From NCBI GenBank assembly GCA_003599865.1, contig QZKS01000017.1, positions 1 to 45,209 on the forward strand: a DNA stretch of 45,209 bases, written 5' to 3'. A program made the translations under genes and the position numbers. Shown here in pieces: positions 1 to 45,209 of the stretch. Under the pieces are notes generated by a model, which was not told where the DNA came from, searched no databases, and saw nothing but the letters and a program-made list of their open reading frames with translations. Every line of letters begins with the position of its first letter. The stretch's first letter is position 1. Origin of the DNA: Desulfobacteraceae bacterium (lineage in GTDB: Bacteria > Desulfobacterota > Desulfobacteria > Desulfobacterales > SURF-7).

Positions 1-543
1 GAATTTTTCGGACAGGTAAAATGCTTCGGAAAACAGGTTGCGAATGGTTTTCTGCCAGATTTTAGGCCTTCCTGTTGATCCTCCGGTAAAAAGAGACAAA
101 AAGGGGAAATCCGGATTCAGGGCTCTTTGTTGTTGCAAACCCAAAGTGGAAACCTCTTCCGGTTCAAGATGGATGAATGATACTCCTGCAGGGAAATGGG
201 ACGGAACATCGGTGAGGGCCGTATCATAGGGAACCTGACGGCCCATTTCGTTCAATACGGTTTGGGAATCCGAATACGGAATGATCAGATGCGGTCCTTG
301 ACAGGAAATGGCTGCCAGCATGGCGGCTGCCATGAGTGACCGGTCCTTTGTTGAAAGGCAGATGGATTTCTCTTTCCAGTCCGGTAAGGAAAAACGAGCC
401 TGCAGTGCACCGGCCATACTGAAAATTTCTCCAAACGTTCTTCCGGAAAACAGGAATTCCGCTTCCGGATGCTGGGGCCCCCTGAGAAGGGCTGTCAGTT
501 TTTCCGGTAACCGGTCAAAAGAATCTTTGGATTGACCATTCAT
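1..543 (-). CDS. AMP-ligase (ANL superfamily), N-terminal 181 residues, truncated by window edge
   Basis: This leftward open frame starts at ATG 543 and runs without a stop to base 1, so the C-terminal part is missing. Residues near 150-160 read SLFTGGSTGRPKIWQKT, a clear A3-type phosphate-binding motif of the adenylate-forming (ANL) family. The upstream part resembles the AMP-ligases of aryl-polyene clusters, where such enzymes load a carboxylic acid onto an ACP; that assignment is inferred. The start lies 5 bases after the stop of the BtrH-like gene, so the two are probably co-translated. It is the second AMP-ligase of the region (the other is at 18158) and has a different N-terminus, so it may activate a different acid. 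The C-terminal catalytic lysine lies outside the window. Confidence 0.8.
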   Translation of the reverse strand, partial: MNGQSKDSFDRLPEKLTALLRGPQHPEAEFLFSGRTFGEIFSMAGALQARFSLPDWKEKSICLSTKDRSLMAAAMLAAISCQGPHLIIPYSDSQTVLNEMGRQVPYDTALTDVPSHFPAGVSFIHLEPEEVSTLGLQQQRALNPDFPFLSLFTGGSTGRPKIWQKTIRNLFSEAFYLSEKF

Positions 544-548
544 ATTCT

Positions 549-1529
549 TCACTCAAGCGTCAGTGCTGTTTTATGATAGGATACCTCTCGCTTTTCCAGG
601 GAATCCAGTTTCTTCTCAACATCGGAAAAATCCGGTTTGTCGTGATCTGAGACGGCTTTCAGGGAAAGGGCAAGGCCGGTCCAGGCAGACATGGTTTCCT
701 TCATCATCTCCGGAAGTCCCAGAGATTCAATCCTGGGGATGTAATTTGATGCTTCCGTCAGAAATTCGGAATACATTTTCCGAAAGCCGCCCCCGCCGGT
801 TCCACGCTTTTCGATTACCTGGTAGGCAAAACGGGCGGTCCATTTCCAGTCTTCAAAATGTTTCCAGGCCGATATTTCCTTCTTCCACTTTTGCAGGGCC
901 TTTACACCCTGAAAATCCAATTTGTCATCCATCAGTACACGGCTGTTATGCAGGATGGAGCCCAAAATGATTTTCGGCATGTTTTCCGGAATAACCAGGT
1001 TTTCCGGTGCATATAAGTTCCCCTGAATATTGAAGTAGGCATCCTTGCAGAACCGTGCTTTTCGCATATTGTCAAACGGAACCGCCAGAATGTTTTCCCG
1101 TTCCGTATCGGTAATATAAAATACCTGTTTCATCCGGTCATAACCCCAGACGGTAATGACATGACCCGGAAAATGTGTACGGGTATCGTAATAGGGCAGG
1201 TGGTAAATGTCGGATTGAAGAATTACGGGGATGCCCTGGTCCAGGCGATGCAAAAGGGCGTTTTCCGCTTCAAGCGGATCATCATATTGTTCCCAATGAA
1301 AGTTTTGTCCGATTCTGGTGAAAAACTGTTTTTCAATATCTGCCGAGCGGACATGGATCATCCGGCTTGGTGAACTGTTCTGGAAGCCCATATACCAGAT
1401 GCCCAGACCGGCCCCAATCCCGAAGCAAATCGGTTCACTCCAGGAAAAGCCGTGAAAGTTGACAATATTCCGGATGCCGGTGCTTGCGCAATGATATCCG
1501 GGGTAATGGGAAGGATTTATGATAGTCAT
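549..1529 (-). CDS. BtrH-type N-terminal domain protein, probable acyltransferase
   Basis: The protein opens with a segment around YHCASTGIRNIVNFHG and then FGIGAGLGIWY, which matches the BtrH_N domain (first described in butirosin BtrH, an acyl-ACP:aminoglycoside acyltransferase). A second half of about 150 residues resembles the DUF4872 domain usually found behind it. The family is cysteine-protease-like and transfers acyl groups from ACPs; the candidate nucleophile here is the Cys of YHCAST. I chose ATG 1529, which puts this Cys about 14 residues in, as in relatives. A longer frame from 1664 exists but has no ribosome site, and a TTGACA box at 1610-1605 suggests transcription may start inside it. 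It sits between a cyclic-nucleotide domain gene and an AMP-ligase, so a role in moving an acyl chain from ACP to an amine or other head group is plausible but unproven. Confidence 0.75.
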   Translation of the reverse strand: MTIINPSHYPGYHCASTGIRNIVNFHGFSWSEPICFGIGAGLGIWYMGFQNSSPSRMIHVRSADIEKQFFTRIGQNFHWEQYDDPLEAENALLHRLDQGIPVILQSDIYHLPYYDTRTHFPGHVITVWGYDRMKQVFYITDTERENILAVPFDNMRKARFCKDAYFNIQGNLYAPENLVIPENMPKIILGSILHNSRVLMDDKLDFQGVKALQKWKKEISAWKHFEDWKWTARFAYQVIEKRGTGGGGFRKMYSEFLTEASNYIPRIESLGLPEMMKETMSAWTGLALSLKAVSDHDKPDFSDVEKKLDSLEKREVSYHKTALTLE

Positions 1530-1730
1530 TTTTTCCCGGTATGTTGAAAGTAAGCCATTGATGAATTGTCCTTTTGGGGAAATATCATCAACAAACGGCG
1601 GCATTGTCAAGACATAGTAAACAATATGATGGATCAATTGCGCAGGGGGAAATAAAAAAGGCAATAAATAGTATTGATTATATTTCAGAGTGGTTGGATG
1701 GTTGAAAATATTTTGTCGATGGAATCTCTG

Positions 1731-2219
1731 CTACCAGAAGTTTAATATTTTGCTTTTCATGTTAATCAGTTCTTCACTGGTTATTTTTAAACGATTCGCG
1801 AGCGTTTCGGCAAAAACCCGATAGAGTATGTAATAGATAGAGGTTTTATCCCTGTCGCTTAGCTGATCGATATTGGTATTGTCGATCGCCAGGCAGACGA
1901 CTTCATTATCAGCAAACACACTGGCGGTTCGGGAAAAATCTCCGAGGAGGCTCATCTCGCCGAAAATATCGCCCCGTTTGTCCAGCGTGGTCAGCTTTTT
2001 CTTTTTTTTGATGACCCGGGCGCTGCCGTATATTAAAATATAAACATGGCCGTCATAACTCCCTTCTGCAATAATCTGCTCATCTTTTTTATATTTTCGA
2101 ATCTTGCTGTAGGAGAGGAGCTTACGAAGATCAGGCTCCTTAAAAGATACAAGGTTTGGAATGCCTTTCAGATCATTCATAATTTTATGGTTATCTTTCA
2201 GATAAGTTGACTCGATCAT
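1731..2219 (-). CDS. Stand-alone cyclic nucleotide-binding domain protein
   Basis: This is a 162-residue protein consisting of one CRP-like cyclic nucleotide-binding beta-barrel. The phosphate-binding-cassette region reads IFGEMSLLGDFSRTASV, with the conserved GE and the R-T-A that contact the cyclic nucleotide phosphate in family members. No DNA-binding helix-turn-helix follows; the C-terminal 40 residues are helical and end in KILNFW. The start ATG has a good GAGGAG ribosome site 7 bases upstream. It probably senses a cyclic nucleotide, or has kept only the fold, and acts by protein contact. It lies between the radical SAM end of the main leftward array (240 bp away) and the BtrH-like gene, so it may be the first gene of a separate short unit. 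The 240 bp upstream shows no promoter I can support. Confidence 0.8.
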   Translation of the reverse strand: MIESTYLKDNHKIMNDLKGIPNLVSFKEPDLRKLLSYSKIRKYKKDEQIIAEGSYDGHVYILIYGSARVIKKKKKLTTLDKRGDIFGEMSLLGDFSRTASVFADNEVVCLAIDNTNIDQLSDRDKTSIYYILYRVFAETLANRLKITSEELINMKSKILNFW

Positions 2220-2460
2220 TGTTAGCTCTCCTCTTTTTTTTCAGGCAAAAATTCTCATTCTTTGGACAGCCATATTGCAGTCAACCTCACCATGTCCATA
2301 CCTATCAAATGCCGTTTGCCGGTAAACAGGAGCAAAAGCAAAAAACATTCCAGCATGGATCTTGACATTTTTTCATTCTGTATTTCAAGCGGTTGTTATG
2401 GAAAGAATGAAATGCCGAAAAAAATGGAGATAATCTTTTTGTGTTAACGGGCGTATCTTT

Positions 2461-3870
2461 TTATATTCGATAATCCTTCCATAGGTTCCGCTGTGTCCGG
2501 ATATATCGGCTGGTTTGCCAGATAATTTTGATCAGCTCCACAGGGTTGACCGGGATACTGTTTACCCGCAATGGATTCCGTTTCTGTGCCTTGACCGTCA
2601 ATTGGGAGAAGTGTCTGTAAAATTCCTTCAGGGGAAGTTTTGTGGGTAGAATGGTATGCATACAGTCATAGTAATGAATTGCATCGCAGATAAATTCTTT
2701 TTTGCATATCTCCCAGTCATCGGTTCCCGGTGCCGGAGAGTATACCGTAAAGGTCGCTTCCACCGGCGGCATGGATTGGATATACCGGGCAAGGGAATGG
2801 AAATCCTCCACATCAAAATCCGGCATGACCATGAATGCGGGGTGAAGGGTGATTCCGATCTTTTCCAGTATTTCAATGGCCTGGTTGTTATGATCCAGAT
2901 TGGCCTTTTTATTTAGTTTTTGAAGCGTTTTTTCATGAATGCTCTCCAGGCCCACATAGACGATTTCCAGACCGATTTCATGCCAGAGCTTGAAAAGATC
3001 AGGGTTTCCGGTAATGGTATTGCTTCTGGCCCAGGAGACAAAATGTTTTTTGATTCCGTGTTCTTTAATTTTTTCAGCCAGCTCCCACATGTGCTTGGCG
3101 GAGAGAAAGGTTTCATCATCCACAAAATAGATGTAATCTTCCTGGATGGATTTCAGCTCTTCAATGATTCTGTCTGTATTCCGGGGGTAATACTTGCGTC
3201 CGTAAAGTTTATGGACAATACAGAATTTGCATTGATAGGCACACCCGGAGGAGGTTCTCATGGCGGCAATCCGTGGGATGATGGAAGCCTTCCGGTCTTT
3301 TACCGGATGGCTCCAGGCACAGAAGTATCTTGAACGATCGACGAGATCACGACGCGGATCCGGAAGAGAGTCCACGCCGGGATAAACTGGAATCGGTCCG
3401 AAATCCGCCGCATCCGGAGGATAGACATGGGGGATGGTAAAGATTGTTTTCGGGTCTATGGACAGGTGCCGGACAATTTCGGGAAAAGGGCCGCATCCTT
3501 CTCCTCTGACGAGGGCATCCAGATCGGGAATCCGGCATTCTTCCGGGATGATGGTGGCATGGTGTCCGCCCAGCACGACAAAAGCATCCGGGCATTCTTT
3601 TTTGATGATGCCCACGCATTGGGAAACCCTTCCTATCTGGTTGCTGTAGGCAGTAATCCCGACCAGATCCGGTTTGAAGGATCGGACGGTTTTTTGCAGT
3701 TGCTTCATCGGATTCTTTTCAATGGTGAGATCCAGAATCCGGATATCGTTTCCCGGAGGGACGCTTGCGGCAAGGTATTCAAGGGCAAGGGGTTCCAGAT
3801 GAAGAAACGCACGGAGCCTCCTGACAACCTCCAGTTGAGAGTCGGGGTGAAGCAATAAAATTCGTTTCAT
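2461..3870 (-). CDS. Cobalamin-binding-domain radical SAM protein
   Basis: A 469-residue protein with an N-terminal Rossmann-like B12-binding domain (about 1-140, including VLGGHHATIIPEE). A radical SAM core follows, with the cluster motif C210-x3-C214-x2-C217 (SSGCAYQCKFC). The B12 part lacks an evident DxHxxG lower-ligand motif, as is common in this class. Such enzymes methylate or rearrange unactivated carbons and are frequent in lipid and natural-product pathways; the substrate here cannot be read from sequence. The start ATG overlaps the stop of the PlsY-like gene by 4 bases (ATGA), so translation is coupled. It is the last gene of the main leftward array, and 240 bp of non-coding DNA follow its stop. 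Confidence 0.85.
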   Translation of the reverse strand: MKRILLLHPDSQLEVVRRLRAFLHLEPLALEYLAASVPPGNDIRILDLTIEKNPMKQLQKTVRSFKPDLVGITAYSNQIGRVSQCVGIIKKECPDAFVVLGGHHATIIPEECRIPDLDALVRGEGCGPFPEIVRHLSIDPKTIFTIPHVYPPDAADFGPIPVYPGVDSLPDPRRDLVDRSRYFCAWSHPVKDRKASIIPRIAAMRTSSGCAYQCKFCIVHKLYGRKYYPRNTDRIIEELKSIQEDYIYFVDDETFLSAKHMWELAEKIKEHGIKKHFVSWARSNTITGNPDLFKLWHEIGLEIVYVGLESIHEKTLQKLNKKANLDHNNQAIEILEKIGITLHPAFMVMPDFDVEDFHSLARYIQSMPPVEATFTVYSPAPGTDDWEICKKEFICDAIHYYDCMHTILPTKLPLKEFYRHFSQLTVKAQKRNPLRVNSIPVNPVELIKIIWQTSRYIRTQRNLWKDYRI

Positions 3871-4439
3871 TCTGTCCGTGTCTTTCGAAATTCCATGATA
3901 TTCCGCCTATGATTGTAAATGATAAACAGCACCGTCAGGCAGGTGACAACAACTGCCAAAAAATGGTTCCGGTATGCCAGAATCGTCCCACTGCCCAGAA
4001 TCAGAACCATGGCAAAGGATGAAATAAAGGGTTTCCGGAACAGGAGAAAAAAGACACCCCATGCAAGGGCGGAAATTCCGACCGAGACCGGCGCCAACAG
4101 TATGGTAAAACCCAGGTAATTGGCCACCCCTTTTCCTCCTTTAAAACCATGGAAACAGGGGAACCGATTGCCGAAAATCAATACCAGACCGGGCAGGGTG
4201 ACATATTCCGTGCCGAGCATACTCAAACCAATGTAGGCAATCAGCATGGCCCTTCCCATGTCCAGGAACAGAACCACAGCCGCCCAGAAAATACCTGCCT
4301 GTCGATACACGTTTGTAGCACCGGCATTTCCGCTGAATCGGGTTCGCGGATCGCCCTTGCCCAGGAGCCGGAACAAAGCAATGGAGAAGTTCACCGAGCT
4401 TGCGATATAGGTGAGAGTCAGAATCATGATAAGGGTCAT
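3867..4439 (-). CDS. PlsY-like glycerol-3-phosphate acyltransferase paralogue (membrane)
   Basis: About 190 residues with five or more hydrophobic segments. The three PlsY motifs are recognisable: motif 1 FSGNAGATNVYR; motif 2 GNRFPCFHGFKGGKGVANYLG, with Asn where most PlsY have His after the first Gly; and a C-terminal motif 3 region containing NHRRNI. PlsY moves an acyl group from acyl-phosphate to glycerol-3-phosphate in the inner membrane. I chose ATG 4439, 4 bases after the upstream stop; a frame extending to 4514 would add 25 polar residues before the first membrane helix. Being locked between a PKS-type dehydratase and a radical SAM gene, it is more likely a dedicated enzyme that attaches the cluster's acyl chain to a glycerol or similar head group than the housekeeping PlsY. 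That role is inference. Confidence 0.82.
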   Translation of the reverse strand: MTLIMILTLTYIASSVNFSIALFRLLGKGDPRTRFSGNAGATNVYRQAGIFWAAVVLFLDMGRAMLIAYIGLSMLGTEYVTLPGLVLIFGNRFPCFHGFKGGKGVANYLGFTILLAPVSVGISALAWGVFFLLFRKPFISSFAMVLILGSGTILAYRNHFLAVVVTCLTVLFIIYNHRRNIMEFRKTRTE

Positions 4440-4443
4440 GGGC

Positions 4444-5328
4444 TCATTTCTCCGAATCAAGGGATTGCATGTTGGTGATCCATTCCGGAGGTTTCCTTCT
4501 TCCGGAGCTGACATCTCTCATCTTCAACCCGGCAATGTTTTCAAAAAACCCGCCTTTCGGATCGCATATCCAGAGATCACAGACAAGCTGTTCGGGACTG
4601 GTTTTTACCGGCGTTATCCTGGCAATATAACCATTCCCGGGAATTGTCCGGCGGAAGATCGTCCGTTTTTCAAAACCTACCGGAAAACCGATAAATTTCA
4701 GAAAACACTGGCACCATACACAGGCGGCATGAAAGGCTGCATCCAGTGGAAACGGCGAGCCCAGGGGATCGGTCGAGGCTTCACTTATCGGCGCAGAAAT
4801 GTTTGCCATCACGCCGTTTTCGGAAATCAAGAGATCACCGGTAATATTATGGTAGGACGGCCCAAAGGGAACCAGCTCCCGGTAAACCGCACGGGATGAT
4901 ACGGAAAAGGTTTTTCCTTCGAGCGATATCAGTTTTTCAAAAGACGGGAATTCCGCTTCCGGAGTAGTTGCAGACGGAAAACAGACGGAAACATGTTCTT
5001 TTTGCCTTAAGATGGCGAGTTTCCTGGACTTCATCCGGGTGACCAGTTTGCTTTCAATGGTACCGTCCTGTTTTCGGGAAAGTTCATTAAAGCCTTCAAT
5101 CGTCTCCTGATCTCTCTGCAAAATGAGAAATTTATCAAAATCGGCGTTCAGAATGAGTTCCGTGTTGATTTCCGGAAAACAGGTTTTTGCGGAGGCGGCC
5201 AGGATCTGCATGGCTTCGACAGCCGGAAAAACGGCATTGTCCTCAAACCGGTGATCCATGAGATAGGGATGCTGCCTGATCGTCAGGGGGATTTGCTGAA
5301 AATCACCTATTTGGGAAAGATTTGCCAT
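4444..5328 (-). CDS. PKS-type double-hotdog dehydratase, stand-alone
   Basis: A 294-residue protein with the layout of a polyketide synthase dehydratase domain (PS-DH). The N-terminal hotdog carries HPYLMDHRFEDNAVFP, where H26 is the likely catalytic His of the HxxxGxxxxP motif; the Gly is Asp30 and Pro35 is kept. The C-terminal hotdog carries VPFGPSYHNI and PLDAAFHAA, where D196 is the likely catalytic Asp. Both catalytic residues are therefore present. These domains usually sit inside modular or iterative type I PKSs; here the domain is a free protein in a type II system. It overlaps the end of the upstream thioesterase gene by about 20 bases, which indicates coupling. It probably removes water from a beta-hydroxyacyl-ACP, perhaps at a different chain length or stereochemistry from the FabZ-like pair. 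Confidence 0.8.
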   Translation of the reverse strand: MANLSQIGDFQQIPLTIRQHPYLMDHRFEDNAVFPAVEAMQILAASAKTCFPEINTELILNADFDKFLILQRDQETIEGFNELSRKQDGTIESKLVTRMKSRKLAILRQKEHVSVCFPSATTPEAEFPSFEKLISLEGKTFSVSSRAVYRELVPFGPSYHNITGDLLISENGVMANISAPISEASTDPLGSPFPLDAAFHAACVWCQCFLKFIGFPVGFEKRTIFRRTIPGNGYIARITPVKTSPEQLVCDLWICDPKGGFFENIAGLKMRDVSSGRRKPPEWITNMQSLDSEK

Positions 5329-5786
5329 AAATGAATTGTTTTGTCGTCAATCCCCACAGGTTTCCCGGATGTGTTGACGGCGCAATGCCTGGTAAAACCA
5401 ATACAGACAATGTCTCCGGTTTCCTGGTGGGTGATGACGTAATCGAATTTCAGTTTAACCCTCTCCAGATCGGAAGGGCGCGTATAAATCAACATCGGGT
5501 CATCATAGTAAAGAGGGGTATAGTATTTGATGCCCACTTCGATGATCGGATAAACATAGCCGCTTTTTTCCACTTCACTGTAGGGATAAGCCGTATCCCG
5601 CATGAGCGAGGCCCTTCCGAATTCAAAATACCGCAGGTAATTGGCGTGGTATACCACCTGGGAACGATCCGTATCCACATATAGTGTCCGGCTTTGGCAC
5701 TGGTGCCAGACCTGGTTGTCGGTTTGATTTCGGAAATAGGGTTTTTCGGGGTCAAGGGCGATGGGAATAAACGGCTTTGGTTTCAT
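5307..5786 (-). CDS. YbgC/4HBT-type acyl thioesterase
   Basis: A 159-residue single hotdog protein. The family signature is clear: LYVDTDRSQVVYHANYLRYF, with D40 as the expected catalytic Asp of 4-hydroxybenzoyl-CoA/YbgC thioesterases. I chose ATG 5786 because it has an AAGGAG ribosome site and lies 1 base after the stop of the KS gene. The open frame continues upstream to 6059, but that part only shadows the KS gene. The enzyme would hydrolyse an acyl-ACP or acyl-CoA, releasing or proof-reading the polyketide/fatty chain. Its own end overlaps the start of the PKS-type dehydratase. A related thioesterase is encoded at 29910, outside the cluster proper. Confidence 0.88.
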   Translation of the reverse strand: MKPKPFIPIALDPEKPYFRNQTDNQVWHQCQSRTLYVDTDRSQVVYHANYLRYFEFGRASLMRDTAYPYSEVEKSGYVYPIIEVGIKYYTPLYYDDPMLIYTRPSDLERVKLKFDYVITHQETGDIVCIGFTRHCAVNTSGKPVGIDDKTIHLWQIFPK

Positions 5787-5787
5787 A

Positions 5788-7053
5788 CTATACTCCTTTA
5801 AACACGATACAGCAGTTTGTGCCCCCGAATCCGAATGCGTTGGACAGAAAAATTTCATAGTCATGCTTCCGGACCGTATTGGGAACCACATCGATATCGC
5901 CAAGGTCCGGGTCCGGAATATGGTTGATGGTGGGAAGAATAAGGCCATTTTGCATGGCTTCAATGGAAAGAGCCGCTTCGATGGCAGCCGAAGCACCCAG
6001 GGTGTGTCCGATCTGGGATTTGTTGGATGAAACCGGAATCTTTTGTAATTTTTTCCCAAATACGGCGTTCAGGCATTCGACTTCCGTAAGATCTCCCCTT
6101 TTGGTGGATGTGCCGTGCGCGTTTACATACTGAATATCGTTTGTCTCAAGCCCTGCATCATCGATAGCCTGAGAAATCGACCGGATGATGGTTTCCGGGT
6201 TCGGCTTTGTGAAATGATAGGCATCCGATGTCATCCCGACCCCAAGAACTTCAGCTTTTGGCGTCAGGCCCCATGTTTGGATCATTTCTTCTGCGGCAAG
6301 AATCAGCACTCCACCGCCTTCCGACAGAACCATGCCTTTGCGGTCAATGCTGAAAGGGCGGGAAGCCTGTGCCGGGTCCTGATATGCCCGGTCCTTTGGC
6401 GTGATGTTGATGGTGGCCAGCATATTGGAGAAACCCTGTACGATTTCCGGTATGATGCAGGTTTCCGCGCCGCCGGCAAGCACAAAGTCACAATCTCCAT
6501 CCCGTATCATTCTGGCGCCCATACCAATGGCGTAATTTCCGGATGCGCAGGCTCCCTGAGGGGAGAAGATCGGGCCGGTAAAACCGAGCAGCATGCCCGC
6601 CTTTCCGGATGGAAGGTTGGCACACAAGTTTGGCAGAAGATAGGGGCTCACCTTATACGGTCCCTGATGGGTATAATTGTCCATGGCAATGCGGTATGCA
6701 TCGGTGCCGTTTAAGGCGGATCCGATCAGACATGCCGTCCTGGGGCCGGTTTGCCGGTTGATTTCCAGTCCGGAATGTTCCAGCGCTTCCTTGCATACCG
6801 CCATGGTCAGGATGACAAAATCAGCATTCCAGTTGTAGACTTCCTTGGGATCGATAAAATCAAATTCACCGGGGTTCCAGTCCGGAATTTCACCCACGAC
6901 ATTGCTCAAAGACTGGACCTCGCAGCGTGTTACCTTCCGGAACCCCGCCTTTCCCTGAACCGCATTTGCCCAGGTCTTCTCAAAGGTTTTTCCAAGGGGT
7001 GTTGCCGCGCCGTAACCGACAACAAATACGCGTCTGTTTAATGGCGCCTTCAT
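5788..7053 (-). CDS. Beta-ketoacyl-ACP synthase (FabF-like), first of a tandem pair
   Basis: A 421-residue KAS II-type condensing enzyme with a full Cys-His-His site: C169 in GACASGNYAI, NAHGTSTKRGD, and NKSQIGHTLGAS. It catalyses decarboxylative condensation of malonyl-ACP with an acyl-ACP in the cytoplasm. ATG 7053 is preceded by a strong AGGAGAG site; a frame starting at 7080 lacks one. It ends 1 base before the thioesterase start. It is clearly paralogous to the next gene (7093): both end with similar PTIN-x-x-PDP and NAFGFGG-x-N segments. The pair may form a heterodimer or act at different chain lengths. Both keep the active cysteine, so neither is a chain-length factor. Confidence 0.92.
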   Translation of the reverse strand: MKAPLNRRVFVVGYGAATPLGKTFEKTWANAVQGKAGFRKVTRCEVQSLSNVVGEIPDWNPGEFDFIDPKEVYNWNADFVILTMAVCKEALEHSGLEINRQTGPRTACLIGSALNGTDAYRIAMDNYTHQGPYKVSPYLLPNLCANLPSGKAGMLLGFTGPIFSPQGACASGNYAIGMGARMIRDGDCDFVLAGGAETCIIPEIVQGFSNMLATINITPKDRAYQDPAQASRPFSIDRKGMVLSEGGGVLILAAEEMIQTWGLTPKAEVLGVGMTSDAYHFTKPNPETIIRSISQAIDDAGLETNDIQYVNAHGTSTKRGDLTEVECLNAVFGKKLQKIPVSSNKSQIGHTLGASAAIEAALSIEAMQNGLILPTINHIPDPDLGDIDVVPNTVRKHDYEIFLSNAFGFGGTNCCIVFKGV

Positions 7054-7092
7054 ATCTCTCCTGGTATGTTTTGATGGCAAGTCATCCCGGGC

Positions 7093-8340
7093 TTATATCC
7101 TTTGGAACACGACACAGGAGTTGCAGCCGCCGAAACCAAACGCATTTTTCAGAAGAAATTCCTGACTATGGTTCCGTGCGCCTTCCGCAATACAGTCGAT
7201 CGGGATGTTTGGGTCCGGCGTATAGTTGATGGTGGGCAACAGCATGTTATGATCCATTCCTCTGATCGCAAAAATCGATTCAATGGCGCTCGATGCACCC
7301 ATGGCATGACCGGTCTGGGACTTGTTTGCAGAAACCGGTGGAATATTGTTTCCAAACACCGCGCAAAGTGCGTCGTATTCAACCTGATCTCCAACCCTGG
7401 TTGAGGTGCCATGGGCATTGACCGCGTCGATCTGCTTCGGCTCAATCCCCGCGTCGGCAATGCTTTCACGGATACAGCGTTTCACTGTTTCAAAATTCGG
7501 TGCCACAAAATGATGGGCATCCGATGTCATGCTCCATCCGGCAATTCTGACGGTATGGCCAAGCCCGTGGGCTTCGGCAAATTCTTTTGTGGCAATCACA
7601 ATGCAGCCCGCTCCTTCTGAAACGACAAATCCCCTTCGGTCAAGGGAAAACGGCCTGCTGGCCCTTGACGGCGGCTCCGGAGGTTGCCCGGGTTTGGGGG
7701 AAAAGGTGCCGTTCATGGTCGAAAAGCCGGCTACGATTGGCTCTACCAGTGCAAAATCCACGGCTCCGCAGATAGCCACATCCGCTTTTCCCTGTTCCAG
7801 CAGCATGGAACCGATAATCACGGATGTGATCCCGGTCGCGCATGCAGTAATCGTGGATGTAATCGGCCCGGTTGCTTTTGTCAAGATGGATATTTTTCCG
7901 CCGACCATATTGATGCAGGAATTCGGGTTGGTGAACGGATGGGGCAGTTTTCCTTCCGTTCTCATGCGTCTGTCCGCATGAATAACGGCGTCCTGTCCTC
8001 CGACTGCGGAACTGAACGTGACGGCAACACGGGGAGCGATATCGGGTGTGATTTCCATTCCGCTTTTTTCAATGGCACGATGGGCGACGAGCAGGGCATA
8101 TTTGAAAATCGGGGATGTCCAGTGAGCCATCTGGCGGGGTGCCAGAAACGGGTATGCGGATTCATCAATGGCGTCGACCTGGCCGGCGATTTGAACCGGA
8201 AATTGATCATCAATGGGAAAACGGGTGAGCCGGCCAATACCGCTGTCGCCCCTCAGTGCTCTTGCCCATTGGGTTTCCATATCGGTCCCGAGGGGGGAGA
8301 CACAATCATATCCGATAATGACTGTCTGTTTTGGATTCAT
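7093..8340 (-). CDS. Beta-ketoacyl-ACP synthase (FabF-like), second of a tandem pair
   Basis: A 415-residue KAS II-type enzyme. The catalytic triad is complete: C167 in ITACATGITS, NAHGTSTRVGD, and NKSQTGHAMGAS. Compared with its neighbour it has a proline-rich insertion (PKPGQPPEPPSRASRPF) ahead of the FSLDRRG segment and a wholly different substrate-entry region, so it is a diverged paralogue rather than a recent copy. It lies 39 bases upstream of the other KS and 35 bases downstream of a radical SAM gene, in one leftward transcription unit. The start ATG has only a weak ribosome site (TTGAG). Confidence 0.92.
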   Translation of the reverse strand: MNPKQTVIIGYDCVSPLGTDMETQWARALRGDSGIGRLTRFPIDDQFPVQIAGQVDAIDESAYPFLAPRQMAHWTSPIFKYALLVAHRAIEKSGMEITPDIAPRVAVTFSSAVGGQDAVIHADRRMRTEGKLPHPFTNPNSCINMVGGKISILTKATGPITSTITACATGITSVIIGSMLLEQGKADVAICGAVDFALVEPIVAGFSTMNGTFSPKPGQPPEPPSRASRPFSLDRRGFVVSEGAGCIVIATKEFAEAHGLGHTVRIAGWSMTSDAHHFVAPNFETVKRCIRESIADAGIEPKQIDAVNAHGTSTRVGDQVEYDALCAVFGNNIPPVSANKSQTGHAMGASSAIESIFAIRGMDHNMLLPTINYTPDPNIPIDCIAEGARNHSQEFLLKNAFGFGGCNSCVVFQRI

Positions 8341-8375
8341 ATGATACTCAAGGGCACTGTTTGGTTTACGGTGTT

Positions 8376-9374
8376 TTACCAGGGAATGAAGCGGTAGAGT
8401 TTTGCAAACATCTCATAGACCTCGATCCAGTTTTGGAGATCCTCGGCAGTGCGGATGTGCGCCCTTTTGTTGACCATTACCCAGCTCATGTGCGCTGCGC
8501 CGTCCTTGCAGGTCGAGCAGTCTCTGGTCTCCGAGGTGCAGCAGCGGTGCATGGTTTTCAGATCCGATGCCCATCGGATAAAATGGATCAGCCTTTTCGG
8601 CTGCGGTTTTCTGTTGTCAAAGGTTTCCGTAACCGAAGGACATTCCATCCAGCCGAATTTCCGGCCAAGCATGGTTCCGGAAGTGATCACCTTGTGGTAG
8701 TATCTGGATGAAATCACCGTATCCGGATAATGATCCAGCATCTCGTCCATTTCCGCACGGATGTCGATCAGTTCCTCGTCTCTCCAGGAAAAACCATCAA
8801 CCCCTTCATCATTGGACAGCAGCTGCATATGGACCTTTACACCGATATCTCTGATCTTTTTAATGATATGTTCGGTTTTGCCGATCTGCCGCGGTGTGAT
8901 GGTATACAGGTAATAGGTGTATTCATCGCCTTCATAGTGTTTGCTGGAAACGGCAAAGGTGTCTTTTCCGCGGAGAATTTTTTCATCTTTTTCATCTCCC
9001 CAGAGAGAGATGCCCACCATCATATCCGGAAACCGGTCCCTGGGGACCTTGATCTGGCCGTTGGTGGCACAGAAGGTTGGCAGACGTTTGTAGAAGGCCT
9101 CCACGCGGTCCAGGCAGAGCGTCGGCTCCCCCCCGATCAGTATGGCCAGGTTGACGCCCCGTTCTTTTTCTTTTTCAATAAAACGTTCCCATTTCAGAAT
9201 ATCCATTTCTTCCTGTGCAGCCTTGTGTTCGCCGGAAGAAAAAAAGAAGCAGCCCTTGCATCGAAGATTGCATCGATTGGTGACATCATAGATAGAGCTT
9301 CTGATATTCAGTTTGGATATATTTTTATATCGTTCATACCATTGTTCATCCAGCAATGAACTGACAGTTATCAT
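8376..9374 (-). CDS. Radical SAM protein with C-terminal auxiliary cysteines (sister of 9409-10509)
   Basis: A 332-residue radical SAM enzyme. The SAM cluster motif is C35-x3-C39-x2-C42 in DVTNRCNLRCKGC. The usual GGEP segment (ILIGGEPTL) follows. Near the C-terminus a second cysteine group, C278, C279, C286 and C289 (RCCTSETRDCSTCKDG), with C245 further upstream, could bind an auxiliary iron-sulfur cluster as in SPASM/twitch enzymes. No B12 domain is present. The neighbouring gene encodes a protein of the same plan, so the two probably act on related steps or as a complex. Their substrate is unknown, and a small-molecule or ACP-bound intermediate of the cluster is the simplest guess. No peptide precursor gene is visible nearby. 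Confidence 0.85.
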   Translation of the reverse strand: MITVSSLLDEQWYERYKNISKLNIRSSIYDVTNRCNLRCKGCFFFSSGEHKAAQEEMDILKWERFIEKEKERGVNLAILIGGEPTLCLDRVEAFYKRLPTFCATNGQIKVPRDRFPDMMVGISLWGDEKDEKILRGKDTFAVSSKHYEGDEYTYYLYTITPRQIGKTEHIIKKIRDIGVKVHMQLLSNDEGVDGFSWRDEELIDIRAEMDEMLDHYPDTVISSRYYHKVITSGTMLGRKFGWMECPSVTETFDNRKPQPKRLIHFIRWASDLKTMHRCCTSETRDCSTCKDGAAHMSWVMVNKRAHIRTAEDLQNWIEVYEMFAKLYRFIPW

Positions 9375-9408
9375 TCGTTGCTCCTTGCCTGCTGTTTTGC
9401 CGCTTTTT

Positions 9409-10509
9409 TCAATTTTTAAGCCTTGTTTCGGCCTTTGGGGGACACATGATATGGTTACAGAGATTTTTTCCTTTCGGGTATCCCCTTACCCAAACCGACA
9501 GATACGTGTCAACATAATCCAGCCATGCCTTGAATGTTTCCGGATCGGCGGCATGGCGAAACAGTTTTGCGGTGACAACCGCGCTTCCTGCCGCGTAATG
9601 CCTGCAGTCTGAACAATCCGTATCCGGAACGCAGCAGGCCATGTTTCGATCCCAGGTCAGGTCGGTCCTATATTGCCTGAAAGACCGCCCCAGGCCGATG
9701 TCCGTGGACGGGTTCATTCTGGGGTAGGGACAGTCGTATAATACATGCAGCCCGTATTGATGGGTATGCGCCACGGCATTGTAGTGGGAAAACAAGACAT
9801 GATTCGGATATTCCGCAAGAAGGGTCAACATGGCTTCCCGTGTGCGGGAAAGGGATTCTTCCGTATGCCGGAGGCCTCCTTTATATCCAACCGGTGAGGA
9901 AAACATGTTGAAGGTGAGCCTGCAGTCGTTTTTTTTCAGAAACGCAGCGACCTCAAACACTTCATCGATATTTTCCCGGGTAAAGGTATAGACAAAGATC
10001 GCCCGCGGATCATTCCGGTAATTATCGACCTGCCGCTGAAGCATATTTTTGGCTCTCCGGACACGCAGGCTGGTTTCGTCATTCCCCCAGACCGAAATGT
10101 GGATATTATAATCCACAAGAGGGGAAATTTTATTCAGACCATTGGATGCGATACAGCCCAGCGGAATCTCCTGATAGCAGACCGCAAGCAGAGACGGCAC
10201 AAGGGATGGCTCCGCACCGGCAAGGACCACATAGGTGATCCCTCTTTTTTTTTCCTTTTTCATGAGCTCCTGCCAGAGCAAAGGGTCTTGAATTTCTGCT
10301 GTGAACTGTTTATTCCCCTCAAAATAATAACATCCCTCACACCGGATATTGCAGTGGTTGGACATGTCATAGGTGGATTCGCGAAGAAAAAAGAATTTTC
10401 GAACCTTTTCCCATCTCTCGCGAACAATCGGATCGGCAAGGATTTCGGAAAATTTCCATTTTCCGTCCTCGTTGTTCCGTCGGTTTTTTTGATTATTTGC
10501 GGTTTCCAC
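9409..10509 (-). CDS. Radical SAM protein with C-terminal auxiliary cysteines (sister of 8376-9374)
   Basis: A 366-residue radical SAM enzyme starting with GTG at 10509, with a GAGGA site about 12 bases upstream. The motif C53-x3-C57-x2-C60 lies in DMSNHCNIRCEGC, and VLAGAEPSL replaces the usual GGEP segment. The C-terminal region has ACCVPDTDCSDC, matching the auxiliary cysteine pattern of the next gene (CC-x6-C-x2-C), plus an upstream YDCPYP. The first 45 residues form a polar extension absent from the sister protein. The two genes are 34 bases apart in the same operon. I cannot name the reaction. Confidence 0.85.
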   Translation of the reverse strand: METANNQKNRRNNEDGKWKFSEILADPIVRERWEKVRKFFFLRESTYDMSNHCNIRCEGCYYFEGNKQFTAEIQDPLLWQELMKKEKKRGITYVVLAGAEPSLVPSLLAVCYQEIPLGCIASNGLNKISPLVDYNIHISVWGNDETSLRVRRAKNMLQRQVDNYRNDPRAIFVYTFTRENIDEVFEVAAFLKKNDCRLTFNMFSSPVGYKGGLRHTEESLSRTREAMLTLLAEYPNHVLFSHYNAVAHTHQYGLHVLYDCPYPRMNPSTDIGLGRSFRQYRTDLTWDRNMACCVPDTDCSDCRHYAAGSAVVTAKLFRHAADPETFKAWLDYVDTYLSVWVRGYPKGKNLCNHIMCPPKAETRLKN

Positions 10510-10552
10510 TAAAATTGAATCCTCAATATGAACATCTTACGGATGATTTTTT

Positions 10553-10816
10553 TTATGAAAGTGCATCCTTGATATATTCAGCGATCAAACGAATGGTTGT
10601 GAGTCCGGGGTAATCATCTTCATCAAAACGCATTCCATACTCATCCTGCAATACCAGCGCTACGGTAGCCAGATCCATGCTGTCAATGCCGATTTCATCA
10701 ACCAGATCAATGTCCGGATCAAAGGTTTTGGGAGTCACATCTTCAAGTTTGAGTTCTTCGATCATCACGTGAGCAACACGGAGGATAATATCGCTGATGC
10801 TTTGTTCAGTCCTCAT
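10553..10816 (-). CDS. Acyl carrier protein
   Basis: An 87-residue carrier protein with the phosphopantetheine attachment site at S46 in EIGIDSMDLATVALVLQ. It is acidic and of typical ACP size. Its start overlaps the end of the FabZ-like gene by 11 bases, which suggests that the two proteins are made in fixed ratio and work together. It is one of five ACPs encoded in the region. The sequences around the serine differ clearly (GIDSMDL here, LDSIDA, LDSIDA, GIDSIDV, GFDSFSL), so they probably serve different steps. Confidence 0.92.
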   Translation of the reverse strand: MRTEQSISDIILRVAHVMIEELKLEDVTPKTFDPDIDLVDEIGIDSMDLATVALVLQDEYGMRFDEDDYPGLTTIRLIAEYIKDALS

Positions 10817-11174
10817 TTTTGTCCCTTTCAGTAGAAATAATGCTTTTGCTTCTAAGTGTTATGATGCCCTGGCAGGCGGTCTCTCCTTTGACCTGAATGA
10901 CAAATGTATATGCATCCGGTTCAAGCCGATTCCGAACCGCCTGTATTTCAAGCCGATCATCCGGATGGATAATCTGCCGGAATTTTACCTTTTTAAATCC
11001 CTGGACCGAAAGCTTTGGATCGATTGACTGCCGGATCGTGTCCAATACAACCGAAAGCTGGGCAATACCGGGGAGTACCGGATTATCCGGGAAGTGCCCT
11101 GAGAACCACGGTGAGTCATGACGGAATTCACGGGTTGAAAAAAATATGGTTTCTGCATTCCGGTCACTGGTCAT
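10806..11174 (-). CDS. FabZ/FabA-like hotdog protein (ApeI-like), acidic catalytic residue replaced by Ser
   Basis: A 122-residue single hotdog protein. The FabZ hallmark WFSGHFPDNPVLPGIAQL is present with the catalytic His at H27. In FabZ/FabA an acid (Glu/Asp) lies 14 residues after this His; here that position is S41. By itself the protein therefore lacks half of the dehydratase site. FabZ-type active sites are built at a dimer interface with His from one chain and the acid from the other, and the rightward array encodes a hotdog protein (15503) with the opposite defect. It overlaps the ACP genes on both sides (4 and 11 bases). Family comparison points to the ApeI-type dehydratases of aryl-polyene clusters; a thioesterase-like role is an alternative. 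Confidence 0.8.
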   Translation of the reverse strand: MTSDRNAETIFFSTREFRHDSPWFSGHFPDNPVLPGIAQLSVVLDTIRQSIDPKLSVQGFKKVKFRQIIHPDDRLEIQAVRNRLEPDAYTFVIQVKGETACQGIITLRSKSIISTERDKNED

Positions 11175-11476
11175 CGCAACTGTCCAAAAGAAGATACGGA
11201 TGATGGATCGAGTTCAAGCTGTCGTGCCATATGATCCACAATATCCTGGATTGTAATTATTTTTTTTAAATCATCATCCGTAATCTCAATATCCGTTTCC
11301 ACTTCGATCATACCGGCGATATTAAATGCATCAATGCTGTCCAGTGACAGATCTTCATACAGGCTGATCTCCGGCAGGAATCGATCTTCCTGAATTTCAA
11401 ATTCTTTTATAAAATAATGTTTCAGAAACAAAAAAATGTCATCGCGGTTTCTGAATCTTTGGTTTTGTAACGTCAC
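11171..11476 (-). CDS. Acyl carrier protein (tandem ACP, distal copy)
   Basis: A carrier protein of about 101 residues with the pantetheine serine at S47 in EDLSLDSIDAFNIAGMIE. I favour GTG 11476, preceded by GGGGAAG at good spacing; a TTG at 11500 would add eight residues not shared by its paralogue. It is a close relative of the next ACP gene (11551): both have RDDIFLFL/RNDIFLFI starts, DSIDA cores and ITIQDIVD/ITVQDVVD ends, so this is a tandem duplication. Its stop overlaps the FabZ-like start by 4 bases. Twin ACPs are a hallmark of aryl-polyene-type clusters, where one ACP carries the starter and the other the growing chain. Confidence 0.88.
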   Translation of the reverse strand: MTLQNQRFRNRDDIFLFLKHYFIKEFEIQEDRFLPEISLYEDLSLDSIDAFNIAGMIEVETDIEITDDDLKKIITIQDIVDHMARQLELDPSSVSSFGQLR

Positions 11477-11550
11477 GGGTCTTCCCCAAAAACGATGCAA
11501 TGAAATGGTTCAAACCAACCGGGAATCATCATTGATGGGATATCCATTCT

Positions 11551-11832
11551 TCAGACCGTAGCTTGTGAATTCAGATCCGCATTATTTTGTTGCGAAGTCT
11601 TTGCAATGATATAATCCACCACATCCTGAACCGTTATAATGGTTTTTAATTCCTTTTCATTGGTTTCAATATTCATTTCCGCTTCCAGCATTCCCACCAT
11701 ATCCAGCGCATCGATACTGTCCAGTTCAAGATCTTCAAACAGGCTGGATTTTAAGTTTATTTTTTTTTCGGGGATTTCAAAAGTATCCACAAAATATTTT
11801 TTAATAAACAGAAAGATATCATTCCTATCCAT
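11551..11832 (-). CDS. Acyl carrier protein (tandem ACP, proximal copy)
   Basis: A carrier protein of 93 residues with attachment serine S39 in EDLELDSIDALDMVGMLE. ATG 11832 is chosen over a TTG two codons upstream. It is paralogous to the ACP at 11171, and the genes are 74 bases apart. It lies 97 bases downstream of the deacetylase-like gene; this is the largest gap inside the leftward array apart from that at 2220-2460, and no hairpin is evident in it. Confidence 0.9.
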   Translation of the reverse strand: MDRNDIFLFIKKYFVDTFEIPEKKINLKSSLFEDLELDSIDALDMVGMLEAEMNIETNEKELKTIITVQDVVDYIIAKTSQQNNADLNSQATV

Positions 11833-11929
11833 GGTCAATTCTACACCCTATGCTAAATTTCACATTTTAAAAACAACTTTTCTTTTTAATTTGTCATCAT
11901 AATTATGTCAAGGAAATTGAATGCTTCCG

Positions 11930-12814
11930 TCAGGAGGCATCACAGGGGAAATCATGGGGAGAATCTTGTACAACAGTCTGAATTGATGTCATTACCGGTC
12001 TTTGTATCAGATCGGCAAGCGGGATGATCTTCCAGCCGCGTTTTTGAATATTGTCCAGGATGGTTTCGATTTCCATCAGCCAGTCTGATACAAACCATTT
12101 TTTATTCTTTGCCGGAACAATGTCATGCAGCAGAATAATATCACCGGGTTTTATTTTCCGCAGGATTTTTTGGGACAGATTTCCGATCCTCCGGTTTCCC
12201 ATGTCAAAGGCACGGCATCTGTAATTCACACAATACATACCGAGCCGGGTCAGGATGCTGCCGAGTTTCGGATTCGTGATACCTGCCGGCGGCCGGAATG
12301 CCAATGGGTGAATTCCGTAACTGTTCAACAGGGCTTGCGTGCGCTGAATTTCCTGAAAAAGCCTTTTTGCGCTTTTTAACATGATCAGGGGATCATGGTG
12401 ATAGGAATGGTTTCCGATGGTATGACCTTCCCGGATGATTTTCCGGATCAGATCCGGATGGCGGGAGGCATGTTCACCGGTTACGAAAAAGGTGGCGGTT
12501 GTTTTTTTTTCGGCCAGCAGGGTCAGGAGGCATGGGGTGGATATTGGGTCCGGACCGTCGTCAAACGTCAGGGAGACAACGTTGCCGGAAGGGTTCCCCC
12601 GGGTAATAACGGGAAGATAATAACCGGTACCCGTGAAGAATGGCGCAATGAAGCTGATGATGACAAAAAGAGCCAGGGGGATGATGGAAAAGGTGACATC
12701 CCATGCCGATACCAGCAGGGCCGATGATAAGGAAACCATTCCCAATAGATGGGAAATCGGTAACCGTCCGGAAACGGATTGCTCCGGGATATGTTCGTTT
12801 CTTGTCGTGTTCAT
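11930..12814 (-). CDS. Membrane-anchored polysaccharide deacetylase (NodB-like) family protein
   Basis: A 294-residue protein with two N-terminal hydrophobic segments (about 22-60) followed by a NodB homology domain. The metal and catalytic motifs are intact: LTFDDGPDP (base and metal Asp), HTIGNHSYHH (metal His pair), FRPPAG, and DIILLHD. The family removes acetyl groups from N-acetylated sugars in the envelope. Its start overlaps the KS-CLF stop by 4 bases (ATGA), so translation is coupled to a polyketide enzyme. This implies a role in the pathway, for instance deacetylating an amino-sugar head group that is then acylated, or deacylating an intermediate. That link is inference. The orientation of the domain (periplasmic or cytoplasmic) cannot be fixed from sequence. 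Confidence 0.85.
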   Translation of the reverse strand: MNTTRNEHIPEQSVSGRLPISHLLGMVSLSSALLVSAWDVTFSIIPLALFVIISFIAPFFTGTGYYLPVITRGNPSGNVVSLTFDDGPDPISTPCLLTLLAEKKTTATFFVTGEHASRHPDLIRKIIREGHTIGNHSYHHDPLIMLKSAKRLFQEIQRTQALLNSYGIHPLAFRPPAGITNPKLGSILTRLGMYCVNYRCRAFDMGNRRIGNLSQKILRKIKPGDIILLHDIVPAKNKKWFVSDWLMEIETILDNIQKRGWKIIPLADLIQRPVMTSIQTVVQDSPHDFPCDAS

Positions 12815-14979
12815 GACGGAAGAAGCTCGATGGCCGTGACAAAGGTTCCGGTCCCGATCAGCAAAATGCCTTTTCCCTGAAGGAGGATATCGTTTTCACC
12901 GGCAAGCGGTGCCGGTATTCTGCCCGATTGGAGAAGCCTGATTCCGAAAACCGCCGCCGTGGCGGATGCGGATGCATACTCGCCGCTGTATTGGCGATAG
13001 TCGATCACCGGCAGGTTGAACCCGGTCCGGGACAGAAATTCCCGGAGCTGATCCTCTCCGATTTTGCGATGGGCAGCCGGTATGCCGACAAGCACGGCAC
13101 CGAATCTCCGGTCGATCCGTTCCGGGCCGCCAAGACCCTTGATCAAGGCCGGGATGATATCCGGGTGTTGATCCGCCCTTTCATAAAAGCGGGAAGAAAT
13201 GGTCAATCCGCCGGCAGCATCGGCGCGTTTCAGCAAAAGGGCGCCCCCGCCATCGGAATGTTCCGGGACACGGGACACGGAATCATCAAACAGATGCGAC
13301 AGTTTTTCATGATGTTCATCGGCACCCATCACCAGAACGGATTCATCCGGACCGGCCGGATGTAGCAGGTCGGCGGACAACAGGGCCTGTTCAAAGGAAT
13401 AGTCTCCTCCGGTGGTGGTGATATTGGCCCCCTTGGATTGAAAAAGCATGGCAACCTGACCGGCGGCTGCATTGTGAACCGATCCGATGAAATCCGTGGG
13501 GCTGCAGAACTGCCCGCCGGATTCAAACAGCTTTGAGAGAAAATCATATGTTTCGGAAAGCGCACCCCATCCGGTTCCCCAGAAAATGGATGAAGGGGGG
13601 CAAAAGGAATCGGTATTCTTTTGCAGGGAAGAAGCCAGAGATAGAGCCATCCGCGGGAGACGTTTCAATCTCCGGACGAGCTTCGGCGGCAGGTTTTCGG
13701 AAAGCGCCGCCATCGGAAATATTCCCTTGCAGGATTTTCCGTTCAGGAACCGGCTCAGGGTTGCGTCGGTTCTTCCGGCACCGGTAAGGCATTCGCAGCC
13801 GATGACCTTCAGGCTGTCTTTTGGGGCCGGAGATGCCGAATTGTTGTTTTCATCTGCCGGGCCGATCACAACGGATGCGTTGTTGCCGCCGAATCCGAAT
13901 GAATTGGATAACACCGTTTTAACGGGGTGTTTCATCGGTTTCATTACCGGCATGAGAGCAAGCTTCGGGTCCGGTCGGGTGCATCCGGTATTGGCGGGGA
14001 TTCGGCCGTCCCGAATACAGATGGCCGATACTGCGACCTCGATCACGCCGGCTGCGGCCAGCGGATGCCCCATTGCTCCTTTGATGGAAGACAGAAACGG
14101 TTTTTTATTGCCAAACATCCGGTTGACCGCCGTAGCCTCGGATAAATCATTATCCCTGGTTCCGGTTCCGTGCAGATTGATATAGTCGATATCGGACGGT
14201 GACAGCGCGGCATCCTCAATGGCCCGCCGCATGGCATGGTATGCGCCTTTGCCTTCCGGATGGGGTGCGGTCGGATGATAGGCGTCACAGGAAAGCCCGG
14301 CACCGAGAATTTCCGCACAGGCATTTTCCGGTATATTTTCACTGGATTCCAGAAGCAGGGCCGCCGCCCCTTCGGCAACCGTCATGCCTTTCCGGTCCTG
14401 GTCAAACGGGCGCGCACCGTCCGGATCAATGAGCTGAAGAGAATGAAATCCAAAATAGGTGAACCGGCAGAGAGCGTCTGCTGCAACAGCCAGGACTTTT
14501 TTGGCCCGGCCGGAACGGATCAACTCAAGGGCGATTGCCAGGGCGGCCGTACCCGAAGAGCATGCCGTGGAGATGGTGATGACCGGACCGTTGCATGCTG
14601 TTTGCCCGGCAATATATTCGGCGACAGAACCGGCAGCATGATATTGATATTTTTGGGGATCGGTTTCATTATCCTTCAGGAGTACTTCGGTGAGCGACAT
14701 CCCCCCTGTGGAGGTCCCCATGACAATCGCGTCAACAGCACCCCGGCTGCTTTTCAGCGCATCTCTTGCCGCGATGATGGCAAGGCGGTGGGTTCTCGGG
14801 ATGTCATCATCCGGAAAGGGGAGGCAGATTTCTCCGGTGGGAAGGATGGTCTGCGAAGGAAACAGCCGCAGCGGCCTGATTTCTTTATTGCCGGTTCTGA
14901 TAAAGGCCGCTATCTCATGAACCCCGGTTCCGACAGGGGTGATCATTCCGATTCCGGTAATAAAGGTTCTTGCCTTCAT
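12811..14979 (-). CDS. Fused ketosynthase-chain length factor (KS-CLF)
   Basis: A 722-residue protein made of two thiolase-fold halves. The first (about 1-395) is a complete KS: C140 in ISTACSSGTAAL, NLHGTGTRDND, and KGAMGHPLAAAG. The second (about 400-722) is a KS-like domain of the Ketoacyl-synt_2 type, recognisable from DFIGSVHNAAAGQ. Where the active Cys would be it reads ITTTGGDYSFEQAL, so the nucleophile is absent, as in chain length factors. In aryl-polyene systems KS (ApeO) and CLF (ApeC) are separate proteins that pair; here they are one chain. ATG 14979 follows the ACP stop by 4 bases; an open frame extends to 15069 but overlaps the ACP. No frameshift or stop separates the halves, and the linker contains an Asn/Ser/Pro-rich stretch. 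Confidence 0.88.
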   Translation of the reverse strand: MKARTFITGIGMITPVGTGVHEIAAFIRTGNKEIRPLRLFPSQTILPTGEICLPFPDDDIPRTHRLAIIAARDALKSSRGAVDAIVMGTSTGGMSLTEVLLKDNETDPQKYQYHAAGSVAEYIAGQTACNGPVITISTACSSGTAALAIALELIRSGRAKKVLAVAADALCRFTYFGFHSLQLIDPDGARPFDQDRKGMTVAEGAAALLLESSENIPENACAEILGAGLSCDAYHPTAPHPEGKGAYHAMRRAIEDAALSPSDIDYINLHGTGTRDNDLSEATAVNRMFGNKKPFLSSIKGAMGHPLAAAGVIEVAVSAICIRDGRIPANTGCTRPDPKLALMPVMKPMKHPVKTVLSNSFGFGGNNASVVIGPADENNNSASPAPKDSLKVIGCECLTGAGRTDATLSRFLNGKSCKGIFPMAALSENLPPKLVRRLKRLPRMALSLASSLQKNTDSFCPPSSIFWGTGWGALSETYDFLSKLFESGGQFCSPTDFIGSVHNAAAGQVAMLFQSKGANITTTGGDYSFEQALLSADLLHPAGPDESVLVMGADEHHEKLSHLFDDSVSRVPEHSDGGGALLLKRADAAGGLTISSRFYERADQHPDIIPALIKGLGGPERIDRRFGAVLVGIPAAHRKIGEDQLREFLSRTGFNLPVIDYRQYSGEYASASATAAVFGIRLLQSGRIPAPLAGENDILLQGKGILLIGTGTFVTAIELLPS

Positions 14980-14983
14980 CCAG

Positions 14984-15244
14984 TCAGCTCTTTGAGCGGT
15001 TTTGATGGATAAAGTCGGCCAGTGTCCGGAGGGACCGGAACACCTTTTCACCGAGTTCCTTGTTATCAATCACTACGCCATAGTCTTTTTCAATCATCAT
15101 GACCAGTTCCAGCACGTCGATGGAATCGATTCCCAGATCACCGCCGACAAGCTGGGCATCGACTTGAAAATCATCCGGAGTCACATCAATCAGATTCAGC
15201 GTTTCAATCACTTTTCCCTTTAATTCATGCAGCAGATTTTCCAT
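14984..15244 (-). CDS. Acyl carrier protein, first gene of the leftward array
   Basis: An 86-residue carrier protein with attachment serine S41 in GGDLGIDSIDVLELVMMIE. The segment up to KDYGV and the later KVFRSLRTLADFI closely recall the ACPs encoded beside KS/CLF genes of aryl-polyene clusters. AGGA precedes the ATG by about 7 bases. It is 4 bases upstream of the KS-CLF start, so it is the obvious carrier for that enzyme. A possible -10 box and a direct repeat in its promoter region are listed separately. Confidence 0.93.
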   Translation of the reverse strand: MENLLHELKGKVIETLNLIDVTPDDFQVDAQLVGGDLGIDSIDVLELVMMIEKDYGVVIDNKELGEKVFRSLRTLADFIHQNRSKS

Positions 15245-15264
15245 TTTTTATCCTGTATATTGAA

Positions 15265-15311
15265 AATATAAACTATGTTGGTCTTTGGAATGTTGAACAG
15301 CGGTTGAACAG
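15265..15311 (-). promoter_or_regulatory. Candidate promoter of the leftward array with an 11-bp-spaced direct repeat
   Basis: Reading leftward, a TATATT box (15270-15265) lies about 20 bases ahead of the ACP ATG, with no good -35 box. In its place sit two copies of CTGTTCAA (15311-15304 and 15300-15293), repeated with an 11-bp period, one helical turn. Paired repeats in that position are typical of sites for a dimeric activator or repressor. The rest of the 258-bp divergent region gives no promoter for the rightward array that I can support. Function is inferred from position only. Confidence 0.4.
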
Positions 15312-15430
15312 ATACCATAGGAAAGTGTGATCTATCAATATTTTTCTTCCCGCATATTCTTGGGTCGCACACGGTATCGGTATTGAATTTTTTTCTGCCT
15401 TGTATTAGGGTTTGCTGACATTGAATTCAC

Positions 15431-15492
15431 CAACACCCCCCTTTGTCCCCCCTCAAGGGGGGAATGCCATATGGCACTATTATAGGGGGAAT
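15431..15492. repeat. C-rich dispersed repeat R1, uninterrupted copy
   Basis: About 60 bases containing two G/C-run palindromes (CCCCCCTCAAGGGGGG and GTGCCATATGGCAC-like TGCCATATGGCA) next to a CACCCCCCTTTG block. The reverse complement aligns with the sequence at 25796-25838 plus 26066-26093 once the MITE-like insert there is removed, and its left part aligns with the flanks of the second MITE copy near 30730-30995. It therefore represents the empty target site. It lies just upstream of the ApeP-like start, and reading through it makes an artificial N-terminal extension containing GMPYGT. Confidence 0.75.
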
Positions 15493-15502
15493 ATGTTTAT
15501 TA

Positions 15503-15940
15503 GTGAAAACAGATATGATTCCAGATCTAAGCATCGAGAGCCTGATTCCGCATCGAGACCGGATGAAACTGGTCGAAACCATTGTTTTTGTGGATCAGGA
15601 GAAGGCGATTTCCAGGGCAACCGTCAATGAACGATGGCCTTTGGTTCAGGATGGCGCCGTCAGTCCGATCATACTGATCGAACTGGTTGCCCAGACAGCG
15701 GGGATCTGTATCGGCTGGAAAGAACAAATCAAGAACAATTCCCGGGAAGGCGGAAAGGGATGGATTGTGGGGATTAAGCAGGCGATTTTTCATGTGGATG
15801 AAATTCCCGTATCTTCCGAAATTACAACCTGCTCGGAGATCGAGTATTCGCATCAGAATTATGCCGTATTCAAGGGTATAAATTCCATTGGAAAGATTAC
15901 GGCCGGAGAAATCAACATACAGGTTTTCCGGCCGGATTGA
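15503..15940 (+). CDS. ApeP-like hotdog protein, keeps catalytic Glu but lacks catalytic His
   Basis: About 145 residues with the signature of the ApeP/FabZ-like hotdog proteins of aryl-polyene clusters: IPHRDRMKLVETI, SPIILIELVAQTAGI and GWIVGIKQA. Aligning to FabZ, the acid of IIEAMAQ is kept as Glu in LIELVAQ (E56 counting from ATG 15515), but the HFPG segment is replaced by PLVQDGAV and no His is left. It is thus the mirror image of the hotdog protein at 10806. GTG 15503 with an AGGGGGA site 12 bases upstream, or ATG 15515, are the likely starts. The frame opens earlier (15443), but that part is repeat R1. It is the first gene of the rightward array, followed by FabG after 42 bases. Confidence 0.82.
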   Translation: MKTDMIPDLSIESLIPHRDRMKLVETIVFVDQEKAISRATVNERWPLVQDGAVSPIILIELVAQTAGICIGWKEQIKNNSREGGKGWIVGIKQAIFHVDEIPVSSEITTCSEIEYSHQNYAVFKGINSIGKITAGEINIQVFRPD

Positions 15941-15982
15941 GTCGGTGTTCCGGAAACCGTATTTTACAACAGGAGACAGTCA

Positions 15983-16717
15983 ATGGATCAGCGGGAGACC
16001 AGGATAGCCATCGTGACCGGTGGAAGCAGGGGGATCGGCCGGGCAATTGCCCTGGAACTGGCAAGGAACGGGTATCATGTGATCGTGAATTACCGGTCTG
16101 ATACGGCCGGTGCGGAAGAAACAGTGGGCATGATGGAAAAGGAGGGGTTTACCGGTGAAACCTCACAATTCGATGTTTCCGATGCCGAAGGAACCAAGCA
16201 GGCTCTGGATCAAATCATATCCCGTTATAAATATATTGAAGTGCTGGTCAATAATGCGGGCATTGCAGCGGATGGATTGTTTGTCATGATGCCGGAAAAA
16301 GACTGGGATGCCGTGATTACAACCACATTAAAAGGGTTCTACAATGTCACGAAACCGGTCATGAAAAGGATGATCCCCAAAAAAAGAGGCTCGATTGTAT
16401 CCATTTCTTCGGTGGCCGGTTTGATCGGAAACCGGGGGCAGGCCAATTATTCCGCAGCCAAGGCCGGTCTGATCGGTGCCAGCCGTTCGATAGCCGCGGA
16501 AGTCGCACGTCTGGGAATCCGGGTAAATGTCGTTGCTCCTGGATTAATCCAGACAGATATGATAAAGGAGGCGCCGGTCGATATCATCAAGCAGATGATT
16601 CCCATGGCCAGAATCGGGCAGCCGGAAGAGGTTGCCAGGGTTGTTCGATTTTTATGTTCGGAAGACGCTTCCTATATCACGGGCCAGGTGATATCCGTAA
16701 ACGGGGGGATGGTGTAG
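15983..16717 (+). CDS. 3-oxoacyl-ACP reductase (FabG-like SDR)
   Basis: A 244-residue short-chain dehydrogenase. The nucleotide site [12 protein letters not shown], the NNAG motif, the catalytic Ser in SISSVAG and the Y-x3-K pair in NYSAAKAG are all intact, as is the [10 protein letters not shown] segment typical of FabG. It reduces beta-ketoacyl-ACP to beta-hydroxyacyl-ACP with NADPH. An AGGAGA ribosome site precedes the ATG. It is the only ketoreductase in the cluster, so it should serve every KS present. Its place between the ApeP-like and LolA-like genes matches aryl-polyene clusters (ApeQ position). Confidence 0.93.
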
Positions 16718-16809
16718 GCCGGTTTGCCTGTTTGCCGGTTGGCCGGTGAACGGGATTGGGGGTTTGAAGGTTGATTGATTCCGGTTCGGCCGGGGGATGA
16801 GTTTTGATA

Positions 16810-17421
16810 ATGAAACGATTTCTGTATATATTATGCAGTTCTTTTTTTCTGATTTCCGGCGCTCTTGCCGAACCATGGGCCGGCACGCTGGAACAGATCC
16901 GGAAGGAGGCTGCCGGGGTTTTTTCCGTACGGGCGGAGTTTACGCAGGAAAAGCACATGAAAATGCTGGCAAAACCGCTGATTTCAACCGGCGTGGTTTT
17001 ATTCAAAAGTCCGAAATCCATTCGATGGGAATATTTCAAGCCGGTTCAGAGCATCCTGATGATGGATGACGGCCGGGTAAAGCGATTTATCGAAGGGGAG
17101 GCCGGGCTGGTGGAAGATCTCGGACCCGGCAAGGAGATCATGCAGTTTGTCCTTCAGGAAATCACGTATTGGCTCAAGGGGCGGTTTGATGACAGCCCCA
17201 ATTTCACCACCACGTTACAGAGCGGACGAACCATTACACTGACCCCGAAAGAGGAGTCGTTTTCCCGGATGATTGAACGGATCGAGTTACGGCTTTCGGA
17301 TCAGCCGGGGGTCATGGAATCGGTAAAGATAATCGAAAATCAGGACACATATACGGAATACACGTTTCAAAATACACAAGTCAATATACCCCTTGATGAC
17401 GTCCTGTTCCGGAAGATCTGA
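16810..17421 (+). CDS. LolA-like periplasmic lipid/lipoprotein carrier
   Basis: About 203 residues with a cleavable signal peptide (KRFLYILCSSFFLISGALA) and a LolA-like half-barrel. SVRAEFTQEKHMKML is a typical early strand of the family, and KSPKSIRWEYFKP its next conserved block. LolA carries lipoproteins across the periplasm; LolA-like proteins in aryl-polyene clusters (ApeM) are thought to carry the lipid product. ATG 16810 is used, with GGGGGATGAG upstream; a TTG two codons earlier is less likely. The 87 bases between FabG and this gene contain only short GCCGGTT repeats. It overlaps the lipoprotein gene by 1 base. Confidence 0.88.
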   Translation: MKRFLYILCSSFFLISGALAEPWAGTLEQIRKEAAGVFSVRAEFTQEKHMKMLAKPLISTGVVLFKSPKSIRWEYFKPVQSILMMDDGRVKRFIEGEAGLVEDLGPGKEIMQFVLQEITYWLKGRFDDSPNFTTTLQSGRTITLTPKEESFSRMIERIELRLSDQPGVMESVKIIENQDTYTEYTFQNTQVNIPLDDVLFRKI

Positions 17422-18161
17422 TGAAAGCCTCCGGAAATCAACCATCATTAAAACCTTATGCGGCCATTCATCATTCCGGTCTGCTGTTTTGTATCTTGCT
17501 GATACTGGTATCGTGCGCAGCCCTCCCGAAGATTGAACCCTTCCGGTTGCCTTTGCCGGCGGGCGAGGAAATCCGATGCCGGTGGCCGTATTTGACGGGA
17601 AAATGGCAGCTGGTTCATTCCGTCAAAGCGGTCCTGCCCAATGGCCTGCGCCAGTCCATGATCGGAACGATCATTGTTTCACCGGAGCGGAATACGGTTC
17701 ATTGTGTTCTGCTGTCCATTGAAGGGCTGGTACTCGTGGATGCTGTTTATGATCAAGAGGTGATTGTCAATCGCGCGGTGCCTCCGTTTGATGAACCGGA
17801 GGTGGTAGCGGGGCTGATCGATGATGTCCGGCTGTTGTTTCTGAAACCTTCCGGAATGCGCACGGAATTCGGTTTCTCGGAAAAACGCTCAACCATATGC
17901 CGGTACCGGAGCGGGGAGGGAAAGACCGTTGATGTGATTGCCCATCCGGACGGGAACTGGGAGATCAGGCAGTATGGTTCGTCGGACCGCATGGAACGAT
18001 CGGTTAGGGGTTTTTTTGTCGAAAAAAATCGGACAGATGACGGTTTGGGAGAGATTGTCCCGGAAAGGCTTGAATTGACGGCACATGGTTTTGTGGGATA
18101 TGAGCTGTCGCTGGATTTAATCGAGGCCATACCGTTATCTTCACAGGGATTTCCAGAGTGA
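17421..18161 (+). CDS. Outer-membrane-type lipoprotein (DUF3261-like) of polyene clusters
   Basis: A 246-residue protein with a hydrophobic N-terminus ending in the lipobox LVSC (C32), so it is predicted to be lipidated. The residue after Cys is Ala, which does not signal inner-membrane retention. The remainder is beta-rich with no catalytic motif I recognise. Position after a LolA-like gene and general plan suggest the DUF3261 lipoproteins found in aryl-polyene clusters. It could help receive or anchor the lipid product at the outer membrane. The start overlaps the LolA-like stop (TGATG) and its end overlaps the AMP-ligase start by 4 bases. Confidence 0.65.
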   Translation: MKASGNQPSLKPYAAIHHSGLLFCILLILVSCAALPKIEPFRLPLPAGEEIRCRWPYLTGKWQLVHSVKAVLPNGLRQSMIGTIIVSPERNTVHCVLLSIEGLVLVDAVYDQEVIVNRAVPPFDEPEVVAGLIDDVRLLFLKPSGMRTEFGFSEKRSTICRYRSGEGKTVDVIAHPDGNWEIRQYGSSDRMERSVRGFFVEKNRTDDGLGEIVPERLELTAHGFVGYELSLDLIEAIPLSSQGFPE

Positions 18162-19603
18162 ACCTGAAACAATTAATTCGAAAATCCGTACAGGAAAAGC
18201 CTGACAAGACAGCTATTGTGGAAGGGGGCCTCGCGGTTACCTATGATCAGCTGTTCATTATAATTCAGGAGATTGCCGCCGATCTGAAACCGCTGGGTAT
18301 CCGGAAGGGAAGCCTTGTGGGGATTCGCTTCCCGAACAGCATCGCCTATGTGGCCATCACATTTGCCCTCTGGGAGTTGGATGCCATCGTCGTCCCCATC
18401 GGCATGGAATTGAAAACAAGCGAAGTGGAAAATATCTGCGACACCATGAATTTAAACGCCGTGATTCATGACCGGGAATCTCTTTCCGGGGCCGCCGGTG
18501 CGGTGAGCGGATTTCCGATTCATTACTTTGTGGATCATCGATCTCCGGCAATGGAAAACCGGTACCGGGAAAAGGATATTGCCTTTATCCGTTTTACATC
18601 CGGTACAACCGGCGGCTCAAAGGGGGTTGTCCTGAGTCACAGGGCAATCCATGAGAGAATCGAAGCGGTCAATCAGACGCTTTGCATCGGCCCGGAAGAT
18701 ACCATCCTGTGGCTTCTGTCCATGGCGCATCACTTTGTTTCCACCATTATCCTGTATCTTGCCAATAACGCCACCATCGTCGTTGTCAATAAACTGTTTG
18801 CCGGATCGATTCTGGATGCGGTCCATCAGTCGCAGGCAACTGTATTGTATGCATCCCCGTTCCATTATTCTCTGCTGGCAGCGGACACTTCCGACAAAAT
18901 GCTCCCCACCGTCCGGCTGGCACTGTCAACGACCATTGAACTGCCGGATACCGTATTCAATGATTTCTACAGACGATACCGGCTGCCGATATCCCAGGCC
19001 TATGGAATAATCGAAATCGGAATCGTCTGCATGAATACCGAAGCCTCTTCCCGTAAAATCGGGTCTGTGGGAAGGATCCTGCCGGCATATGAAATGAAAG
19101 TGCAAAATACGGATTGCTATCCGGGTGAAAGTCCATTATGTGGAGAACTCTGGTTCCGGGGGCCGGGTTTTTTTGATGCGTATTTCAGTCCATGGGCGGA
19201 TGCGGATACGATCATGAAAGAAGGCTGGTTTGATACCGGGGATATCGGCCGGATTGATGCGGATGGATATGTCTATCTGTTTGCCAGAAAAAAAGATGTC
19301 ATCAATATTGCCGGCATGAAGGTATTCCCCCAGGAAATTGAAGCGGTATTGAACATGCATCCGGATATTGAAGAATCATATGTATATGGATGGAAGAACG
19401 AGCGGTTCGGGGAACTGGTTGCGGCGGACATCGTTCCCAAGGGTTCTCCTTCCGATGTCTCCATAAACGATATTCTTCAGCACTGCAGACAGCGGCTGGC
19501 TTCTTACAAAGTTCCGGAAGATCTGAAATTTGTAAAGGCCATCCGGAAAACAGCGGTGACATCCAAGATCATCCGAAGAAACAATTGGCCTAAAGAAGAA
19601 TAG
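18158..19603 (+). CDS. AMP-ligase / acyl-ACP synthetase (ANL superfamily)
   Basis: A 481-residue adenylate-forming enzyme starting with GTG inside the previous stop. Motifs present: FIRFTSGTTGGSKGVVLSH (A3), SQAYGIIEIG (A5 region), GWFDTGDIG (A7), and ARKKDVINIAGMKVFPQEIE (A8 hinge). The usual C-terminal catalytic lysine region reads VTSKIIRR. It activates a carboxylic acid with ATP and passes it to a thiol, here most likely the ACP whose gene follows 7 bases later. Length and stand-alone form match acyl-ACP ligases that prime type II PKS chains. The acid cannot be predicted from the motifs. Confidence 0.88.
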   Translation: MNLKQLIRKSVQEKPDKTAIVEGGLAVTYDQLFIIIQEIAADLKPLGIRKGSLVGIRFPNSIAYVAITFALWELDAIVVPIGMELKTSEVENICDTMNLNAVIHDRESLSGAAGAVSGFPIHYFVDHRSPAMENRYREKDIAFIRFTSGTTGGSKGVVLSHRAIHERIEAVNQTLCIGPEDTILWLLSMAHHFVSTIILYLANNATIVVVNKLFAGSILDAVHQSQATVLYASPFHYSLLAADTSDKMLPTVRLALSTTIELPDTVFNDFYRRYRLPISQAYGIIEIGIVCMNTEASSRKIGSVGRILPAYEMKVQNTDCYPGESPLCGELWFRGPGFFDAYFSPWADADTIMKEGWFDTGDIGRIDADGYVYLFARKKDVINIAGMKVFPQEIEAVLNMHPDIEESYVYGWKNERFGELVAADIVPKGSPSDVSINDILQHCRQRLASYKVPEDLKFVKAIRKTAVTSKIIRRNNWPKEE

Positions 19604-19610
19604 TATCATC

Positions 19611-19862
19611 ATGGTAAGAATGGAACAAATCAAAGAACAGCTGGTTTTTTTTCTGCAGAATGAAATTTTCGATTCTTCGATCCGGATCGATCCGGATACG
19701 GATCTTTTTGAGACCGGTTTTGACTCCTTCTCTCTGGTCAAGCTGCTGGTGTTTATCGAAAAAAAATACAACCTCCGGATTCCGGAAGAAAAGCTGACCG
19801 AAGACACACTGAGAGATGTAAATCGAATATCAGAGTTGATATATGCTTTTCAAAAAGACTGA
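19611..19862 (+). CDS. Acyl carrier protein paired with AMP-ligase and condensation-fold acyltransferase
   Basis: An 83-residue carrier protein. The attachment site is S39 in FETGFDSFSLVKLLVFIE, a GFDSFS-type core closer to the peptidyl/aryl carrier proteins than to the other four ACPs of the cluster. A second ATG at 19620 is an alternative start. Its end overlaps the next gene by 20 bases. The order ligase-carrier-condensation enzyme is the minimal layout for activating an acid and transferring it to an alcohol or amine, so this carrier may hold a starter or side-chain acid. Confidence 0.88.
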   Translation: MVRMEQIKEQLVFFLQNEIFDSSIRIDPDTDLFETGFDSFSLVKLLVFIEKKYNLRIPEEKLTEDTLRDVNRISELIYAFQKD

Positions 19863-21201
19863 ACACATCCCCTTGAATGGTATGGATTGCCTGATGACGG
19901 CATTTGATTACCATATGAAAAAAAGCGGATTTGCCGGAAACCTGGCGCAAATGGTTTTAAAACTTCCGGTACAGATTGCGGAATTCGATTTCAGAGAGCG
20001 GATTTTTCATCTGGTTCAGCAATTTCCCATTATCCATGCCCCTTTCAGACGAAATTTTTTTACCCGGCTGCCGTACTGGGAAATCGACCCGGATCGTTCC
20101 TCTGCCTTCCCCGGAATAACGGCTTACCATCTGGAATCGGATGCGGAAAACAGCGGGGATTTTTCCGCACTCAAAAAGAAGCTGTTCAATCTCCCCCTTC
20201 AACCGGAAAAAGGAGAACAGATCCGGTTTGATCTGATTTATTTTGCCGGAGGAGGGATGGAGATTTACATGACCTGGGTTCATGCCCTCATGGATGCCCA
20301 GGGCGCCGAGTACTTTTTTTCCATGATCGGAAATCCCAGGCTTGCCGAGGATGCTTTTCAATTTGAATCCAGCCGGAAAATCGCTGAGTCGAAAACCCGC
20401 CGGAAACCGGAAAAAACAGATTCTGCCGACAAGTGGGGAAAAATCAGGCAGTCTTTTGATCATATTGATGAAATCGCTTTGAATCCGCCGGTGTCTATTT
20501 TGTCCAGGTTGCCGGAAACGGCAAAATCAAGTCAGGAATACAGGATTGTATCCTTTTCCCGCGAAGAGACAAAAGCAATTATGGCGCTGTCCGGGAAACG
20601 GTGCGGTCTGTTCAACGAATCCACCTGCTTTGCCGCAGCCGTCATGTGTGAGCTGAAGAAACTGTATGAAAAAAAGAGGGTGCCGTCCGGCAACTATGTT
20701 TTGTCGCTCCCGGTGAACCTGCGGAAAAAAGGCACCTGCCTTCCGGTTTTTTCAAACCAGTCAACATCGCTGTTGTATTCGTTCCATGCAGATTGTCTGA
20801 CGGATTTTTCTTCAGCGGCCAGGCATTTCAAGGAACAGACACAGCGGGCGATCAGCACAGGATTGCTGGACGCCAATGTTGCGGTAATGGAGGTGTCGAA
20901 ATTTCTACCGGCCTGGTTTTACATCAAGAAAGTCAGGCAGGCCATGAAAGGTGAAATCGCCTCCATCGTATTCGCGAACCCGGGTTCGGTTCATGGCAGC
21001 CTTACGGAATTCATGGGGATACCGGTTGATGATGTCCGTCACATGCCTGCAATCATTGCTCCGCCGGGTATCGGCGTTCTGTTTTATCGGTTTTCACAAA
21101 GGCTGACCATTACCTTTGTGTACACGGAAGGAATCCTTACTCGGGAAGAAAAAGAAGAATTTCAGCAAGGGATAAGAAGCTATCTGCTCAATGAAAGGTG
21201 A
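19843..21201 (+). CDS. Condensation/acyltransferase-fold protein (HxxxD type)
   Basis: A 452-residue protein with the plan of the CoA/carrier-dependent acyltransferase superfamily (NRPS condensation domains, PapA, alcohol acetyltransferases). The N-terminal half carries WVHALMDAQGAEYF, with H147 and D151 forming the HxxxD motif; the usual second His is Val and the Gly is displaced. The C-terminal half has FANPGSVHG and a long beta stretch typical of the floor loop region. It should join a carrier-bound acyl group to an acceptor OH or NH. It overlaps the ACP gene by 20 bases, which makes that ACP the likely donor. No signal or membrane segment is evident. Confidence 0.75.
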   Translation: MLFKKTEHIPLNGMDCLMTAFDYHMKKSGFAGNLAQMVLKLPVQIAEFDFRERIFHLVQQFPIIHAPFRRNFFTRLPYWEIDPDRSSAFPGITAYHLESDAENSGDFSALKKKLFNLPLQPEKGEQIRFDLIYFAGGGMEIYMTWVHALMDAQGAEYFFSMIGNPRLAEDAFQFESSRKIAESKTRRKPEKTDSADKWGKIRQSFDHIDEIALNPPVSILSRLPETAKSSQEYRIVSFSREETKAIMALSGKRCGLFNESTCFAAAVMCELKKLYEKKRVPSGNYVLSLPVNLRKKGTCLPVFSNQSTSLLYSFHADCLTDFSSAARHFKEQTQRAISTGLLDANVAVMEVSKFLPAWFYIKKVRQAMKGEIASIVFANPGSVHGSLTEFMGIPVDDVRHMPAIIAPPGIGVLFYRFSQRLTITFVYTEGILTREEKEEFQQGIRSYLLNER

Positions 21202-21207
21202 GGAATA

Positions 21208-22611
21208 TTGAAAGTTCTGATCATTGCCATCAATCAGGAAAAATTGCCGCTGGCAGTCGCGCCCATCGGTGCTGCCTGTATTGTCCGCACCCTTGAACAT
21301 ATGGGTCAGGATGTGTACTTTTTGGATCTTTGTTTTTCTAATAACCTGAAACGAAATCTGGTAAGTGCCTTACAAAAGAGTGATCCGGATATCGTGGGTC
21401 TCGCCATCCGGAATCTGGACAACTGCTCCAGCACGGGCCGGAAAACATTTTATCAGACCGCACAACGGGTAATCAAGGTCGTTCGGGAAAATTCCAATGC
21501 GACAATCATCATGGGAGGAGGAGGTGCATCCGTCCTTCCGCAGGAACTGGCACAATATCTGGATGTTTCGTACACCTTTATCGGGGAGGGGGAGGAAAGC
21601 CTTCCGGCTTTTCTCAGGGAGTTTTCCAAAGGAAGGAATTTTTTAAAAATACCAGGGCTTCTGTACCGGGAGGGGGGCAACTGGCACCTGAACCCGCCGG
21701 ATTTTTCCGGAGATCTGGATCAATACCCTCTGTATGCATATGAGAAAATCAACCATAAAAAGTATTTTGAACATGGCGGTTTTATCGGCTATCAGACCAA
21801 AAGAGGCTGTCCCTTTAAGTGTGTTTACTGCAATTACCGGACGCTGGAGGGAACAAGACCGAGATGCCGGTCACCGCAGCTTTGTGTGGATGATATGGAA
21901 AAACTGGTCAGGGAGACCGGTTTTCGGGATTTCTTTTTTACGGATGGGGTTTTTAACTGGCCGACGGAACATGCATTGGCGATATGCGAGGAGATCATCC
22001 GGCGAAAACTGGATATCCGTTGGATCGCCTATTGCAATCCGGTCGGTCTGGATGAGGAGGCTGCCCGCACGTTTAAAGCCGCCGGGTGTGTGGGAATCGA
22101 GCTGGGTGTGGATGCGGTTACGGACAAAATGCTGGAGAATATGGGAAAAGGATTTTCGCGTCAGGATATCCGGAAGACCTATCAGGCACTCATTCATTCC
22201 GGCATACCATTTGCGGTTTTTCTGCTTTTCGGGGGACCGGAGGATTCTTATCAGGATATGGTGGAAACACAGAAAATCCTTATGGAATTCGGAAAGGCCA
22301 ATGCGGTTTTTGCATCCCTCGGCATCCGGATTTACCGGGATGCTCCCATTTACGACATTGCCATCCGGGAAGGGGTCATCACCCCGCACACCGATCTTCT
22401 GGAGCCGGTATTTTATATTTCTTCCAGACTGGGTGAAGACGCTATGAATCAGCTGGATCGGCTGGCGCGTCAGGAAGTCACCTGGAGTACGCCTACAGAC
22501 TGGAATTCGTTTACGGTTAAATCGGTTCAGCGGATTTTAAACCGTTTCCGGGTGATTCCGAACTGGAAAGATATTGAGACTTACGGCACCCATATGAGAA
22601 GGAAACGGTGA
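21208..22611 (+). CDS. Cobalamin-binding-domain radical SAM protein
   Basis: A 467-residue enzyme starting at TTG 21208 behind a GAGGAA site. Residues 1-140 form a B12-binding-like domain (VAPIGAACIVRTLE, IMGGGGASVLPQE, FIGEGEESLP). The radical SAM cysteines are C201-x3-C205-x2-C208 (KRGCPFKCVYC). A later GIELGVDA and FLLFGGPED follow the usual core strands. The family includes methyltransferases and ring-forming enzymes acting on unactivated carbons. It is coupled by a 4-base overlap to the FAD oxidoreductase, which is in turn coupled to a third B12-type radical SAM gene. Confidence 0.87.
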   Translation: MKVLIIAINQEKLPLAVAPIGAACIVRTLEHMGQDVYFLDLCFSNNLKRNLVSALQKSDPDIVGLAIRNLDNCSSTGRKTFYQTAQRVIKVVRENSNATIIMGGGGASVLPQELAQYLDVSYTFIGEGEESLPAFLREFSKGRNFLKIPGLLYREGGNWHLNPPDFSGDLDQYPLYAYEKINHKKYFEHGGFIGYQTKRGCPFKCVYCNYRTLEGTRPRCRSPQLCVDDMEKLVRETGFRDFFFTDGVFNWPTEHALAICEEIIRRKLDIRWIAYCNPVGLDEEAARTFKAAGCVGIELGVDAVTDKMLENMGKGFSRQDIRKTYQALIHSGIPFAVFLLFGGPEDSYQDMVETQKILMEFGKANAVFASLGIRIYRDAPIYDIAIREGVITPHTDLLEPVFYISSRLGEDAMNQLDRLARQEVTWSTPTDWNSFTVKSVQRILNRFRVIPNWKDIETYGTHMRRKR

Positions 22612-23867
22612 AGCAGCATTACCATGTGATCGTTGTCGGTGCCGGGTCTTCCGGCATTGCCGCGGCAGTATGCGCTTCACGAAGCGGATGCCGGACCCTG
22701 CTGCTGGAAAAGAACGGATTTCCCGGCGGACTGGCGGTCATGGGAAAAATATCCACCATCTGCGGGCTGTATCGAAATTCGGGAAAAGCATCGCCGGAAT
22801 TTCTATACGACGGTTTTCCGATGGAGTTTGCAACAAGGATGATGAGAGCCGATTCCCTGGCCGGACCGGTCCGGATGGGGCGGGTAGCCGTTCTCCAGAC
22901 ACGGCCCGGGGTATTTGAAACGGTTGCCGATGAATATCTTGCGTCACAAAAAGACCTGGATATTGTGTATGGGGCGGAAGCACTCAGGCTCCGGATGGAC
23001 GGAAACCGTATCCGCCGGATTGACTTTTCAGCAGACGGCCGGGAGCAGCAGGTTCAGGCGGGTGCCGTCATTGACGCGACGGGAACGGCGGCTGTTTGCG
23101 AAATGGCCGGTGCGCCCTTGTTATTACCGGATGAAACGGAACAAGGGCCTGCGATTCTGTTTTCAGCGGAAGATGCAAACGGTGTGCTCACAAACCGGAC
23201 GAACGTTATCCGGATTTTGATGAAAATCCGGCGCGCCGCGGATTCCGGAGATCTTCCCCCGGGGGCTGATTCCATCGGTTTCCTTCCCGAGATCGGGGGA
23301 AAGACAGTGACCGTCAAGCTGAATCTCGGGGCACTGGTTGTTCGGGAGCATGGCAGCCATGGAGAGAATTTTCAGGACAAGGCTCAGGAGATGAAACAGC
23401 AGTTGATTGATTTTCTCCAAAATAATGAGGATGACTTCCTGCATATTCAATTCTCAGATGAGCCGGGAAAGATATTGCATCGTGCGGGCAAAAGAGCAAA
23501 AGGGATGTATCTCCTGACCCGGGAAGATGTACTTTCGGCTGCCCGTTTTCCGGATGCGGTAACCAGGGGATGCTGGCCCATTGAAAAATATCCTGCTTCC
23601 GGAGGGCCGAGATTCTCCTATCTTCCGAAGGAAGCTGCGTATGATATTCCGGAACGATGTCTTCGTGTTCCCGGTGTTGACAATCTGTTTACCGCCGGCC
23701 GCACGATCAGTGCAGATGATGATGCCATTGCATCCGTCCGGGTGATCGGGTGCTGCCTGGCTACCGGAGAAAGTGCCGGAAACCTTGCCGTCCGGTTTGT
23801 ATCCCAAAACAAAGAGGCGGGAAATATGAAATTCAATCCAACCAACATGATAACTGGTGAAATATGA
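22608..23867 (+). CDS. FAD-dependent oxidoreductase between two radical SAM genes
   Basis: A 419-residue flavoprotein with an N-terminal dinucleotide-binding motif VIVVGAGSSGIAAA and the acidic end of the second strand in LLLEKNGFPGG. Near the C-terminus NLFTAGRTISADDDA is the second FAD contact. The overall look is the FAD_oxidored (PF12831-like) family. It may oxidise, reduce or desaturate the product of its radical SAM neighbours. It starts with GTG, overlaps the upstream gene by 4 bases and the downstream one by 4 bases, so the three proteins are made together. No phytoene-desaturase signature could be seen beyond the general flavin fold. Confidence 0.82.
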   Translation: MKQHYHVIVVGAGSSGIAAAVCASRSGCRTLLLEKNGFPGGLAVMGKISTICGLYRNSGKASPEFLYDGFPMEFATRMMRADSLAGPVRMGRVAVLQTRPGVFETVADEYLASQKDLDIVYGAEALRLRMDGNRIRRIDFSADGREQQVQAGAVIDATGTAAVCEMAGAPLLLPDETEQGPAILFSAEDANGVLTNRTNVIRILMKIRRAADSGDLPPGADSIGFLPEIGGKTVTVKLNLGALVVREHGSHGENFQDKAQEMKQQLIDFLQNNEDDFLHIQFSDEPGKILHRAGKRAKGMYLLTREDVLSAARFPDAVTRGCWPIEKYPASGGPRFSYLPKEAAYDIPERCLRVPGVDNLFTAGRTISADDDAIASVRVIGCCLATGESAGNLAVRFVSQNKEAGNMKFNPTNMITGEI

Positions 23868-25129
23868 TAAAATTCAAATTAATTTATCCACGCTGGTCAA
23901 AACTGTTTACCCAGACGGAGTTCCATCTTCCGCCTCATGGGCCGGTGGTATTTGCAGCCGCTCTTCCCGATGAGGTGGAAGTCGATTTTACAGATGAAAA
24001 TCTGGAAGAGATCAATTTTGACGATCCGGTTGATTTTGTCGGCATATCCATGATGCTGACCATTCAGATCAAGCGCGGATGGGAGATCGCCGATATCTAC
24101 CGGAAAAAGGGAGTCCGGGTCATCTTCGGAGGCATTGCCACCATGCTGCACGCAGAGGAGACCATGAATCATGCGGATTCCGTTTTCCTGGGAGAAGCCG
24201 AAGGGCGGATGGAGGCTGTCTTTTCCGATTTTCGGAACAACCGGTTGAAGAAGAAATATGATTTTCTGGAAGACCAGCCGCCCATCGGGATTGTGGGAAC
24301 CGCCCGCCGGGACATCTTGAAGCGCGACCTCTACAACTACCGGGGGATTCAGATGGTCGACCTGTTCCATGCATCCCGTGGATGCCGCTTCAACTGCTAC
24401 CCCTGTGCCGTGGCGTATCTCGGCGGCCGGAAATTCCGGCCACGGCCCATTGAGAAATCGATTCAGGAGCTGGAAAGTATTGACAACAACCGTCTGTTCA
24501 TTGTGGACAACTCCCTTGCACAGGATGAACAGTGGGAAAAGGATCTGTTCCGGGAGATGATCCCGCTGAAAAAAAAGTGGTGCAGCCATCCGATTCAGGA
24601 CAAACCGGAAGTACTGGATCTGGCAGCTCAGGCCGGCGCATGGTACGTCTATCAGGCGGTTTTTGATACATCCGACTACATCCGGGAAAGGATCAGACGG
24701 TATCATGATCATGGCATTCTGGTCGAGGGAACCATTCTTCTCGGCATGGATAATCATACCGAGGACGATATCAAACGGCTGATTGATTTTCTGCTGGAAA
24801 TCGAACTGGACCTTGCCGAATTTACGGTTCTGACCCCATTCCCTCACACTCAGGCTTTTGAGGAGCTTCACCGGGACAAGCGCATTTTTTCCTATGACTG
24901 GGATGACTATTCAGCGGACAAGGTCGTATTCCAGCCAAAGCACATGGCCCCGGAAAGACTTCAGGAATTATTGAAGTATGCGTGGGATACTTTTTATCAG
25001 GATGAGCCCCAGCCGGTTAAGATGTCCCGGCTGTTTCAGCACGTCATTGCAAAAGAGAAGGCGGACAACACCTACCGGCCCAGAAGAAGAGAGCTGGCAA
25101 ACTATGCGTTTGGCAAAAAAATCCGGTGA
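23864..25129 (+). CDS. Cobalamin-binding-domain radical SAM protein, last gene of rightward array
   Basis: A 421-residue enzyme with an N-terminal B12-binding-like fold (VDFVGISMMLTIQ, VIFGGIATMLHAEE, VFLGEAEG) and the radical SAM motif C174-x3-C178-x2-C181 (SRGCRFNCYPC). VEGTILLGMDNHTEDD is the typical later strand. It lacks a clear auxiliary cysteine group. It overlaps the FAD oxidoreductase start-stop by 4 bases. Forty bases separate its stop from the convergent TetR-type gene, and no hairpin terminator is evident there. Confidence 0.87.
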   Translation: MIKFKLIYPRWSKLFTQTEFHLPPHGPVVFAAALPDEVEVDFTDENLEEINFDDPVDFVGISMMLTIQIKRGWEIADIYRKKGVRVIFGGIATMLHAEETMNHADSVFLGEAEGRMEAVFSDFRNNRLKKKYDFLEDQPPIGIVGTARRDILKRDLYNYRGIQMVDLFHASRGCRFNCYPCAVAYLGGRKFRPRPIEKSIQELESIDNNRLFIVDNSLAQDEQWEKDLFREMIPLKKKWCSHPIQDKPEVLDLAAQAGAWYVYQAVFDTSDYIRERIRRYHDHGILVEGTILLGMDNHTEDDIKRLIDFLLEIELDLAEFTVLTPFPHTQAFEELHRDKRIFSYDWDDYSADKVVFQPKHMAPERLQELLKYAWDTFYQDEPQPVKMSRLFQHVIAKEKADNTYRPRRRELANYAFGKKIR

Positions 25130-25169
25130 TCCGGAAATGACGCATGGTAAAAACGAAAAAAAACAGCAG

Positions 25170-25769
25170 TTATGGATTGTCGAACACATCAGCAACAATA
25201 TCCGCCAGGCGAAGGGTGTGCTGCCGTATTTCTTCATTGGTTCTGCCCGGATATCGTGCGTAGCTGATCATGATTCCGTTCAACGCGGAAAAAAGGGTGT
25301 GGGCCGTCAGGCGGAGATTTTTTTTGTGACCCGCGGTTTGGAGTGCGTTTTCAATCAGGCTCATCAGCAGCCGCATGGTCTGGTTGAGTTTTTCCGTTCC
25401 AACGCCGGACAGCTCGCCGCCCAGCATAAAATGACTCATCATCTGATAGAATGTCATGTTTTCATTCAGAAAGGAGATATGGAACCGGCACAATGCCTTG
25501 AGGTCCGGAGGTCCGTCTTTGCTCATTTCATGGAGGCCGTTTTTCATCTTTTCGGCGCTGGTCAGGAAAACATCCAGAAACAGTTCCATGAGTGTCGGGT
25601 AGTAATTATAAATTGTTCCGACACTCACACCCGCCTGCTTTGCAATTTCCCGGACCGTCACGCTTCGGAAATCCTTTACGGCAAACAGCTCCAGTGCCGC
25701 ATCCAGAACCAGCTTCCGCCTGGCATCGCGTTCGATTTCCTTTAAATGTTCAAGGCTCTGTTTGACCAA
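25170..25769 (-). CDS. TetR-family transcriptional repressor
   Basis: About 199 residues with an N-terminal TetR helix-turn-helix (VTVREIAKQAGVSVGTIYNYY) and a helical ligand-binding domain. I place the start at TTG 25769, because an AGGAGA ribosome site lies 6 bases upstream and this gives the normal TetR length. The frame can be extended to ATG 25841, but those extra residues (including GMPYGT) are translated from repeat R1, the same artefact seen at 15443. It lies between the polyene-like cluster and an acyl-CoA dehydrogenase gene whose promoter carries two quasi-palindromic sites, so it may be an acyl-CoA-responsive regulator like other TetR-type fatty-acid regulators. Regulation of the cluster itself is possible but unsupported. 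Confidence 0.88.
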   Translation of the reverse strand: MVKQSLEHLKEIERDARRKLVLDAALELFAVKDFRSVTVREIAKQAGVSVGTIYNYYPTLMELFLDVFLTSAEKMKNGLHEMSKDGPPDLKALCRFHISFLNENMTFYQMMSHFMLGGELSGVGTEKLNQTMRLLMSLIENALQTAGHKKNLRLTAHTLFSALNGIMISYARYPGRTNEEIRQHTLRLADIVADVFDNP

Positions 25770-25795
25770 GACCTGTCTCCTGAAAGCTGTTGTCT

Positions 25796-26093
25796 GATTC
25801 CCCTCCATCATTGTGCCATAAGGCATTCCCCTAAGGGACATAAGCGCTAAGTTAAATTAATTATTAATCATTAACAATTGATTATTAATTATTATTTTAT
25901 AATTAATTTCAGCAGATTATGGACTCCGGTTTGCACCGGAGTGACGGAATTCGGACTTTTTATGAGTTCATTATTTCTGTTTTGGTAATTTTGTAAATTA
26001 GACCTATCATATTATAATAATTAATAATCAATGATTAATAACGAATTGTTAACTTAGCGCTTATGCCCCTTAAGGGGGATTAAGGGGGTGTAG
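25796..26093. repeat. C-rich repeat R1, copy interrupted by a MITE-like element
   Basis: The left part (25796-25838, TTCCCCT...GTGCCATAAGGCATTCCCC) and the right part (26066-26093, CCCCTTAAGGGGGATTAAGG and on) line up, in order, with the reverse complement of the uninterrupted copy at 15431-15492. Between them sits the 227-bp element. CCCCTAAGGGA (25828-25838) and CCCCTTAAGGG (26066-26076) flank it and look like an imperfect target-site duplication. Confidence 0.7.
25839..26065 (+). mobile_element. MITE-like element, copy 1 (inverted relative to copy 2)
   Basis: A 227-bp AT-rich element bounded by perfect 17-bp inverted ends CATAAGCGCTAAGTTAA and its complement, with imperfect symmetry continuing for some 60 bases inward. 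The centre holds a GC-rich hairpin, ACTCCGGT-TTGC-ACCGGAGT, followed by GACGGAATTCGGACTTTT. There is no coding capacity, so it would depend on a transposase supplied elsewhere. It is almost the same as the reverse complement of 30748-30968; most differences lie in one short stretch 45-75 bases from this end. It separates the TetR-type gene from the acyl-CoA dehydrogenase gene. Confidence 0.8.
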
Positions 26094-26099
26094 GTCTGA

Positions 26100-27386
26100 T
26101 CATTGCACCGACGGGTTGCTGATCTTTCCGTCAAACACATCCAGCATGTCTTCATCCGTAAAGCAGCGTTCCGTGATGTCCGGATTGGCGGCGTCGTCTT
26201 CCATGATTCTGCGGTCATAGGAAGGATCCAGAACCTGGTTGTAGTATTCGTGCTGGATCATCAGGTTCATGATCTGGGTCGTGCCGGTCCAGATCATGCC
26301 CAGACGGGTATCCCGGAGGGCCCGTTCAATGGGATAGACATCCGTATACCCGATTCCGCCCATGATCTGCATGGCGTTGTTGACCACATCCCATGCCGCT
26401 TCGGTTGCAAAGCGCTTGGCCTCGCTGACCAGACGCCGGACATTGGGATACTGGTTGTCTACCGCTTTGGCCGCCATGTAAGTAATGGCCCGGGCTGCAT
26501 CCAACTGGGTGATGGAGTCCGCCACCTTGAAATTGACAGCCTGGTATTTCCGGATCTCTTTGCCGAACGCCCTTCTCCTATTGGAATAGCGGACGGCCAG
26601 ATCCAGGGCTCCCCAGGTTCCGAGGCACCCTGCGGCGGAGGTCAGCCGTTCCGGGATCATCATCTGGTGAAAACACAGTGCGCCGCTGTGTATCTCGCCG
26701 ATCAGATTTTCTTTCGGAACCTTTACATCCCGGAACACCAGCCTGCCGGTGCCGCCGCCGCGGCATCCCATCAGGCCGTACATGTATTCGGTTTCGACGC
26801 CGGGTCCCTTGTCAACGATCAGAAGGCTCAGACGGCTGTATTTATGGGCGGTTTCATCAAAATTGGTGCGGCAGTATACCAGAAAGAAATCCGCTCCTTC
26901 TGCACCCACGACAAACCGTTTCATGCCGTTCAGGACAAAGTGATCCCCCTTGAGTTCGGCCCGGGTCATGGCGCCGAAAAAATCAGACCCCCCCCGCGGC
27001 TCGGTCAGGGCTTCTGCGGCAACCAGCTTGCCTTCGATATAGGGCTTCAGGTATTTTTCCTTCTGCGCTTCCGTTCCGAACTGATTGAGCGCCTCTCCGA
27101 CAATGGACGGCATGACAAAGGCGCAACCCAGGGCCATGCCGAGGCATCCGATTTCTTCCGTGGCGGCGACTTCGGCAACCCAGCTCATTTCCCGTCCGCC
27201 GTATTTTTTGGGAAACCGGATTCCCCGTAAATTGATGGCGGCAAGTTTTTCCACAAATTCCCGGGGATAGGGGATTTCATCTTTATCCATTTTCCGCAGG
27301 AAATCACTGGAGATTTCCTCCCGGACAAAGGTTCTGGCCAGTTTTTTTAACTCCTGTTCTTCAGGGGTTAACAGAAAATCGTACAT
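26100..27386 (-). CDS. Acyl-CoA dehydrogenase, catalytic Glu in the isovaleryl/long-chain position
   Basis: A 428-residue FAD enzyme that would introduce a 2,3-double bond into an acyl-CoA. Family blocks are clear: EALTEPRGGSDF, KRFVVGAEGADFF, RRRAFGKEI, QIMGGIGYTDVYPIERALRD. In most family members the base is the Glu of a YEGT segment; here it reads IWTGTTQI, with T367 instead. A Glu is found in IPERLTSAAGCLG (E246), the place used by isovaleryl-CoA and long-chain dehydrogenases, so it is probably active. The ATG has an AAGGAGG site. Its promoter overlaps two repressor-like sites. It follows a MITE copy, not the polyene cluster, so a role in beta-oxidation fits better than one in the polyketide pathway. 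Confidence 0.93.
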   Translation of the reverse strand: MYDFLLTPEEQELKKLARTFVREEISSDFLRKMDKDEIPYPREFVEKLAAINLRGIRFPKKYGGREMSWVAEVAATEEIGCLGMALGCAFVMPSIVGEALNQFGTEAQKEKYLKPYIEGKLVAAEALTEPRGGSDFFGAMTRAELKGDHFVLNGMKRFVVGAEGADFFLVYCRTNFDETAHKYSRLSLLIVDKGPGVETEYMYGLMGCRGGGTGRLVFRDVKVPKENLIGEIHSGALCFHQMMIPERLTSAAGCLGTWGALDLAVRYSNRRRAFGKEIRKYQAVNFKVADSITQLDAARAITYMAAKAVDNQYPNVRRLVSEAKRFATEAAWDVVNNAMQIMGGIGYTDVYPIERALRDTRLGMIWTGTTQIMNLMIQHEYYNQVLDPSYDRRIMEDDAANPDITERCFTDEDMLDVFDGKISNPSVQ

Positions 27387-27433
27387 GAGGCCCTCCTTGC
27401 ATTATTTTTCGAAAAGGATGAATGGGTGATATC

Positions 27434-27474
27434 TGAACGTAGCTCAAAATATTGAACATCGCTCAGATTGTCAA
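27434..27474 (-). promoter_or_regulatory. Sigma-70 promoter with two tandem TetR-like operators upstream of acyl-CoA dehydrogenase
   Basis: Reading leftward: TTGACA (27474-27469), a 17-bp spacer, then TATTTT (27451-27446), about 60 bases ahead of the ATG. Two 13-bp quasi-palindromes, TGAGCGATGTTCA (27465-27453) and TGAGCTACGTTCA (27446-27434), repeat with a 19-bp period. The first fills the spacer and the second abuts the -10 box. Bound protein would block RNA polymerase. The TGARC half sites and the nearby TetR gene make that protein the obvious candidate. Confidence 0.65.
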
Positions 27475-27578
27475 TATATTTTTATTAAGGATAGGTTTGC
27501 CCTGACCAGACAAATAGCAGGGTCATGGTTTCAAATGCTTGTCATCCTGAATGATCGTTGATTTTGATCAGATTCTTC

Positions 27579-27607
27579 TTGAAAAGATCGAGGGGGAAAC
27601 ATATCAA
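27579..27607 (+). promoter_or_regulatory. Possible promoter of the NlpC/P60 gene
   Basis: TTGAAA (27579-27584), 17-bp spacer, TATCAA (27602-27607), ending about 27 bases before ATG 27635. The boxes match the sigma-70 consensus at 5 and 4 positions. It would give a short leader with a GGGG stretch ahead of that ATG. Tentative. Confidence 0.3.
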
Positions 27608-27634
27608 AGAGATAGAATTTATCTTGGGGATTGA

Positions 27635-28210
27635 ATGAAAATGATACCGGACAGGTTCGAATCCGACCGGATGGGGTTATACAAATCCGATAGCATGAAA
27701 AAGACAATATTACTGATCATCATCATGATTCTTGCCGGGTGCGCCGGCCTTGTACCGCATAAACCGGAACCCTCAGTCGCGCCCCGGCCCGAAGATCAAA
27801 CAGCGATAAGAAATAACACGCTGATCAGGAAAAAGCTGATGGATCAATACGCTGAATGGAAAGGGACCAGGTATCGGGCCGGCGGGTTGAGCAGGAATGG
27901 GGTGGATTGCTCGGGGTTTGTCTATCTTACCTTTCGTTCAAAGCTGAATATTCATCTCCCAAGGTCGGCGGATTTGCAATCAAAGTGCGGCGTGCCCGTT
28001 TCCAGGAACAATCTGAATCCCGGGGATCTGGTTTTTTTCAAGACCGGGTTTTTTGAACGACATGTGGGGGTCTATATTGGTGAAGATTGGTTTCTCCACG
28101 CATCATCCACGAATGGCGTCACGATATCCAAACTATCGAACGAATACTGGGCATCCGCATATTGTTTTTCAAGAAGGGTTACCATCCGGCAGGATCAATC
28201 CGGATTATAA
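27635..28210 (+). CDS. NlpC/P60 cell-wall peptidase lipoprotein
   Basis: A lipoprotein with a lipobox LAGC (C36 from ATG 27635) after a hydrophobic stretch, then a C-terminal NlpC/P60 domain. The catalytic residues are visible: Cys in NGVDCSGFVYLTF, His in FERHVGVYIG, and a second His in FLHASS. Such enzymes cut D-gamma-glutamyl-diaminopimelate bonds in peptidoglycan peptides, or have been recruited to other amidase reactions. An ATG at 27695 (MKKTILL) would give a more usual lipoprotein signal and may be the true start. It ends six bases inside the convergent FakA-FakB-like gene. Confidence 0.88.
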   Translation: MKMIPDRFESDRMGLYKSDSMKKTILLIIIMILAGCAGLVPHKPEPSVAPRPEDQTAIRNNTLIRKKLMDQYAEWKGTRYRAGGLSRNGVDCSGFVYLTFRSKLNIHLPRSADLQSKCGVPVSRNNLNPGDLVFFKTGFFERHVGVYIGEDWFLHASSTNGVTISKLSNEYWASAYCFSRRVTIRQDQSGL

Positions 28211-29920
28211 TGCAGGCAGAAATGCAACCGCCCAGGTGCCGGGACCGGTATGAACCCCGGAGGTCAGGGAAAGGGGGCGGATCATGATGGTGGATGAGGG
28301 GAATTCCGTTTCCATTCTTTTTTTGACGGTCGCAGCTACCCATTCCGGATTGTCCGTGTACTGAAGCAGGATCAGCGCGGTGGATTCCGGCAACAGGGCG
28401 GCATGCATCCTGTCAAACAGAATGTTCAGCTGATCCTTTTGGTTGCGGGCCATGGCAACTTTTTTGGCACCCTCGGCAGTGGGTGTGACCACGGGTTTGA
28501 GATGGAGCATGTCGCCGAAAAACGCACTGGTCTTGGAGGTTCTGCCGCCCCGTGCAAGGTATTTCAGGCAGTCCACAAACAGATACTCCTGACACCGGTC
28601 AACCGCGTGTCTCGCAAATTCTTTTACCTCATCCGGGTCATCGGTTTTGTTTGCATGCATGGCGGTGGAGAGGGCGAGAAGCCCCAGACGGCCGGAAGCA
28701 GCGCCGGTATCGATAATGGTAAACCGGTTTTCCGGGTCGTTCTTCTTCTTCCAGTCCGTGGCAATATCATAGTTGCCGGTATAAAAGGAGCCGACGCAGA
28801 GATATAAGACCTGATCGTATTGCGCCAGGGCGCTCTGGTAGTGCTGATGCCTTTCAAAGTCCGAGGCCTGGGAGGTGGATGCTTTTTCTCCCTGTTTCAT
28901 GATCCGGTACAGGTCATGGGGAGCAAAGCTGGTTTCCGGAAGGGATTGATCGCCTGCCGTGATATAACTGTCCAGAAGGGTCATTTCCAGATGGGCGGCG
29001 TCTTCCCGGGTAACGGACCCGGCGGCATCCGTCATGATGTGAATGGATTGGGTCTTCTGCCTGGACTGGAAATTTCTGACCTGGGTGATCAGGTCCTCCT
29101 CCGACCATTTTACCAGCGACCCCATCGATTCCATTTTTTCCCGCACCGCATCCTTGTCATCGGCATGCAGATGGATTTTAAAAAAATCATCCTCCGGTAC
29201 AACGACGATGCTGTCACCATATTCGGACAGTCTGTTGATATCTTCCTGCGTTACATTTTCAGGTTTGAGCACCATGTCGATGCAGTAATGCTTCTGCCCG
29301 GTTTCATGAAAGGATGTCCTGATTTCCAGACGATTTTCAAAGATCGAGGTGATCGGCCTGAACGGTCCCATCCGGCCGCTCAGGCAGGTGAAAAAACCAT
29401 CCAGATAGATAAACATGCCGAGCGCTCCGGAATCCACGACGTTGGCTTCCCGGAGACGGGAAAGCTTTTCTGTTGTAGCGTGTACGGCATGCTGCAAATG
29501 GTCGATCACGTCAGGTGAGGATTCCGTGATACGGTCCGGGGTTGTTTTTTCCGTGATCTCCGCAAGGGCGTCAAATATGTCCAGCATGGTTCCTTTCCGG
29601 GGGCTTCGAACCGCCTTCCATGCCAGATCCCGTCCCAGCCGTGCAGCCCGGGGAATGGATTCCGGGGAGTCTGCGGTCAGGAATCCGGAGAAAAAACGGG
29701 CGGCGATAATCCCGGAATTTCCGCGGGCCGACATCAGAAGGTTGCTGATGATCCTTTCCGGATCGGTTTCTATGTTTCGAATCGGGCCCAGGGTAACGAG
29801 AAGGTTGCGTCCCGTATCCCCGTCGGCAACCGGAAAAACATTGATGAGATCCAGCAGGTCCGACCATGCGGCAACCCGTTCCACACCGACAACAAAGGCT
29901 TTTGAAAAATCATGATTCAT
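28205..29920 (-). CDS. Fatty acid kinase-like fusion: DAK2 (FakA) domain plus DegV (FakB) domain
   Basis: About 571 residues. The first 200 form a DAK2/DhaL nucleotide-binding domain (FPVADGDTGRNLLVTL with the metal-binding Asp residues, and SARGNSGIIAARFF), and a middle part matches the FakA linker. The C-terminal 280 form a DegV/EDD fatty-acid-binding domain with IMTDAAGSVTRE, ASTSQASDFE, IIDTGAASGRLG and YLARGGRTSKTSAFFG. In Firmicutes FakA phosphorylates fatty acids presented by separate FakB proteins; here both are on one chain. The product, acyl-phosphate, is the donor used by PlsY. ATG 29920 overlaps the thioesterase end by 11 bases. Thioesterase then kinase would turn acyl thioester into acyl-phosphate. 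Confidence 0.85.
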   Translation of the reverse strand: MNHDFSKAFVVGVERVAAWSDLLDLINVFPVADGDTGRNLLVTLGPIRNIETDPERIISNLLMSARGNSGIIAARFFSGFLTADSPESIPRAARLGRDLAWKAVRSPRKGTMLDIFDALAEITEKTTPDRITESSPDVIDHLQHAVHATTEKLSRLREANVVDSGALGMFIYLDGFFTCLSGRMGPFRPITSIFENRLEIRTSFHETGQKHYCIDMVLKPENVTQEDINRLSEYGDSIVVVPEDDFFKIHLHADDKDAVREKMESMGSLVKWSEEDLITQVRNFQSRQKTQSIHIMTDAAGSVTREDAAHLEMTLLDSYITAGDQSLPETSFAPHDLYRIMKQGEKASTSQASDFERHQHYQSALAQYDQVLYLCVGSFYTGNYDIATDWKKKNDPENRFTIIDTGAASGRLGLLALSTAMHANKTDDPDEVKEFARHAVDRCQEYLFVDCLKYLARGGRTSKTSAFFGDMLHLKPVVTPTAEGAKKVAMARNQKDQLNILFDRMHAALLPESTALILLQYTDNPEWVAATVKKRMETEFPSSTIMIRPLSLTSGVHTGPGTWAVAFLPAL

Positions 29921-30344
29921 GATCGGAAAACTCCAGCGCGTTGCGGATATCATCCGGTATCCGCAGCAACAGTTCATTTTCCGGCAGTTTTACGGCTGCC
30001 TGGTCTCCTGTGCCTTTGCAGCAGATTTCATTGCGGTCCCGGTACCGGATCTGAAAATCCATGACGATTTTTGCTTGTGCCTGTACAAGGGTTGCCCTGC
30101 ACACGACCCTGTCCCGGTGCCGGAGCGCGATGATGTGCTTTGTCGTGGTCTTGATGATCGGAAAAATGATGTTTGTTTTCCGGTAATAGTCCTGAAGATC
30201 GATATTCTGTTTTTCAAACAGGGCAAAACGGGCCATGTCAAAATATTTTAAATAATTGCCATGCCATACAATCTGCAGCGGGTCCAGGTCATGAAACGGA
30301 ACCACAATATCGATTTCCACGCTGGGAAGATGGGTATTCTTCAT
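29910..30344 (-). CDS. YbgC/4HBT-type acyl thioesterase
   Basis: A 144-residue hotdog protein with the family signature VPFHDLDPLQIVWHGNYLKYF; the Asp of DLDP is the expected catalytic residue. It hydrolyses acyl-CoA or acyl-ACP thioesters. The W-H-G-N-Y version of the motif is that of the thioesterases found with aryl-polyene-type clusters, but this gene lies outside the two arrays. It overlaps the FakA-FakB-like gene by 11 bases and lies 12 bases after a small membrane protein gene, so the three form one leftward unit. Confidence 0.87.
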   Translation of the reverse strand: MKNTHLPSVEIDIVVPFHDLDPLQIVWHGNYLKYFDMARFALFEKQNIDLQDYYRKTNIIFPIIKTTTKHIIALRHRDRVVCRATLVQAQAKIVMDFQIRYRDRNEICCKGTGDQAAVKLPENELLLRIPDDIRNALEFSDHES

Positions 30345-30356
30345 ATGTTGTTGTCA

Positions 30357-30707
30357 TCATGTGTTCAGTTTTTGAATCAGCATCCGGGTCAGCCATTTTG
30401 AAAATGTTTTTGCATACCGGCTTCCGGCCAGAAACATTCCGCCCAGGAAGACCAGATGAGAAAATCCATATACCAAAGGCCCGCCGATAGCAATGATTAA
30501 CGGCTCCTTAAGATACAGGGAAATCGTACCCAGCACCCCGACCGCAGGCCAGCCGATTACATAGCTGATGGCAATCAGAAACAGCCCGAATGTGATTTTC
30601 AGGTCCGGACGCTCCCGGAACATGCTCAGGTCCGCTTCTTCCCGGACGGCATTCCGGCCGAATTCCGTTTTCAGCAGAAAGGCGGCGACTCTTTTTTTGA
30701 TGCGCAA
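30357..30707 (-). CDS. Small inner-membrane protein, unknown function
   Basis: A 116-residue protein, probably starting at TTG 30707 with GGGAG upstream. After a basic amphipathic N-terminus it has two to three hydrophobic segments (about 40-60, 65-90). The ending is basic. I recognise no family. It heads a leftward unit with the thioesterase and FakA-FakB-like fusion, so it may concern membrane fatty-acid handling. The nearby MITE copy 2 lies 41 bases upstream of its start and may carry or disrupt its promoter. Confidence 0.7.
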   Translation of the reverse strand: MRIKKRVAAFLLKTEFGRNAVREEADLSMFRERPDLKITFGLFLIAISYVIGWPAVGVLGTISLYLKEPLIIAIGGPLVYGFSHLVFLGGMFLAGSRYAKTFSKWLTRMLIQKLNT

Positions 30708-30747
30708 TTACGATTACTCCCTTGCCAATTCCCACCTCCCCAGGCCC

Positions 30748-30968
30748 CATAAGCGCTAAGTTAACAATTCGTTATTAATCATTGATTATTAATTATTATA
30801 ATATGATAGGTCTATATCAACAAAATTACCAAAACAGAAATAATGAACTCATCAAAAGTCCGAATTCCGTCACTCCGGTGCAAACCGGAGTCCATAAACT
30901 ATTGAAGTTAATGAGAAAATAATAACCAATTGTTAATGATTAATAACTAATTTAACTTAGCGTTTATG
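30748..30968 (-). mobile_element. MITE-like element, copy 2
   Basis: A 221-bp element bounded by CATAAGCGCTAAGTTAA and, at the other end, TTAACTTAGCGTTTATG (one change from perfect). It is in inverted orientation relative to copy 1. The flanks carry CCCCAGGCCC on both sides (30738-30747 and 30970-30979), a likely 10-bp target duplication. The outer sequence CCCCCCTCAAGGGG to the right matches repeat R1, so this copy also sits in an R1-like target. Confidence 0.8.
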
Positions 30969-31007
30969 CCCCCAGGCCCCCCTCAAGGGGAGAATTTAAA
31001 AAGTTGA

Positions 31008-31060
31008 CATTCCAAATGCGGTTACCCTGCATGCCGGACTTGATCCGGTATCTGTCCGGC
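31008..31060. repeat. Solo repeat end and REP-like hairpin
   Basis: Bases 31008-31029 (CATTCCAAATGCGGTTACCC plus TG) match, in reverse complement, 41130-41151, one end of a remnant listed below. Directly after it GCCGGAC (31033-31039) and GTCCGGC (31054-31060) can form a 7-bp stem around a TTGATCCGGT loop. The 262 bases between MITE copy 2 and the kinase gene hold these repeats plus the kinase promoter and nothing else I can support. Confidence 0.45.
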
Positions 31061-31143
31061 AAGTCATAGGGTTATCAAAAAAAAGGCAGGGAGACAATTC
31101 CTTAAGTTTAAAATCAATTCTTTTCCGTAAAAAATTTTGATGG

Positions 31144-31171
31144 TTGATTATGGACTGGTTTTTTCTATAAT
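31144..31171 (+). promoter_or_regulatory. Sigma-70 promoter of the Ser/Thr kinase gene
   Basis: TTGATT (31144-31149), a 16-bp spacer, and a perfect TATAAT (31166-31171), about 60 bases before the kinase ATG. No operator-like symmetry is evident around it. Confidence 0.55.
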
Positions 31172-31230
31172 AGGGATGGTTCGGAAATCCGGTAAATCCT
31201 TTTCATGAGCGCAGGGAAGAGTGGAACGAT

Positions 31231-32589
31231 ATGAAATCAATCGGTCGATATGAAATCAGGGCCATGCTGGGTCAGGGCGGCATGGGCCGGGTTTACAAGG
31301 TTGTCATCCCCGGGATCCAAAAGGTTGCGGCAGTCAAGAGTCTGCAACCAGGCCCCAAACTGGTTGAAACCATGGGCATGGATCGGCTCCGGGAGCAGTT
31401 TGTCCGGGAAGCCTCGATCATTGCCAATATCCGTCATCCTCATATTGTGGAGATCTGGAGTCTGGAAGAGACGGAAGATCAACTGTTTTATGTGATGGAG
31501 TATTTTTGCCATAATCTGGGCACCCTGATCGGTGAGGCCTACTGGGCGGATGCGCCCACACGGGTGGTCCGGGTGGAAAAAGCCGTGCAGGTTATTCTGG
31601 AGGTCCTGCAGGGGCTTTCCCGGCTTCACCATGCAGGCATCATCCATCGGGATATCAAACCGTTCAATATCATGTTCACCGATTCGGGAACCGTGAAAAT
31701 CGTTGATTTCGGACTTTCCCGGAAACGGGGGGAGGCACCGGCAGAAAAAGCGGGAACCCTGATCGGCACCGGCTTCTATGCCGCTCCGGAACAGATTGCC
31801 TCTCCGGAGAAAGCGGATCACCGGGCGGATCTGTATTCAACGGGAATCATGCTGTACCGCATGATCACCGGAAAGCTGCCCGGGCCTGTATTCGAGCCTC
31901 CCGGCAGTCTGAACCCGGATCTGGACGCATCATGGGATCAACTGATTGTCAAAGCAACGGATCCGAACCCGGAGAAGCGGTTTCAGGATGCCAAAAGCAT
32001 GGGAGAAGAGATCCGGGAAGTTTATGGAAGATATCGGAAAAGGAAAGAGATGGATTGTCCTCTGCCGGATGCTTTGGCAGTATCAGCGGAATCGGAAAAA
32101 GACGAATCACCGTTACAGACCTTTCTCCGTTCCCAGGCAGGGCTCATCCTGGCCAAACAGGGAAAAGCCGCATTCGGGATTGACGACCTGTATCGACCAA
32201 AGACCTATATCCGGAATCGAATGGAGGCTGTCCATAATGATTTTTTCATGGATCACGCAACCGGCCTGATCTGGCAGCGTGCAGGCTCCGAATATCCGGT
32301 TTCCTTCCGCCAGGCCCAGGATTATGTAGAGAAGATCAATGAACAAAAGGCCGGCGGACATGATAGCTGGCGTCTGCCCACCGTGAATGAGCTCTTGTCT
32401 CTGCTGAATCCGCCGCCGCCGGGCGAGGATTTCTGTTTTGCATCGCCCTTTTCATCCGTTCAGAAATGGATCTGGAGCGGGGATACCCGTTCCGTCAGGG
32501 CATCCTGGATGGTGAATTTTGAAATGGGGTTTGTCATGTCCGGCGATGTGATGGATTTTTTTTATGTCCGGGCGGTTTGCAGTCTATAA
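31231..32589 (+). CDS. Hanks-type Ser/Thr kinase with C-terminal DUF1566-like domain
   Basis: A 452-residue protein. Residues 1-270 are a Hanks-type kinase: GQGGMGRVYK loop, K36 in AAVKSL, catalytic D141 in IIHRDIKPFNIM, metal-binding D159 in DFGLSR, and the APEQ motif. After a linker, residues about 335-452 match the DUF1566 (Lcl C-terminal) domain: DHATGLIWQRAGS, WRLPTVNELLSLL, and a final FYVRAVCSL. No membrane segment separates the parts, so the protein is probably cytoplasmic and the second domain could be a sensor or target-binding part. DUF1566 is usually found in exported proteins. The gene is convergent with the phosphoesterase gene and overlaps it by 6 bases. Confidence 0.88.
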   Translation: MKSIGRYEIRAMLGQGGMGRVYKVVIPGIQKVAAVKSLQPGPKLVETMGMDRLREQFVREASIIANIRHPHIVEIWSLEETEDQLFYVMEYFCHNLGTLIGEAYWADAPTRVVRVEKAVQVILEVLQGLSRLHHAGIIHRDIKPFNIMFTDSGTVKIVDFGLSRKRGEAPAEKAGTLIGTGFYAAPEQIASPEKADHRADLYSTGIMLYRMITGKLPGPVFEPPGSLNPDLDASWDQLIVKATDPNPEKRFQDAKSMGEEIREVYGRYRKRKEMDCPLPDALAVSAESEKDESPLQTFLRSQAGLILAKQGKAAFGIDDLYRPKTYIRNRMEAVHNDFFMDHATGLIWQRAGSEYPVSFRQAQDYVEKINEQKAGGHDSWRLPTVNELLSLLNPPPPGEDFCFASPFSSVQKWIWSGDTRSVRASWMVNFEMGFVMSGDVMDFFYVRAVCSL

Positions 32590-33321
32590 TACGTCTCCGC
32601 TCAATCGAAGGGCGAATTGTTCCGGGATGCCGGCATCAATAATCTTTTGGGCGGCTTTGGCAATATCATAGGACACGGACCGGATTTCCAGCCGGAAGGT
32701 GGAGGAATCCCAGATCAGGTATTTGGCGTCAGGGTCGCCATCCCTTGGCTGGCCGACACTGCCCGCATTGATGATGTATTTCCGGTTCCAGCTCAATTGG
32801 ATATGCTCGTTCTGAAGTGCCCGGGAATGGATGCAGCCGTTTTCCGGATACACCAGACGGAGTCTGTGGGTGTGACCGACAAAACAAATGGATTCTTTCA
32901 TCGCGCTGAAGGTTTGTAGAAGTTTTAAATCACTGATTTGAAACAGATAAAGTCTTTCGGAGTCGGGAGGGAATCCATGCACGAACAGACAGTCGGCCAT
33001 TCTGAAGTTCGGTTTCAGGCTGTGGATATAATCTTTGGAATCCTCCGAGAGGTTTTCCAGCACCTGTTTCAGGGCCTGCCGGGCATCTTCCCGGAACCAT
33101 TTCTGTACATTCGGATCCATCACGGCAAGTTCATGATTCCCCAGAATGGAAATGATGTTATGCTTCCGGATCTGTTGAATGACGGCTTCCGAGTCTGCGC
33201 CGTAACCGATATTGTCGCCCAGTGAAATGACGGATTCCACCTGTTGCTGCCGAATATCGTTATAGACGCTTGTAAACGCTTCCAGATTGCCATGAATATC
33301 TGCAATAACGGCAATTTTCAT
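32584..33321 (-). CDS. YfcE/MJ0936-type metallophosphoesterase
   Basis: About 245 residues with all calcineurin-like metal motifs: IADIHGNLEA, SLGDNIGYGA, ILGNHELAV, FVHGFPP, VGHTHR and NAGSVGQPRDGD. These proteins are cytoplasmic phosphodiesterases or phosphatases, some acting on cyclic nucleotides. ATG 33321 places the first motif at the N-terminus as in relatives; a longer frame from 33399 adds 26 unrelated residues. A phosphatase placed tail to tail with a Ser/Thr kinase is suggestive, but this family mostly hydrolyses phosphodiesters and no functional pairing is shown. Confidence 0.88.
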   Translation of the reverse strand: MKIAVIADIHGNLEAFTSVYNDIRQQQVESVISLGDNIGYGADSEAVIQQIRKHNIISILGNHELAVMDPNVQKWFREDARQALKQVLENLSEDSKDYIHSLKPNFRMADCLFVHGFPPDSERLYLFQISDLKLLQTFSAMKESICFVGHTHRLRLVYPENGCIHSRALQNEHIQLSWNRKYIINAGSVGQPRDGDPDAKYLIWDSSTFRLEIRSVSYDIAKAAQKIIDAGIPEQFALRLSGDVL

Positions 33322-33430
33322 ATTTGTCGGCTCCGTGATGATGTTTGTCGGCAGACAGGATATCATAGATTCCATCTTTTTACCATGATTCAGAATCACG
33401 GGATAATTCCGGAAGCAGGGTATGGCGCAG

Positions 33431-33459
33431 TTGACTTGCCGCCATTATCCATTTATAGT
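33431..33459 (+). promoter_or_regulatory. Sigma-70 promoter of the exported peptidase-like gene
   Basis: TTGACT (33431-33436), 17-bp spacer, TATAGT (33454-33459), each one base off consensus. The leader would be about 105 bases and includes a weak inverted repeat GCAGAC/GTCTGC (33475-33480, 33506-33511). Confidence 0.5.
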
Positions 33460-33573
33460 TTTTTTCAAAAAAAGGCAGACAGCATGCATGCAATGCGCGG
33501 GTGCGGTCTGCATTTGAAAAAGAAACGATGAGACGGCGTTTAACAAAACATTAACCGGGCAGGAAATCTTATT

Positions 33574-36500
33574 ATGCGCTATTTCCATGAAAAGAGTTTG
33601 TTCTTATGGATATTGTTTGTTTTCATCACCAGTCTGGTCTTTTCCGGGCCGTCTGCCGCTTATGAAACACCCGTGTTCCCGATTCATGAAAAGGCTCTGG
33701 AAAGAGAAACCGAGCATTTCCGATTTATCTATCAGGAGCCGCTGGAAGAAACCGTCCCATTGATTGCTGCGTATTTTGAAGAGGCATATGCGGTGTTGAC
33801 GCCGATTTTCAACTGGCAGCCCTCCGGCAAAACAACGGTCCTTCTCCAGGACGGGTTTGATACCCACAATGGATGGTCTACAACCGTACCCCAAAATGTC
33901 ATGTCTTTGTATATTGCCGGTCCGACACCGGTGACATCCATTTTCCAGGATGGAAACTATATGAAGCGGACGATCTATCACGAATTGACCCATCTGATCA
34001 GCATGGATATGCGGCTGGGATACAGCAAGTATTTTTCCAGGGTGTTTGGAAAGGTCGAGCCCACGGATGTTGTCTCCATGGGGCTGTTTCTGTTTACCTC
34101 ATCCCCTGTGCAGCTGGCGCCGAGATGGTTTTTAGAGGGGATGTCGATCTGGTCGGAAACGGAGTTCTGCCCGCCGGGAAGGGGACGGTCAACCTATGCG
34201 GATATGCTTTTCCGGCTTGCGGTGCGGGATGACCAACTGCTTCCCTATTCAAAATGGTATCTGGAAATTCCTTACTGGCCGTATGGGGATGCCGCATATC
34301 TCTATGGCATGAAGTATTTTCAGTATCTGTATGAGAACAGCCCCCGGAAAAATGTGGTCGGGGATGAGGTTCAGGGTCTGGCCAAATCCTTTTTATTCAA
34401 TCTGGATTCTCCCAATCATACCATCACCGGCAAATATGCCTGGGAGATGGCCGGGGAAATGCTGGCTCATGAAGAACAGGCGCAGAAGGACAAGCTGGAG
34501 CGCCTCCATGCCTATACCCCCACGGAAAACAAACGGCTGACAGCGGAAGAAATATCGGTTTTTCATCCGGTCTTTGCCGGGAACAGGATTTTTTTTCTGG
34601 GAATGGAACCGGAAGACCGGGATACCCTGTATGCCTATGATCCGGCCACCCGGGAAACGGAAAAGATGTCCTGTGCGCGGTCCACATCGGTTTATGGAAG
34701 TCTGTCCGCTTCATCCGACGGCCGATATCTGTATTATACGGTTCTGGAGTTGATGAAGAATGAAAATTTCTGGTCCGAGGTTCGACGGTATGATGTCCGG
34801 GAGGGCAGGGACAAAAGGGTTACGGATCAGGGCCGGTACGTTTCCGTTGACCTGTCTCCGGATGGGACAAAACTGGCTGCGGTGAGCCAGCGAAGCGGAA
34901 AAAGCTATCTTGTGACGACGGACCTGGATGCGGACGGCCATGCCGGGGAAGAACGGATTCTCACCGGTACGCCCTTGTTCCATGTCCTTTCCGCCCCGAA
35001 ATTTTCGCAGGATGGGAAACGGATCACATATGCGGAAACCAGCCCGGAAGGGTATTTTTTAAAGGTGTATGATTTGCCGGGTAACAGGGCAACAACCGTT
35101 TATCAGGGCAGGAATCAGATACTGACGCCGGACTGGCATCCGGCAAAAGACAACCTGCTGGTTTTCAGCAGTGATCTGAACGGCGTATACAATCTGTATG
35201 CAATCGAGGCGGAACATGACAGCGTACCGGTTGCCCTGACGCATGTCACCGGCGGGCTGTTCTCTCCGAATGTATCTGCGGACGGGGGACAGATTGCCGC
35301 AGTGGGATTTGATGCAAAGGGGCCTTATCTGACCATGATTCCGTATCCGGTGATCGGGTTTGCCGTGAGCGCTCTTCCGGCAATCGGGCCATCATGGGAA
35401 GGCGGGAAAGCAAAAACCCTCCTTGCAAAAGAGATTCCGGAAATCACGACAGCTGCGGAAAAATCAGTTTCCGGCGGCACATCGGAATCCTATAATTCCT
35501 TTGCCGGTATCCGGCCGGATTACTGGTCTCCCTGGCTGGACGTGGATGCGTTCGGATTGCGGACCGGGGCAGGCGTGTCCTTTTCCGATCCCACCGGTTA
35601 TCAGAGTCTTAAAATTTCCGCAGGCTACACGTTTGAATATGACGCGGTTCTGGGGGCCCTTCATTATACATACAGCGGCATCTATCCGTTGATTCATATC
35701 TATGCGGCCGCAGATCAGGAGCACTATCCGGATCTTCTGGTGGACCAGCGCACCGGGTTTCATTATGACTATACGGAAGATATGTATGGGGCGGGTGCCG
35801 CCCTTGAATTCCCCTATGCCAAGGTGGATCGGCAGATCCTGTTCCGATGCGGGTATGAATTTTCCAAACGGGAGGTTGTCGAGGAAACCGAATGGGAATA
35901 CCGGTATCGGAGATTATCGGTATTTCCCACCGGGGAAGATAGCGGCGAGATGTGGGCAAGGATTATCTATTTTGACGGAACCGCATTCAACAGCAGCAGC
36001 TCGGTCGAGGATGGCCGTTATATTTCACTTGCCGCCAGCGTCTCTGATGAAGCCCTGGGCGGCGGATATTTCCGGAAGCTGTTCACTTCCGAATGGAGAG
36101 AATACCTGCCCATGCCATGGCTTTCCAATCATGTGCTGCTGGTTTCCGGATTCTATGGATACGGCGACGGCGATCCGTATGCACAGGGTTATTTCGGACT
36201 GGGAGGAAGTCCGGGCGCGTCTCTTTTTGCCGGCGATTCCTTCGGCATTTCCCGGACGGTTGGGATCCGCGGATATTCGGGAAACGATCAGGTCGGTGAG
36301 AAGATCACCCGGGCCATCGCTTCCTACCGGTTTCCCATTGTCAATTTTTCCAAAGGATTCGGCAACCGGTTTCCTTCCTATTTCCAGCAGATTCACGGCG
36401 AAGTGTATTATGAAGGCGGACGAACCTGGGATGAGATCGGCCGGGGGGATGAACTGGAATGGCTGAATGCGGCCGGTACGGAGGTGAATCTGTCCATGAC

Positions 36501-36627
36501 GCTTCTTCGTTATCTTCAGTTTGCGCCCGGTCTGGGGGTTGTCTATGCACCGGATCAGCGCCTGGAAGATGAGGAAGAAAACGAGGTGACGGCCTACATC
36601 AGTGTCAAGGGCTGGGTCAGCTTTTAG
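33574..36627 (+). CDS. Exported gluzincin-peptidase / WD40-like propeller / outer-membrane barrel protein
   Basis: A 1017-residue protein with a signal peptide (about 1-29). Residues 45-330 form a gluzincin-like peptidase domain: HELTH at 136-140 (HExxH) and a candidate third ligand E188 in PRWFLEGMS. The middle (about 330-600) has TolB-like propeller repeats: SASSDGRYLYY, LSPDGTKLAA, FSQDGKRITYA, VSADGGQIAAVG. The last 350 residues are rich in alternating aromatic strands and end in KGWVSF with a terminal Phe, like a BamA/D15-type surface-antigen barrel. It is probably an outer-membrane protein with a periplasmic peptidase part. The substrate is unknown. An AGGAA site precedes the ATG. Confidence 0.82.
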   Translation: MRYFHEKSLFLWILFVFITSLVFSGPSAAYETPVFPIHEKALERETEHFRFIYQEPLEETVPLIAAYFEEAYAVLTPIFNWQPSGKTTVLLQDGFDTHNGWSTTVPQNVMSLYIAGPTPVTSIFQDGNYMKRTIYHELTHLISMDMRLGYSKYFSRVFGKVEPTDVVSMGLFLFTSSPVQLAPRWFLEGMSIWSETEFCPPGRGRSTYADMLFRLAVRDDQLLPYSKWYLEIPYWPYGDAAYLYGMKYFQYLYENSPRKNVVGDEVQGLAKSFLFNLDSPNHTITGKYAWEMAGEMLAHEEQAQKDKLERLHAYTPTENKRLTAEEISVFHPVFAGNRIFFLGMEPEDRDTLYAYDPATRETEKMSCARSTSVYGSLSASSDGRYLYYTVLELMKNENFWSEVRRYDVREGRDKRVTDQGRYVSVDLSPDGTKLAAVSQRSGKSYLVTTDLDADGHAGEERILTGTPLFHVLSAPKFSQDGKRITYAETSPEGYFLKVYDLPGNRATTVYQGRNQILTPDWHPAKDNLLVFSSDLNGVYNLYAIEAEHDSVPVALTHVTGGLFSPNVSADGGQIAAVGFDAKGPYLTMIPYPVIGFAVSALPAIGPSWEGGKAKTLLAKEIPEITTAAEKSVSGGTSESYNSFAGIRPDYWSPWLDVDAFGLRTGAGVSFSDPTGYQSLKISAGYTFEYDAVLGALHYTYSGIYPLIHIYAAADQEHYPDLLVDQRTGFHYDYTEDMYGAGAALEFPYAKVDRQILFRCGYEFSKREVVEETEWEYRYRRLSVFPTGEDSGEMWARIIYFDGTAFNSSSSVEDGRYISLAASVSDEALGGGYFRKLFTSEWREYLPMPWLSNHVLLVSGFYGYGDGDPYAQGYFGLGGSPGASLFAGDSFGISRTVGIRGYSGNDQVGEKITRAIASYRFPIVNFSKGFGNRFPSYFQQIHGEVYYEGGRTWDEIGRGDELEWLNAAGTEVNLSMTLLRYLQFAPGLGVVYAPDQRLEDEEENEVTAYISVKGWVSF

Positions 36628-36715
36628 CTATTGAATTTTTCATCTATATGAAATAATGTAACAATAAACTTAATGAATGGTCAGTTAGCGTTGCATTGTT
36701 GTCCGGGAGGAAAAA

Positions 36716-38815
36716 ATGGCGGTTACCACGGTTCGAACCATATGTTTTGAATGTCATTCCCGCTGCGGGGTGCTGTTATCCGTCGATGACGGAAAGCTTA
36801 CGGGAATCCGGGGCGACAAGGACCATCCCTTCAGCCACGGCTATATATGCCCCAAAGGAAGGGCATGTATGGAACTGGTCTATCATCAGGACAGAATCAC
36901 AAAACCGCTTATCAACACGGGAGGGAAAAACAGCGGCAGGTTCCGGGAGGCCACCTGGGATGAGGCCCTTGATCTCATTTCGGATCGCCTGCTGGCCATC
37001 CGGGAAAAAAATGGACCCGAATCCATTGTCTTCGGGTCCGGAACCACCAGGGGGATGGCTCCCTACCTGAACCGGTTTTTAACCCTTCTGGGCTCGCCCA
37101 ATTTTATGGCGCCGTCCAATATGAGCGGCGGACCCATTGTTGTGGGCAGCGCTGCAACATGCGGTTTTGGTCTGGTGGATCCGGATTATGCGGTAAGCCG
37201 ATGCATTGTTCTCTGGGCCCATAATCCGGAAAATTCATGGCCGGGACTGTATCTTCATGATATCAAAACAGGGCTGAAAAACGGTGCAAAACTGATTGTC
37301 ATCGATCCTCGGAAAACCAATTTTGCCGGAAAAGCCGACCACTGGCTTCAGATCCGGCCGGGAACCGATGTGGCGCTGGCCCTCTGCTTCATTCATCTGA
37401 TCATTGAAAACAATCTCTATGACAAAAGCTTTGTGGAACACTGGACAACCGGATTTGATCAGCTGCGGGAACATGTTTCTTCATTCACTCCCCAAAAGGT
37501 TTCTGAAATCACCTGGCTGGACCCGAAGGATATTGAAGCGGCCGCATTCACGCTGGGAAGCGTCAAACCTGCCAGTATCGGTCCGGGCATGGGCGGCGTA
37601 TGTCAGGCCAATGATGCCTTTGATCTGGCACGGGCACTGACCATATTGAGCGCCATTACCGGGAACCTGGAGGTTCCGGGCGGAAATCTCCATTGCAGTC
37701 CTCCTACCCGGAAGCGGAGCTGCTATGGCCCGGATTACTGTGCGTTTAACAATCTTCCCAAAGAGCAGGCCCGGAAAAAGCTTGGAATCGATAACTATCC
37801 GCTCCTGGAGTTCATCCCGATTCCGTCTCCTCCCCAGACGGTCTGGCCGGCGATTACCCATGGAAAACCCTATCCGGTCAAGGCGCTGGGATTGTTTGCC
37901 AACAACAGTATCTGTGCGTATCCCAATTCCATGCATGTGGACCAGGTTCTCCGGTCCCTGGAATTCCTGTTTGCCGTTGATTATTACCATACCCCGACCA
38001 CGGATCTGGCGGATGTGATTCTGCCGCCGGCCCATTGGAGTGAACGGGATGATGTGGAAGATCTCCTGATGAAAAATCATCTTTTTTGCCAGCAGAAGGC
38101 GGTCGAACCCCGGGGTGACTGCCGGGATGAAAAACAGATCCTGATCGATCTGGCCGGGAAAATGAGGCTCGACGGATACTGGTCCAGTGTGAAAGAAACC
38201 CTGGATTTTCGGCTCGAACCGGTTGGAATGACCTTTGAAGAGTTTCGAAAAAACGGCTTCCTGTCCACGCCGATTCAGTATAAAAGTTATGAAATCAAGG
38301 GAAAATTCAGAACACCTTCGGGAAAGGTGGAACTGGTTGCGGATTTCCTGAAGCTGCTGAACATTTCTCCTCTTCCCCTGTTCCGGGAGCCGGATGAAAG
38401 CCCGGTCGGCAGTCCGGATTTGTGGAAAGACTATCCCCTTGTCCTGACAACCGGCGGGAGAAATCTTGTCTACTACCATTCATCCCACAGAAACATTGAT
38501 TCTTTGAAGAAACGGTCACCGGATCCCCTGCTGGATATCCATCCGGAAACCGCAAGGGAAATGTCGATTCAGGATGGCGAGTGGGTATATCTGGCCTCTC
38601 CCAGAGGACGGGTTGAGATCAGGGCAAACTATGATCAGGATCTTCATCCCCGTGTGGTGCATGCTCCTCACGGCTACTGGTATGGGGTGGCAGATGGATG
38701 GAAGCGTCTGAATATCAACATGCTGACGGACGACCAGCCGCTTTGTCCGGTCACCGCTTCGGTTCCCATCAAGGCCCTGCTTTGCCGGGTGGAAAAGATG
38801 CAGCAAACCCGATGA
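36716..38815 (+). CDS. Bis-PGD molybdenum/tungsten oxidoreductase, cytoplasmic type
   Basis: A 699-residue catalytic subunit of the DMSO-reductase superfamily. A [4Fe-4S] motif C10-x2-C13-x3-C17-x27-C45 (CFECHSRC ... CPKG) begins the protein. MGD-binding blocks follow (WDEALDLIS, LWAHNPENSWPG, IDPRKTNFAGKADHWLQIRPGTD in part, TTGGRNLVYYHSSHR, HAPHGYWY). The metal ligand position after LLGSPNF reads SNMSGGP, so the ligand is probably Ser137, where acetylene hydratase and polysulfide reductase relatives have Cys. There is no Tat signal, so it works in the cytoplasm. No FeS or membrane subunit is adjacent. A GGGAGG site precedes the ATG, and the OYE-type gene follows after 13 bases, so the two may act in sequence on one substrate. 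Confidence 0.88.
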   Translation: MAVTTVRTICFECHSRCGVLLSVDDGKLTGIRGDKDHPFSHGYICPKGRACMELVYHQDRITKPLINTGGKNSGRFREATWDEALDLISDRLLAIREKNGPESIVFGSGTTRGMAPYLNRFLTLLGSPNFMAPSNMSGGPIVVGSAATCGFGLVDPDYAVSRCIVLWAHNPENSWPGLYLHDIKTGLKNGAKLIVIDPRKTNFAGKADHWLQIRPGTDVALALCFIHLIIENNLYDKSFVEHWTTGFDQLREHVSSFTPQKVSEITWLDPKDIEAAAFTLGSVKPASIGPGMGGVCQANDAFDLARALTILSAITGNLEVPGGNLHCSPPTRKRSCYGPDYCAFNNLPKEQARKKLGIDNYPLLEFIPIPSPPQTVWPAITHGKPYPVKALGLFANNSICAYPNSMHVDQVLRSLEFLFAVDYYHTPTTDLADVILPPAHWSERDDVEDLLMKNHLFCQQKAVEPRGDCRDEKQILIDLAGKMRLDGYWSSVKETLDFRLEPVGMTFEEFRKNGFLSTPIQYKSYEIKGKFRTPSGKVELVADFLKLLNISPLPLFREPDESPVGSPDLWKDYPLVLTTGGRNLVYYHSSHRNIDSLKKRSPDPLLDIHPETAREMSIQDGEWVYLASPRGRVEIRANYDQDLHPRVVHAPHGYWYGVADGWKRLNINMLTDDQPLCPVTASVPIKALLCRVEKMQQTR

Positions 38816-38828
38816 AAAGGAGAAAAAA

Positions 38829-39965
38829 ATGACAGCAAAGAAAACTTTTGAACAGGCAATGGTCGGCGGGATTGCAGTGAAAAACAGGATTGTCCGGTCC
38901 GCCACCTTTGAAGGAACGGCAGTAAAAGGAAAAATCGGCAGTGCTATTTTGGATATGCACCGTAATCTGGCCAAAGGAGAAGTCGGCTCGATCATCACCG
39001 GATATTTCTGTGTTTCGACAACCGACAATCCGGCCAAGGGAACCGTGGTGATTACGGATGATTCATCCATACCGGGTTTGACGGAACTGGCCCAAACCGT
39101 TCATGAGCATGGAACAAAACTGATTGCCCAGCTCAACCATGCAGGCGCGCAGCTGTTCGCACAGCCACGGGGCCCGGTCTACGGACCTTCCGATGTCGTT
39201 GATCCCATCAGCGGCATCAAACCTTCTCCCTTTACGGAATCCCAGATCCGGGAGCTGGTTACGGAATTCGGGGATGCGGCTGTCCGGATCCAAAAAGCCG
39301 GACTGGACGGCGTTCAGATTCATGCCGCCCACGGATATCTCCTCAGTCAGTTTCTCAGCCCGGCCATCAACCGGCGAACCGATTCCTATGGCGGAAACCC
39401 CGAAAACAATTCCCGGATCATCCTGGAGATCCTGAACGAGATCAAAACCCGATGCGGAAAAGACTACCCCGTATGGATCAAGCTGAACTGCTCTGATTTC
39501 CATCCGGCGGACAAAGGGCTGACGCCGGAGGATTTTCTGGTCATTGCCAAAAATCTTGCCCAACATGGAATGGATGCCATTGAGGTGAGCGGGGGCACCC
39601 TCAGTGGAAAATATCTCCCCTCCCGATCCAAAAAACATTCAGCCTACCATCTGGAATATGCAAAACAACTGGCAGGAGAAGTAGAGGTTTCCGTGATTCT
39701 GGTGGGAGGACTCAGAAGCATTGATGCCATTGATCGGATTCTTTCCGAAACCCCTGTCGCGGCCATATCCATGTCACGGTCCCTGATTCGCGAGCCGGGA
39801 CTGGTAAAAAGGTGGATGGAGGGAGACCGCAAGGATGCGGCCTGCATCGCCTGCAACGGCTGCTTCAATCCGAATGGAACAAAATGTTTTTTCACACTGG
39901 GAGAAGAGGAAAAAGCCGTTCAGAAGGAAATCATGAAATTCATGGGTTCGCTGGGGAAGCAATAA
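38829..39965 (+). CDS. NADH:flavin oxidoreductase (old yellow enzyme family)
   Basis: A 378-residue TIM-barrel flavoprotein. NRIVRSATFEG near the start, AQLNHAGAQ, the signature QIHAAHGYLLSQFLSPAINR, RRTDSYGGN and SVILVGGLRS are typical of the OYE family. The C-terminus has CIACNGCF followed by KCFF; CxxCxxC-like cysteines can hold a [4Fe-4S] cluster in the 2,4-dienoyl-CoA reductase/trimethylamine dehydrogenase branch. The protein is too short for the additional FAD/NAD domains of that branch. It would reduce an activated C=C bond. It shares an operon with the molybdoenzyme (AAGGAG ribosome site). Confidence 0.9.
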   Translation: MTAKKTFEQAMVGGIAVKNRIVRSATFEGTAVKGKIGSAILDMHRNLAKGEVGSIITGYFCVSTTDNPAKGTVVITDDSSIPGLTELAQTVHEHGTKLIAQLNHAGAQLFAQPRGPVYGPSDVVDPISGIKPSPFTESQIRELVTEFGDAAVRIQKAGLDGVQIHAAHGYLLSQFLSPAINRRTDSYGGNPENNSRIILEILNEIKTRCGKDYPVWIKLNCSDFHPADKGLTPEDFLVIAKNLAQHGMDAIEVSGGTLSGKYLPSRSKKHSAYHLEYAKQLAGEVEVSVILVGGLRSIDAIDRILSETPVAAISMSRSLIREPGLVKRWMEGDRKDAACIACNGCFNPNGTKCFFTLGEEEKAVQKEIMKFMGSLGKQ

Positions 39966-39970
39966 GTATG

Positions 39971-41005
39971 TTATATGGCAGAGGCCCGATGTCTTGCGGT
40001 GACCAACTCGTTCCATAGCTCTTTCCCGGTCCAGGTTCGGTTTTTCCCCGCTTCTGCATCCCGGATCAGTTCCATCAACCGGGTGTTCACCGGAGCCGGG
40101 CGTCCCAGCTTTTCCGACATGCGGACAATCTCGCCGTTCAAATAATCAATCTCCGTTTTGCGCCCTGCTTCCAGATCCTCCCACATGGAGGATCTGGCCA
40201 GAGGATCGATGGCCAGCATTTTACCGGCGATCATCCGAAACAATCCGTCCGGTGCATTGAGCAATCCGGGAATCCAGTTTGCCGGCAGCGGCGTCAGCCT
40301 TGCCGGTCGGATATGAGCAGCATCCAGGATGGCCAATGCTTCCTTCTGCGCCATGGCAAAGCATTGCCGGAACGGTCGTTGTGAAAGCTGCGCCTTGAGC
40401 GGCAAGTTGGAAAGTGCATTAATCGGGTTGTTCAGGTTGATCAGGAGCTTGGCCCACTGTACGGATTGTATGTCCTTGCGCTGTTTTACCGGTAAGCCCG
40501 CCTGTGCAAAAAAAGGGGTGAACGGTGCGAAGTCCGGATGATGTTCCACTTCCAGTCCGCCTTCCGATCCCTGATGGAAATTCCCCAACCCGCGGTTCAA
40601 CACATTGAACTGGACCACTCCGGCCAAAACGGTCCGGCGCGGCAATGCCATGCGCAGCAATTCGGTATTGCCCATCCCGTTCTGGAAACTCACGACGACC
40701 GCATCGGTTTGCAGCCGTGACGCAAGTGTTTTTCCCGCCTCCAATGTTCCGGCCGACTTGACGGTGACAAGCACCAGATCGGCATCTGCAGCGGCATCGG
40801 CTTCGGTCTCAAAACGAAAACCATCCGGTGGGACATGTATATCCGTACCGCAAAAGTCGGTGATGTGGAGGCCGTTGCCGCGTATTTCTTCACGGATGCG
40901 CTTTCTGCCGATCAATGTCACATCACATCCTGCCGCCGCCAGACGCCCGCCGACATAACAGCCGATACTGCCCGCGCCGAAGATGCAAAACCGCCTTTTT
41001 CCCAT
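39971..41005 (-). CDS. Ketopantoate reductase family (PanE/ApbA-like) protein
   Basis: A 344-residue protein with an N-terminal NADP site FCIFGAGSIGCYVGGRLA, then VLVTVKSAGTLEA, VVSFQNGMGNTE, and the C-terminal WAKLLINLNNPINAL containing the family's catalytic Lys and Asn. The C-terminal SSMWEDLEAGRKTEIDYLNGE is diagnostic of the ApbA/PanE_C domain. PanE reduces 2-oxopantoate in CoA synthesis, but many paralogues act on other 2-oxo acids. There is no pantothenate gene next to it, so the substrate is open. It is convergent with the OYE gene, with 5 bases between. Confidence 0.88.
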   Translation of the reverse strand: MGKRRFCIFGAGSIGCYVGGRLAAAGCDVTLIGRKRIREEIRGNGLHITDFCGTDIHVPPDGFRFETEADAAADADLVLVTVKSAGTLEAGKTLASRLQTDAVVVSFQNGMGNTELLRMALPRRTVLAGVVQFNVLNRGLGNFHQGSEGGLEVEHHPDFAPFTPFFAQAGLPVKQRKDIQSVQWAKLLINLNNPINALSNLPLKAQLSQRPFRQCFAMAQKEALAILDAAHIRPARLTPLPANWIPGLLNAPDGLFRMIAGKMLAIDPLARSSMWEDLEAGRKTEIDYLNGEIVRMSEKLGRPAPVNTRLMELIRDAEAGKNRTWTGKELWNELVTARHRASAI

Positions 41006-41129
41006 CGAAGATTCTCCATCATATCAGGTAATGGCAAAGAGTATTCTATAATGTCGAACAAGGTATTGTATTATTAAATAGTTTTTAAACTGCCGGGTTG
41101 ATGATGTCAAGGATTATGTGTTCAAGACT

Positions 41130-41225
41130 CAGGGTAACCGCATTTGGAAATAATATCCTTATTCAACCGATTCCCCCCTTCAAGCTAACGTTTAGCAGGA
41201 TCGCATTTCAAATGTGGGTACTCTG
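41130..41225. repeat. 96-bp inverted-repeat remnant of a mobile element
   Basis: The left end CAGGGTAACCGCATTTGGAA plus AT (41130-41151) is imperfectly inverted at the right end CATTTCAAATGTGGGTACTC plus TG (41204-41225). The same 22-bp end occurs once more at 31008-31029. The centre carries CCCCCCTTCAAG and a GCTAACGTTTAGC palindrome and has no coding frame. It looks like a small non-autonomous element or the remains of an insertion sequence. The 440-base gap at 41006-41445 holds this and the sigma-54 promoter below; nothing else is supported. Confidence 0.45.
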
Positions 41226-41347
41226 CTGGATTTACAGTCTGTCGATATTTTTTACATTATGGCTGTACCTTATTTTTCTCGACCGGGTTCTGTAACAATT
41301 TATCAAATTAAATCAATAAAATATATTATTAGAAGTTTGATTTTTTC

Positions 41348-41362
41348 TGGCACATGCTTTGC
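41348..41362 (+). promoter_or_regulatory. Sigma-54 (RpoN) promoter upstream of the CoA-transferase
   Basis: TGGCACATGCTTTGC matches the -24/-12 consensus (TGGCAC...TTGC) with the required 10 bases between the GG and the GC. It would start transcription near 41374, about 70 bases before ATG 41446. Transcription would then need an enhancer-binding activator, whose site I could not identify. Confidence 0.6.
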
Positions 41363-41445
41363 GTTTCCAGCGGATAGGATGATTGGAACTATTGATGCGT
41401 GCTGCCCGGCTCCTGTTTCTTTTTACTCATGCGAAAGGAAGTGCC

Positions 41446-43164
41446 ATGAACCTATCGACCAAAATACGGCTGCTGGCCCATATTATCCGCTGGCGGCTGA
41501 CGTGGAACCGAAAAGACCTGGATTACAGACTCGAAGGATTGGACAATTCGAAATTCATGTCCGCCATGGAGGCGGTCCGGCTGATACCGGACGGGACAAC
41601 CACGTTTTCCTGCGGCATGGCGGCCAATTCCCGGCCGTCCGTGTGGTTCTGGGCCATTGCACGCAGTTTCCGGGAAACCGGTCATCCCCGGGGGCTTACG
41701 CATGTGATCGTGGGCGCCCAGGGCGGCCGGGGCCGGGTTCCGGGCACTATCGAGGAACTGGGCATGCATCCGGGGCTGATCACCCGGTTTATCGCCGGTC
41801 ACCATGAGACGGTCCGGTCCATGCTGAAGCTGGCGGATCAGGGCCTTGTGGAACTTCACACATTCCCCCAGGGGATAGAGGCGCTTCTGATCGAAGCCCA
41901 GGGCAGGGGCCGGTTTTTTATGGAAAGTGAAACCGGGGTCGGCACGTTTCTGGACCCCAGGGTGGGCGGCGGCAGCGTGGTGGTCCCCGGCAGGGGGAAA
42001 AGCATGATCGAGGCGGCCGGTGACAAGCTGCGATACAGTCTTCCGAAAATAGAAACGACATTTTTCATTGCCCCGGCGGCTGACCGGGAGGGCAATCTGT
42101 ATGTGAAAAACTGCGCCCTGTATACCGAAAGTTATGAGTCTGCCCTGGCGGCAAAGGCCAACGGCGGACGCGTGCTGGCAAGCGTGGCGGAGATTATTGA
42201 TAAGCAGTCGGATGATATCTTTCTGCCGGCAGACTATGTGGACGCAGTAGTGGTGCATCCATACAACGAACAGACCGGGGCTGTTCCCCAGAAAAAATAC
42301 TGGCCCATGTTCACGGAAGGCGCAACGGTAAATCTTCCCGAGGCTATGGAAGAACTTCGGTTCATCAACCGCATTCTGGGCATCACCCCGATCCGGGGAA
42401 AGGTGGAAGATGCACTGGCCCGATTGGCAGCCTCGACGTTTACCCGGTTTGTCAAAAAATGCTGCAATATCATCATCGGCGTGGGACTTCCGGAAGAAGT
42501 GGCCCGGCTGATCCATAACGGCGGCCTGTTCCATGACGTGACCTTCATGTCGGAAACCGGCGTGGTGGGCGGGCTTCCCGCACCGGGTATTTTTTTCGGT
42601 GCAGCCGTCAACCCCAAGGAAATCATGTCTTCGGCCCAGGTGTTTCATCTGTGCTATGAACATCTGGATTGCGCGATTTTAGGGATACTGGAAGTGGACA
42701 GCCAGGGCAATGTCAATGTATCCAAGCGTGGGGAAGGACCGCTCAACTATGTGGGCCCCGGCGGATTTCCGGATTTCTGCGCGGCTGCGGGCACCATTGT
42801 TTTTGTCGGAAGCTGGATGGCGCATGCGAAGATGGAAATCCATGAGGGCAGACTCCAAATCACCAAGCCCGGCACGCATAAATTCATGGACAGGGTCAGT
42901 GAAATCACCATGAGCGGCGAGCAGGCCCGAAAAAAAGGAAAAACCGTTCTGTATGTCACCAATGTCGGGGTATTCCGGTTGACGGAAAAGGGCATGATGC
43001 TGATCGAGGTGATGCCGGGTGTGGATATTGAAAAAGATATTCTGCAGGACTGCCTCATGCGCATTGTCCTGCCTGATTCCGGATCGGTTCCGGTCACCTC
43101 GGATGCCATTGTCACAGGGGCCGGATTCCGACTGCAATGGCAGTCCTGCAGTACGGAAAAATAG
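41446..43164 (+). CDS. Acyl-CoA:acetate/3-ketoacid CoA-transferase, single-chain type
   Basis: A 573-residue family I CoA-transferase with alpha- and beta-like halves on one chain. The N-terminal half has GMAANSRPS and VGAQGGRGRVPGTIEELG; the C-terminal half has the catalytic Glu E370 in FMSETGVVGGLPAPG. It exchanges CoA between carboxylates through a glutamyl-CoA intermediate, as propionate or 3-oxoacid CoA-transferases do. ATG 41446 is preceded by AAAGGAAG; an upstream ATG at 41383 has no such site. A sigma-54 promoter lies just upstream, consistent with controlled fermentation or acid activation. It is convergent with the MFS transporter gene. Confidence 0.88.
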   Translation: MNLSTKIRLLAHIIRWRLTWNRKDLDYRLEGLDNSKFMSAMEAVRLIPDGTTTFSCGMAANSRPSVWFWAIARSFRETGHPRGLTHVIVGAQGGRGRVPGTIEELGMHPGLITRFIAGHHETVRSMLKLADQGLVELHTFPQGIEALLIEAQGRGRFFMESETGVGTFLDPRVGGGSVVVPGRGKSMIEAAGDKLRYSLPKIETTFFIAPAADREGNLYVKNCALYTESYESALAAKANGGRVLASVAEIIDKQSDDIFLPADYVDAVVVHPYNEQTGAVPQKKYWPMFTEGATVNLPEAMEELRFINRILGITPIRGKVEDALARLAASTFTRFVKKCCNIIIGVGLPEEVARLIHNGGLFHDVTFMSETGVVGGLPAPGIFFGAAVNPKEIMSSAQVFHLCYEHLDCAILGILEVDSQGNVNVSKRGEGPLNYVGPGGFPDFCAAAGTIVFVGSWMAHAKMEIHEGRLQITKPGTHKFMDRVSEITMSGEQARKKGKTVLYVTNVGVFRLTEKGMMLIEVMPGVDIEKDILQDCLMRIVLPDSGSVPVTSDAIVTGAGFRLQWQSCSTEK

Positions 43165-43229
43165 TCGCCCCATCCTTTGCTGCGGAACTGACGGGCGGAT
43201 GGTCGGATGTGTCTTTCATCAATGACCGG

Positions 43230-44669
43230 TCACGCCATGGTCTTTTTCCGTAAGCGGCCCATGGAAAAGAAAACGCCGATGATGCAAAGACCGCAGAAGA
43301 TCATCAGGCTGACATGCATGCTGCGAAGAAAGGCGTTTCGGGTCTGCTCGCTCACCGGCTGTTCTCCCAGGTAGTAACGGAAAATGAGGGTAATCAGCGT
43401 CATGCAGGAGAGCATGCCAAGGGTTCGCATGGTGGCCAGAAAGCTGGAGGCAATGCCGTATTGCCGGGGGGTTACACTGCCCATGATGGTGGTGGTGTTG
43501 GGGGAGGAAAACAGGCTGAAACCGAGACCCATGAGGGCCAGCATGCCCATGATGACCGGAATGGGGGAATCGGCATGAACCTGGGATGCCACGCCCAGTC
43601 CGGCGGCGCATAAGGCCATTCCTGCCGTGGCCAGACCCGGGGGGGAGATGGTATCGGACAAACGGCCGAACACGGGGGATAGGATGGTCTGGACAACCGG
43701 CTGGATGACCAGGATCATCCCGGCGGCTTGCGGGGAAAAACCCCGGATCACCTGCAGGTACAGACTGAAAAAAAAGCTGATGCCGAAAGATGCGGCGTAG
43801 TTGATCAGGGTGGCCAGATTGCTCAGGGCAAATACCCGGTTGTGAAGAATCAGGTTCACATCCAGAATCGGGGAGGAGGATCGGTATTCAAACAGAGAGA
43901 AGATTATGAGCCCTGTAATCCCGGCAGCGATGAGAAGATGATACACACCGCCGTCTCTCTGGTTCAGGGTTCCGTAAATCAGACAGAACAGGGAAGCACA
44001 GTACAGAACCGTTCCGATCATATCAAAGGGCTCTCCCCGGGCGTCCGCCCATTCGCCTTTGAGTTTCAGAAGGGTCAGTGTCAGGCAGAACAGTTCGATC
44101 ACCACACCGAAATAGAAAATCCACCGCCAGCCCAGATGGGTGATCATAAAACCGGAAAGCACCGGGCCGAGAGACAGGCCCAGGTAGATGCAGCCCACAA
44201 TGATGCCCATGGCTCTTCCCCGTTTTTCCGGAGGAAAGACCGAGGAGAGAATGGCAATGCTGGTGCCGGTGATCATGGCCCCGCCGCTTCCCTGAAAAAA
44301 GCGGAACAGGATAAAGCTTTGCATGGTAAAGGAAAGGGACACCATGAGCGTTCCCAGCGTAAAGACCAGAATGCCGATGGTGAAGATGCGCTTTCTTCCG
44401 TATATATCCCCCATCCGTCCTGCCGGCAGCAGAAACAGGGAAAAGGCGAGGATGTAGACGGTTTCGATCAGCCCGAGCTGAACGGCACTGGCGGAAAATT
44501 CCCGGCCGATGGTCGGCAGGGCCACGCCCACGGCAGACAGCATGAACGGAGTCAGAAACTGAACGGCACTGACGACAAAAAGGATGACAGGGCCTGATGC
44601 GGCAAAATCCGTTTTTCCGGATGGTAATGGCCGGTTCGGACGTTTATTTCGATCCCTGGTGATTCCCAT
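43230..44669 (-). CDS. MFS transporter, DHA2 (EmrB/QacA-like) family
   Basis: About 479 residues with roughly 14 hydrophobic segments. Family landmarks are ALPTIGREF after the first helix, LPAGRMGDIYGRKRIF (motif A) in the loop between helices 2 and 3, and GPVLSGFMITHLGWRWIFY (motif C plus following loop) at helix 5. It probably exports a small molecule with proton uptake. ATG 44669 is chosen because the 21 residues before it are polar and antisense-like. There is no fusion partner (EmrA) next to it, so its substrate is open. It is far from the polyene-like cluster and unlikely to belong to it. Confidence 0.9.
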   Translation of the reverse strand: MGITRDRNKRPNRPLPSGKTDFAASGPVILFVVSAVQFLTPFMLSAVGVALPTIGREFSASAVQLGLIETVYILAFSLFLLPAGRMGDIYGRKRIFTIGILVFTLGTLMVSLSFTMQSFILFRFFQGSGGAMITGTSIAILSSVFPPEKRGRAMGIIVGCIYLGLSLGPVLSGFMITHLGWRWIFYFGVVIELFCLTLTLLKLKGEWADARGEPFDMIGTVLYCASLFCLIYGTLNQRDGGVYHLLIAAGITGLIIFSLFEYRSSSPILDVNLILHNRVFALSNLATLINYAASFGISFFFSLYLQVIRGFSPQAAGMILVIQPVVQTILSPVFGRLSDTISPPGLATAGMALCAAGLGVASQVHADSPIPVIMGMLALMGLGFSLFSSPNTTTIMGSVTPRQYGIASSFLATMRTLGMLSCMTLITLIFRYYLGEQPVSEQTRNAFLRSMHVSLMIFCGLCIIGVFFSMGRLRKKTMA

Positions 44670-44746
44670 GCTGTCCCGTTGTTTGAGGTCCCCGTTCTGT
44701 GTGTGATTACAATAAAGGAAAAAGATAATCAAGAACAGGTGTGGTG

Positions 44747-45209
44747 CTATCGGATGTTTAATTTGAACCGGGAAACCAGTACTTGCATCTGTGCGGCCTG
44801 GCTGGATAATTCTTCGGCTGCAGAAGCGGTTTCTTCAGCATTGGCCGTGTTTGCCTGGGTTACCTGATCCACCTGGGAAAGGCCCTGATTGATCTGACTG
44901 ATACCCTGTGCCTGCTCGTTGCTGGCCGTGGCGATTTCCTCAACAAGGTTGGCAACATTTTTCGCACGGGTGACGATTTCATTGAGCGCTTCAGCTGTCT
45001 GGTTGAGGATCAGGGTTCCGTTCTCTACATTATTGACCGCCCCTTCGATGAGGGTAGTGGTTTCCTGGGCCGCTTTGGCGCTGCGATGGGCCAGGTTTCT
45101 CACCTCCTGGGCGACCACGGCGAATCCCTTGCCATGTCTGCCTGCTCTGGCCGCCTCGACTGCGGCATTCAATGCCAGCAGGTTGGTCTGAAATGCTATA
45201 TCGTCAATG
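44747..45209 (-). CDS. Methyl-accepting chemotaxis protein, C-terminal signalling domain (5' end outside window)
   Basis: The frame is open through the right edge of the window; only about 154 C-terminal residues are present. They form the highly conserved hairpin of the MCP signalling domain: [20 protein letters not shown] at the tip, [20 protein letters not shown], then the C-terminal helix ending in [28 protein letters not shown] is the usual methylation/adaptation helix. There is no CheR-docking pentapeptide at the end. The receptor couples to CheA/CheW at the inner membrane or in the cytoplasm; the sensor part is not visible here. Confidence 0.95.

Follow-up and report, generated by a model that had tools for sequence, protein, structure and literature searches.

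In type II systems, the ketosynthase (KS) and its chain length factor (CLF) have to come together as partners. In PfaC and HglC (the latter arranged as KS-CLF-AT), KS and CLF are naturally part of one polypeptide (according to passages of PMC3098273), and for the KS-CLF of PfaC an intramolecular pairing has been proposed (in part of PMC13311796). The gene studied here resides in a window (i.e., the whole stretch of DNA that was analysed) of 45,209 nucleotides from a Desulfobacteraceae bacterium (contig QZKS01000017.1), for which a natural fusion of KS and CLF in one chain had been predicted from the sequence. Sequence, conservation, structure models and the comparison with split adjacent genes all support this fusion, while a natural single-chain pair as such is not unprecedented, and hence not new in principle, since PfaC and HglC have one, as has a pfaBC-like protein encoded in the same genome. 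The protein resembles PfaC and HglC in that an active-site KS comes first and is followed, in the same chain, by a CLF without catalytic residues. However, Pfa and Hgl proteins carry DH2 or AT domains within multidomain synthases, whereas the protein described here is a stand-alone didomain of 722 aa. No description of such a stand-alone fusion in Desulfobacterota was found among the listings and passages retrieved from the open-licence literature of PubMed Central.

Reading frame, fold and active-site residues

The fused gene is located on the minus strand at 12811–14979, and encodes a KS (about residues 1–376), a linker (about 377–388), and a CLF (about 389–722). Its 722 aa frame runs from an ATG start with zero internal stops, and base composition by codon position does not shift across the KS-CLF junction, in line with the earlier observation that neither a stop nor a frameshift separates the halves. 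The longest mechanical ORF starts 30 codons farther upstream, at a TTG within the upstream ACP gene. The proposed domain search of both halves revealed ketoacyl-synt (residues 62–214) and Ketoacyl-synt_C (222–332) in the first half, and Ketoacyl-synt_2 (PF13723; 428–567; 54.8 bits vs. a cut-off of 25) in the second, and the Pfam scan of the fused protein yielded no non-KS domain, leaving it without the DH/AT domains of PfaC proper. In 24 aligned sequences (including that of the window), the linker spans 14–19 residues of variable sequence, and its position is constant in all 24.

The KS half (13852–14979, minus strand) was found to hold the full Cys-His-His set ascribed to it, i.e., Cys140 (within ISTACSSG), His270, and His305, together with Lys300. 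Among 79 aligned sequences, the nucleophile Cys is present in all 77 that reach that site, and His270, Lys300, and His305 in all 79. In the CLF half (12814–13815, minus strand), TTTGGDYSF at residues 521–529 indeed replaces the nucleophile Cys segment, with Asp526 at the Cys140-equivalent site according to both a profile-profile alignment of the two halves (322 columns, probability 95, E 9e-9) and a wider alignment. This half thus features Asp526, Arg662, and Glu667 at the Cys, Lys, and second-His positions, and in the 79 aligned sequences these positions are occupied by D (75) or N (4), by R (79/79), and by E (65), Q (12), or D (2), respectively. The first-His site is not surely aligned (i.e., V629 by the profile-profile alignment vs. 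G632 by the wider alignment), and the surrounding residues 627–635 contain no His in either the 79-sequence set or a phylum set of 24. Within the latter set, the second-His position is His in one sequence and Arg in another, and the Cys position is E in two and S in one. Moreover, Arg436-Arg437 of the CLF half is invariant (79/79 aligned sequences) and aligns with Arg30-Arg31 of 7f28_A, the Arg-Arg pair of AbApeC that was proposed for ACP contact (in part of PMC8358021).

Structure prediction of the intramolecular dimer, which had also been suggested as a check, yielded a confident two-domain AlphaFold model of the whole chain (pLDDT 92, pTM 0.94). Its top Foldseek match was the single-chain KS-CLF of PfaC (6RIW; TMq 0.83 over 885 columns, rmsd 6.3, and 17% identity, measured against the predicted model). 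When the CLF half was modelled alone, the first match was the actinorhodin chain length factor (1TQY_B; Z 31.6, rmsd 3.1, 327 residues aligned), with FabF rows tied within 1 Z, and the model aligned over residues 1–334 with this two-lobed protein. A CLF half outside the KS superfamily is thereby ruled out, as its whole length aligns with KS-fold proteins, 1TQY_B first. A second aligner did not include 6RIW among its 50 listed rows, which span the KS half only, and neither 6qsp_B nor 7f28_A (the best PDB sequence matches for the CLF half) appears in the 50 rows listed by either search with the CLF-half model, although with these tools such absences are no evidence on fold.

In profile searches, the best PDB matches of the CLF half were 6kxd_B, 9s5h_C, and 6qsp_B. 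According to its PDB title, 6kxd_B is the smaller chain of the ishigamide ketosynthase/chain length factor. PDB 9s5h is also the best match of the KS half, and its chain C, which matches the CLF profile, displays V, K, and E at the three sites, although K and E were read from a second aligned segment that scores just 4 bits. The same V, K, and E occur in Kuste3606 (according to part of PMC2649909), and judging from these sequences 9s5h may be an anammox KS/CLF pair.

We consider it very probable that the covalently joined KS and CLF act as an intramolecular pseudo-heterodimer, with a catalytic KS and a scaffolding CLF, which would make a polyene or polyunsaturated acyl product. According to the models, the two thiolase-fold halves would pack together within one chain, like the PfaC didomain, and the single chain would fix a 1:1 KS:CLF stoichiometry. 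The KS half would hold the growing chain on Cys140, while His270 and His305 would decarboxylate malonyl-ACP, after which condensation would follow. The CLF half, without catalytic residues, would serve as a scaffold shaping the pocket and, by homology, may control chain length, with Arg436-Arg437 as its putative ACP-docking face.

The Cys position of the CLF half is nevertheless nearly fixed as Asp (75/79), and the Lys and second-His sites favour Arg and Glu/Gln, respectively, which indicates that selection acts on its pocket. The pocket might therefore take part in the chemistry, e.g., in malonyl-ACP handling. The CLF half would then be a decarboxylating or otherwise active partner domain instead of a chain length factor, a reading with which the one His at the second-His site in the phylum set would also agree. 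We deem this improbable, however, since Cys, Lys, and the second His are all absent from these sites in the 79 aligned CLF halves, which also lack any His within residues 627–635, and since the best PDB matches of the CLF profile include the smaller ishigamide chain.

Distribution and origin of the fusion

The recommended search for the same fusion in related genomes retrieved the read-through frame elsewhere. Of the 80 named loci, 78 have both halves in a single frame and two are truncated by contig ends, and none has KS and CLF as two genes; these loci are the best 80 of 188 relatives and were examined with peptide patterns from fused sequences, so that the counts are silent on more distant relatives. 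In a phylum draw of 395 genomes, 20 (that of the window included) had a match at E 3.9e-60 or better, all in open frames of 720–865 aa, and the next match dropped to E 7.6e-17 in a frame of 380 aa.

Gene arrangement was inspected in 13 further loci from the genome searches. One of these (L014) holds a fused-gene fragment at a contig end, and in each of the other 12, all weaker matches, a KS frame lies upstream of a separate CLF-like frame on the same strand. The KS match is whole in ten of them, and the KS frame is cut in two (in L039 by the contig end, in L016 by the end of the fetched stretch). In a KS tree, 31 fused rows (representing 30 different KS halves) fall on one side of a branch with a support of 100/99, and group with 11 split KSs with a support of 99/90, in a small comparison set of 10 split phylum KSs, Aureispira, E. 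coli, and a few others. Because the fused KS halves thus sit on one side of a branch beside adjacent-gene pairs, a single fusion event would be the simplest history. This argument is drawn from the KS tree only, because the CLF tree is weak (the fused group receiving 67/100, with Ec_ApeC and Pfa_CLF on very long branches).

The KS tree also bears on whether the fused protein might be a PUFA-synthase (PfaC-type) KS-CLF stripped of its downstream domains. Such a descent would fit the KS-then-CLF order in one chain and the 6RIW match of the whole model, as well as the presence in the same genome of a pfaBC-like protein of 2389 aa, in which FabA-like repeats and a match to an acyltransferase accompany two KS domains. 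However, the latter protein has no PF13723 match up to E 0.001, in contrast to the CLF half. The KS half, in turn, scores far higher with FabF/ApeO-type models than with PfaA, i.e., 301 bits for PRK09185 (above every other listed NCBIfam model) vs. 65 bits for PfaA. Furthermore, the fused KSs group with the split KSs, apart from the single Pfa KS included (one row, on a long branch). Derivation from PfaC was hence rejected on KS phylogeny and profile scores, and appears very unlikely.

Look-alike single chains occur in Priestia megaterium (WP_013060151.1, 809 aa), Lachnospira eligens (WP_041688922.1, 797 aa), and Streptomyces (WP_331742284.1, 788 aa), whose records are named only beta-ketoacyl-[ACP] synthase family protein. 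They likewise have a KS with Cys followed by a second KS fold, in which the Cys position is N, A, or H, but their KS halves fall outside the fused clade and their gene neighbourhoods differ; judging from the KS tree, their fusion may or may not be independent.

Finally, although KS and CLF genes are adjacent in more distant relatives, and five of the 10 whole split pairs have a start codon at the 4-base-overlap position, so that one assembly or sequencing error erasing a stop or frameshift could join such genes, the chance of such an artefact is negligible and it is ruled out by the independent genomes with the read-through frame (78/80 loci, with two genes in 0/80), among them Desulfatitalea alkaliphila M08but with a 722 aa copy (L123) and Pfam domains identical in kind, and by a linker position that is identical in 24/24 sequences. 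The ORF encodes a joined KS and CLF, in a genuine fusion that arose long ago in this group of anaerobic bacteria.

Gene neighbourhood and candidate pathway

Conservation of the neighbourhood was counted as homologues among 37 loci of 15 kb or more. Directly upstream of the fused gene is an ACP gene (ACP4; 14984–15244, minus strand), with a homologue in all 37 loci; in 35 of them, this homologue is the matched gene that immediately precedes the fused one. On the same strand, the start of a polysaccharide-deacetylase-family gene (11930–12814; 12/37) overlaps the fused-gene stop by 4 bases, and is followed by ACP3 (11551–11838), ACP2 (11171–11500), an ApeI-like dehydratase (PF22818; 10806–11174; 30/37), ACP1 (10553–10816; 31/37), radical SAM protein 2 (9409–10509; 29/37; with a Pfam match below the curated cut-off), and radical SAM protein 1 (8376–9374; 28/37). 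Two separate FabF-like KSs (KS_B, 7093–8340, 23/37; KS_A, 5788–7080, 26/37), a 4HBT-type thioesterase-like protein (5307–5780, start uncertain; 24/37), and a PS-DH dehydratase-like protein (4444–5328; 19/37) complete this strand. The plus strand carries an ApeP-like dehydratase in a divergent operon (PF22817; 15485–15940, start uncertain; 29/37), a FabG-like ketoreductase named from its sequence (15983–16717; 28/37), a LolA-family protein (16804–17421; 25/37), and an AMP-forming acyl ligase (18158–19603). For the latter, a homologue is labelled in 11/37 loci, with an identity of 19–25% in ten of them and 63% in one. The fused protein would cooperate with the ACPs of the cluster, FabG, and the dehydratases of ApeI/ApeP type to assemble an acyl chain that is a polyene or polyunsaturated, although most elongation steps could be carried out by the neighbouring KS_A and KS_B.

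The gene kinds resemble those of candidate ladderane/polyunsaturated hydrocarbon clusters (Kuenenia, Desulfotalea) as known from published tables, gene order being read from tag numbers only. In the tables of PMC2649909 and PMC4790861, Kuenenia has an ACP (kuste3350), a FabF (kuste3349), and a non-canonical FabF (kuste3348) under consecutive tags, as well as a deacetylase-like protein (kuste3351), SAM radical enzymes (3342/3343), and FabG (3341). In contrast to the fused gene, KS and non-canonical FabF are separate genes in Kuenenia and Desulfotalea, as judged from these tables. It is conceivable, albeit rather doubtful, that the fused protein forms the chain-building core of an anaerobic pathway to polyunsaturated lipids or hydrocarbons, with a relationship to the anammox candidate ladderane clusters, whose catalytically dead non-canonical FabFs would be its unfused CLFs. 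If so, a KS-CLF pair, fused in Desulfobacterota and Spirochaetes, would set a chain that is then modified by the conserved radical SAM enzymes. The fused protein also bears on an old puzzle of comparative genomics, namely the FabF copies without catalytic residues that occur in lipid clusters of anaerobes, which may be chain length factors.

Comparison with separate KS and CLF pairs

Both 6QSP and 7F28 are presumably ApeO-ApeC pairs of aryl polyene clusters, and we take C_RS05580 of E. coli CFT073 to be ApeO. The fused protein resembles such pairs in that the best PDB sequence matches of its CLF half are 6qsp_B and 7f28_A and its KS half scores best with PRK09185, although its 301.1 bits stay under the curated cut-off of 407, which C_RS05580 passes at 556 bits. 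Neighbours of ApeI, ApeP, LolA, thioesterase, and ligase types are shared as well (as regards a supply of aryl starters, the cluster has the AMP-forming ligase), and so are an SPTxF..SVHN stretch and the Arg-Arg pair (cf. part of PMC8358021). In E. coli CFT073, however, about 9 kb separate the genes for KS (C_RS05580) and CLF (C_RS05640), PF13723 scores 225 bits on C_RS05640 vs. 54.8 on the fused CLF half, and in the KS tree E. coli ApeO does not belong to the group that the fused and split KSs form, but sits on a long branch. ApeC-type chains furthermore measure 204–240 aa, and AbApeC has one thiolase lobe (in part of PMC8358021), whereas the fused CLF half, at 334 aa and modelled with both lobes, is neither single-lobed nor about half the size of a KS. 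If the model is right, these two lobes bear on how ApeC became short.

The locus likewise departs from the separate chains of type II PKSs, its relatives having one chain in 78/80 loci (and two cut). A split pair is found on Aureispira anguillae pAUEa (WP_264793627.1 and WP_264793628.1), which shares the order ACP, KS, CLF, polysaccharide deacetylase, and LolA, and whose CLF is also 334 aa long with PF13723 and is the best BLAST match of the CLF half among nine comparison proteins. In Aureispira, however, KS and CLF are two genes, and the CLFs are 32% identical over 161 residues. Because it naturally joins KS to a CLF of full length in one stand-alone chain, the fused protein offers a ready scaffold for fixed-ratio polyene synthases. 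It is distinct in being a stand-alone KS-CLF whose CLF is of the PF13723 type and has two lobes, and in lying within a conserved cluster with radical SAM, ACP, FabG, ApeI/ApeP-type, and LolA genes.

One polypeptide with a ketosynthase half and a chain length factor half

Translation of the minus strand at 12811–14979 yielded 722 amino acids without a stop, in agreement with the original prediction that a ketosynthase (KS) and a chain length factor (CLF) share one polypeptide with no stop between the halves. Domain searches assigned about residues 1–376 to a FabF/ApeO-type ketosynthase and about residues 389–722 to Pfam Ketoacyl-synt_2 (54.8 bits vs. a cut-off of 25), in keeping with the predicted KS_2 type of the second half, and the two halves were homologous to each other over 322 columns of a profile-profile alignment. 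The top PDB sequence matches of the C half were 6qsp_B and 7f28_A, which we take to be CLFs of aryl polyene synthases, while profile search placed 6kxd_B (ishigamide), 9s5h_C, and 6qsp_B at the top. An ACP gene ends 4 bases before the start of the fused gene, whose stop overlaps the start of a polysaccharide-deacetylase-family gene by 4 bases.

When the window's protein was aligned with those of 78 named loci, the KS Cys was present in all 77 sequences reaching that position, and His270, Lys300, and His305 each in 79/79, which upholds the full Cys-His-His set originally noticed in the first half. These conserved catalytic residues are lost in the CLF half: at the Cys position 75 proteins carried D and 4 carried N, all 79 had R at the Lys position, and the second-His position was occupied by E in 65, Q in 12, and D in 2. 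The first-His position was loosely aligned (V629 in one alignment, G632 in another), and His was absent from residues 627–635 in both the 79 proteins and a set of 24 phylum sequences. In the latter set, the Cys position held D (21), E (2), or S (1), and the second-His position E (17), Q (5), H (1), or R (1), which counts against a uniform loss. Moreover, Arg436-Arg437 was kept in 79/79 proteins and aligned opposite Arg30-Arg31 of 7f28_A, a pair proposed to contact the ACP in AbApeC (PMC8358021).

Structure prediction, suggested with the original prediction, gave a confident one-chain model (pLDDT 92, pTM 0.94, built from 24 sequences), with the PfaC KS-CLF didomain 6RIW as first Foldseek match (whole-chain TM 0.83, rmsd 6.3, 17% identity); the 50 rows listed by a second aligner all fell on the KS half. 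When the C half was modelled alone (pLDDT 92.4), the CLF of actinorhodin aligned to its residues 1–334 (327 aligned, Z 31.6, rmsd 3.1), with FabF rows within 1 Z counting as tied. Because of this alignment, both thiolase lobes appear to be present in the predicted CLF half.

Spread and origin of the fusion

Related genomes were found to carry the same fusion, as the original prediction had proposed to check. Among 12 same-family genomes (including the window's), five had the full fused frame, one (L014) a contig-end fragment, and two weaker matches (in frames of 413 and 421 aa, each beside a separate KS frame), while four lacked any match. The phylum was sampled with 395 genomes. Some match turned up in 153 of them, and 20 (the window's own included) reached E 3.9e-60 or better with frames all of 720–865 aa. 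A wide gap separated these from the next match (E 7.6e-17), below which frames were mostly shorter. All 12 weaker loci examined had separate KS and CLF-like frames, and 5 of 10 whole split pairs had a start codon at the 4-base-overlap position.

A pattern search of named genomes returned 207 matches; 188 of them were relatives, and the analysis retained the 80 best. Both halves lay in one frame in 78 of these 80 loci, five of them with the KS part truncated by the end of a contig; the remaining two (L068 and L096) start at the edge of a contig. Five of the 80 loci were Spirochaetes by record title, and in the phylum of one of them 11/247 genomes reached E 5.5e-49 or better (frames of 727–859 aa), the fusion being judged by frame length alone in the six not already known. 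Desulfatitalea alkaliphila M08but, whose record is titled as a strain rather than a MAG, carried a 722-aa copy. The single frame in 78/80 loci, including a strain record, rules out an assembly artefact, and the fusion is old.

In a KS tree of 50 rows, the 31 fused rows fell on one side of a branch (support 100/99); with them grouped, at 99/90, 10 split KSs from the window's phylum and the KS of Aureispira. Outside this group lay the window's separate FabF-like KSs (KS_A and KS_B), E. coli ApeO and ApeR, the Pfa KS, and three further single-chain proteins represented by their KS halves, and long branches carry several of these outside rows. The CLF tree matched in outline, but weakly. Aureispira anguillae shares with the window the order ACP, KS, CLF, polysaccharide deacetylase, LolA, and its annotated chain length factor has the length of the window's CLF half (334 aa); its KS and CLF, however, are two genes. 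A single fusion of two adjacent genes is the simplest history.

Gene neighbourhood and proposed mechanism

Neighbours were counted in those of the 80 loci that span at least 15 kb (37 loci; BLASTP E 1e-6), with one best label per frame, so that paralogues can share a label. Homologues beside the fused gene were those of ACP4 (37, in 35 directly before it), ACP1 (31), the ApeI-type (30) and ApeP-type (29) dehydratases, radical SAM 2 (29) and 1 (28), FabG (28), KS_A (26), LolA (25), thioesterase (24), and KS_B (23). The window gene at 17421–18161 and the B12-radical SAM gene at 23864–25129 each had homologues in 25/37 loci. The label of a further B12-radical SAM gene appeared in 30/37 loci, but mostly at 19–31% identity, too low for these genes to be close counterparts of the one in the window. 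In gene content the neighbourhood resembles the E. coli record's aryl polyene cluster and, judging from published tables only, the Kuenenia and Desulfotalea FASII clusters with their several radical SAM enzymes.

Five ACP-like genes occur in the cluster (10553–11838, 14984–15244, and 19611–19862), four Pfam-supported and the fifth recognized by sequence only. Together with two or three accompanying dehydratase types, they suggest multiple acyl chains or starter channels. Elsewhere in the window, the minus strand encodes a B12-type radical SAM protein (2461–3870; best model HpnR, hopanoid C-3 methylase, 250 bits vs. a cut-off of 650) whose label recurred in 5/37 loci (two at 76–87% identity, three at 22–25%), a BtrH_N + DUF4872 protein adjoining the lipid cluster (549–1664), and a 590-aa protein with DAK2, FakA-middle, and DegV domains (28205–29977), as if both fatty acid kinase subunits were joined in one chain.

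Cluster composition was observed, as were residue conservation and the losses in the CLF half. Most likely, the chain would fold back so that KS pairs with CLF inside one polypeptide, a packing predicted by the model. By analogy with established KS-CLF chemistry, from which we infer catalysis, docking, length control, and product, the growing chain would be held on Cys140 of the KS half and malonyl-ACP condensed there, the CLF half would shape the pocket and aid ACP docking, and FabG and the dehydratases would convert every keto group to a double bond.

Comparison with other single-chain KS-CLF proteins

Single-chain KS-CLF proteins as such are already known: natural examples are established in PfaC and HglC (PMC3098273), and intramolecular pairing has been proposed for such chains (PMC13311796). 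The window's own genome encodes a 2389-aa protein (L127 1336–8505, minus strand; contig C85, 7000–16000) that has a pair of KS domains, of which the second aligns without the Cys, together with four stretches resembling FabA and a match to an acyltransferase; it resembles a pfaBC PUFA-synthase subunit and would be the genome's second, differently built single-chain KS-CLF. Proteins of Priestia megaterium (L131 7989–10418), Lachnospira eligens (L132 7983–10376), and Streptomyces (L133 4938–7304), of 788–809 aa, lie in FAS-like clusters and carry no annotation beyond beta-ketoacyl synthase family protein; their second halves align without the Cys, and they look like further KS-CLF chains. AbApeC retains one thiolase lobe only (PMC8358021), whereas the window's CLF half apparently has two in the predicted model. 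What sets the window's family apart is the stand-alone didomain, with a KS placed among split type II KSs in the tree and an apparently two-lobed CLF of the PF13723 type.
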